Shown: piece by piece, positions 1 to 38,431 of the stretch
How positions within the stretch are numbered: the stretch's first letter is position 1
How the letters are laid out: each line of letters starts with the position of its first letter
IMG/VR virus record: IMGVR_UViG_3300047457_000279
Span: 1-38,431 of that record
Direction: 5' to 3' (one strand)
DNA: 38,431 nucleotides
DNA from: a virus
Translations under genes and position numbers: made by a program
The notes under the pieces: generated by a model
Database searches by the model: none
Seen by the model: only the letters and a program-made list of their open reading frames with translations
Told to the model about the DNA's origin: nothing

Positions 1-73
1 AGATAAGTATGATCCTAAGCCTAATCATAAAGAGTATATTGAGAATAAGTATATGAATGGTAAGCATGAGTAA
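1..73 (+). CDS. C-terminal end of an upstream gene (partial)
   Basis: An open frame enters at the left edge (codons begin at base 2) and stops at TAA 71-73, giving 23 residues that end in NGKHE. The tail is charged and hydrophilic, and no family can be recognised from it. It overlaps the next start by 8 bases, the same stop/start coupling used throughout this arm, which supports it as the real end of a translated gene. Confidence 0.5.
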   Translation, partial: DKYDPKPNHKEYIENKYMNGKHE

Positions 74-332
74 GAAGAAGCGAGAAGAGTCTGAGGTAGT
101 AGTTACTTATAAGAAGAAGCGTGGTAGGCCTGTTGGTATAGAGCCTCTTATTGCTTGGCAGATTGAGTTGGATGGTGAGCATCTTGGTTATTCTACTACT
201 CTGAATGGTGTTAGTAGTATTCTTTATGATATGGGTTGGAAGGTGTGGGCTTATCGTCGGACGCCTGATAAGAAGGGTAGGCCTAAGTTTAAAGCGCGTG
301 TTGTCAGATTTGATAAGGAGAAGGATCTGTAA
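66..332 (+). CDS. small basic protein with AT-hook-like motif
   Basis: This 88-residue protein is of unknown function. Residues about 13-20 read YKKKRGRP, which contains the GRP core flanked by basic residues typical of an AT-hook that binds the minor groove of A/T-rich DNA. The rest (WQIELDGEHLGYS, then a Trp/Tyr-rich stretch) looks like a small folded domain with a basic C-terminus. ATG 66 was chosen because the protein then begins MSKKK; an in-frame ATG at 57 adds three residues, and neither has a good Shine-Dalgarno. It overlaps the upstream stop by 8 bases and ends in TAATG shared with the next gene. A DNA-binding role is inferred only from the short motif. Confidence 0.65.
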   Translation: MSKKKREESEVVVTYKKKRGRPVGIEPLIAWQIELDGEHLGYSTTLNGVSSILYDMGWKVWAYRRTPDKKGRPKFKARVVRFDKEKDL

Positions 333-466
333 TGGCTGTTGCTGGTACTATTAAGAAGGCTAAGTTGGCGGCTGCTAAGGAGCGCCGCTTGGAGCGAGGT
401 AAGAAGAAGATGGAGGCTAAGGCTCTTCGTCAGGCCCGCAAGTTGAAGGAGAAGCAGCGTGTTTAA
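332..466 (+). CDS. very basic 44-residue protein
   Basis: This Lys/Arg/Ala-rich peptide of 44 residues (about 40% Lys+Arg) is predicted to be one long charged helix. Its ATG shares a base with the stop of the upstream gene, and purine-rich AAGGAG lies about 12 bases upstream. It overlaps the next start (GTG 459) by 8 bases. No family is recognised. A nucleic-acid-binding or charge-neutralising role is possible but unproven. Support comes from tight stop/start coupling on both sides and codon use like the neighbours. Confidence 0.5.
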   Translation: MAVAGTIKKAKLAAAKERRLERGKKKMEAKALRQARKLKEKQRV

Positions 467-638
467 GTTTTACACTAAGGGAGACGACCGCTTGTTTGAG
501 GGGGCTATTTTTCTGAATGGTCAGAAGATTGCTACTTTGTATGCTGGTGTGTATCCTGATGGTGAGATTGTTATTCAGGTTGAGGATGGTAGTGGTAGGT
601 TGCAGACTGAGTGGAGTGATTATGAAGAGTCTGATTGA
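459..638 (+). CDS. 59-residue hypothetical protein
   Basis: It begins at GTG 459, preceded by GGAG at a suitable distance, and overlaps both neighbours. The sequence starts MFKFYTKGDD, has alternating hydrophobic/polar residues (GAIFLNGQKIATLYAG, then GEIVIQVEDG) that suggest a small beta-sheet domain, and ends in an acidic tail (EWSDYEESD). No family is recognised. Its position directly before the exonuclease suggests membership of the recombination operon, but no function can be assigned. Confidence 0.5.
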   Translation: MFKFYTKGDDRLFEGAIFLNGQKIATLYAGVYPDGEIVIQVEDGSGRLQTEWSDYEESD

Positions 639-1407
639 TGTTATCAAGCGCGAGACGAATAAGCCTCGTAATGATTATATGCTTCATTTCTCGTCGCACT
701 TGATGAATGATCGTCATACTGTTTTGTATTTTCATCATGGTTATCCTGAGGATTCTTGGGATAAGCCTTGGATGAATACGCTTCCTCTTTTGCAGGGCAC
801 GGCTATTCATGAATATGTGCATACTCTTATGGGTGAGCATCACCAGCCGTATGCTAGTGAGGTTCAGATTATATGTAATGATTTTGAGTATCCTTGGACG
901 GGTACGGTGGATGCTTATACTGAGGATTCTAATCAAAATGTTGTTTTGGTAGATTATAAGACGATTAGTGGTACGTCGTTTGGTTTTCTTGATGGTCCTA
1001 AGCCTGAACATATTATGCAGGTTAGTGCATATTTTCATTATGGTATGCCGGGTGTGGGTAGTGTTGGTATTTTGTATTTGCCGACGAGTCCTGATTATCG
1101 TAGGCGCTGGCCCGAACCAGTGTTTTATGATGTTACTCCTCATCCTAAGGAGGCAATTGAGGGTAGGATTCGTCAGGTTGAGGCTGCTATTGGTTTGTAT
1201 CCTTTTGATTTGCCTGATCCTATGATGGGTACGAAGGAGTGGAAGTATAATAAGAAGGAGAAGCAGTGGGAGCATTGGCTTCGTCCTCATTATTCTAGTA
1301 TGTTTTGTCCTTGGAAGGACCAAGAGGATGATCCGTGTGGTTGTAGTAATCAAAAGCCCGAGTTGTTGGAGGTTAGCGATGAAGCGCCTGAAGCGACTGT
1401 GGAATAG
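622..1407 (+). CDS. RecB/Cas4-like PD-(D/E)XK exonuclease
   Basis: This 261-residue nuclease is predicted to resect double-stranded DNA ends for recombination. It shows the order of motifs expected of RecB/Cas4-type PD-(D/E)XK enzymes: GTAIHEYVH near residue 63, an acidic position around E80, TGTVDAY with D97, and VLVDYKT with D111 and K113, then QVSAYFHY. Near the C-terminus FCPW and PCGC supply three cysteines which, as in Cas4/AddB-like proteins, could help hold an Fe-S cluster, although the fourth ligand is not obvious. ATG 622 has GGAG upstream and overlaps the previous gene by 17 bases. A Rad52-like annealing protein lies two genes downstream, so the pair likely forms an exonuclease/annealase recombination module. 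Confidence 0.75.
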   Translation: MKSLIDVIKRETNKPRNDYMLHFSSHLMNDRHTVLYFHHGYPEDSWDKPWMNTLPLLQGTAIHEYVHTLMGEHHQPYASEVQIICNDFEYPWTGTVDAYTEDSNQNVVLVDYKTISGTSFGFLDGPKPEHIMQVSAYFHYGMPGVGSVGILYLPTSPDYRRRWPEPVFYDVTPHPKEAIEGRIRQVEAAIGLYPFDLPDPMMGTKEWKYNKKEKQWEHWLRPHYSSMFCPWKDQEDDPCGCSNQKPELLEVSDEAPEATVE

Positions 1408-1567
1408 GTATAATCCTCGCCGTACATATATTGAGATGGATGACGCTATGATCGCTTGGATGAGTCAGTTGGGTTATGTAGAGTTGTATCGTGGCGAGTG
1501 GTTCTTTACTGAATCTGGTATTGATGCCCTTAAGGAGGGGATTAAAGTTGCAAACATTCGTTCCTGA
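1379..1567 (+). CDS. 62-residue hypothetical protein, possible winged-helix
   Basis: The gene overlaps the end of the exonuclease by 29 bases and the next gene by 20. A basic N-terminus (MKRLKRLWNRYNPRR) precedes a segment, MAWM-like helix then GYVELYRGEWFFTESGIDALKEG, whose pattern (helix, short hairpin, 'T..G..AL..G') resembles the recognition helix and wing of small winged-helix proteins. This is a shape argument only and no family is recognised. Codon use matches the neighbours. Confidence 0.55.
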   Translation: MKRLKRLWNRYNPRRTYIEMDDAMIAWMSQLGYVELYRGEWFFTESGIDALKEGIKVANIRS

Positions 1568-1997
1568 AAATACATTTTCTAATAGTGTTTTTGTGCTTGA
1601 TCGTCAGCGTCTTGGTAAGCAGCGTGTAGAGACTCTTCAAATTATGAAGGCTCTTGCTGGTCTTAGTAAGGGTTGGATTAATCATCCTGCTACTCGTATG
1701 TGGCGGGGTTATGAATATGCTCTACTTATGTATCAGCATTATACTGTTGAAGAGTGGAAGCGCCGGGGCTACAAAGACACTTGTTGGGATAAAACTAAAG
1801 CCGTATACGACGAGTTTTTTGATACATCTATGTATAAATCGTGTGATATAGGAATGCCACACTGGTGGGGCGATAATCGTGTGCATGATTCACACAAATC
1901 AGCCCTTGTATTTAAGGATCCGGTATGGTATAATACGATCTATCCTGATGTTGTTGGAGAATACAATTATTATTGGCCTGTAGCCAAGGAGGACTAA
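1548..1997 (+). CDS. MSMEG_6728-like (pyrimidine dimer DNA glycosylase-like) protein
   Basis: This 149-residue protein opens LQTFVPENTFSNSVFVLD and continues RLGKQRVETLQIMKAL, GWINHPATRMWRGYE and EEWKRRGYKDT. I recognise that arrangement as the MSMEG_6728 family, annotated as pyrimidine dimer DNA glycosylase-like and related to T4 DenV-type repair proteins; enzymatic activity in the family is little tested. The start is TTG 1548, because AAGGAGGGG ends 7 bases before it and the family begins at 'QTF'. It lies between the exonuclease and the annealing protein, which suggests a DNA repair role. It ends in TAATG shared with the next gene. Confidence 0.7.
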   Translation: MQTFVPENTFSNSVFVLDRQRLGKQRVETLQIMKALAGLSKGWINHPATRMWRGYEYALLMYQHYTVEEWKRRGYKDTCWDKTKAVYDEFFDTSMYKSCDIGMPHWWGDNRVHDSHKSALVFKDPVWYNTIYPDVVGEYNYYWPVAKED

Positions 1998-2626
1998 TGA
2001 TCCCGAAGGATCTAACAGAGAAGTTTCATCCTAGTCTTGTCAAGAAGAATCAGAGCAATCAGGATTATGTAGCCATTGATGGTTATATTAATCGTTTGAA
2101 TGATGTGCTTGGTCATGCTTGGGCGTGGCAGATTAATACTTGGCAGATTACTGATGCTGCTCCGACTAAGAGTGGTAAGCCACAGTATATGGCTGTAGTG
2201 CAGGGTACGCTCACTATTATCTTGTCTGACATTGGTGTTGTTAGTGTTGGAGAGGATGATGAGGATGCCTTTTTGACAACACAGAAGGCTATGATTAGTC
2301 GTGATGGTATCGGAGCGAACATTAATTTTGATCCTGATACTGCCGTCAAGTCTGCTCAGGCTGAGGCGCTTAAGAAGGCGTGCCACCAGTATGGTATTGC
2401 TCTCTACTTGTGGGACGCTGCGGAGCGTGATTTTGTAGAGTTGCAGCGTCAGGCTAGTAAGAATGATGTTGCGTTGAAGCAGTTGGTAGTGGCGTATACG
2501 CAGCGAGCACTAGAGTTGGATCCGGGTACTATGCCTGAGAAGGATCAGATGATGGAGGTCCTTGATATTGAGGATCTTGATATTGAGTCTATTCGTGAGG
2601 CTCTTACTAAGAAGGGAGTATTGTAA
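1997..2626 (+). CDS. Rad52/Rad22-like single-strand annealing protein
   Basis: This 209-residue protein is predicted to anneal complementary single strands during phage recombination. The N-terminal 140 residues carry the Rad52/22 pattern: AIDGYINRLNDVLG, WQINTWQIT, MAVVQGTLTII, then a conserved core around GVVSVGEDD, SRDGIGANI and DTAVKSAQAEALKKAC, followed by YGIALYLW. The last 60 residues are acidic (a direct repeat encodes LDIEDLDIES) and may be the surface that contacts SSB or nuclease. AAGGAGG precedes ATG 1997. It works naturally with the exonuclease two genes upstream. Confidence 0.8.
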   Translation: MIPKDLTEKFHPSLVKKNQSNQDYVAIDGYINRLNDVLGHAWAWQINTWQITDAAPTKSGKPQYMAVVQGTLTIILSDIGVVSVGEDDEDAFLTTQKAMISRDGIGANINFDPDTAVKSAQAEALKKACHQYGIALYLWDAAERDFVELQRQASKNDVALKQLVVAYTQRALELDPGTMPEKDQMMEVLDIEDLDIESIREALTKKGVL

Positions 2627-2913
2627 TGAAGATGTATCAAGTAAGGTTCCTGCTGGAGACTATGGCAGTATTGTTTGAGAAGAAGCGGGATATTATGGCT
2701 CTTCTTGATGATATGTCTAGCCGCATGGAAGAGTTGGAGATGGAGTTGGAGCAGTTGATGACTGACGCTGGCTTTGATGTTGTTAATAAGCAGTTTGGTC
2801 GTGGCTGGTGGGACAGCACCGCGTATGACTCTTCGCTTAAGATTGGCCTTGACGCTGACGGTGCTTGTGACTGTCAGAATTGTAAGCCCGACTCGTCGTA
2901 TAGGATGGACTAA
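2626..2913 (+). CDS. 95-residue hypothetical protein with Cys pair
   Basis: The N-terminal half is a heptad-like helix (RDIMALLDDMSSRMEELEMEL) likely to form a coiled coil. The C-terminal half has GRGWWDSTAYDSS and a CDCQNC cluster that could bind a metal or form disulfides. No family is recognised. It shares TAATG with the gene before and overlaps the dUTPase start by one base, so it is translated as part of the same operon between the annealing protein and dUTPase. Confidence 0.6.
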   Translation: MKMYQVRFLLETMAVLFEKKRDIMALLDDMSSRMEELEMELEQLMTDAGFDVVNKQFGRGWWDSTAYDSSLKIGLDADGACDCQNCKPDSSYRMD

Positions 2914-3353
2914 TGCTAGAGATTCGCTATGAGAATGATGGTGACGTGCTGAATATGCCGTACCGTAAGTATCTACAGGATGGTGCATACGACCTTCATG
3001 CTAATGAGAAGGTAAGCATTCCCGCTAAGGGCCACGCTATCGTAGATACAGGTATTCGTATTCAGATTCCTGTGGGGCACGTCGGCCTCATTTGTAGTCG
3101 TAGTGGACTCGCAGCAGACAAGGGCATCTTCGTACTTAATGCTCCCGGTATTATTGACTCTGGTTATTCTGGGAATATCAAAGTTATCCTTGGTAATCTT
3201 GGTGATGCGGCATATCATATTGGTAATGGTATGCGTATTGCTCAGATTATGATTATTCCTCTATCAGAGTATTATTTTAATCCCGGTAAGGTATGGGGCG
3301 CAGAGCGTGGCGAGAATGGTTTTGGAAGCACAGGACTAGACCCGGAGTTTTAA
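2913..3353 (+). CDS. dut: dUTP diphosphatase (dUTPase)
   Basis: This 146-residue trimeric-type dUTPase hydrolyses dUTP to dUMP and pyrophosphate, keeping uracil out of DNA and feeding dTMP synthesis. All five signature motifs are visible in order: GAYDLHA (I), CSRSGLAADKG (II, phosphate binding), GIIDSGYSGNIKV (III, uracil pocket with catalytic Asp), RIAQIMI (IV) and RGENGFGSTG (V, P-loop-like arm). The length is normal for the family. Start and stop overlap both neighbours by one base. The next gene is the polymerase N-half, placing nucleotide supply beside replication. Confidence 0.93.
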   Translation: MLEIRYENDGDVLNMPYRKYLQDGAYDLHANEKVSIPAKGHAIVDTGIRIQIPVGHVGLICSRSGLAADKGIFVLNAPGIIDSGYSGNIKVILGNLGDAAYHIGNGMRIAQIMIIPLSEYYFNPGKVWGAERGENGFGSTGLDPEF

Positions 3354-4297
3354 TGCCTATAATTGCTATTGATACTGAGACTACAGGCGTAGGATGGCAC
3401 GACGAAGCCTTTATGGTTAGCCTTGCCTATACTAATGTAGATGGTGGCATCACATCGTATGTTTGGGATAAACGTGAGACAGCCCATTGGGACTACGCTC
3501 TAGAAGAGATTGACTATTATCTCATCGGAGCCGATAAGATCATCATGCACAATGCCAAGTTTGACATTCAAAAATTGTGTCGTCTAGGCTTTCCTACTAG
3601 TCTATTTGCAGACAAGTTTGAGGACACACAAGCCATCGCGCATTTAATTGATGAGCATCAGTCTACAAGTCTAAAGTATCTAGCCCGCACAATCCTTAAA
3701 GAAGAGACGGACGAGGACGAGGTGCTGAAGGTCTGGCGGCGTAAGAATAAACTAAAGAAAGAGGATGGTTATGAGCCAATCCCAAACGAAATCCTTGCTC
3801 CTTATGCAGCCAAGGATGCAGAGTTTACTTTGCGTCTATACGAGAGTCTATGGCCTCGCTTGCCCAAGGACTTGCACCCTCTGTACCAGATCGAAAAAGA
3901 CTTGACGCTCGCTTTGCTTCGTATCGAAGCGCAAGGCATGAGCGTTGATCAAAAGTATATTACATATAAGCGTAAGGAGTATGGTGATCGGATTTACAAA
4001 CTTAAGTCTCGTATTGGGGAACTTGCTGGCGAAGACTTCAACCCGCAGTCACACCAGCAGGTCCTTGCGGCCCTCCAAGAGCGAGGATTCGTGGTATCCT
4101 CTACCTCCAAGGACGCGCTCAAAGAAGTCGATGATGAACTAGCACGGCTTATTCTAGAGTTGCGCGAGGCTAACAAGATTAAGTCAACGTATTTTGACGC
4201 TTTGCATGATGAGGCTAAAGATAATATTCTTCATCCTAATTTTCGTCAGCATGGCACAAGGACTGGGCGCATGAGTAGCGGAGCAGCAGAAGCATGA
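3353..4297 (+). CDS. DNA polymerase I, N-terminal half (3'-5' exonuclease and thumb) of a split gene
   Basis: This is the N-terminal 314 residues of a family A polymerase. The proofreading exonuclease looks intact: Exo I D7-T-E9, Exo II HNAKFD with N67 and D71, Exo III YAAKDAE with Y151 and D155. A thumb-like helical region follows (about 180-285), then GTRTGRMSSG near residues 301-310, the start of the palm TGR(L/M)SS motif. It stops at once after GAAEA, just where intact polymerases continue into the NxQNIP motif. That missing part begins at base 5058. ATG 3353 shares a base with the dUTPase stop. The stop TGA overlaps the glycosyltransferase ATG in ATGA, so translation is probably coupled. 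The two halves must associate to polymerise. Confidence 0.88.
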   Translation: MPIIAIDTETTGVGWHDEAFMVSLAYTNVDGGITSYVWDKRETAHWDYALEEIDYYLIGADKIIMHNAKFDIQKLCRLGFPTSLFADKFEDTQAIAHLIDEHQSTSLKYLARTILKEETDEDEVLKVWRRKNKLKKEDGYEPIPNEILAPYAAKDAEFTLRLYESLWPRLPKDLHPLYQIEKDLTLALLRIEAQGMSVDQKYITYKRKEYGDRIYKLKSRIGELAGEDFNPQSHQQVLAALQERGFVVSSTSKDALKEVDDELARLILELREANKIKSTYFDALHDEAKDNILHPNFRQHGTRTGRMSSGAAEA

Positions 4298-5061
4298 TTA
4301 GTGTTATTACACCGACATATGAGACAAATCCCGACATTCTCGCACGAACATGGGCTAGTCTGAAAAACCAGACATACACGGATTGGGAGTGGGTTGTTTG
4401 GGATGACTCGTATACTAGTAGTGTATGGAGTCAGGTATACGGCTTTTGCTCTGATGAGCGGTATCGCATTCGTTTGTTTCGTGGTCACACAAATTCTGGT
4501 ATGATCGGTCAAGTCAAACGATGGGCATTCATGGTCGCACAAGGAGACATTCTCGTAGAATTAGATCATGATGATGAGTTAACATATGATGCTCTCGCAG
4601 AGATTGATAAGGCTTTTAAAGATCCTAGCGTTGGCTTCGTATATTCTAATTGTAGTGAAATCAATCAAGAAGGCGAATCTTGTAGGTATCCTGAGGGTTG
4701 GGCGTTCGGATACGGCTCAGAATACTATGATGAAGAGTATGGTTATTGGGTGATGCGCGCACCAGAAATCAACGCTATAACGATGAGTCATATTGTTAGT
4801 ATGCCTAATCATGTTCGTGCTTGGCGTGCTAGCGTTTATCGTGAACTTAATGGTCATAATCCTCTTCTTCGTGTAGCAGATGATTATGAGTTTATGGTAC
4901 GAACTATGCTACATACTAAGTATCATCATATTGATAAGTTGTTATACTTGCAGCATATTAGCCCATTCACTGCTCAGCGAGTGCATAATGCTGAGATCCA
5001 ACAACGAGTAGCGTTTATCTCGCATAAATATCAAGACCAGATTAAGGCTAAGTTTGCATGA
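4294..5061 (+). CDS. family 2 (GT-A fold) glycosyltransferase inserted in polA
   Basis: This 255-residue glycosyltransferase 2-like protein probably transfers a sugar from a nucleotide donor. It begins ISVITPTYETNP and LKNQTYTDWEWVVWDD, the nucleotide-binding beta/alpha start of GT2 enzymes. The metal-binding DxD is LDHDDE (D91-D94) and a later acidic ADDYEF (about 195-200) fits the catalytic base. There is no signal peptide or membrane segment, so it acts in the cytoplasm. It lies exactly between the two polymerase halves, with 4-base ATGA overlaps at both ends. The acceptor is unknown: modified phage DNA bases, a virion protein or a host glycan are all possible. No gene for a hydroxymethylated base is in the window. 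Confidence 0.85.
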   Translation: MISVITPTYETNPDILARTWASLKNQTYTDWEWVVWDDSYTSSVWSQVYGFCSDERYRIRLFRGHTNSGMIGQVKRWAFMVAQGDILVELDHDDELTYDALAEIDKAFKDPSVGFVYSNCSEINQEGESCRYPEGWAFGYGSEYYDEEYGYWVMRAPEINAITMSHIVSMPNHVRAWRASVYRELNGHNPLLRVADDYEFMVRTMLHTKYHHIDKLLYLQHISPFTAQRVHNAEIQQRVAFISHKYQDQIKAKFA

Positions 5062-5801
5062 ACGTACAGAATATTCCACGAAGCCAGAAGGATGTGAAGC
5101 GTGCATTCGTCCCGAAACTTGACGCATACCTATTCTTTGATTACAAAGCCATTGAAGTCAGGCTTCTCGCATACTACTTGGCCGCAGCAATCGGTGATCA
5201 TTCTCTGGCTACCGAAATCAACAACGGCTCAGACCCCCATGCTATTACCGCTCAAGGACTCTTCCAACAGACAAGCGTCACAGACGAGCAGAGGCAAATA
5301 GGGAAGACACTAAACTTTAGTATTATTTATGGTGGTGGTACGCCTACCATCATGCGCCAACTAGGAGTTCAACACAAAGAGGCAAGGCGCCTACTCAATG
5401 CTTATCATGAGACTAGGCCCGGTATTAAACTTCTTAACCAGAGTATCGCAGAAACATTGGATATGCGTGGTTATATCCAGAGTTTGTATGGCCGCAGACT
5501 GCACGTCCTAGAAGCACACAAGGCGCTGAACGCTTTGATTCAAGGATCAGCCGCCGACCTCATGCGAGACAGCGTAGTTCGTGTCAACAATCATCTATAC
5601 ACCAAATATACTACACATATCGTAAATATCGTGCATGATGAGATCATCCTAGACGCTGACAATAATGAGATTCCAGAACTAGTTAACACAATCCCTACAC
5701 TTATGGGGAATAAAACCGTAGAACAATTCGTTAGTATAGAAACAGATTGTGAGATTAGTTATACTAACTGGGCGAATAAGGAGCCGTATAATGCAGCATA
5801 A
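5058..5801 (+). CDS. DNA polymerase I, C-terminal half (palm and fingers) of a split gene
   Basis: This 247-residue polymerase core resumes directly at NVQNIPRSQ. Motif A is FFDYKAIEVR (D28, E33). Motif B has R79, K83, F87 and Y91 with the same spacing as Klenow R754/K758/F762/Y766. Motif C is IVHDEI (H193, D194, E195). All catalytic residues for nucleotide addition are present, so activity is expected once joined with the N-half. The only extra residue relative to a continuous protein is the initiator Met. The gene starts within the glycosyltransferase stop (ATGA) and overlaps the HNH gene by 11 bases. F87 rather than Tyr at the ribose-selecting position is as in Klenow. Confidence 0.9.
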   Translation: MNVQNIPRSQKDVKRAFVPKLDAYLFFDYKAIEVRLLAYYLAAAIGDHSLATEINNGSDPHAITAQGLFQQTSVTDEQRQIGKTLNFSIIYGGGTPTIMRQLGVQHKEARRLLNAYHETRPGIKLLNQSIAETLDMRGYIQSLYGRRLHVLEAHKALNALIQGSAADLMRDSVVRVNNHLYTKYTTHIVNIVHDEIILDADNNEIPELVNTIPTLMGNKTVEQFVSIETDCEISYTNWANKEPYNAA

Positions 5802-6141
5802 GAAGTGTACGCATTGTCATGAGACGAAGCACGTAGACGAATTCTATCAGTATCGTGGAACACCAGAGAGTATGTGTAGCGAGTGTCGTAAGGCAAAGAC
5901 GCGGACCCGTACTATTATTAATAAGGGTATTGTCGCTGAGGCTAAGTATAAGCCTTGTCATTGTTGCGGCAAGGTGCTAGACCCGGCGCTTATTGATCTT
6001 CACCATCTTGATCCTACTGAGAAGGAGTTGAATGTATCTCGCGCTATTCATGCTCGTTCTCCTGAGCGTCTGCGCGAAGAGATTAGCAAGTGTGTTCCAG
6101 TGTGTCGTCCATGCCATAGGGAGATTCACTATGGCAATTGA
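5791..6141 (+). CDS. HNH endonuclease
   Basis: This 116-residue zinc-containing HNH endonuclease carries two CxxC pairs near the N-terminus (C6/C9, C29/C32). The HNH core then follows: PCHCCG (C56-C59), LIDLHHLDP with H71/H72, and CVPVCRPCHREIH (C105, C108, H109, H113). Family members nick or cleave DNA and are often homing enzymes. AAGGAG lies 7 bases before ATG 5791, inside the end of the polymerase gene. Its place directly after the split polymerase suggests a past or present role in mobility at this locus. A packaging-linked HNH role is less likely this far from the terminase. Confidence 0.85.
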   Translation: MQHKKCTHCHETKHVDEFYQYRGTPESMCSECRKAKTRTRTIINKGIVAEAKYKPCHCCGKVLDPALIDLHHLDPTEKELNVSRAIHARSPERLREEISKCVPVCRPCHREIHYGN

Positions 6142-6367
6142 TGATCCAGTTAATAGTCCTGCCCACTATACTCAGGGCGAGATGGAGGTAATTACCGCCA
6201 TTGAGGGATTGGGACTTGACTATCACCAAGGGAATGTGCTAAAATATGTAGCACGATACCGCTACAAGAATGGTCTAGAGGATCTACGTAAGGCTAAGTG
6301 GTATATTGATCGCCTCATTTACATTGAGGAGCAGCGAGCAATCCAAACACAAAGGAGTTGGGTATGA
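6131..6367 (+). CDS. DUF3310 (SaV-like) protein
   Basis: This 78-residue protein of the DUF3310 family is common in phages beside replication genes and of unresolved function. Visible family marks are VNSPAHYTQGEMEVITAIEG at the start, GNVLKYVARYRYKNG in the middle, then LEDLRKAKWYIDRLI. The start ATG 6131 overlaps the HNH stop by 11 bases and the end overlaps the endolysin start by 4. All of the family's core is present, so it appears intact. Confidence 0.85.
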   Translation: MAIDDPVNSPAHYTQGEMEVITAIEGLGLDYHQGNVLKYVARYRYKNGLEDLRKAKWYIDRLIYIEEQRAIQTQRSWV

Positions 6368-7107
6368 GAATTCTTAAGTTGACTAGTCCTTATATGAAGG
6401 GCAAGGACGTAAAGGACGCGCAGCGTGCGCTTAGCACTATTGGCGCTTGGGTTGGTAAGATTGATGGAGAGTATGGTCCTGTTACTGCGGCTGCTTCTAA
6501 GCAGGCCAAGTGGATGCTCGGGTACCGTCAGAAGGACTGCACGCAGACGTATGGTCCTCTTCTGCATGATTATCTTACTGGTAAGAAGAAGCCTTCTGTT
6601 CTTATGCGTCGCCGCGCAGAGCAGCGCAGGAAGACTAATAGGCCCATGCGTGAGCGTGCTCTTATTGAGAGCATTAAGTGGCTCGGTACAAAGGAGAATC
6701 CTCCGCATTCTAATAAGGTAATGTTCTCTGATTGGTATGGTCTGCGTGGTCCTTGGTGCGCTATGTTTGTTACATATTGTTTTGTGCAGGCTGGCAGCAA
6801 GGCTTTTAGTAAGGGTAATCGCTGGGCGTACTGCCCCTTCATGGTTAATGATGCTCGTGCTCAGCGCAATGGTCTTGTCGTTGTTCCTGTTGATAAGGTA
6901 CAGCCGGGAGACATTGCTATGTTTGATTGGCAGGGCGATGGCACTAGCGATCATGTTGGTATTGTTGAGACGAAGCCGAACAGCAAGGGCGCCTTTAAGT
7001 GTATTGAGGGGAATACTTCTGTTTCGTCTGATAGTGATGGTGGAGAGGTCATGCGGCGTGATCGTAACAAGTCGCAGGTGCAAGTGTTTATTCGTGTCGT
7101 AGAGTAG
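6364..7107 (+). CDS. endolysin: peptidoglycan-binding domain plus CHAP/NlpC-type amidase-peptidase
   Basis: This 247-residue cell-wall hydrolase has an N-terminal PG_binding_1-like repeat (KGKDVKDAQRAL, then GEYGPVTAAASK, about 1-55). A basic linker (about 75-98, MRRRAEQRRK) leads to a CHAP-like domain: GPWCAMFVTYC with nucleophile C132, SDHVGIVE with H197, and IEGN with E215. No signal peptide is seen, so release would depend on the holin encoded on the other arm. ATG 6364 is chosen because AAGGAG ends 7 bases upstream; TTG 6358 is in frame but too close to that site. Its location among replication genes rather than in the late lysis cassette is unusual. Confidence 0.85.
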   Translation: MRILKLTSPYMKGKDVKDAQRALSTIGAWVGKIDGEYGPVTAAASKQAKWMLGYRQKDCTQTYGPLLHDYLTGKKKPSVLMRRRAEQRRKTNRPMRERALIESIKWLGTKENPPHSNKVMFSDWYGLRGPWCAMFVTYCFVQAGSKAFSKGNRWAYCPFMVNDARAQRNGLVVVPVDKVQPGDIAMFDWQGDGTSDHVGIVETKPNSKGAFKCIEGNTSVSSDSDGGEVMRRDRNKSQVQVFIRVVE

Positions 7108-7116
7108 GAGGAAGCA

Positions 7117-8394
7117 TTGATTCTAGAGGCTCATAAGAATTGGTTTGAGAAGGAACGTGGTATTACAGGTGAGACTCTTGAGGCCTTTGGTGTAGAGTCT
7201 ACAAGCGATGAGTGGGTTCGTATGCCGTATGATACTGGTGATCGGACTCGTAAGATGATTGGTCCTCGTGATTTTCGATTCACGAAGGGCGCGAAGGTCT
7301 GCTTGTTTCATCCTCAGCGTATCGTAGAGGACTCGTATGCTGTGCTATGCGAGGGCGAGACAGACACTATGCGGCTCTGGCAAGAAGGCGTGAAGAGCGT
7401 ATACGGGTTGCCGGGATTCCAAGCATTTTCTGATGATGTTCTCGCGCCGCTCCACAAGTATGAGCGTGTCTTTGTCGTTCTTGATAATGACACAGATTAT
7501 AATGTTCGCACAACGGTAGATACTGCTTGGGGTAGGCTTCGTGGTATTCTCGGCTCAAAGGCTAGGCGGATCAGTCTCCCAACTGATGTGAAGGATATTT
7601 GCGAATTCTTTGATTCGTATAGTCTTGATACATTCAGGGATATTACTGCTAAGAGTATTGCTGGTAATTTTCATTATAAGCCACTTGATCTTAGTATTCC
7701 GCCGCCGCAGTACGAGTGGCTTGTGAATGGTTTGATCTGCAAGGGCGATACGACGCTACTTGTTGGCGAACCTAACGTTGGCAAGTCGTGGATCAGCCTT
7801 AGTCTCGCGGTTGCGATGGCTGAGAATCATGATACGTGGCTTGGTCACGAAGTATCTAATCATGGCAAGGTCTTGTATATTGATGAGGAGAATCCGCATG
7901 ATGTTATTTATCATCGGCTTCACCAGTTGGGTGTCAAAAAGTTTGATAATCTACGCTACCTGCACAGGCAGGGCGTCAGGCTTGACCGTAACTTCGACAA
8001 GTTGCTAGACGAGGCTATTACTTTTGAGCCTACTATGATTGTGCTAGACTCGCTAACGCGATTCCATACAAAGGATGAGAATAATGCTGGCGAGATGGCT
8101 GGCCTCTTCAACGACAGTATCAACGTATTGTGTCGTGAAACAGGCGCAGCAGTTATCCTACTGCACCACACTAACAAGTCTGATTCTACCTCATCGTATG
8201 TCCGCACTCGCGGTTCCTCTGATATTGGAGCAGCCGTTGATTGTGGTATTGAGGCCCGCAAGACTGGCGCTAATAAGTTCAACCTAGTCCACTTCAAGAG
8301 TCGCAGAACCCAAGCAGGGGGCTTGACAAAAGTTGAAATCTGTGATACAATTGATGGGCAAGTTGATCTAATCGTATCAACCGACGCATTCTAA
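7117..8394 (+). CDS. Toprim primase fused to RecA-like helicase
   Basis: This 425-residue replication protein is predicted to prime and unwind at the fork. A Toprim domain is visible (AVLCEGETDTMRLW with E79, then VLDNDTD with D123/D125). A RecA/RepA-like ATPase (AAA_25 type) follows: Walker A GEPNVGKSW (about 217-225), IDEEN (256-260), Walker B MIVLDSLTRF (about 307-316) and VILLHHTNKSD. No N-terminal zinc-binding domain is present, unlike T7 gp4, so template recognition must differ. The start is TTG 7117 with AGGAGG five bases upstream; no usable ATG exists nearby. Its partners here are the split polymerase and SSB. Confidence 0.85.
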   Translation: MILEAHKNWFEKERGITGETLEAFGVESTSDEWVRMPYDTGDRTRKMIGPRDFRFTKGAKVCLFHPQRIVEDSYAVLCEGETDTMRLWQEGVKSVYGLPGFQAFSDDVLAPLHKYERVFVVLDNDTDYNVRTTVDTAWGRLRGILGSKARRISLPTDVKDICEFFDSYSLDTFRDITAKSIAGNFHYKPLDLSIPPPQYEWLVNGLICKGDTTLLVGEPNVGKSWISLSLAVAMAENHDTWLGHEVSNHGKVLYIDEENPHDVIYHRLHQLGVKKFDNLRYLHRQGVRLDRNFDKLLDEAITFEPTMIVLDSLTRFHTKDENNAGEMAGLFNDSINVLCRETGAAVILLHHTNKSDSTSSYVRTRGSSDIGAAVDCGIEARKTGANKFNLVHFKSRRTQAGGLTKVEICDTIDGQVDLIVSTDAF

Positions 8395-8405
8395 GGAGGT
8401 GAATT

Positions 8406-8771
8406 ATGGAGACAGACGAGAATATTATTGAGTTTACTGGTGAGTGGCAAGGCGGAGACGATGAGATGACGGATGCTGAGTATGCTTCTGCTATGGAGGA
8501 GTTGCTTAGCGAGGTCGATCAAGAGCGCCTTGGTCGTATTGTCGCTGGTGTGCTAGAGTTCCTTACTGTTCGTGCTATTATTGATGGTCCGTTTTATCTT
8601 CTTACTGATGATGAGCAGGCCATTACGGTGATGGCTGCCAATGAGGACGCTACTGCGCTTCGCGCCGCACTGCCTGAGAACTTTAAGGCGTGGGATGATT
8701 ACGCTGATACTGACCCCGAGTTTATTACTAATCGGGACACGGGGGATGAGCAGGATGAGCCTACCGCCTAA
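8406..8771 (+). CDS. acidic hypothetical protein
   Basis: This 121-residue, strongly acidic protein is not recognised. It has an acidic N-terminus, a central helix-like segment LGRIVAGVLEFLTVRAIIDGPFYLLTDDEQ, and a disordered acidic tail (DTGDEQDEPTA). AAGGAGG with good spacing precedes ATG 8406. The strong negative charge suggests a protein-interaction or DNA-mimic role, but nothing in the sequence proves this. The end overlaps the nuclease gene by 17 bases. Confidence 0.7.
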   Translation: METDENIIEFTGEWQGGDDEMTDAEYASAMEELLSEVDQERLGRIVAGVLEFLTVRAIIDGPFYLLTDDEQAITVMAANEDATALRAALPENFKAWDDYADTDPEFITNRDTGDEQDEPTA

Positions 8772-9081
8772 TCGTAGTAAGCAATGGAAGGATTGGGAGC
8801 GTGAAGTTGCTCGTGATCTGGGAGGAAAAAGAACCGGACCACGAGGATTTGATGTTCCTGATGTAGTAGACTTGCCAGTGGAGTTTGCTCCAGAGTGCAA
8901 GTACCAGAAGCGGCTCTCGCTAAAAGACGCAGACCTTAAGCAAGCAGCGCATAACGCAAGAGATAAGGATTGGGCGCTCTTCTTGCGAGAAGCCCGCTCT
9001 GGTAGAAGGTTCGTAGTTGTACCCTATAAGATGTTCCTCAAAATGTGGGACGAGTATACTAAGGAGAATACAAATGAGTGA
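8755..9081 (+). CDS. PD-(D/E)XK endonuclease, Holliday-junction-resolvase-like
   Basis: This 108-residue nuclease has an N-terminal WKDWEREVARDLGGKR (acidic helix). A catalytic core follows in which D36 (VPDVVDLP), then E48-C-K50 (FAPECKYQ), gives the D...ExK pattern of archaeal Hjc-like and phage resolvase-like enzymes. LKQAAHNARDKDWALFLRE and RFVVVPYKMFLKM resemble the C-terminal part of that fold. A role in resolving branched DNA before packaging fits the family and the recombination genes nearby. ATG 8755 was preferred to ATG 8746, where the GGGGG would abut the start codon. It overlaps the SSB gene by 8 bases. Confidence 0.7.
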   Translation: MSLPPNRSKQWKDWEREVARDLGGKRTGPRGFDVPDVVDLPVEFAPECKYQKRLSLKDADLKQAAHNARDKDWALFLREARSGRRFVVVPYKMFLKMWDEYTKENTNE

Positions 9082-9421
9082 GTATGTTACTATTGCTGGT
9101 ATTGTGCAGTTCGATCCTCGTACCCGTCAGGCTGGCGGCAAGGAGGTTCGTGACGTGGTGATTCGCGCCATTGGTTCTAACAAGAACTTTAGTGTCACGA
9201 TCTGGCCTGAGAAGGCTAGCATCCCCGTCAACAAGGGCGACTTCCTTGTGTGTGACGGTAAGTATTCGCAGAGCGTCGGCCAGAATAAGGCTGGCGAGCA
9301 GGTCACGTATCATAACTTGTCGGCCACCACGATCATTCGTGTCGCTGGCGATGATACTGTTACCGACTCGCAGCCGGTTCCCGTCGGTGCTGCCGCGACC
9401 GGCGACGACTTCCCGTTCTAA
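9074..9421 (+). CDS. ssb: single-stranded DNA-binding protein (SSB)
   Basis: This 115-residue protein has an N-terminal OB-fold-like beta pattern (YVTIAGIVQFDPRTR, VVIRAIGSNKNFSVTIWPE, KGDFLVCDGKYSQ). A short linker leads to the terminal DDFPF, matching the acidic tip (DDxxF) by which bacterial and phage SSBs recruit partner proteins. It is shorter than E. coli SSB because the linker is small. AAGGAG lies upstream of ATG 9074. It likely coats ssDNA for the polymerase, primase-helicase and annealing protein encoded nearby. Confidence 0.82.
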   Translation: MSEYVTIAGIVQFDPRTRQAGGKEVRDVVIRAIGSNKNFSVTIWPEKASIPVNKGDFLVCDGKYSQSVGQNKAGEQVTYHNLSATTIIRVAGDDTVTDSQPVPVGAAATGDDFPF

Positions 9422-9756
9422 TGTGGACCCCCGAAGAGTTCATCGGGGAATACAAGGGAGCGATTGCGTCTGCTGCTTACACATTCCGTAAAGCCGCAGA
9501 ATACGAGGACTTGTATCAGGAGGGCATGATCGCCTTATGGCGGTGTCCGCCTGATACAGTCTTCAAAGTGTGGTATTTAAGACAAGAAGGTAATAATGAG
9601 GATGTAAAAGTGGTAAGTCGTATCGTATATAATCGGATGAAGGATTGGGTTCGATTCACTAAGCGACTGCGACACAATCACGCTGTAAGTTATGAGGAGA
9701 TCCTAGATGGAATATACGAAGACAGTAGTAGAGAATCTACTGAGGAACTATTATAG
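9421..9756 (+). CDS. sigma-factor region 2-like protein (half of a split sigma)
   Basis: This 111-residue protein resembles sigma-70 region 2. YEDLYQEGMIALWRCP (about 28-43) matches the region 2.1-2.2 core (DLxQEGxIGL) that binds the RNA polymerase beta' clamp. VSRIVYNRMKDWVRFTKRLRHNHAVSYEEIL (in two stretches, about 65-95) resembles region 2.3-2.4, which melts and reads the -10 element. It ends soon after with no region 4. The next gene, overlapping by 50 bases in another frame, supplies a region 4-like domain. The start shares a base with the SSB stop. The two proteins could together direct host RNA polymerase to phage promoters. Confidence 0.68.
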   Translation: MWTPEEFIGEYKGAIASAAYTFRKAAEYEDLYQEGMIALWRCPPDTVFKVWYLRQEGNNEDVKVVSRIVYNRMKDWVRFTKRLRHNHAVSYEEILDGIYEDSSRESTEELL

Positions 9757-10003
9757 TCTACAGCAACACCCTGATTCCACCTTCTCATTTTATTATCTTG
9801 ACTTGGTGTATGGTTTGAAGGAGTTGTATAAGCAGAATAGTGTATTATATTACACGCTTGTTAATGTGTTTATTAGTGGTATGCCTATTCAGGATCAAGC
9901 GTATAATGATGGTGTCACTACCCGCATGGTTAATTATAGGTTGAATGATGGGTTAGAGGCACTAACTAATCTTATGAATGGAGTTACAGTTGAAGAGAGT
10001 TGA
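9707..10003 (+). CDS. sigma-factor region 4-like helix-turn-helix protein (other half of split sigma)
   Basis: In this 98-residue protein residues about 30-92 resemble sigma-70 region 4: YLDLVYGLKELYKQ, then LVNVFISGMPIQDQAYNDGV followed by VNYRLNDGLEALTNLM. The order is helix, GxxxxDxA turn, recognition helix and a terminal 'RLxxGLxxL' helix, as in ECF sigma factors. It has its own GAGGAG seven bases before ATG 9707, inside the region 2-like gene. Separate translation therefore looks likely rather than a sequencing frameshift. An autonomous HTH regulator is the alternative. Confidence 0.62.
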   Translation: MEYTKTVVENLLRNYYSLQQHPDSTFSFYYLDLVYGLKELYKQNSVLYYTLVNVFISGMPIQDQAYNDGVTTRMVNYRLNDGLEALTNLMNGVTVEES

Positions 10004-10760
10004 TACTAAAGATAAGAGTCGTTTTGAGTTTGGTCTTGATAAGCCTTTGGAGTTGAAGGGCGACTGGGCTGTTACGGCTGATTGGCACGTACCCTTGTAT
10101 GATGCGGAGTTGGTAAACGAGTTTCTTGATGAGGCTAGTGATTACGCTAATCTTCTCATTGCTGGTGATTTTCTGAATGGTGACTCGCTTAGTCAGTATT
10201 ACCCTAAGCAGAAGAGTGCTGGCATTGAGAAGGAGGTTGCTGAGGCTAAGGCCCTCATGGAGATTCTTTGTTCTAACTTTAAGCATATTGTGTTTCTCAT
10301 GGGCAATCATGATTATCGTTACACGAAGGCTGCGGAGTACCGCGAGTCTTTTGTAGAATCTATGACGGAGGTGTTTAAGGATGTTCCTCGTCACGGCTGC
10401 AAGTTGGTGTTTAGCAATCTTGATCATTGCTATATCACAAGCAGCAAAGAGCGTTATTTCATTGCTCACCCTAGCACGTACTCCAAGAGTCCGCTGAATA
10501 ATCCTCTTGCTATTGCAGAGATTAAGAAGTGTCACGTCTTGACTGCTCATACGCATCATTGTGCTATGGGTTGGGATCCTAGTGGCGAGTATATTGTTGG
10601 AGAGTTGGGTGGGTTCTTTAATATTCCTCAGACGGAGTATTTGCAAGGCACGACGGCGTACCCTAACTGGTGTAATGGTTACTGGTTTATTACTAAGGGC
10701 AGGCCGTATATGATTAGTCATGGTTCTCGTGGTTTGCGGTGTGTAAGTAACGGAAAGTAA
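9990..10760 (+). CDS. calcineurin-like metallophosphoesterase
   Basis: This 256-residue cytoplasmic enzyme of the calcineurin-like fold shows all metal-binding blocks: ADWHVP (DxH), IAGDFLNGD (GDx), MGNHDYR (GNHD), then FIAHP and TAHTHH (GHxH-like). Members hydrolyse phosphomono- or diesters in nucleotides or DNA, and the substrate here is unknown. TTG 9990 is preferred because GGAG lies six bases upstream, whereas in-frame ATG 9978 has no Shine-Dalgarno. The gene overlaps the upstream one by 14 bases. It is followed directly by a tRNA gene. A role in end processing or nucleotide recycling would fit the neighbourhood. Confidence 0.82.
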   Translation: MKRVDTKDKSRFEFGLDKPLELKGDWAVTADWHVPLYDAELVNEFLDEASDYANLLIAGDFLNGDSLSQYYPKQKSAGIEKEVAEAKALMEILCSNFKHIVFLMGNHDYRYTKAAEYRESFVESMTEVFKDVPRHGCKLVFSNLDHCYITSSKERYFIAHPSTYSKSPLNNPLAIAEIKKCHVLTAHTHHCAMGWDPSGEYIVGELGGFFNIPQTEYLQGTTAYPNWCNGYWFITKGRPYMISHGSRGLRCVSNGK

Positions 10761-10769
10761 AAATCGAAT

Positions 10770-10851
10770 GGGGCTGTGGCGGAATTGGTATACGCAGCGG
10801 ACTTAAAATCCGTAGCCTCCGGGCGTGAGGGTTCGACTCCCTCCAGCCCTA
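10770..10851 (+). tRNA. tRNA-Leu (anticodon UAA)
   Basis: A full cloverleaf can be folded by eye. The acceptor GGGGCTG pairs with CAGCCCT (one G-U at the tip), followed by discriminator A. There is a D arm, an anticodon stem GCGGA/TCCGT around loop CTTAAAA (anticodon TAA), a long class II variable arm typical of leucine, and a T arm GAGGG-TTCGACT-CCCTC. CCA is not encoded. It reads UUA and, by wobble, UUG. It lies in the 106-base gap between the metallophosphoesterase and reductase genes. Confidence 0.95.
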
Positions 10852-10866
10852 TTAGAAAGGAGAAAG

Positions 10867-12783
10867 ATGAGTCTACCTACTGATTATCAGACGTTTATCG
10901 CAACGTCTCGTTATGCGCGTTGGCTTGATGATGAGAAGCGACGCGAGTATTGGCCTGAGACAGTCAGCCGGTACGTAGAGTATATGGATCGGCACCTCCG
11001 ATCCAAGCATAATTATAAGATGGATGCTACGCTCAAGGCAGAGTTGCTTGACGCCATCATTAACCTAGAGGTCATGCCTAGTATGCGTGCCCTTATGACC
11101 GCTGGTCCCGCATTGGAGAGGGAGAATGTCGCTGGATATAATTGTTCGTATACTCCTATTAATCATCCTCGCTGCTTTGATGAAATTCTATATATCCTAA
11201 TGAATGGTGTTGGGGTTGGCTTCTCTGTAGAGCGCGACGATATTAGCCAATTGCCTATTGTTAATGAGCACTTTGAGAAGAGTGATACGATTATCAAGGT
11301 TGGCGATTCTAAGGCTGGTTGGGCCAAGGCTCTTCGTGAACTAATCGCTATGCTATATGCGGGTCAGGTTCCTTCGTGGGACGTGAGTCAAGTACGGCCC
11401 GCTGGTTCTCGCCTCAAGACTTTTGGTGGGCGAGCGTCTGGTCCTGCACCCCTTGAAGACTTGTTTAAGTTTACTGTTAATATTTTTCAGAATGCTGCTG
11501 GCCGCAAGTTGTACGCCTTGGAGTGTCATGATCTTGTATGTAAAATCGCTGAAGTGGTCGTTGTTGGTGGGGTACGCCGCTCCGCCCTCATCTCGCTATC
11601 AAACCTGTCTGATGGACGGATGCGCAATGCGAAGTCTGGGGAATGGTGGACTGACAATCCTCAACGTGCACTTGCTAATAATTCCGTCGCTTACTCGGAG
11701 ACGCCGGGTATGGATGCGTTTATGGAAGAGTGGTTGAGTCTCTATCAGTCTAAGAGTGGTGAGCGTGGTATCTTCAATCGGCAAGCCGCACAAGCACAAG
11801 CCGCTAAGAATGGTAGAAGGGAGTACGACCATCCGTTTGGTACTAATCCATGCTCTGAGATTATTCTTCGCCCGCACCAGTTTTGCAATCTTACTGAGGT
11901 TGTGGTTCGCGCATCAGATGATTGGCATTCACTTAAGCGTAAGGTTCGGTTGGCTACAATCCTTGGGACCTTCCAAGCGACTCTTACGGATTTCAAGTAT
12001 TTGCGTAAGGTGTGGAAGCAGAACACGGAAGAGGAGCGTCTGCTCGGCGTGTCGCTCACGGGTATCTTTGATAGTAAAATCCTGACCGGCAAGAGCGCGT
12101 ATGTTGTTGGTCCTAATCTGCGAGAGATGCGTCACGAGGCGGTGAGAACTAATGCGAAGTATGCTGCTGCGATTGGTATTCCTGTGTCTACTGCCATTAC
12201 TTGTGTCAAGCCTAGTGGTACTGTCTCTCAATTGGTGGACTCCGCTTCCGGTATTCATCCTAGGTATAGTGAATATTATATTCGTCGTGTGCGTGGTGAT
12301 GTCAAGGACCCTTTGACACAATTCCTTATGGATGCTGGTATTCCTCACGAGCCTGATGTGATGAACCCGGATAATATGATGGTCTTCTCGTTCCCACAGA
12401 AGTCTCCTACGACGTATAAGAATGAGTTGACTGCTCTTGAGCATTTGGAGTTGTGGCTCGCGTATCAGGAGAATTGGTGCGAACATAAGCCTAGTATCAC
12501 TGTTAGCGTCGCTGAGGACGAGTGGATGAAGGTTGGGGCTTGGGTGTATGATCATTTTGATCAGGTGAGTGGTATTAGTTTCTTGCCTAAGAGTGATCAT
12601 ACGTATCGTCAGGCGCCATATGAGGCTATTACTAAGGAGGAGTATGAGGCGCTTGTTAAGGAGAGTCCGAAGAGTATTGACTGGGCTGCTTTGGCAGACT
12701 ATGAGTTAGAGGATACTACTGAGTCTAGTCAGACGTTTGCTTGTACGAGCGATGCGTGTGAGGTTGTGGATATTAAGGGATAA
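10867..12783 (+). CDS. nrdJ: adenosylcobalamin-dependent ribonucleoside-triphosphate reductase (class II, monomeric)
   Basis: This 638-residue class II reductase makes deoxynucleotides using B12. Key residues match Lactobacillus leichmannii RTPR: N327-P-C329-S-E331 (active-site Asn, thiyl Cys and Glu), C340 eleven residues after the thiyl Cys, and C93 in GYNCSY as the redox pair. C626 and C631 near the C-terminus are five apart, like the shuttle cysteines C731/C736. It is about 100 residues shorter than the L. leichmannii enzyme, so part of an allosteric insertion may be missing. ATG 10867 has AAGGAG upstream; an in-frame GTG at 10825 lies inside the tRNA and is rejected. It is the last gene before the convergent terminator. 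Confidence 0.93.
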   Translation: MSLPTDYQTFIATSRYARWLDDEKRREYWPETVSRYVEYMDRHLRSKHNYKMDATLKAELLDAIINLEVMPSMRALMTAGPALERENVAGYNCSYTPINHPRCFDEILYILMNGVGVGFSVERDDISQLPIVNEHFEKSDTIIKVGDSKAGWAKALRELIAMLYAGQVPSWDVSQVRPAGSRLKTFGGRASGPAPLEDLFKFTVNIFQNAAGRKLYALECHDLVCKIAEVVVVGGVRRSALISLSNLSDGRMRNAKSGEWWTDNPQRALANNSVAYSETPGMDAFMEEWLSLYQSKSGERGIFNRQAAQAQAAKNGRREYDHPFGTNPCSEIILRPHQFCNLTEVVVRASDDWHSLKRKVRLATILGTFQATLTDFKYLRKVWKQNTEEERLLGVSLTGIFDSKILTGKSAYVVGPNLREMRHEAVRTNAKYAAAIGIPVSTAITCVKPSGTVSQLVDSASGIHPRYSEYYIRRVRGDVKDPLTQFLMDAGIPHEPDVMNPDNMMVFSFPQKSPTTYKNELTALEHLELWLAYQENWCEHKPSITVSVAEDEWMKVGAWVYDHFDQVSGISFLPKSDHTYRQAPYEAITKEEYEALVKESPKSIDWAALADYELEDTTESSQTFACTSDACEVVDIKG

Positions 12784-12787
12784 AAAA

Positions 12788-12815
12788 AGAGGACCGGGCA
12801 AATGCCCGGTCCTCT
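12788..12815. terminator. bidirectional intrinsic terminator between convergent arms
   Basis: AGAGGACCGGGC and GCCCGGTCCTCT form a perfect 12-bp stem around an AAAT loop, lying between the reductase stop and the stop of the last late gene. On the - strand it is followed by seven U (from A's at 12782-12788), a textbook rho-independent terminator. On the + strand the downstream tract is only ATTAA, so termination may be weaker in that direction. Confidence 0.93.
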
Positions 12816-12816
12816 A

Positions 12817-13740
12817 TTAACCCATAGCAGGCGGTCCGCTTGGCGGACCCTGCAAACTATATTTACTCTTTAAATATTCCAAAACATCTGATAAAGTAAT
12901 ATCTTCTCTAACACCAGCAATACCGGCCAAAGCCAGCGGCTCTAATAATAGGTTCGCTACACCCGGTAGTGCCTTTGTTGGGCCTATTGGCCTTCTTAAT
13001 CCGCTTGAAGGATTAATCTGTGTTCTAGGAACTCGCTCTTGCTCAGACGGAAGACCTTCCCAAGTAGAACCAGTCCCATAACCAAGCGACCCAAAACGAC
13101 GAGCCTCATCAGCGGGAAGCATCCTAAACGCGCTAGGATGCGCAGTTCCTTGGTCCAAATTTAACTTACGAGGGCCAATACGTAAATTAGACCACACATT
13201 CTTGCCGCCCCGTCCCTTAGGATTAACATGCATAATATCTGCTTCATCCAAAGGAATTCCCGGAAAACGCGACTTAAAGTCTAAAATCATACGCCGCATA
13301 TTTTTATTATATTCTTTGCCAGAAGTAGGCAAAACCTCATTAGGCCTTCCCTTTTTTATCATATCAGCATTATGCTTACGCAACCGCTCTGCTAAAACAT
13401 ATTTTAATGCATATGTCTCACGCGCCCTACCAGTTGGCCTATCCTCAATATTTTCAGCAAAAACATCTCCAGTTGCTTTACGCCTTGCAATATCGCGCCC
13501 ACTTTGCCGAGGCTTACTACTAGTATCAACTGGTCTAACTGTCATTGCGGACGCTTTAGGCCCCCTACTAAATTCTGGCTTTACAAACTGATACTTATTT
13601 AATTCTTGTTGTCTAGGACTAGTTAAAATCTCTCCAGTAAAACTATTAACTACACCACTAGACGTACGAACAAATTTTGGCGTCTTTGTCTGCATCCATC
13701 CAGCAAGTTTTTGACGCCTATCTTCGCTGCTTGGACCCAT
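12817..13740 (-). CDS. last late gene, protein with HNH-like motif
   Basis: This 307-residue protein has a basic, disordered N-terminal third (many Arg/Lys/Ser/Pro) and a helical middle. A segment at about 167-198 fits an HNH/beta-beta-alpha-metal pattern: H171-V-N-P, then GRGGKN, WSNLR with N185, and KLNLDQG with N194. The usual residue before the first His is Met, so activity is uncertain. A hydrophobic stretch (LLLEPLALAGIAGV, about 264-277) and an SGPP tail follow. It is the promoter-distal gene of the late operon, three bases after the holin, and ends at the terminator. It could be a virion-carried nuclease or an effector; both are inferences. Confidence 0.75.
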   Translation of the reverse strand: MGPSSEDRRQKLAGWMQTKTPKFVRTSSGVVNSFTGEILTSPRQQELNKYQFVKPEFSRGPKASAMTVRPVDTSSKPRQSGRDIARRKATGDVFAENIEDRPTGRARETYALKYVLAERLRKHNADMIKKGRPNEVLPTSGKEYNKNMRRMILDFKSRFPGIPLDEADIMHVNPKGRGGKNVWSNLRIGPRKLNLDQGTAHPSAFRMLPADEARRFGSLGYGTGSTWEGLPSEQERVPRTQINPSSGLRRPIGPTKALPGVANLLLEPLALAGIAGVREDITLSDVLEYLKSKYSLQGPPSGPPAMG

Positions 13741-13742
13741 AA

Positions 13743-13943
13743 TTACTCAGACCAACCCTTACTAGCCTGATATTGCCGCACCACATTATACACAAGCGAC
13801 AACACAGCAGCAATACCAGCCACAATCGGAGCCTGCACATCCTCAACATTATCAATCCCCGACACACCATCAACAAGCAGCACAGCCAAAAAGGCCTGCA
13901 CAAACGTCAGCACCGCACGGGTGGCTACCTCGCGCCAGTTCAT
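13743..13943 (-). CDS. holin, r1t-like
   Basis: This 66-residue membrane protein opens MNWREVATRAVLTFVQAFLAVLLV. That charged start followed by 'R...TFxQAxLA' is characteristic of r1t-type holins. A second hydrophobic segment, APIVAGIAAVLSLVYNVV (about 38-55), gives two transmembrane helices, then a polar tail. Holins open the cytoplasmic membrane so that endolysin reaches the wall. The gene overlaps the preceding stop by 4 bases. Its endolysin partner lies far away in the left arm (6364-7107). Confidence 0.83.
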   Translation of the reverse strand: MNWREVATRAVLTFVQAFLAVLLVDGVSGIDNVEDVQAPIVAGIAAVLSLVYNVVRQYQASKGWSE

Positions 13944-14128
13944 CGCTGACCCTTCAAACGAGGAAACACAGCCACAGGCTGCTTACCCATCATCATCGTC
14001 TTCTCCTGCTGATCAGGACTCTGAACCCGCGAACCAACAGGCTTAGCAACACGCTTCTTCTTAGCGCGCTTAGCAGCCAAATCAGCCTTATACGAACCCA
14101 TATCAACCTTACCATTCATGTACGGCAT
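13940..14128 (-). CDS. 62-residue basic hypothetical protein
   Basis: This small Lys/Arg-rich protein starts MPYMNGKVDMGSYK and continues AAKRAKKKRVAKPV, then MMMGKQPVAVFPRLKG. It is not recognised. AAGGAGG lies at good distance before ATG 14128. It sits between the two membrane proteins of the lysis region and overlaps the holin start by four bases. Both lysis and virion roles are possible. The positive charge would suit a nucleic acid or membrane-surface contact. Confidence 0.7.
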   Translation of the reverse strand: MPYMNGKVDMGSYKADLAAKRAKKKRVAKPVGSRVQSPDQQEKTMMMGKQPVAVFPRLKGQR

Positions 14129-14141
14129 ATCATCCTCCTTA

Positions 14142-14378
14142 TTAGATTGCCTGACTAACAAACCAAATAACCGCAGCAAGAATACCACCACTAAGAACAC
14201 TCGTAGCAATCATAGTCTGCATACGCTTACCCTCAGCAACACCATCCCACTTCGCATTCTCCATCTCCAACTCAGTCACACGCCCATTAGTACGCTTAAC
14301 CTCATCATGGATCTGACACAATCTCGCATCCAACTCATCAAGACGATGAAGGATAACCTGAATATCACCCTCACTCAT
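14142..14378 (-). CDS. coiled-coil membrane protein, XhlA-like
   Basis: This 78-residue protein has an N-terminal heptad-rich helix (VILHRLDELDARL, then RTNGRVTELEMEN; about residues 8-42), a short polar link and one C-terminal transmembrane helix (IATSVLSGGILAAVIWFV, about 57-74). That coiled coil plus single C-terminal membrane segment resembles XhlA-type haemolysin proteins, which assist holins. It lies two genes before the r1t-like holin, so together they form the lysis membrane pair. The family assignment rests on architecture, not on a unique motif. Confidence 0.72.
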   Translation of the reverse strand: MSEGDIQVILHRLDELDARLCQIHDEVKRTNGRVTELEMENAKWDGVAEGKRMQTMIATSVLSGGILAAVIWFVSQAI

Positions 14379-14384
14379 TACATA

Positions 14385-17300
14385 TCACCCTCCAATCATC
14401 TGAAGTAATCGTTGCGACTTCTTATCACTAGGCTTCTCATCCTCAATCTTAGTAAGAACAAGCCTAATCTGTTCCTCAGGCAACCCCTGAGCCTCAGCAG
14501 CAGGCAACCAAACCTGATACACATAATCACGCCGCCGCTGCCAATTCTCCACACCACTCAACCGCTCATTAGCCCGCTCAGCCAACTGAGACTCATTAAC
14601 CTTATTAAGCACATAAGCCCCAACAACCTCGCCACGCTGCTTCTCATCCAACGCATCAAGATTAACCTTATACGTCGTAACACCCAAAGCAGACATAACA
14701 GCCGCAGGCCCACTACCAGTAAGCGTCTCAGCAGTACGCATCTCAGGAACACTAAGACGCCACTCGCTAAACCGCTCACCCTCCTCATAATTCTTAAGAA
14801 TATCAGCCGCATTATCAATAGCAGAATACTTATTAGCAAGAGAATCCTTCTCATACTCCTGCGTCACAGCATCATACAAGCCGCGACCACGCCCAATATA
14901 CGAACCCTTACCAATACCAGTAGCAGTATCATACAAAGCGCGAACAAAACCCTTACCAGACTGCTCACCAGTAAAATCAAACCTACCAGTACGCGGATCA
15001 ACACCAAGCGTATCCTTAATAACCTGATTAACATAAGGGTTAGTAAACTCAAACACCGAAGCACCAAGATCAGTACCCGTCAGAAGATTCGCCGCAGCCG
15101 CCGCCATATCACCAGTCGTAGCAAACGGCGACAAAGCATTCATATCAACACGAAAATCCTCATCCTCAATACCAAACATCTCCTTGATCGTTTCAGGCAT
15201 AGGAACAGTCATCATCATCCAATCAGGCACACCACTATTACTAGCCTGAATATACCCATACTGACCAACATTATACAACACATTCGTAGTAATAGGCTTA
15301 TCAATAGCAAGCCTATAGGTATACGTCAACGAGTGCCGCTGCCACGCATAAAACGGCATAAGGAAGTTACGCAAAAACTGCTCAGACGCACTAAACCTAT
15401 GATAATTACCCGACACAGTATTCGTCGTATAACGCATACGATGCTTCAACTCGGCATTAAAGAACGGCGAATTACGATCAAGAAGAAGATCAACAGCCGC
15501 CTCAAACGGCGTAATCGCATCATCACCCTTACGAACATTACCATCCCAATCAACACCACGACTAATATAATCACGAACCTCATCGCCAAGCATAAACGCA
15601 TTAAACGTCGGATCCTGCCGCAAATAATCCACAGCAACATTACGACGAATAAACTCCTCAAACGCCTGAATCGTAGTATAACCAAAATTCTTAATATACT
15701 TACGGAACCACTCATGCTTATTCGACAAGTCACGAATAGTATCAGGAGTATTATCCCTAAAGTTAGCGTCCTGACGATACACATTATGATTAAACTCGTA
15801 CTGCAACTGACGATTAACAGCATCAGACTCGCGCACAATATTACTCATACGAGTATCATTATTCTTACGCGCAATAGCCTGAGCAGTACGCATAAGAATC
15901 TTAGGAGCAGCAGCAGGATTATGAATCATCATCATAGTCAAGCCGCCAAGCACATTATTAGAAATAAACTTCGGGTTAAAGTTAAGCACCCACCACTTAA
16001 AGATATTCGTACCGCCCTTAAGCATAGGATTATTCAACAAGCGAGTAGCAAAATCATCGCCCTCAATAGCCAGAACACTTAACTGGCGATCAACCTGATT
16101 AGGTACAGCAAGAACAAAGCCGTGATCGGGAATGTCAACAGGATCAGAATACATAACATCCCGATAAGCAGCAAGCGTAGAATGCTGTTCCAAACTCTCA
16201 TCAATAGCATAAGGCGCCCAATCCTCCACTCCACCACGCACAATAAACTCAACACGACCATCAGGCATACGACGAATACCCATACCAGCAGGCACATCAA
16301 GCGTCGAAGAAACCTCATCAAGAAGCCCATCCTCAAACAATAATGCTGTCTTCTCAAACTCGTCAAGCACTCCGCGCTGCCTAGCAAAATCACGCGCATC
16401 ATTAATATTATCAAACGTGCGCACATTATGTAACACGCGATAACCAGAAACACGAGCGTCACGGCCCGTTACCTGAGCCGCCGGAATAAGCACCGCTTGC
16501 GACTCGGCCAACGTAGCAAGATCACGTTCAACACGAGCAACAAAATAATTATACTGACTACGCACAATTTGCGCAATACTATGCTCACGAATAGCACTAT
16601 TCGCAATAACACTCTCCGTCTTAACCATCTTCTCATTCATCCTAACGCCACTCTGACCAGTCTCAGCAACCTTCTCAGAATAAAAACGAGCATTAGGATA
16701 AATATCAGCCATAGCATTCAAAGATCCAGTCTCAAGCAACTTCTGGCCCTGCTCAGGCGTCTCAACCCTAGCCGCCCTCTTGCCCTTCTTACCACGCACA
16801 AAAAACTCCTTCGGCATGGTAAACACTTCCGTCTCATCAACAAGACGACCATTAATCACACGACCATTATCAAGCGTATGCCGCAAACGTGGAATATGAA
16901 ACTGCACAAAATCAGCACCAGCCGTCTGCTCCTTCGCAATAATAAGCACAGGACGACCAATATCACCAGCACCACCCAAACCATCACGGAAGATACCAGC
17001 ATTATCAAGCACAAGAGCCTGCACAGCATTAACAAGTTGGTCCTCGCGCTCACGACGAACACTAGGCTCCAACTCGTCAAACACAGTACCAACCCGGTCA
17101 GCCGCCTGTGCAGCAGCAATAATCTCATCACGACTAGTAGGATCAACAAGTCGCGTCAAATACAACGCCAAAGCATTATTAGGACGAAGAACACGCTTCG
17201 TAAACCCCTTTAAACGCCCACGCTTACCAAACAAATGCTCAGGAGTAAGCCGCAAACCATTCATCGCCTCAGCATATAATTGGCGCAAATGATTAAGCGT

Positions 17301-20000
17301 AGTCGGAGTGATATCCTCATGCACAAGACGATTACGAATCGCCTCATCCTGACGAATAAGACGCCGATACAAGTCCATCGCCGCATCCAACTCCACATCC
17401 CCCGGCTTATACGCAGGATCAGCAATACGCGCACGAAGATCCTGCCGACCAGACTCCCACAACTCATCAAATCTAGCCTCAGCAAGCCCCTGATCAACAG
17501 CAGCCAACTCACGATCCATAAGATCATTCAACTTCTTCGTATACAACGCCTCATCATTACGCAAAGCAGGCACAACATTCCCCTGCTTATCACGAGTCAA
17601 CGAGCGCAACTTATCCTGAAGCGCCTGACGTTGAATCTGCGGAGCAGTAGCCGGACCAACCAGTCCTTCGCCACCAAAAATCTCCGCCTCAATAGCCTGC
17701 CGCATCGGAGCACTAACACTAGCCGCCCCCTCAATATCCAGAATACGACTCTGACGATACAACTCGCTCGTATTATCGCCCCAATCATAAATACTCTCAT
17801 TCTGAATAGCCTTAGTATACGACCAGCGATACCCAAAACGAGGCATATCAATCCACTTAGACAGAATAGCAGCAGTCTTACGCCCAGTCTCAGGCTCAGC
17901 CAACTTCTTCGCAGCAGCAGCCTCAGACTTACGACCAATCCAATACCAGCCCTCCTTAATGCCCCGCACAATAGGACTAGCAGGAAGACGAATAATCGCC
18001 TTATCAGACGCCTCAAGCACACTCTCAGGCTTCTCAAGAATACGCGAACGCGGCTCAAACAAAGCACTAGCACGCACAGTCCACTTATTCTCAATACCAT
18101 CAAACTCCATACCCTGAGCCTTCCACTGCTCAAACCGACGTACACTCTCAGGATCACCATTAATAGCCGCCCTAAGAATCCGCCTAAAATTACGCGGATT
18201 AGGAGCAGAATCAATCTTACGCTGAAGCGACTCAACCTCAAACTTAGCAGCACGAGCCTCCTCAATCGGAGCAAGAATACGCCCAGCCTCAGCAATCTGA
18301 TCCTCATCAAGCACATCAACCAACTCGGGATTCTCATCAAGCCGCCGAATAATACTCTCAGCCGACTCGCGCTGCACACTAGGAATAGCCTCAACAGCCT
18401 CCTCCACACGAGCAAGCCGCTTCTGAGACTCCTCAAGCGCCACAATATCAGCACGAGTAATGCCAACCTTACCACCATAACGAGGCACACGAGCAGCAAT
18501 ACTAGCAACACTAGCCGACTTCGTAGCAAACCCAATAACCGGCGCAACATCAAGAACATCAAGCATAACAGCAAGAGGATCCATCGCAACAGCATTACCC
18601 ATCGCATCATAATTATCTTGATTAGTTACACCAGACCAGAAACCCTGAAACTTCCGCTTATTATCCTCATCAAGAATAAAATTACCATTCTCATCAACCT
18701 GATACGCAAAAGGATCATAATAGCGCCGCGCATAATCAGCCCAAATCGCATCACCAACTTGGAAATCAATACCGTCGCCCCAATCCTCTCGCTCACGACC
18801 AATAACATTCTCAATAGCAGCCTTAGCCTTATCCTGATCAACTACACCAAGAGTACCAACCGCAAGCGCCGTGCTTACAATACCAGCCGCAGCCTGACGA
18901 GGCTTCTTAATCGACTCTTCACCAGCCATCTTAGCCTCACCACCAGCAGCAAAAATACCAGACGGCAAACCAAGACCAAATCGCGCAAGACCCTTATTCC
19001 AGTTAACATACAAACCAAGAAGGCCCTTAGAATCCCAAGAAGCACCCTCAGGCTTCTCCTCATCACGCCACCAAACTTCCTTAGCCTTAAGAATATCATG
19101 CTCAGTAAGACCACTCATATAATTAAGCGCACGATTAGTCAAATCATTACCACTAGTAGAATTACCAACCACAGCGCCAACAGGCCCAAGCAGCATCGAC
19201 AAAGCAGCACTAGTTGCAGTCCTAGAATACGACGGAGCCTCACCACTAATACCCGTAGCCGCATTAACAGACGCTTGAATCTGTTGAGAATACCGCTCGT
19301 CAAGAAGGCCTAACTGATCCTCAAGCGCCTTAATCTTCGCATTATTAGGCTTAGACCTAGACGAAGCAAGACGAGCATCCTCGCCCAAAGCAATCAACTC
19401 AATACCAAGACTCTGATCAGCAGCAGGCATATTAGGCGAAGCCATCGCCTTACCAGCCTTAATCAAAACCTTAGCAAGATTATTCTGATACGTACCACGA
19501 ACATCATCATTACGAATCTTACGATTATTAAGATCAAACAATACGCCATACTTGCCTTCCTTAGAAGGCATAGCACCATAACGACTAACAAACCCACTAG
19601 CATCAGCACCATACTTGTCTACAAAACCAGTATAAAGATTTACTAACGAATTATATTGTGGCTTACCGGGAATAAGTTGTGTTGAAGCAGCCGCATCAAG
19701 CAGCGTTTCACGCGGAGTGCGATCAAAAAACTGAAAATCATAAACACTCTTACCACGTCGATATCGTGATAAAGCAACAGCCTGTTGCCAATTCTCGCCC
19801 ATAAGACCAACAGTCTTTTTAGTTTTAGAGCGCCCATACAAGCCCGTATAGCCATACTTAGCCAGACCCATGGCCTCGCCAAAGGTATATTTAGGCTGCT
19901 TAATATCGGCAACGCTTGTAATTTTACCATCAACAGTTACAAAGCGCGGCCTATACGCTAATTGCTTAGACTCACTTCCTACAGTAATTGTACGCGCCAT
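14385..20000 (-). CDS. giant 1,871-residue virion protein (probable internal/ejection protein)
   Basis: This is the largest gene of the window. The protein has an N-terminal region rich in Tyr/Gly/Lys (1-150). Hydrophobic patches lie near 260-283 (SAALSMLLGPVGAVVG), 370-387 and 475-505. A long helical, charged middle (510-600 and on) is rich in Arg/Glu, and a more ordered C-terminal region starts at about 1330 (FKWWVLNFNPKFISNN, then GLTMMM). No catalytic motif (lytic transglycosylase, HExxH) was found by eye. Size, late position and two Ala/Gly-rich proteins just upstream recall T7 gp14-gp15-gp16, which form the DNA-ejection channel. An ejection role is therefore the best inference, without sequence homology shown. 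Confidence 0.8.
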   Translation of the reverse strand: MARTITVGSESKQLAYRPRFVTVDGKITSVADIKQPKYTFGEAMGLAKYGYTGLYGRSKTKKTVGLMGENWQQAVALSRYRRGKSVYDFQFFDRTPRETLLDAAASTQLIPGKPQYNSLVNLYTGFVDKYGADASGFVSRYGAMPSKEGKYGVLFDLNNRKIRNDDVRGTYQNNLAKVLIKAGKAMASPNMPAADQSLGIELIALGEDARLASSRSKPNNAKIKALEDQLGLLDERYSQQIQASVNAATGISGEAPSYSRTATSAALSMLLGPVGAVVGNSTSGNDLTNRALNYMSGLTEHDILKAKEVWWRDEEKPEGASWDSKGLLGLYVNWNKGLARFGLGLPSGIFAAGGEAKMAGEESIKKPRQAAAGIVSTALAVGTLGVVDQDKAKAAIENVIGREREDWGDGIDFQVGDAIWADYARRYYDPFAYQVDENGNFILDEDNKRKFQGFWSGVTNQDNYDAMGNAVAMDPLAVMLDVLDVAPVIGFATKSASVASIAARVPRYGGKVGITRADIVALEESQKRLARVEEAVEAIPSVQRESAESIIRRLDENPELVDVLDEDQIAEAGRILAPIEEARAAKFEVESLQRKIDSAPNPRNFRRILRAAINGDPESVRRFEQWKAQGMEFDGIENKWTVRASALFEPRSRILEKPESVLEASDKAIIRLPASPIVRGIKEGWYWIGRKSEAAAAKKLAEPETGRKTAAILSKWIDMPRFGYRWSYTKAIQNESIYDWGDNTSELYRQSRILDIEGAASVSAPMRQAIEAEIFGGEGLVGPATAPQIQRQALQDKLRSLTRDKQGNVVPALRNDEALYTKKLNDLMDRELAAVDQGLAEARFDELWESGRQDLRARIADPAYKPGDVELDAAMDLYRRLIRQDEAIRNRLVHEDITPTTLNHLRQLYAEAMNGLRLTPEHLFGKRGRLKGFTKRVLRPNNALALYLTRLVDPTSRDEIIAAAQAADRVGTVFDELEPSVRREREDQLVNAVQALVLDNAGIFRDGLGGAGDIGRPVLIIAKEQTAGADFVQFHIPRLRHTLDNGRVINGRLVDETEVFTMPKEFFVRGKKGKRAARVETPEQGQKLLETGSLNAMADIYPNARFYSEKVAETGQSGVRMNEKMVKTESVIANSAIREHSIAQIVRSQYNYFVARVERDLATLAESQAVLIPAAQVTGRDARVSGYRVLHNVRTFDNINDARDFARQRGVLDEFEKTALLFEDGLLDEVSSTLDVPAGMGIRRMPDGRVEFIVRGGVEDWAPYAIDESLEQHSTLAAYRDVMYSDPVDIPDHGFVLAVPNQVDRQLSVLAIEGDDFATRLLNNPMLKGGTNIFKWWVLNFNPKFISNNVLGGLTMMMIHNPAAAPKILMRTAQAIARKNNDTRMSNIVRESDAVNRQLQYEFNHNVYRQDANFRDNTPDTIRDLSNKHEWFRKYIKNFGYTTIQAFEEFIRRNVAVDYLRQDPTFNAFMLGDEVRDYISRGVDWDGNVRKGDDAITPFEAAVDLLLDRNSPFFNAELKHRMRYTTNTVSGNYHRFSASEQFLRNFLMPFYAWQRHSLTYTYRLAIDKPITTNVLYNVGQYGYIQASNSGVPDWMMMTVPMPETIKEMFGIEDEDFRVDMNALSPFATTGDMAAAAANLLTGTDLGASVFEFTNPYVNQVIKDTLGVDPRTGRFDFTGEQSGKGFVRALYDTATGIGKGSYIGRGRGLYDAVTQEYEKDSLANKYSAIDNAADILKNYEEGERFSEWRLSVPEMRTAETLTGSGPAAVMSALGVTTYKVNLDALDEKQRGEVVGAYVLNKVNESQLAERANERLSGVENWQRRRDYVYQVWLPAAEAQGLPEEQIRLVLTKIEDEKPSDKKSQRLLQMIGG

Positions 20001-20012
20001 ATAATTAATCCT

Positions 20013-20963
20013 TTACCGTCTAGCAGAACGATTACCGGGAGCAGGACGACTAGCGCCATAATACCCCGGCCTTAAAACCCCAGTTTCGGGCGCGCCTAAT
20101 GCTTGCTCTTCTTTAGTAAAGTTTAACACCAAAAGAGGATTATTAGGATCGCCAGTATTTCCAGTCATAAGATATTGTTGAATAGCCCTAGGGTCAGTAA
20201 CGTCAATTCTAGGTCCGTCACCGCCGCCTTCGGCGCCGCCAGATCCACCACCATAACCTCCACCATAACCGCCACCATAACCGCCCATAGCGCGACGATT
20301 CTGCTGAAACTGCATAAGCATACTAGCAACCTCAAACGGATTAGGCGCAGCAGCCATACGCTGCCCACGAACCTCAGCAAGCATACGCGCCAACTCGCGC
20401 CGCTGCTCACGAACAGCCTTACGAGCCTCACCAGCACCAAGCGTCAAAGCCTGACGCTGCTCACCCAACTGACCAAGACGCTCAGTCTCCAACGCCTTAA
20501 ACTGCCCAGCAGCAGCCTGCATAAGCGCCTTCGACATAACATCCCCACCAGCCTCACCAACACCACTAACAGTACCAGCCGCCTGAGCAACATCACCAGC
20601 ACCCTCAACACCAAGCGCACCACCAATAGCACCAATAGCCTCACTCACACCACGACCACCACGAGCCATATCAATACCCTGCAAATACTGAGCAACATTC
20701 TGCACACCAGCACCATACGCACCACTAACAGCCTCACCAGTCGGCAAACCACTAAGCAAACGCTCGTACGCTTGAACCGTAGGATCCTTACTAGCATCAC
20801 GCAAACCAGCCAATTGACGCCTAAGCGTCTGAATCATAGGCCTAAACTGTTGCTGCTGACCACGCATATACCGCTGAAACTGTCCACGAGAAGGCGTCAT
20901 AAACGCATCCATCCAACTCATATCCCCCGCCTTCGGAGGCTTATTCTCATCCCTCTTAGCCAT
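20013..20963 (-). CDS. Gly/Ala/Gln-rich virion protein (probable internal protein)
   Basis: This 316-residue protein has a charged N-terminus (MAKRDENKPPK) and a helical Gln/Arg-rich stretch (RYMRGQQQQFRPM). A long small-residue region (about 75-150) is rich in Gly/Ala/Val with membrane-seeking character. A coiled-coil region follows (ETERLGQLGEQRQAL, then REQRRELARMLAEV), then tandem GGY repeats (GGYGGGYGGGYGGG, about 225-240) and a polar C-terminus. No family is recognised. Composition and position between the 258-residue protein and the giant gene suggest an internal or ejection protein. ATG 20963 has an AGGAGG site upstream. Confidence 0.72.
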   Translation of the reverse strand: MAKRDENKPPKAGDMSWMDAFMTPSRGQFQRYMRGQQQQFRPMIQTLRRQLAGLRDASKDPTVQAYERLLSGLPTGEAVSGAYGAGVQNVAQYLQGIDMARGGRGVSEAIGAIGGALGVEGAGDVAQAAGTVSGVGEAGGDVMSKALMQAAAGQFKALETERLGQLGEQRQALTLGAGEARKAVREQRRELARMLAEVRGQRMAAAPNPFEVASMLMQFQQNRRAMGGYGGGYGGGYGGGSGGAEGGGDGPRIDVTDPRAIQQYLMTGNTGDPNNPLLVLNFTKEEQALGAPETGVLRPGYYGASRPAPGNRSARR

Positions 20964-20974
20964 AAAATAACCTC

Positions 20975-21751
20975 CTACTTTTTATACCAACCGGCACCAG
21001 CCGGTCCTTGCGGACGATACACCCACTTAACACCACCAGCACCAGTAAACGTCTGACCCGGCTTCTTCGCAGGAACATTACCCTTCGGAGTGCCCTTAGT
21101 CTTATACGCTCCCCTAGAACCAGCCGACAAAATACCACCAGCAACATTCTGGCCTTGACCAAAAACACTAGCCGCAGGTTCGGCAGCCTCCGCAGCAGCC
21201 TCGGCTTCTGGAGTTTGCGGAAGCGTACTCGCAGCAGCCCTAGCCGCCTCTTCCTGCGCCTTAGCCTCTGCCTGAGAAATCTGCAACCTCTGGAATGCTC
21301 CACCAATAGGAGCCATAGCCTCGCCAAGACCGGCCAAGAATTCTTGTTGCGCCTGACTAGTCTGAGTTGCTGTCTGAGTCTCAGCCAAACGCCTACGCTG
21401 CTCAGCCAAGCCTCCACGCAATCCAGCGGTACGAGACGCAAGCACAGCCTCAGCCTCCGCAGAAGCACCACCACGAGCAATCTCACCAAACACACCACTA
21501 GTGCCCATACGCAAACCACCCGCCAACTGTTGCAAGCGCGCCTGATCAATCCCACCAGTCGCCTTATCAAACAACACATTAGGATCAAAAGCACGCTGTG
21601 CGGCCTCAACACTATACTCGCCACCAACACCCGGAGCAGTAAAACCATACTGTCGAAGCAAAGCATTCTGAGTATTACGAGCCTGATTTAACGCATCCTG
21701 ATACGCAACAGCAGCCTGACCAGCAGCACTAGTCAAATCAATACTACTCAT
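20975..21751 (-). CDS. Ala/Gln-rich virion protein with DLTSxAGQ N-terminus
   Basis: This 258-residue protein is helical and rich in Ala, Gln and Gly. It starts MSSIDLTSAAGQAA, a motif shared with the 64-residue gene at 24489-24683. The middle carries likely coiled coil (LRGGLAEQRRRLAETQ and QISQAEAKAQEEAARAA), followed by a Pro/Ala-rich spacer and a basic Gly-rich C-terminus (KGTPKGNVPAKKPGQ, VKWVYRPQGPAGAG). By composition and order it resembles a small internal virion protein like T7 gp14, but no homology is established. Its start codon shares a base with the stop of the upstream gene. Confidence 0.7.
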   Translation of the reverse strand: MSSIDLTSAAGQAAVAYQDALNQARNTQNALLRQYGFTAPGVGGEYSVEAAQRAFDPNVLFDKATGGIDQARLQQLAGGLRMGTSGVFGEIARGGASAEAEAVLASRTAGLRGGLAEQRRRLAETQTATQTSQAQQEFLAGLGEAMAPIGGAFQRLQISQAEAKAQEEAARAAASTLPQTPEAEAAAEAAEPAASVFGQGQNVAGGILSAGSRGAYKTKGTPKGNVPAKKPGQTFTGAGGVKWVYRPQGPAGAGWYKK

Positions 21752-22002
21752 CAGGTACTCGCCTTCTCAATATACTTATACCCAGTAATAGACGCAGCCC
21801 CAGCCGCAGTCAGTGTAGAGGTGACATCAGTCCACCCAGTAGGCACACTACCGGCAGCAGTCCGCCACATAATTACCATACCGGGTACGGCAACACGAGC
21901 ATACAACTTATTATCAATATCGGTAATAAGCGCGTTAATGCTATTGTATCCTGCCGTGTCTGATCCGGCTAGTTGTAGGAAATTAAAGTTGTTTGTTGCC
22001 AT
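21751..22002 (-). CDS. small tail-fibre or collar-like protein
   Basis: This 83-residue protein begins NNFNFLQLAGSDTAGYNSINALITDID. Its core, VPGMVIMWRTAAGSVPTGWTDV, resembles the 'PGxIxxW..GxVPxGWxxxd' motif of phage tail-collar and fibre tips. TAAGGAGG precedes ATG 22002. It sits immediately after the collagen-like fibre in transcription order, so it may cap or attach to that fibre. No metal or enzymatic motif is seen. Confidence 0.7.
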   Translation of the reverse strand: MATNNFNFLQLAGSDTAGYNSINALITDIDNKLYARVAVPGMVIMWRTAAGSVPTGWTDVTSTLTAAGAASITGYKYIEKAST

Positions 22003-22013
22003 GATTCACCTCC

Positions 22014-24485
22014 TTAAAGTTCTGCTGACATTTCAAAATAACCACTGGTACTACCATTTGAAAGTAAATGATAATACCCTCCAGCCGCAAGTCCAGTAGC
22101 CACATTAATAGTTACTGAAGATGTATGAATCCCTGCTTGATCTATACTAAGACTAGTAACGCTGCGTAAATTAACGCCATCCCAAAGAGCGCTCGTTCCA
22201 AGATTAACTGAAGGACCCGTACGCATAGCAACCGGATGCTGAATAAGCGCATTAGCCGCCGTACCACTAGTACCAATAGCAATACCAAAACGCTCATAAG
22301 CGGCACTGCCACCATACCTAAAATAATACCTTTGACATTTACGTAAAACATCCTCATATGGCTCAAATTCAAAATCAGTAATCGCACTAGCAGCCTCTAA
22401 CTGAACACCCGTAATCTGCCAATAATTACTAGTAGCAGCACCAAGATTTGCCTGACTACTACTAACACGAGTGTTAGTTAAAGGATTTGTCGTCCAAGAT
22501 GTATTAAGTGTACCAGATGTAAAATTACTACCTGCCGCTAAATAAAACCGAACATTCAAAGCACCAGTATTATCATTAGCAAACGCGCCACTAGTGTCAG
22601 CAGAAAAAATAATCGTCTTTTTCTCCCAAGTAGCGCTAGCATCAATCGTATAAGTCGAACTAATTTGTCTACTATTAGTATTATCCGCTAACCAAACCGT
22701 ATACGTGCCAGTCTTATTAGACTTAACCCAAAACTGAAGAGCAAATTGCTTAGCGTCAGAAGTACCCTTACGAAACACTTGAAGATTTTGCCCTTCTAAA
22801 ACAGTTTGAATAGAAGCCTCGTCGCCAGCAGCAGGACTAGCGTCTGCAACAGTACAATTTAACTTAAGAGACTTACGTAAACCGCTTCCAGTAGGCGCAT
22901 CTACCTCCACACTTTGCGTCCACGTACCCAACGAAGTAAGAACAGTTTGCCACCTATCCGCAGTATTATAACTATTACCAGTAATATTAGTAACACTCGT
23001 ACTACGCTGAGCAACCTGCATAGCACCATTAATTATAACATTACGATTATTAGCCGCACCAACACTTCCCTGTGCCCCTTGTGCTCCCTGAGCGCCTTGA
23101 GTCCCCTGAGGACCACTACTACCAGCACCAGTCTCAACCCAAAACGAATCATAATAAATAAATAACTGGCCCGTATCAGTATCATACCACCCATCCCCCT
23201 CACTAGGGGTAGAAGGAGCAGTAGCAGAAGCAGTAAATTTGCCTTGCGGTCCTTGACTTCCTTGCGCGCCTTGTGGTCCTTGTGTGCCCTGCGCGCCTGT
23301 CGCGCCTTGAGAACCCTGAGGACCCTGCGCACCAGTAGAACCTTGAGCGCCTGTAGCGCCTTGTGGACCAATATCCCCCTGAGGTCCTTGAAAACCTTGA
23401 GGCCCTTGACTACCTTGTGCCCCAGTAGCGCCTTGAGGCCCTTGAGGACCCTGAGAACCAGTAGCGCCAGTAGGACCTTGAGGACCCTCATTACCCTGAG
23501 GCCCTTGCGCGCCCTGACTGCCCTGTGCACCAGTAGCGCCAACATCACCCTGAGCGCCTTGAGGTCCCTGAGGACCAATATCGCCCTGAGGCCCTTCATT
23601 ACCCTGCGCACCAGTAGCACCCTGCGCTCCTTGAGGACCAGTAGCACCCTGCGGACCAACAATCTGACCAACATTATTCCACTGAGAACCATCCCACACA
23701 TACAAATCCCCATCAGCCTCAACAATCCAAGCATCATTAACTTGCTGCCCAGAAGACGGAAGATTGCCAACAGTAGCAACCGTGCCCTTAAAATCAATAC
23801 TCGTACCCTCAGCGCCTTGCGGGCCTTGAGTACCCTGAGGTCCCTGAGGACCAGTAGCGCCTTGGTGTCCCTGAGGCCCCTGAGGGCCAGTATCTCCTTG
23901 TGCGCCCTGAAAACCCTGAGGACCCGTGTCTCCCTGAGAACCCTGAGGGCCTTGCGATCCTTGCGCACCAGTATCCCCCTGAGGGCCAATATTACCCTGA
24001 GGGCCTACCGCTCCTTGCGCGCCTTGAGCACCTTGAAACCCTTGAGGCCCAGTATCCCCTTGCGGTCCTTGACTTCCCGTAGCGCCCTGAGCGCCAGTAG
24101 AGCCTTGAGGACCAGCAACACCCTGAGCACCAGTTGCTCCTTGTGCACCCTGACTGCCCTGAGGTCCTTGCACACCAGTAGCACCAGTCGCACCCTGAGC
24201 GCCCTGAGCACCCTGATAACCCTGCGGACCTTGAGGCCCTTGACTACCCGTATTACCCTGAGGCCCTTGGCTTCCTTGAGAACCCTGACTACCCTGCGCT
24301 CCTTGAAAACCCTGCGGACCCTGAGGACCCTCCGGCAAACTAAAATCAAGAAGATTAACATCCATCAACGTATATGTAGAATCAATATACTCAGCCAACT
24401 CTTGAATACGCTGGGCAAGCAAAGACAGACTATCATCCCCATTAGGATAAGGAAAACCATAACTTGTAGTATAACTAACCGACAT
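22014..24485 (-). CDS. collagen-like tail fibre
   Basis: This 823-residue fibre protein has an N-terminal attachment segment (1-51), then three Gly-X-Y blocks (about 53-227, 277-415, 457-476). They use mostly [12 protein letters not shown] and GDT triplets and would form a collagen-like triple helix. Two folded inserts of about 40-50 residues break the helix (228-276 with [13 protein letters not shown]; 416-456 with [19 protein letters not shown]). The C-terminal 345 residues ([15 protein letters not shown] onward) form a beta-rich domain of the kind found at phage fibre ends, the likely receptor-binding part. Neighbours are tail proteins. Proline in Y positions is absent, as usual for prokaryotic collagens. 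Confidence 0.9.
23058..24329 (-). repeat. Gly-X-Y coding repeats of the fibre gene
   Basis: Near-repetitive 9-base units encoding [12 protein letters not shown] triplets run through this stretch, interrupted by unique sequence at about 23658-23804 and 23118-23240, which encode the two folded inserts. Codon choice varies between units (ggt, ggc, gga, ggg), which reduces exact DNA identity. Such tracts can still change length by slippage or recombination. Confidence 0.85.
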
Positions 24486-24488
24486 AAA

Positions 24489-24683
24489 TCACCCCCTAAA
24501 GATAGTCTGTTCTAAACGATCAAGACGCTCAGCATCAGTCAAACCAGTCTCAATAAAAGCCGTAGAAGAACGATCAGCAAGAACCTGCTTAGCATATGAG
24601 TTAATCTCATTACGAATCAACTCAACAATATAACGCTGAAATGCTTGCTGACCAGCAGAACTAGTCAAATCAAAATCACGCAT
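24489..24683 (-). CDS. 64-residue protein with DLTSxAGQ N-terminus
   Basis: This small helical protein begins MRDFDLTSSAGQQAF, close to the N-terminus of the 258-residue protein at 20975-21751. It is followed by a helix (QRYIVELIRNEINSYAKQVL) and ends in a coiled-coil-like LTDAERLDRLEQTIF. It sits between the large tail protein and the collagen fibre, two bases from one and three from the other, suggesting a small adaptor of the tail/fibre assembly. No family is recognised. Confidence 0.65.
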   Translation of the reverse strand: MRDFDLTSSAGQQAFQRYIVELIRNEINSYAKQVLADRSSTAFIETGLTDAERLDRLEQTIFRG

Positions 24684-24685
24684 AA

Positions 24686-27600
24686 TTATACCCTACTTGC
24701 CCGCATAGGCTTAAAGCCAATATTCCACGAATCAATCATAATAGTATGAGGCCTTTGAGCCTCTTGATAATTAGCAGGACGATACTTATTCATCTGATAC
24801 AAACGAAAACCAGCAGACGGATAACGCCAACTAATCTTCTTACGACGACGAGTAAATTCAGCATCACTAATCTCATACCACGACGTATCAAGTCCTTCAA
24901 CATTCTGCCACGTAGACCTATTAGGAGACAATTCCTTTGGCAACACAATATCCTCAAACTCGTTCCAAGAATACCCAGCCTCACCAAAAATCTCCCAATT
25001 AATATGACGCTTCTTCTCAATATCAATACGATCCTTATCCTCCATATCAACAACATCCATACGAATACCACCATCAAGAAGATAAAGATTAAGCATAATC
25101 TGCCTAAACCACTTTTTAAGTACCGGATCACCAACCGTAAAATGCTTTGTCTGAAGATAAAAATCAGGACCCTTAATATACACATCAGAATCCTTACCCG
25201 TATTCTCTACCAAACCAGCGTCAATACTAGTATCCTGCTCATTAGAAGTTTCAAGAATACTATCAACATCAATAGCACGCGGAAAAACACCAGTCACAGT
25301 AACGGTACCCGTACTTGCAACCTCAGCAATATTAGAAGCAGTCTTAGCATACGTAATCGTCGTAGTACCACTACCAACGCCACTAACAGTATACGAACCA
25401 TCAAACGTAGAATCAATCCCAGCAACCGTAATACTACTACCATTAGGCACACCAGCAGCATCAAGCGTAAGCGTAGCCACATTAGACGTAAGACTCTTAC
25501 GAATAACCTTAAACTCTGGATTAACAATATTAGACCCAGTAAGCGCCTTAATACCACTCTTAGCATCAATCTTTGTAGCACCACGAAAATCAAAATTACT
25601 AATCGTGGTAAGCGCATTCGTCGGAAGATAAATCGCAAACGTAATACCATCAGACTTACGAATCGGCCCCCAAACAAATTGCGTACCCGGATCGCCCCAA
25701 CGATACGTAGGCGTACCAGTAACAATCTGCACAGTAGCCACTTGCGTTTTAGTAGCAGCCTGACTCATAACAATAGTATCAGAATCCGTAATACTAGAAA
25801 CAGTAGTATTAGCAGGAATACCATCACCAAGAATCAAATCGCCCGTATTAATATCAGCCGTATTAATGGTCTGGCCCGCCAAGCCGCTCGCATCAGCACC
25901 CGTATACGATAACCCATCAAGCGTCGTACTAGTATTTGTCATACTAGCAGCAGAAAACGAGAAACCCTGCGCCCACACGGGCATAATACGACTTGTCGTA
26001 GTCGCAGTTGAATCATACAACGAAAAATAATCCCAATACACAGGCACATTATTCTCAACACGAAAATCATCGGGCGTAAAATCAGGATCCCAATCATCAG
26101 CCTCAAAATCAGCAATAGCAGGCGTAGTCTCAATACCCTCTGCGTACACCGGCTCATACCTAACAGGCTTAAATACAGAATCAAACGCCGTAAAATGCAC
26201 AAACAAATAATCCTTATGCAAAAACGAATACACACGATCACTATTCACATCAAACGTACGCACACTATCCGTATAATACACGCCAAGATTAGCATCAGTA
26301 AGATTCCGAACACTAGCACCATCATAAAACAAAATACCAATACGACTAGCCCAGAATACACCACCACCATACTCAACAATACTCATTGAAGACAAGCAAC
26401 CCTCAGGATACAACTCCTCAAGACTAAAATTAGCACGATAATTACCACGAATAATATATGTCTTATCAGAAGTAAAAACAACAAGACCAGTCGCACTGCC
26501 CGCCATACCACGCATCTCAGTAGAACCCGGAATAAGAATAGCATCAGGCGAATCAAACGACAAATCCACACCCTCACTATTATGATACGAACTAAACACA
26601 ACACGATTCTGATCCTTACTATTGCCAGCATTACCAAACCACTGATAACCAGCATACGTAGCATTAAAAATACCAGCAAACTTATCCGCATCAGCATTAC
26701 TAATAGTCGCAGACGGCACACTCAAATACGGCCAAGCAATATACTCATCAGCCTTCATAACCGTATTAGACTGCTTACTATGATACGAATTATCAATACC
26801 TACCTCACTATTACTAACATTCGCATCAACATCACCAATCCACTCATTATCCGCCGCACGATACAACGCCCAACGAGTACCACGAATACTACCACCAAGA
26901 TCAGCAGCCTGAAAATGCCCCTCACCTTCAGTGCCAATAGCACCCGAAGTAACATTACCACCATTACCATCATAATTAATAAGACCACGCGAATGCGTAT
27001 GAATATACGGACGAACATTCTTAAACTTAACACGCATATCAGTCTTACGCGCAGAATCAGCAGCACTAGCCTGAAAATGAAAACGAATAATATCCTTCTC
27101 TAAATCAACCTGACCAGACGTAACCGACTTAACCATACCAATATAATAATCCTGATACGCAGTACCACCAGCAGGATCATAATTAACATACACAAACATA
27201 CCCGGCGTAATCGAAGACGCATCAAACGTGCCCGTCAAAATATTAGTATACGACGTATTCGTACTAGTACCAGTAGTACCAAAAGCAACACCAGTAACCA
27301 ACTGCTCAGTACCATGCCCACCATACCAATAATACTGATAATACTCATTAGCACTAGCAGCAGGCTTATACGACTCTAAAAACGATAACCACATACCACC
27401 ATTACTAGCCTGCTTACAATCAAAAATAGTTTCCTGAGGAATAGCCTCAAGCGTAGCAGAACCAGTCTGACGAAAATCCTCATCATACAAAAGCAAACGA
27501 GTAGCACTAGACGTAGACAAAACCATACCAGCAATACGCTCACCAGTAGGATTCAACGTAGAAACAAGCGAAACAACACGCTCATCCTTCGTACTAGGAT

Positions 27601-27799
27601 ACGACACAACAGGAATCGTAGCATTATTATACACTGGAAAAAACTCAAACGGCGCACGACGACGCAAATACCCAACACGATCAAACAACACATCCTGCGC
27701 CCAACGCACAAACGACTCAGGAATAAAAGAGCCGGGAGCAGCCTGATTCAAACCATCAGGCGCACCAACCTGATTAACAAAAGTCAACGACAAGGCCAC
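24686..27799 (-). CDS. large tail protein, probable nozzle (T7 gp12-like role)
   Basis: This 1,037-residue protein is Ser/Thr/Asp/Tyr-rich and beta-strand-like throughout. It begins MALSLTFVNQVGAPDGLNQA and then FIPESFVRWAQDVLFDRVG. An early block describing values read in beta repeats (ERIAGMVLSTSSATRLLLYD; YIIRGNYRANF; IGILFYDGASV) resembles the propeller-like build of podoviral nozzle proteins. An Ig-like insert rich in Thr/Val (about 790-850, TLDAAGVPNGSSITVAGID) follows later. The start is GTG 27799, with AGGGGG upstream. It directly follows an adaptor-sized gene, as gp12 follows gp11 in T7. The assignment is by order, size and fold character. Confidence 0.68.
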   Translation of the reverse strand: MALSLTFVNQVGAPDGLNQAAPGSFIPESFVRWAQDVLFDRVGYLRRRAPFEFFPVYNNATIPVVSYPSTKDERVVSLVSTLNPTGERIAGMVLSTSSATRLLLYDEDFRQTGSATLEAIPQETIFDCKQASNGGMWLSFLESYKPAASANEYYQYYWYGGHGTEQLVTGVAFGTTGTSTNTSYTNILTGTFDASSITPGMFVYVNYDPAGGTAYQDYYIGMVKSVTSGQVDLEKDIIRFHFQASAADSARKTDMRVKFKNVRPYIHTHSRGLINYDGNGGNVTSGAIGTEGEGHFQAADLGGSIRGTRWALYRAADNEWIGDVDANVSNSEVGIDNSYHSKQSNTVMKADEYIAWPYLSVPSATISNADADKFAGIFNATYAGYQWFGNAGNSKDQNRVVFSSYHNSEGVDLSFDSPDAILIPGSTEMRGMAGSATGLVVFTSDKTYIIRGNYRANFSLEELYPEGCLSSMSIVEYGGGVFWASRIGILFYDGASVRNLTDANLGVYYTDSVRTFDVNSDRVYSFLHKDYLFVHFTAFDSVFKPVRYEPVYAEGIETTPAIADFEADDWDPDFTPDDFRVENNVPVYWDYFSLYDSTATTTSRIMPVWAQGFSFSAASMTNTSTTLDGLSYTGADASGLAGQTINTADINTGDLILGDGIPANTTVSSITDSDTIVMSQAATKTQVATVQIVTGTPTYRWGDPGTQFVWGPIRKSDGITFAIYLPTNALTTISNFDFRGATKIDAKSGIKALTGSNIVNPEFKVIRKSLTSNVATLTLDAAGVPNGSSITVAGIDSTFDGSYTVSGVGSGTTTITYAKTASNIAEVASTGTVTVTGVFPRAIDVDSILETSNEQDTSIDAGLVENTGKDSDVYIKGPDFYLQTKHFTVGDPVLKKWFRQIMLNLYLLDGGIRMDVVDMEDKDRIDIEKKRHINWEIFGEAGYSWNEFEDIVLPKELSPNRSTWQNVEGLDTSWYEISDAEFTRRRKKISWRYPSAGFRLYQMNKYRPANYQEAQRPHTIMIDSWNIGFKPMRASRV

Positions 27800-27812
27800 T
27801 CACCCCCTCTGA

Positions 27813-28520
27813 TCAATAAGCCCAATCATACGAATCCGACAACGTATGAATCGTATCAGTACGATCATACTGATTCATCCACACATCATTACGCATCTGC
27901 TGATACCGCGACTCAAAAATATTCTGAAACGCAGCAGCCTGCGGATCATCATTAACAAGAAACGACTTCACAAGCGCACCATACAATACAACACTATGAT
28001 GACGAGCAGGAATAAACCACGCACCAGTACCAGTCGTACTTGTCGCAGCCACAGGCAACTGAAGAAAATACAAACGATACGTCGTATCACCACTAGCAGC
28101 AGGATACAAATACATATCATCACCAACAAAATAATACCGCGTCGGCGTACTCGTATCATTCACCAACCGATAATTCTTCTCAATAACATCCCCACGCTCA
28201 GGCGTCATAACAATATCATTAGACGTATCAACAAACGACAACACACTATTGACATTATACTCAGTATAAGGAATAAGCACAGGATTCGTCAACGAATTAT
28301 CCAACTGATTATTACTCGTCCGAACCTTAAACGACGACCCACTCGTAACCTGCGACACACCACTAGGTACAATAAACGAAACCAACTTCTCCAAAAAAGG
28401 CCAAGGCTCACGAGTAACAATATCAAAATACGACTCGTTCAGAAGCGTCAACTTCTGCGAATCCTCAAAATCCTCAAAACCATACAAATCCATCTCATCA
28501 TACAACTCATCCAACGTCAC
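27813..28520 (-). CDS. tail adaptor-like protein (T7 gp11-like role)
   Basis: This 235-residue protein begins VTLDELYDEMDLYG and SQKLTLLNESYFDIVTREPWPFLEK, the helical start usual in podoviral tail-tubular/adaptor proteins. A beta-rich middle and a helical C-terminus (SVVLYGALVKSFLVNDDPQAA, FESRYQQMRNDVW) follow. GTG 28520 is chosen because AGGGGG lies about eight bases upstream; the frame stays open further upstream but inside the preceding gene without a start signal. It overlaps that gene by 14 bases. Its place before the nozzle candidate supports the adaptor role. Confidence 0.72.
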   Translation of the reverse strand: MTLDELYDEMDLYGFEDFEDSQKLTLLNESYFDIVTREPWPFLEKLVSFIVPSGVSQVTSGSSFKVRTSNNQLDNSLTNPVLIPYTEYNVNSVLSFVDTSNDIVMTPERGDVIEKNYRLVNDTSTPTRYYFVGDDMYLYPAASGDTTYRLYFLQLPVAATSTTGTGAWFIPARHHSVVLYGALVKSFLVNDDPQAAAFQNIFESRYQQMRNDVWMNQYDRTDTIHTLSDSYDWAY

Positions 28521-28947
28521 TCGCCTCACCCCCCTTCGGAATATCAGCAGTAATAAACTCTTTAACAACCGGCGACTTACCATGTTTACGGAGAAAATGC
28601 TCAACAACCTCAGCAGACTCCTCAGTAGCCTCATCAGCCTTATCACGAAACTGCTTCTTAAAAGCCTCCTGAGAAGCAATAATCTCATCATAAATCTGCC
28701 AACCATGCCTCTTCGTATCCGACCTATGAATAAGCCGCATAACCTCATCAACAGGCGGCAACTCACTACCAAACCCAATAACAGGATACGGCGGCTCAGG
28801 ACGAGGCATCATAATATACACACACCAATCCCGCGTATCAGCATTACGAGCAAAAAACAAACGCTCATCATACTCGCGCACAGCACGATCAATACGCAAC
28901 TCATCAAACGACTTCTCACCCTGACCCGGAATATAAATATTACTCAT
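28507..28947 (-). CDS. hypothetical virion-region protein
   Basis: This 146-residue protein starts MSNIYIPGQGEKSFDELRID and continues RDWCVYIMMPRPEPPYPVIGFG and SELPPVDEVMRLIHRSDTKRHG, with a charged helical C-terminus. No family is identified with certainty. Its location between small head-associated genes and the tail adaptor suggests a head-completion or connector role. ATG 28947 is used because its A is shared with the TGA of the upstream gene (TGATG). GTG 28959 and TTG 28953 are in-frame alternatives. Confidence 0.65.
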   Translation of the reverse strand: MSNIYIPGQGEKSFDELRIDRAVREYDERLFFARNADTRDWCVYIMMPRPEPPYPVIGFGSELPPVDEVMRLIHRSDTKRHGWQIYDEIIASQEAFKKQFRDKADEATEESAEVVEHFLRKHGKSPVVKEFITADIPKGGEASDVG

Positions 28948-29225
28948 CAACAATCCCACGCCCTCAAACTCTTATTAATACGACTATTAGGATCATTTGC
29001 AGTCTTAGCACTCGTCAAACGCTTCTTCATACCCTGCATACGAGCACAAAAACTACGCCTACGCGCAGCAGCAGACTTCGACTTCTTAGCCTGCGCCATC
29101 TTAACCGGAGGCTTCAAACCCGGTTTACCCGGATTAGCCCGATTATACGACGCACGACCAGCCGCATTCAAACCACCAGCAGGATTCTTACCAGCCTTAC
29201 GCTGCCAAGCAGGAGACTTAGCCAT
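28947..29225 (-). CDS. DUF6321-like basic protein
   Basis: This 92-residue, very basic protein starts MAKSPAWQRKAGKNPAGGLN and GRASYNRANPG. It then has RRRSFCARMQGMKKRL, NDPNSRINKSLRAWDC. I recall this 'PAWQRKxGKNPxGGLN...SFCARMxGM...RINKSLR.W' pattern as DUF6321, common in phage virion regions; its function is unknown. GGAGGGGG precedes ATG 29225. High charge suggests contact with packaged DNA or a capsid surface, which is an inference. Confidence 0.75.
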   Translation of the reverse strand: MAKSPAWQRKAGKNPAGGLNAAGRASYNRANPGKPGLKPPVKMAQAKKSKSAAARRRSFCARMQGMKKRLTSAKTANDPNSRINKSLRAWDC

Positions 29226-29227
29226 AA

Positions 29228-29290
29228 CTACCCCCTCCTACGAAAATAAAACCTACGAAGCCTATGCTTCCAATGAGCAAAACCACTCAT
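29228..29290 (-). CDS. possible 20-residue basic peptide
   Basis: A 21-codon frame fills the only gap in this part of the operon. Its ATG overlaps the stop of the 40-residue gene upstream (ATGA), and its TAG ends two bases before the next ATG. The peptide is basic and aromatic (MSGFAHWKHR, then LRRFYFRRRG). There is no clear Shine-Dalgarno of its own, so expression would rely on translational coupling. It could be chance, but exact gap-filling is suggestive. Confidence 0.35.
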   Translation of the reverse strand: MSGFAHWKHRLRRFYFRRRG

Positions 29291-29409
29291 CGCTTCTTAC
29301 GCTTCATCTTATTATACGTCGCGTTCGCAATAGCCCAAACCTTACCCTTAGGCCACTTCGGGTTATCGCGCTCAAGCGCCGCAACAATCTCTTCAACCTT
29401 CTTAGGCAT
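29287..29409 (-). CDS. 40-residue basic protein
   Basis: This small protein, MPKKVEEIVAALERDNPKWP followed by GKVWAIANATYNKMKRKKR, has the 'PxW.KgKvWAIANATYNK' pattern seen in short phage virion-region proteins and in helix-rich DNA-associated segments. AGGAGGGG lies a few bases before ATG 29409. The start abuts the upstream gene's stop. The function is unknown. Confidence 0.7.
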   Translation of the reverse strand: MPKKVEEIVAALERDNPKWPKGKVWAIANATYNKMKRKKR

Positions 29410-29410
29410 A

Positions 29411-29806
29411 TCAACCCCTCCTAGCCGCTCTACCAGCAGCCTTAGCCGCCTTAGTATTAGGAACAAACTGCTTACCAGCCCGATCACCAGCCAACTTAGC
29501 ACGATTCGTAGCCGCCTTCTGAGCGGGAGTCAACCGTTTCCAAGCCGCATCAGGCAAATACCGCGTAGTGCCGCCCTTGCGCTTAGCAGGCTTACTGTCA
29601 CTAGTCCGCCACTTCTCACTAGTCCACTTAGATAAACTCTGCTGAGCCTTAGTCTTAGGGCCAGAATACCTACCACCAGCCTTCTTATAGCGAAGCGTTG
29701 CCAACTGAGCCTTACGAGCACTCCACTCACCCGGATCACCGCCCTTACTACCAGCCTTAACACTAGCAACAATACGCTTCCACATCTTCTCATTCGTCCG
29801 ACCCAT
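29411..29806 (-). CDS. DUF5872-like basic protein
   Basis: This 131-residue, Lys/Arg/Ala-rich protein carries MWKRIVASVKAGSKGGDPGE, WSARKAQLATLRYKKAGG, LSKWTSEKWRTSD, TRYLPDAAWKRLTPAQKAAT and a basic Ala-rich tail. This matches my memory of DUF5872, a family of small basic proteins in phages and large DNA viruses, with function unknown. GGGGAGGTGTTGC precedes ATG 29806. It is the first gene after the major capsid protein and its hairpin. Binding to packaged DNA is conceivable from its charge. Confidence 0.7.
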   Translation of the reverse strand: MGRTNEKMWKRIVASVKAGSKGGDPGEWSARKAQLATLRYKKAGGRYSGPKTKAQQSLSKWTSEKWRTSDSKPAKRKGGTTRYLPDAAWKRLTPAQKAATNRAKLAGDRAGKQFVPNTKAAKAAGRAARRG

Positions 29807-29830
29807 GCAACACCTCCCCTCATGTTAGAA

Positions 29831-29856
29831 TAGGGAGGGGCCGAAGCCCCTCCCTA
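29831..29856 (-). terminator. strong hairpin after the capsid gene
   Basis: TAGGGAGGGGC and GCCCCTCCCTA form an 11-bp perfect stem with a four-base loop (CGAA as read on +, TTCG on -), seven bases downstream of the capsid stop. UUCG closed by C/G is an extra-stable tetraloop. Only a poor U-tract (TTCTAACATG) follows on the - strand. It may partly terminate or protect the 3' end of capsid mRNA, rather than stop all late transcription. Confidence 0.7.
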
Positions 29857-29862
29857 CCATAA

Positions 29863-31113
29863 TTACACGCCAGCGTCAGCCGCGCCATCCACCGTGATCC
29901 CGTAAAGCACCGCATGATTGCTGCGCTTCGTAAGACCAAGGTTCATGTAGCGGGTCATGACCGCCTCAAAAGCATCAAAGCCCGACACCTGACGAAGCGT
30001 CTGCCCGTCAGCGTCAAGGAAATGCCAATCCTGATCCGAGAAAACCTTGACAGAATTCTCATCAAGCATATAGATACGACCATACGGAGCATCAATGTCC
30101 GAGATGATCGGCATCCCGCCGTACTCAAGGACCTTGAAGCCCGCCGAGTACGTCAACGACTCAGGGTTCGTGTACCGAACCGAGTCCTCCAACTGCATAT
30201 AAATCTCGCGCTGAACACCCAGCGACGTGACCATAACAGTCGGCGCCCCACCCTCAAGGCGGATCAGGTTCATACCCTTCTGAAGGTCCTCAAGACCAGT
30301 AGCAAGAGCACCATTCACGTTGATACGCTTGTTATCCCACCACGTCTTCGTAGCCGGATTGATCTCGCCCACGTACTCCTGCCCAACGGACACGAGCCGC
30401 TTCAGACCATCAATCTCCGCCGACCACGAACCAGTACCGCTGGTCCCGTTGTCAACACCAACACCAGCGCGGCGAACCGCATCCGAACCAGTGGTGGAAA
30501 TGCTAGAATCAATAGTGATCGTAGCATTAGTGTAATCAACAGCAGTGATCTCAGCACCGGCAACCTTGCCATTAACATCAGCGTTCGTGCCAATGTCAAC
30601 AAGCATACCGACATACAACTGGCCCTTGCGGATGGCCTCCTTACCAGAAGCCGTATCAAGCACAATGGTCGTGGACGAAGAAGTCGTACCGCACTCAGCG
30701 ATAATACCGTCACCCTTACCATACACCTGACGCGCAAGATCCTTCTTCAGATCGTTGCGAATACCGTCCAACTCAGACTTAAGAGCCTGAAGGAAGGCGC
30801 CAGCCTCATTCTTGGTCTTAGCCATCGACGGGCCAGTCACGCGGACGCGACCATACAGGTACTTCAGGTCGTAAACGGCCTTATCGTAATCCTGATTGCC
30901 AGCCGTCGGCAGAGCGGCATCCTCAGCGCGAGCGCCAATACCACCAGACCGCGACACATGAAGCGGAACATACGCCCGCTTACCCACCAGATCCTCAGCC
31001 TTCGACTCAAGACGAGACAGAAGCAGGACCTCATTATTCAACTGCTCAGCAACCGGCCCAAGGTAATACTCCTTGAGAATATCGCTAAGCGTAGTAAGAT
31101 TAGCACCAGCCAT
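29863..31113 (-). CDS. major capsid protein
   Basis: This 416-residue protein follows the scaffold gene and precedes small head genes, the usual place for the major capsid protein. It begins MAGANLTTLSDILKEYYLGP, then RLESKAEDLVGKRAYVPLHV and SGGIGARAEDAALPTAGNQD; this resembles the N-arm of HK97-fold capsid proteins of actinophages. A later ETAL-like stretch (GMNLIRLEGGAPTVMVTSLG and FKVLEYGGMPIISDID) fits the P-domain and A-domain. Base composition looks more G+C-rich than the neighbouring genes, as is common for a highly expressed gene. A strong hairpin follows the stop. Confidence 0.85.
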   Translation of the reverse strand: MAGANLTTLSDILKEYYLGPVAEQLNNEVLLLSRLESKAEDLVGKRAYVPLHVSRSGGIGARAEDAALPTAGNQDYDKAVYDLKYLYGRVRVTGPSMAKTKNEAGAFLQALKSELDGIRNDLKKDLARQVYGKGDGIIAECGTTSSSTTIVLDTASGKEAIRKGQLYVGMLVDIGTNADVNGKVAGAEITAVDYTNATITIDSSISTTGSDAVRRAGVGVDNGTSGTGSWSAEIDGLKRLVSVGQEYVGEINPATKTWWDNKRINVNGALATGLEDLQKGMNLIRLEGGAPTVMVTSLGVQREIYMQLEDSVRYTNPESLTYSAGFKVLEYGGMPIISDIDAPYGRIYMLDENSVKVFSDQDWHFLDADGQTLRQVSGFDAFEAVMTRYMNLGLTKRSNHAVLYGITVDGAADAGV

Positions 31114-31131
31114 TCTTACAACACCCCCTTA

Positions 31132-31947
31132 TTAGGAAATGTTACGAATAGCCTCCATAGCCGCCTTATGCGCATCCTCCAGATTCTTAAAGCCCGGACT
31201 AGGCATACTAGACGGAGTAGTCGGAGCCGGAGTAGCACCATGCGGAACCTGCTTCGTCTGCAAATACGAACCAAGCAAATGCTGCTGCAAAGCATGATAC
31301 TGCTCAGCAGCCGCCATCAAATCCCCATCATGCGCATACGCAAGAGAATAAATAGCCTCCATATCCGAATCAGTATAATGCGGATTAGAAGTCTTAATAG
31401 TATTCTCCATAACCTCCAACTCTTCCAACGACTCTTGCTGAGCCTGCATAGCAAGCATCTCCTCACGGAACGCTCGCATCTCCTGCAACTCAGCCGCCAA
31501 CTGCGGCGGAAGCCCCTCGTAACTAACGTCATTATTCTCAGAAGTAGTCTCTACGTCAGGCTGGCTAACGCCGGGTACTCCCACATTCTGCTGAATCTGA
31601 GCCGCAATCTGCCTAGCAAACTCCGGGTTAGTATTCAACTCTTGTAAGAATCCGACCGCTTGTAGCGCAACATCAGGATCCACCTCTGCTTCAGAGAACG
31701 CCTCATACTGACGACGCAACTCTGCAATCTCCTGAGTCTTACGAGTATAATCAGCCTGCATAGACTTATATACCGCCTGCATATCCTCAGGAAGAACGTT
31801 GGGATCAAAACCAGTAAAGGATTCAGCCTCAGGCTGATTGTCCTCCACAATCGGCTCATCCACAACGGGCGCCGAATTCTCCGGCATCTCATCCGGCAAC
31901 TCAGCCGACAGCGCCTCTAAAGCGCCATCCATATCAATACCACTCAT
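31132..31947 (-). CDS. capsid scaffold protein
   Basis: This 271-residue, acidic, helix-rich protein sits directly upstream of the capsid gene. The N-terminal part is acidic and disordered (ALSAELPDEMPENSAP). Coiled-coil segments follow (DMQAVYKSMQADYTRKTQEI and LQEMRAFREEMLAMQAQQES), then a Pro/Thr-rich linker and a short C-terminal helix (FKNLEDAHKAAMEAIRNIS), which in many scaffolds is the coat-binding part. Composition, length and gene order all support a scaffold. No protease motif is visible. Confidence 0.83.
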   Translation of the reverse strand: MSGIDMDGALEALSAELPDEMPENSAPVVDEPIVEDNQPEAESFTGFDPNVLPEDMQAVYKSMQADYTRKTQEIAELRRQYEAFSEAEVDPDVALQAVGFLQELNTNPEFARQIAAQIQQNVGVPGVSQPDVETTSENNDVSYEGLPPQLAAELQEMRAFREEMLAMQAQQESLEELEVMENTIKTSNPHYTDSDMEAIYSLAYAHDGDLMAAAEQYHALQQHLLGSYLQTKQVPHGATPAPTTPSSMPSPGFKNLEDAHKAAMEAIRNIS

Positions 31948-31991
31948 GGTATCCTCCTATAACACTACGAGTCCCATTATTGGGTTGCTCG

Positions 31992-32492
31992 CTAATCATT
32001 CACAATAACACTCTCAGCAGTAATCTCAACAACCTCACTAGCACGATCCTCAGCCGCACTAACAAGACTATCAGCAAAACCACCCATAAGTTCCTTCATC
32101 TCCTCCTTCGTAGGAAGAGTATGCACAGTCTCAGTACGCTTCGTCGCAAGACCCTGAGCCAAACGAATCTTATCATCCATAATACCAACAACCGTAGCAA
32201 GCGTACCCAACTGTTTAATCTCAGCCTCAGGAATCAACTCCTCCAACTTCTTCATAGCCTGCTCGCGCACACTAGACGCATGATGCACAAACTCGTACGC
32301 ATTAGCACGAATCTTATCATCAAGCCTCTCAGGAGGACCATCCTTCTCCCACTGCTTCACCCAATACGCAATCGTCGTATGACCAATCCCACACTGACGA
32401 GCAGTAGCACGAATATTCTTATCATTACTAATCCAAATCACATAAGCGGCAGCCTTATCCTCATCTGTCCACTCAGTTCTCTTACTCACCAC
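31992..32492 (-). CDS. helix-turn-helix protein, probable small terminase subunit
   Basis: This 166-residue protein has an N-terminal homeodomain-like helix-turn-helix: WTDEDKAAAYVIWIS, then NIRATARQCGIGHTTIAYWV (about 22-41). A helical region and an acidic C-terminus follow. Small terminase subunits have this DNA-binding head plus oligomerising helices, so a packaging-site recogniser is likely. A late regulator is the alternative, since the gene lies after the portal rather than next to the large subunit. GTG 32492 is preferred, as GAGGA ends six bases before it. It overlaps the portal end by 11 bases. Confidence 0.65.
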   Translation of the reverse strand: MVSKRTEWTDEDKAAAYVIWISNDKNIRATARQCGIGHTTIAYWVKQWEKDGPPERLDDKIRANAYEFVHHASSVREQAMKKLEELIPEAEIKQLGTLATVVGIMDDKIRLAQGLATKRTETVHTLPTKEEMKELMGGFADSLVSAAEDRASEVVEITAESVIVND

Positions 32493-34785
32493 GCACCGTC
32501 CTCATAGCCAACTCTTGCGCCATCTTCTGATCCGCCTCAGCCTGATTCTGCTGCAACTTCTGCAACAACTCCAACTGGTACTGATCCATCGCACCAGCCG
32601 TACCCTCACCAGCATTCGGCTTATCCTTATTATCAATAACCACAGTATCAAGCGGCGGCTCCAACAACTCCTGCGGAGTAACATTATCAACACCAGCCTG
32701 ATTAAGAATCTTAGAACCAGTAGTAGGCCCAACAGCACCACGCAACTGAAGCGACACACGCGGCGCCTCGCCCTGCGGCGACTGCTCAGCCTGCAACGCC
32801 GCCTGCGTAAACTCGTAATGCTTATAGAATTGGTCCTTAATCATCTGCGGAAGCGTCTCAAACTCGGCACTCTTCATAAACTGTGAATGAACCTCCAAAT
32901 GCACAGCCTTATTCTCAAACGCCAACGGTTGCAAACCAGCCTCAACACTCTGCTGCAACAACATAGGATCAATCTCGCCACCTTGCATAATACTCATAGC
33001 AAGAGCATCCTGAGCCTGCTTAGCCGCCTGATCATTCACAATACCACCATCAAGCAACTTATCATGCTCCCGCATAGCCTGCTCCTCATCAGCCTCAAAC
33101 TGCATCTGCAAACCCTTAAAATCGGCCATATCAAGATACTTATACGCCTTCGTAGGCGACAAAATACCCATCTGCAACAACTGCAACACACGAGCCTGAC
33201 GACCAGCACGAGTACGCGGAAGACCAGAACCAGCCTCAACCTTCACCTGCACACCCTTAATAAGATCCGCATCCTCAAACCGCTCAACCTTAGGCTTAGA
33301 CCCAGAACCAGTAATAATCATCGTACGAGGCTCAGTATAATACTCCTGAGCCAACTGCAACATAAGATTACCACACCGCTCCAACGCCTTCTCCATAAGC
33401 ATAATCTGAGGCGCAAGCCTATCAGTAGCCGCCTCCTGAAGCAGATCAATAGCAACACCCGCCTCAACATTCGGAGGAACACTACCCTCCACAATCTCAT
33501 TCAAACCAAACGTATCCTTCAACCGAGCACCCAAATCCTGCAAATGCTCAAACACATACGGCGGCAACGACGGAATCGGAATAGACTCCGGCACCTTACC
33601 AGCCACAGGATTATACTCAAAAATAGCCCCCGGCTCATCAGTAATACGCTGCCGCAAAGAACCCACCGGAGCCAACATCTGCGGCTTCAACGTCAAATTC
33701 TTATACTCAATCATCTGCGACAACGTACGATTCAACTCCTTCTGAAGCGGAATCGCCTGCTCAACCACCGACGAATCCCACAACTGCCCCGGCACACGCA
33801 TACCCGGAAACTTCACAAGAGGCAACTGCTCAAACGGATACGGCCAAGGAGCATCATACAACACAATCGAAGGATCCTTAGTAAACACCACAAACCTACC
33901 ACTAGGATTCTTAGCCGACGGCAAAAAATACCCATAATACACAACACGCACATTATCCTGCGTCTTCGCATCAGTATTACCAAACACGCCCGGAAGCGTC
34001 TCATCAGGATACTTATTCACAGCATTTGGCTTCAACCGAACACCATACCGCGACATAATCTCATCACTCGTCATAGGATGCTTACAAAACGCATACTCAC
34101 AATCCTCAAACACCGAAGCAGAATCATCAAGAAGCACATCAAACGGCGACATAACATCAACCTTAATCTCGCCCTGATAAATCATCTTCTCAAACTCGTC
34201 AGAATCAATACCAGCAGCCTCAAGATTCTTATCAAAAAAGTAACGAACCATCGGATCAACAATAGGATTACCAGCCGGATCAAGCATAACCTTCATACCC
34301 GGACCAGCCTTATCATCCCACGTAATCTTCCAAAACCCATTACCACAAATAATACTCCACATCATCGCCTCTTCCCGCTTCTCAGTAAGACTAAACTGGT
34401 CCCACCAATAATCAAGAAGATTCTCAGCGACCTCAGTAGCCTTCTGAGCCTCATACGACGCCTGACCCGGCGTAGCAAAAAACTGTGGCTTAGACTTCAC
34501 AAGCCTACTAAGAAGACTCTGCGTATTCGGAGCAATCTGATTCGACACAAGCCGCACACGATAACGAGGCTTATCACCATCCTCAACAGGCAGCGCCTCA
34601 ATACGCCGCGACTTACGATTATAAAACACATACTGCTTACCCTTATAAAACGACAGATTCAACTTCCACTGTCGCTCCATCAACTCGCGCTGACGCTGCA
34701 ACTCTTCCACGCGCTTAACGAGACTAGCCGCCGAAGCAAAACCAGTAGGAATATCCTCTACATACTGCGCACTAGTATCGTCCAC
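32482..34785 (-). CDS. portal protein (P22-like size)
   Basis: This 767-residue portal should form the dodecameric ring through which DNA enters and leaves the head. Typical marks are the N-terminal ELQRQRELMERQWKLNLSFY, VSNQIAPNTQSLLSRLVKSK, the wing/stem region with ICGNGFWKITWDD, and QAIPLQKELNRTLSQMIEYK, followed by a Gln/Met-rich helical C-terminus that may form a barrel. The length is near that of P22 portal (725). The start is GTG 34785, with AAAGGAGG six bases upstream. For about its first 630 codons it uses no TTA, CTA or TCA codon. Confidence 0.88.
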   Translation of the reverse strand: MDDTSAQYVEDIPTGFASAASLVKRVEELQRQRELMERQWKLNLSFYKGKQYVFYNRKSRRIEALPVEDGDKPRYRVRLVSNQIAPNTQSLLSRLVKSKPQFFATPGQASYEAQKATEVAENLLDYWWDQFSLTEKREEAMMWSIICGNGFWKITWDDKAGPGMKVMLDPAGNPIVDPMVRYFFDKNLEAAGIDSDEFEKMIYQGEIKVDVMSPFDVLLDDSASVFEDCEYAFCKHPMTSDEIMSRYGVRLKPNAVNKYPDETLPGVFGNTDAKTQDNVRVVYYGYFLPSAKNPSGRFVVFTKDPSIVLYDAPWPYPFEQLPLVKFPGMRVPGQLWDSSVVEQAIPLQKELNRTLSQMIEYKNLTLKPQMLAPVGSLRQRITDEPGAIFEYNPVAGKVPESIPIPSLPPYVFEHLQDLGARLKDTFGLNEIVEGSVPPNVEAGVAIDLLQEAATDRLAPQIMLMEKALERCGNLMLQLAQEYYTEPRTMIITGSGSKPKVERFEDADLIKGVQVKVEAGSGLPRTRAGRQARVLQLLQMGILSPTKAYKYLDMADFKGLQMQFEADEEQAMREHDKLLDGGIVNDQAAKQAQDALAMSIMQGGEIDPMLLQQSVEAGLQPLAFENKAVHLEVHSQFMKSAEFETLPQMIKDQFYKHYEFTQAALQAEQSPQGEAPRVSLQLRGAVGPTTGSKILNQAGVDNVTPQELLEPPLDTVVIDNKDKPNAGEGTAGAMDQYQLELLQKLQQNQAEADQKMAQELAMRTVRGE

Positions 34786-34796
34786 ACGCGCCTCCT

Positions 34797-35096
34797 TTAA
34801 TTAAACTCCAAATCTGTAGGAGTCAAACCCGTCTTAGCAAGAATCTCATTATACTCAAACGGAGTAATAATACCCTGATTCAACGCCCAATCCGCGTCCT
34901 GCTCCTCCTCACTTACCCTTAGCATTCCCAGAGGCACGTCGCTTAGCGGGCTTGCTCCCTCCAGCCTTAACCGCTCCAACCTCAACCTCTCCTCCTCCAA
35001 CGCTAGCATCCGCTCCGTCCACGACCTCTGCGTCTCCAGAATCTCCCGCATCACGCTTAGTAAGAGTGTATCCTGCTTGTTCCGCCAACCAAACAA
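34797..35096 (-). CDS. 99-residue coiled-coil protein, overprinted on the upstream gene
   Basis: The start is TTG 35096, preceded by a perfect AAGGAGG with a six-base spacer, all inside the coding region of the gene at 34909-35256. The protein opens MFGWRNKQDTLLLSVMREIL, forms a strong coiled coil (MLALEEERLRLERLRLEG), and ends in a folded-looking ALNQGIITPFEYNEILAKTG. About 188 bases are read in two frames. The next start (portal GTG) follows 11 bases after its stop. The function is unknown; its place before the portal suggests a packaging or portal-associated role. Confidence 0.75.
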   Translation of the reverse strand: MFGWRNKQDTLLLSVMREILETQRSWTERMLALEEERLRLERLRLEGASPLSDVPLGMLRVSEEEQDADWALNQGIITPFEYNEILAKTGLTPTDLEFN

Positions 35097-35256
35097 TCGT
35101 CGCCTCCTTCAGCAAACGAGTCTTAGAATGCCCCAAATACGGCGTACGCTTATTACGAATACCCGTATCAAACACGCGCTCACCCGGAATAATACGCTCA
35201 CCCGTCAAAGAATCAGCAGCATTACCACGCAACTCAACAAAACCAGTCATCACCAA
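34909..35256 (-). CDS. 115-residue hypothetical protein with low-complexity tail
   Basis: The N-terminal part (MVMTGFVELRGNAADSLTGE, VFDTGIRNKRTPYLGHSKTR, KEATIVWLAEQAGY) looks like a compact domain. The C-terminal 45 residues are low-complexity Gly/Ala/Glu/Val then Lys/Arg (GGGEVEVGAVKAGGSKPAKR). That tail is exactly the part overlapped by the 99-residue gene, a pattern expected when one frame is constrained by another. It overlaps the large terminase end by 7 bases. The function is unknown. Confidence 0.65.
   Translation of the reverse strand: MVMTGFVELRGNAADSLTGERIIPGERVFDTGIRNKRTPYLGHSKTRLLKEATIVWLAEQAGYTLTKRDAGDSGDAEVVDGADASVGGGEVEVGAVKAGGSKPAKRRASGNAKGK
35103..35109 (-). promoter_or_regulatory. 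internal Shine-Dalgarno for the overprinted gene
   Basis: AAGGAGG on the - strand lies six bases before TTG 35096. It is located within codons of the 115-residue gene and decides the start of the overlapping 99-residue gene, which has no ATG in a comparable place. Confidence 0.8.
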
Positions 35257-36710
35257 ATACTCCCCATAAACTCGTCAACAAAACGATCCTCTTTACGATT
35301 CCCCGGCCTATCAGCAAGCACCCAATCAGGCACCGCACTCTCAACAGGCACAGGATCAACAAAATCACCAATCAACGCACCAGCAGTACGAAGCGCAATC
35401 TCCATACTATCCAAACAGTCATCAGCAGGAGTACGAGCAGAAGAATCATAATCCACCCACTCCTGAATAAAATCAGTCTGCTCCTTCCGAATCTTCACCT
35501 TACCAATCCGAAACAACGGACTCATAGCAAGAATACGCTCCCACTTCTTACCCTTAGCAAACAAAGGAACAACCGGCGGCATCGTTTGCAGCCTCTCAGC
35601 CTGCTGCACTAGAGCCGCCTGATAAGCATTAGACTCAATACCAATAATATCAGGCTTATACTTAATATGATACTCCTCAATCTTGAGAAGTTGTTCCGCA
35701 AATGGGATTCGCGCCGCATACTGCTCTAGTAGAAACACTTCGTTAGAGTCTGAAACCCCAATAACAGTAATCACAAACCTGTCAGCATTCGCCGAGAGGC
35801 TGATTGCCGGGTCAACTCCCATGTATTTACGCAGTTTAAGCGGTTTACCCTCTAAATCAACAAGATCTTCGCTTGTATAATAGTGAAGCCAGTCCCCGGC
35901 TAGGTCTTTGCCTGCCATACTGTCAAAACTCGCCATATACTCTTGTGCGAATAGCAGCGGGTGATATCTAGACTTCACATATTCCCATTCCTCGCGCCTA
36001 AAGTATGGATTATCAATTGATCGGTACTCTACACGACTATTATTCTTATCGTTACGCGACTCGTCAGAGAAAAACTCCTCATAAAACCAGTTCTTCTGAT
36101 TAGGCGTCGTCGTTGTAATAAGCAATCCTTGCTTATCCGAGAGCGATGGGCGAATAACGCCCCACGCCTCGTCTGTTTTAATGAACGCGGCCTCATCCAT
36201 CCAGAGAATATCCAAGCCAGCACCGCGAAGAGACTGTGGATCCTCAGCAGACTTAAACTCTACCAGTGATCCATTCTCAAATTCAAAGCGCAAACCACCC
36301 TTATTCTCTTTAACTTCCTTACCAATCGTCAATCCAGCCTTAATACAAGCATCACGAAACGTAAGGTATGATGGTCGGCCCACCTTATACGACGCGGAGA
36401 GCGCCCACACCCACAAAGGCGTCTCAACATTCTTCTTACCATGCGCATCCATATGAAACTGGGAGGGGTGTAAACAATAAAATAACACTTCCCACGCCGC
36501 AGATAGCGTTTTCCCGCCGCGACGACCAGCCACAAGATGCCTAAACCGAGTAAGAATCTTATCGTTCTTATCCGTATGAAACAACACCTGATAATAATGC
36601 GGCGCATAACCCTTAGATAAGAACCAGCCCATCTTCTCAGGAAACTCTAGAATCGTAGCCTCAAGCGTCTTAGCAGACAACTTCTTCGAATCATACGAAT
36701 AATTACCCAC
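35250..36710 (-). CDS. terL: large terminase subunit
   Basis: This 486-residue packaging motor has an N-terminal ATPase with Walker A-like GRRGGKT (62-68), Walker B LDILWMDEA (D171, E172) and coupling motif LITTTTPN (about 196-203). The C-terminal RNase H-like nuclease carries GVDPA, IGIESN and TPADDCLDSME as acidic metal ligands. The length is normal. The start is GTG 36710, with AGGAGG five bases upstream. Unlike most late genes it uses TTA/CTA/TCA codons freely, a compositional difference also seen in the polymerase. It translocates DNA through the portal encoded downstream. Confidence 0.93.
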   Translation of the reverse strand: MGNYSYDSKKLSAKTLEATILEFPEKMGWFLSKGYAPHYYQVLFHTDKNDKILTRFRHLVAGRRGGKTLSAAWEVLFYCLHPSQFHMDAHGKKNVETPLWVWALSASYKVGRPSYLTFRDACIKAGLTIGKEVKENKGGLRFEFENGSLVEFKSAEDPQSLRGAGLDILWMDEAAFIKTDEAWGVIRPSLSDKQGLLITTTTPNQKNWFYEEFFSDESRNDKNNSRVEYRSIDNPYFRREEWEYVKSRYHPLLFAQEYMASFDSMAGKDLAGDWLHYYTSEDLVDLEGKPLKLRKYMGVDPAISLSANADRFVITVIGVSDSNEVFLLEQYAARIPFAEQLLKIEEYHIKYKPDIIGIESNAYQAALVQQAERLQTMPPVVPLFAKGKKWERILAMSPLFRIGKVKIRKEQTDFIQEWVDYDSSARTPADDCLDSMEIALRTAGALIGDFVDPVPVESAVPDWVLADRPGNRKEDRFVDEFMGSIW

Positions 36711-36719
36711 AAGAGCCTC

Positions 36720-36857
36720 CTAATGCGGCCTCCGATTATTACAAACCCCACACCGCGCCATATAATGCGCATTCTCAGCATTACACTTCATACACAACCA
36801 CGGCTCCTTAGGCACATCTACCTTACGAACACGAGGCTGAACATTAGAATTAAACAT
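36720..36857 (-). CDS. RanBP2-type zinc finger miniprotein
   Basis: This 45-residue protein begins MFNSNVQPRVRKVDVPKEP, then W20-L-C22-M-K-C25, N29, C36-G-V-C39, and ends NNRRPH. The spacing W-x-C-x2-C-x3-N-x6-C-x2-C is exactly the RanBP2 zinc finger consensus, a domain that in other organisms binds ubiquitin, single-stranded RNA or proteins. GAGG lies seven bases before ATG 36857. It sits directly before the terminase gene. Codon use matches the neighbours. What it binds here is unknown. Confidence 0.78.
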   Translation of the reverse strand: MFNSNVQPRVRKVDVPKEPWLCMKCNAENAHYMARCGVCNNRRPH

Positions 36858-36865
36858 AAATTACC

Positions 36866-37597
36866 TCAAATAGAATTTCTAAAACCATAAGTACGTATAG
36901 TACCCGTCATGTTTCCAGAGCCTACAAAAAAAGTAAAACCAGCATATGCTGTTGCTTGATTATGATCTCCCCAACTAAACTCAGCGAGCGTACCAGTATT
37001 TCTTTGCTGACTAGATTGCATTGAAGTTTGCACAGCCGCAGAAGCACCAAAAAGATTAATAAGCATAGAATGCCGACCATTAGTATCGTTAGCCCCCACT
37101 CTCCAACCACCTGTACCACTTGTAGCACCACCACTAATAGTGGTTGAATTAGCAAATAATTCTTGCCAAGCATACGTACCAGAAGCATCAGACGGCGTAC
37201 TAGTTCTTAATCGCAAACCAAAAGTAGAACCACCAGCACTAGAACTACACCTAACACGAATCATATAATCATCAAAATCAGAAGAAAAAACATTATCAAT
37301 ATTAACACTAGAAGTAGCAGATAAAGTAGTAGAATCTAATAATACCATAGCAGGCGGCGTATCTAAATCAACAATATTTTTCCAACTAGAACCATTATAT
37401 ACAAGTACCCTATTAGTATCCGTCTCATAAATCATCCTACCCTCACCCGGCGCACTAGGACGAGTAGAAGAAGTACAAACACTATACGCAGCACTACTCG
37501 TAAGAATATTCCACACACTATTCTGATACACCCACGTCGTATCACCAACAGTAAACGTTTGACCATTAGTAGGAGAATTAGGAAAATCAATAGCCAT
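36866..37597 (-). CDS. tail-fibre-like structural protein
   Basis: This 243-residue, Ser/Thr/Gly-rich, beta-strand protein starts MAIDFPNSPTNGQTFTVGDT then WVYQNSVWNIL, a common phage tail-fibre module. A second module at about 40-79 (STRPSAPGEGRMIYETDTNR then VLVYNGSSW) recurs in the neighbouring gene. The C-terminal 160 residues (SSVNIDNVFSSDFDDYMIRV; HSMLINLFGASAA) form a beta-sandwich-like domain, as seen in receptor-binding parts of fibres. AGGAG lies upstream of ATG 37597. It may attach to or vary host binding with the upstream paralogue. Confidence 0.72.
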   Translation of the reverse strand: MAIDFPNSPTNGQTFTVGDTTWVYQNSVWNILTSSAAYSVCTSSTRPSAPGEGRMIYETDTNRVLVYNGSSWKNIVDLDTPPAMVLLDSTTLSATSSVNIDNVFSSDFDDYMIRVRCSSSAGGSTFGLRLRTSTPSDASGTYAWQELFANSTTISGGATSGTGGWRVGANDTNGRHSMLINLFGASAAVQTSMQSSQQRNTGTLAEFSWGDHNQATAYAGFTFFVGSGNMTGTIRTYGFRNSI

Positions 37598-37605
37598 AAC
37601 CGCTC

Positions 37606-38328
37606 CTAAGCACTAAACTCGTACAACGGCGACACAAACAACGCGCGATTCTGAATATCAAAACCGCCAGCATCACGCTTAACAACATACGTAATAGTAT
37701 TAGAACCAGCATTAAGCGTAAACTGTCCCGCAGCATTAACCTCACCAGTATCATACACACTACTCGCGGCCAAACGAGCATGATTAGCCTGAGGCAACGC
37801 ATCAGGACTAATCGTCGTAGCACCACTTACATCAACACCAACCCAAACATTATACACAGGCGCCGACAATAACCACAACCTAGCCTGAACAAGAAACGAA
37901 CACAACCACTTCTTACCCGTAGGAACAGTAATAGTCACACTCTTAGTAGTCATAAGACCCGTAGAAGAAACCCACGTATTCGCCGTAGGCGTCAACGGCC
38001 CCCCATACCAAGCCTGATCGTTAACACTCTTCGACTCAGTATGAGACAATGTAGACAACAACGCCTTATCACTCACACCACCAGCATTATCCAAATCATG
38101 CAACTCAACCCACGCAGAACCAGAATACACAAACACCTTCTGCGTATCAGTCTCATAAATCATCGTACCCTCAGCAATACCCGTCGGCCGAGTAGACGAC
38201 GTACACACAACATGACCAAACTTAATCGAATCAAAATTATCCCGGACATAGGTATTCCAATCCGAAGCAAGCAACTCACTCGTACCAGCAGTCTGCGTAG
38301 GTACCGCATCCATATTCGCGTAAGACAT
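37606..38328 (-). CDS. tail-fibre-like structural protein, first gene of the late operon
   Basis: This 240-residue protein starts MSYANMDAVPTQTAGTSELL, then SDWNTYVRDNFDSIK. It carries the same module as its neighbour (STRPTGIAEGTMIYETDTQK then VFVYSGSAW, about 41-80), and ends in a beta-rich domain (TITVPTGKKWLCSFLVQARL; AGQFTLNAGSNTITYVV). ATG 38328 is chosen because GAGGGGG lies five bases upstream; GTG 38334 is in frame but too close to that site. It is the most upstream gene of the late arm in this window. Confidence 0.7.
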   Translation of the reverse strand: MSYANMDAVPTQTAGTSELLASDWNTYVRDNFDSIKFGHVVCTSSTRPTGIAEGTMIYETDTQKVFVYSGSAWVELHDLDNAGGVSDKALLSTLSHTESKSVNDQAWYGGPLTPTANTWVSSTGLMTTKSVTITVPTGKKWLCSFLVQARLWLLSAPVYNVWVGVDVSGATTISPDALPQANHARLAASSVYDTGEVNAAGQFTLNAGSNTITYVVKRDAGGFDIQNRALFVSPLYEFSA

Positions 38329-38364
38329 AAACACCCCCTCCGGTGCATAGAAAACAAGCCCTCA

Positions 38365-38392
38365 TATATACTAACGTAAAAAGTCACACAAA
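38365..38392 (-). promoter_or_regulatory. candidate late promoter
   Basis: In the 103-base gene-free stretch before the first late gene, the - strand reads TTGTGT, 16 bases, then TATATA, about 35-40 bases before the first start codon. The -10-like element is good and the -35-like element weak (3 of 6). If the split sigma drives late genes, the real recognition sequence may differ. The rest of 38329-38431 is A/T-rich with no gene. Confidence 0.3.
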
Positions 38393-38431
38393 TCGGAAAT
38401 AGAAATCACAATCTTAACAAACACTTAACAT

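Follow-up and report, generated by a model that had tools for sequence, protein, structure and literature searches.

Phage replication enzymes that are encoded in pieces have been described before: gp43 is split in the T4-like Aeromonas phages 25 and 44RR, and nrdA is split in Aeh1 (PMC2988022). The halves of phage 25 gp43 co-purify with polymerase activity, and the split NrdA of Aeh1 keeps its function (PMC2988022). Among family A DNA polymerases (PolA), the enzyme of the Methylophilales phages MEP401 and MEP402 is encoded in two open reading frames (ORFs) with a small ORF between them, one holding the exonuclease and the N-terminal polymerase portion and the other the C-terminal polymerase portion (PMC10580990, OP830906). 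The polA genes of SPO1, SP82, Bastille, and Pf-WMP3 carry group I introns with HNH endonucleases (I-HmuI, I-HmuII, I-BasI, and I-PfoP3I, respectively), and although these phages are widely divergent, the four introns interrupt their polymerase genes at one identical point (PMC3428280), which is before the Asn675 codon. The same study reports, as data not shown, that exon 1 of Pf-WMP3 by itself has exonuclease activity but does not synthesize DNA (PMC3428280). Nucleases near polymerase genes are also known from HEG islands, where they mark recombination boundaries (PMC10448857).

Here we describe a locus in a 38,431-nucleotide viral DNA (IMG/VR record IMGVR_UViG_3300047457_000279, called the window below), in which two genes, PolA-N and PolA-C, encode a family A polymerase and are separated by a slot that holds a glycosyltransferase (GT) gene. 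Like split gp43 and nrdA, this is a replication enzyme in pieces, but those proteins are a family B polymerase (PolB) and a ribonucleotide reductase rather than a PolA, and an endonuclease or an untranslated spacer lies between their halves, whereas the window and its relatives have an exchangeable set of cargo genes. The locus shares its two-ORF form and its division of domains with MEP401 and MEP402, but the MEP401 polymerase is interrupted behind QNF and immediately ahead of motif A, 35 alignment columns downstream of the joint in the window, and the window polymerase is not broken there; no GT or HNH cargo is noted for MEP401, and its lineage is unrelated to that of the window at this level. 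The insertion point of the polA introns is identical to the break in the window, but those genes are spliced to give one polypeptide, whereas the window has no detectable intron, two proteins, and other cargo. As at the exchange boundaries of HEG islands, trees of the two parts conflict across the slot, but the cargo in the window slot is a GT and not an endonuclease. A split PolA is thus already known at another site (MEP401, PMC10580990). The open-access literature searched contained no description of a PolA that is broken at the intron site, nor of one with a slot of changing cargo at its break.

Architecture of the split polymerase and its relatives

A reading made earlier from the sequence alone (the sequence-only reading) had described a two-gene family A polymerase with a complete GT2-like gene in between, and both the ORF coordinates and the Pfam matches agree with that description (Table 1). 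PolA-N contains PF01612 (E 1e-16) and PF00476 profile positions 4 to 123, while PolA-C contains PF00476 profile positions 127 to 380 (E 2e-48), with approximately three profile positions missing at the break. The exonuclease and an R668-like arginine are in PolA-N, and N675, Q677, and motifs A to C are in PolA-C. Exo I-III, motifs A, B, and C, and the Pol I fold are all present in this family A polymerase. In an alignment to Klenow, PolA-N reaches approximately residue 672 and PolA-C takes up the sequence at Asn675 (residue numbers from the chain offset and established knowledge), a position in keeping with the earlier proposal that the two subunits would have to meet inside the palm.

Table 1. 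Features of the split polymerase locus, in positions of the window
Feature	Position	Strand	Description
PolA-N	3353..4297	+	314 aa; 3'-5' exonuclease, thumb, first palm strand; C-terminus ..HGTRTGRMSSGAAEA*
ATGA overlap, PolA-N stop/GT start	4294..4297	+	left edge of the slot; seen in sequence
GT2-family glycosyltransferase	4294..5061	+	255 aa; optional slot cargo; PF00535 E 1e-19
ATGA overlap, GT stop/PolA-C start	5058..5061	+	next codon AAC = exon 2 codon 1 in intron-bearing polA genes
PolA-C	5058..5801	+	247 aa; remaining palm and fingers; N-terminus MNVQNIP, residue 2 = Asn675 (E. coli Pol I)
Free-standing HNH endonuclease	5791..6141	+	directly 3' of PolA-C; phrog_2255 E 1.5e-22 (scan start 5782, 9 nt upstream)

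Protein searches identified 39 further IMG/VR contigs with the same polymerase family, at 62 to 86% identity. Both sides of the PolA junction are legible in 38 contigs including the window, and the break is at the same codon in all 38. In these relatives PolA-N ends with TGRMSS followed by 5 or 6 residues and a stop, and PolA-C consists of a start codon and then NVQNIP, with one contig (L005) deviating. A deeper member of the family, L355 (IMGVR_UViG_3300045391_001664), is 49% identical in the N part and 50% in the C part and is broken at the same place. In four contigs (L015, L016, L019, and L025), PolA-N is joined straight to PolA-C by a 4-nt overlap, which is GTGA in L015 and ATGA in the others. 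The metagenome search for adjacent PolA-N, GT2, and PolA-C genes that the sequence-only reading had suggested recovered the order found in the window, with the same 760-nt spacing, in 18 of the 38 junction-readable contigs (window included), or 12 of 28 once near-identical contigs were removed. Because order and spacing recur in this way, the arrangement is not an assembly artefact; such an artefact had been named as fatal to that reading.

Intact polymerases were met only at ≤36% identity to the split clade. The C part lies inside a longer single ORF in every non-clade relative listed at this distance, L226 and L227 included, and a second set of distant PolA relatives is mostly intact, with a few members that have other interruptions. 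In Jasmine, a cultured actinobacterial podovirus, the annotation gives PolA as a single gene, and its alignment runs through the joint without a break. Among the loci listed by a scan for other M-N-x-Q-N starts (at least 80), most are intact polymerases with a Met before the Asn, and the scan also yielded L355 and a further phage, L400. When isolate relatives were sought, positions 1 to 12000 of the window had no megablast match among 50,697 phage records, and the best PolA protein matches were at approximately 33% identity; a search of GTDB genome contigs for a host copy gave a single 25% match. In five other distant relatives (L183, L172, L173, L169, and L184) the N and C matches fall in separate ORFs, and introns or splits elsewhere are possible in these genes.

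Contents of the slot

The slot varies among the 38 junction-readable contigs. It holds the GT alone in 18, the GT with small ORFs in 11 (one of which also has an HNH gene), and an ORF of approximately 60 aa alone in 5, while the remaining 4 have only the 4-nt overlap. Thus, the GT is present in 29 of 38 contigs and missing from 9. The order within the slot is constant, [66- or 75-aa ORF]-GT-[60-aa ORF]-[HNH]-PolA-C, and GT presence switches at least 6 times on the N tree and at least 7 times on the C tree. Nine GT-less records were searched whole, and none has the GT elsewhere in the genome. L355 is also without the GT and has other ORFs in its place; its slot (reverse strand, 617-1172) contains two uncharacterized ORFs, one of 46 and one of 117 aa. 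The split is therefore fixed while the GT is optional, and the sequence-only account of a polymerase split by a glycosyltransferase gene is at best incomplete in view of this comparison, in which every junction-readable contig and L355 are split whether the GT is there, accompanied, replaced, or missing. From this variation in occupancy we infer that the GT is a replaceable passenger without a role in the polymerase.

The passenger itself belongs to the GT2 family, with a PF00535 domain and with DD and DxDD metal-binding residues that show no variation among the 30 copies long enough to include them. Relatives of the gene outside the split clade sit among tail and fibre-like genes, so it is possible that the GT glycosylates a virion or host target. 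In other environmental phages, GT relatives at 60 to 68% (loci L048-L109) are widespread beside tail, collagen-like fibre, or appendage genes. A split PolA was also sought in the contigs that carry a tail-module GT, and the candidates were rejected as weak, single-ORF matches. Among the MEP401-type relatives (L269-L348), polA is split in 76 of 76 that could be assessed, with a gap of -17 to 635 nt in those sampled, and these phages may have a cargo slot of their own.

Origin of the break

The break falls directly before the Asn675 codon, at the very site that a group I intron with an HNH gene occupies in SPO1, in Pf-WMP3, and in L400 (IMGVR_UViG_3300042868_001501, an unrelated phage). The intron positions are ..GRLSSNEP^NAQQFP in SPO1 gene 31 (FJ230960), ..RLSSSKP^NIQQIP in Pf-WMP3 (EF537008), and ..SRLSSSDP^NLQNLP in L400, and the first codon after the intron in intron-bearing polA genes, that of Asn675, is codon 2 of PolA-C in the window. 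The intron-like sequence of L400 matches RF00028 with E 6.6e-6 and 31 bits, which is under the Rfam gathering threshold of 50, and an HNH gene is also present. In L400, the group I intron-like stretch with its HNH gene occupies positions 3136-3864 of the contig, within polA, and an ATG at its 3' end supplies the start codon of exon 2.

An HNH gene is found inside the slot in L005 alone among the 38 contigs, where it is free-standing and lies exactly between the ATG and the AAC. A sister contig, L116 (N 98% and C 93% identical), is without it, and the L005 gene is a single, probably recent, insertion. PolA-C of L005 has no ATG at the junction, and in-frame ATG, TTG, and GTG codons lie upstream. 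A relationship between the L005 HNH and I-HmuI was not detectable. On the other side of PolA-C, an HNH gene follows directly in 8 of 40 contigs (the window and 7 others), and in the others a nucleotide-kinase/MazG-like gene takes that place. The HNH of the window and the slot HNH of L005 are distant relatives (29% over 69 aa, E 6e-6). Rfam gave no intron in the window slot at gathering thresholds and no match at E≤1 in window positions 4200-6200 or L005 positions 3300-5000, and the window's own slot has no HNH or intron remnant.

We favor, with a probability of roughly 0.7, an old endonuclease- or intron-driven fission at the intron/HNH site that became fixed as a two-subunit PolA, the gap being now a cargo slot and the GT its passenger. 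Most likely, an HNH gene, either on its own or within an intron whose splicing was subsequently lost, would have inserted before the Asn675 codon and would afterwards have been lost, leaving polA in two genes. The harmless gap would then have turned into a cargo slot, in the window filled by the GT2 glycosyltransferase. We infer this founding role of an HNH gene or HNH-bearing intron from the identity of the site, since the window slot is without a remnant and the L005 HNH is single and probably recent. The sequence-only reading had rightly pointed to T4-like phages, in which polymerase gene fission involves homing endonucleases, but it had set the endonuclease route aside for this locus; the position of the split at a group I intron/HNH homing site makes that route the better-supported origin.

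In genes-in-pieces created by homing endonucleases, of which Aeh1 nrdA is the type, catalytic residues are kept in both pieces, the breakpoint is at a known endonuclease or intron site, and a homing endonuclease lies between the pieces. The window polymerase keeps its catalytic residues in both pieces and is broken at such a site (that of SPO1, Pf-WMP3, and L400), but its slot holds a GT, and an HNH gene is there only in L005 of 38 contigs. For this reason we do not file it as a member of the Aeh1 nrdA type, though it works like one.

It is also conceivable, though unlikely, that the split arose without mobile elements, through a simple stop/start mutation in a surface loop that tolerates a break; the agreement with the intron site would then reflect only this conserved, tolerant position. 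An ATGA overlap is all that the cargo-less members have at the joint, so it suffices for a split, and MEP401-type phages have their break in a different loop, one that immediately precedes motif A. Such a mutation would, however, have to coincide to the codon with the four reported introns, the L400 site, and the HNH insertion of L005, and it would not account for the HNH genes on the 3' side of PolA-C in 8 of 40 contigs.

We regard as improbable the idea that the fission was caused by the GT gene entering a previously intact polA, with the GT-less relatives arising by later deletion. No other gene occurs in the slot as often as the GT (29 of 38), and its relatives in the tail modules of other phages suggest a mobile gene; however, the deeper split member L355 has other cargo, GT presence has changed at least 6 to 7 times, and a GT has no means of targeting the exact intron/HNH site.

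Even less probable is a polymerase that is not truly split, its halves being joined by an undetected intron, intein, ribosomal frameshift, or translational bypass. Group I introns do occur at this very position in other phages, and in the four relatives whose halves overlap by 4 nt a -1 shift would be enough to yield a single protein. On the other side, the window and L005 slots have no Rfam match at E≤1, the slot is full of overlapping ORFs whose start/stop overlaps are conserved, cargo-less members have nothing between the halves to splice, and the 768-nt cargo is not crossable by a frameshift. No intron core was found of the kind that defines a group I intron-interrupted polA, and four relatives have no intervening sequence at all. 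A split intein was likewise rejected: Pfam finds no intein domain in either half, and the ends run only 5 and 1 residues past conserved polymerase sequence.

Function, exchange, and genome surroundings

Exo I-III, the R668-like arginine, N675/Q677/N678, and motifs A, B, and C show no substitution at any position that the alignment of 38 N and 40 C sequences includes. The sequence-only reading had reported all Exo I-III and motif A-C residues as present and had counted their loss in relatives as a refutation, and no such loss was seen. Median pairwise dN/dS, from a simple Nei-Gojobori count over pairs with dS <1.5, is 0.17 for the N part, 0.19 for the GT, and 0.13 for the C part, so both polymerase halves are under purifying selection, as had been supposed from the window. 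In ten records of 38 to 46 kb, which are fragments of viral contigs, PF00476 occurs only as two pieces and PF00136 (PolB) does not occur; in these records of uncultured phages the split PolA is thus the only recognisable DNA polymerase. With a sole PolA in pieces, no PolB, and low dN/dS, the two genes most likely encode, as judged from sequence, the functional polymerase with which the phage replicates. A decayed polymerase, with one or both halves non-functional and the phage relying on the host replicase, has nothing for it except the split itself and is scarcely credible given the invariant catalytic residues, the low dN/dS in both halves, and the ten records without another PolA or PolB gene.

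When the two halves are modelled separately with AlphaFold2 (AF2), each resembles a different, complementary portion of Pol I-type structures. The PolA-N model (pLDDT 84) matches phiVC8 DpoZ with Z 20.0 and Klenow 348-688 with Z 17.6, and the PolA-C model (pLDDT 77) matches Bst Pol I with Z 22.0. pLDDT falls below 50 at the broken ends (PolA-N residues 298-314 and PolA-C residues 1-15), as would be expected in the models of ends that need one another in order to fold, although the 11-sequence alignments could also contribute. PolA-N and PolA-C would be translated in a coupled manner through the ATGA overlaps and would then dock within the palm, rebuilding one active site.

The two parts do not always share a history. 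L132 and L129 are 99% identical in the C part and 84% in the N part, and L118 and L130 are 76% identical in N and 61% in C. The C-tree clade L166+L130+L137+L032 is rejected by the N data (AU p 0.0005), and the grouping L118+L130 is rejected by the C data (p 0.0003), both groupings having been picked after seeing the data. L114+L134 as a C clade is not rejected (p 0.20), and not all N/C differences are supported recombination. From these comparisons, PolA subunits seem to have been exchanged between phages. With slightly less than even confidence, we propose that the clade has a stable, obligate two-subunit PolA and that the joint serves as an open slot for cassettes, with cargo and whole halves swapped as modules between lineages.

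If the break did arise by endonuclease- or intron-driven fission, this locus would represent an end point of selfish-element insertion, in which the classic I-HmuI/group I intron position became a break through the active-site domain of an essential replication enzyme, and the break was fixed across a whole phage clade and then reused to carry accessory genes. The slot contents (nothing, a small ORF, the GT, an HNH gene, and combinations of these) form a natural series for testing the steps of gene fission. A natural split polymerase with R668 and the metal-binding aspartates in different subunits could serve the study or engineering of polymerase assembly. The locus also cautions that gene annotation may mistake phage polA genes for fragments.

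Protein matches in the window include a P22-like portal, a major head protein, a terminase, a class II ribonucleotide reductase, and a helicase-primase, and further matches are to a dUTPase, a Holliday junction resolvase, and a single-strand annealing protein. The nearest known capsid and portal are those of Jasmine. Judged by these protein matches, the window probably derives from a podovirus that has phages of actinobacteria among its relatives, and its hosts may be actinobacteria. A 1871-aa ORF on the minus strand (14385-20000) has no Pfam match. The replication module also encodes, at 1491-1997, a protein with a pyrimidine dimer DNA glycosylase-like domain (PF03013, E 1e-21), and a tRNA-Leu (taa) at 10769-10852 is flanked by metallophosphoesterase and ribonucleotide reductase genes.
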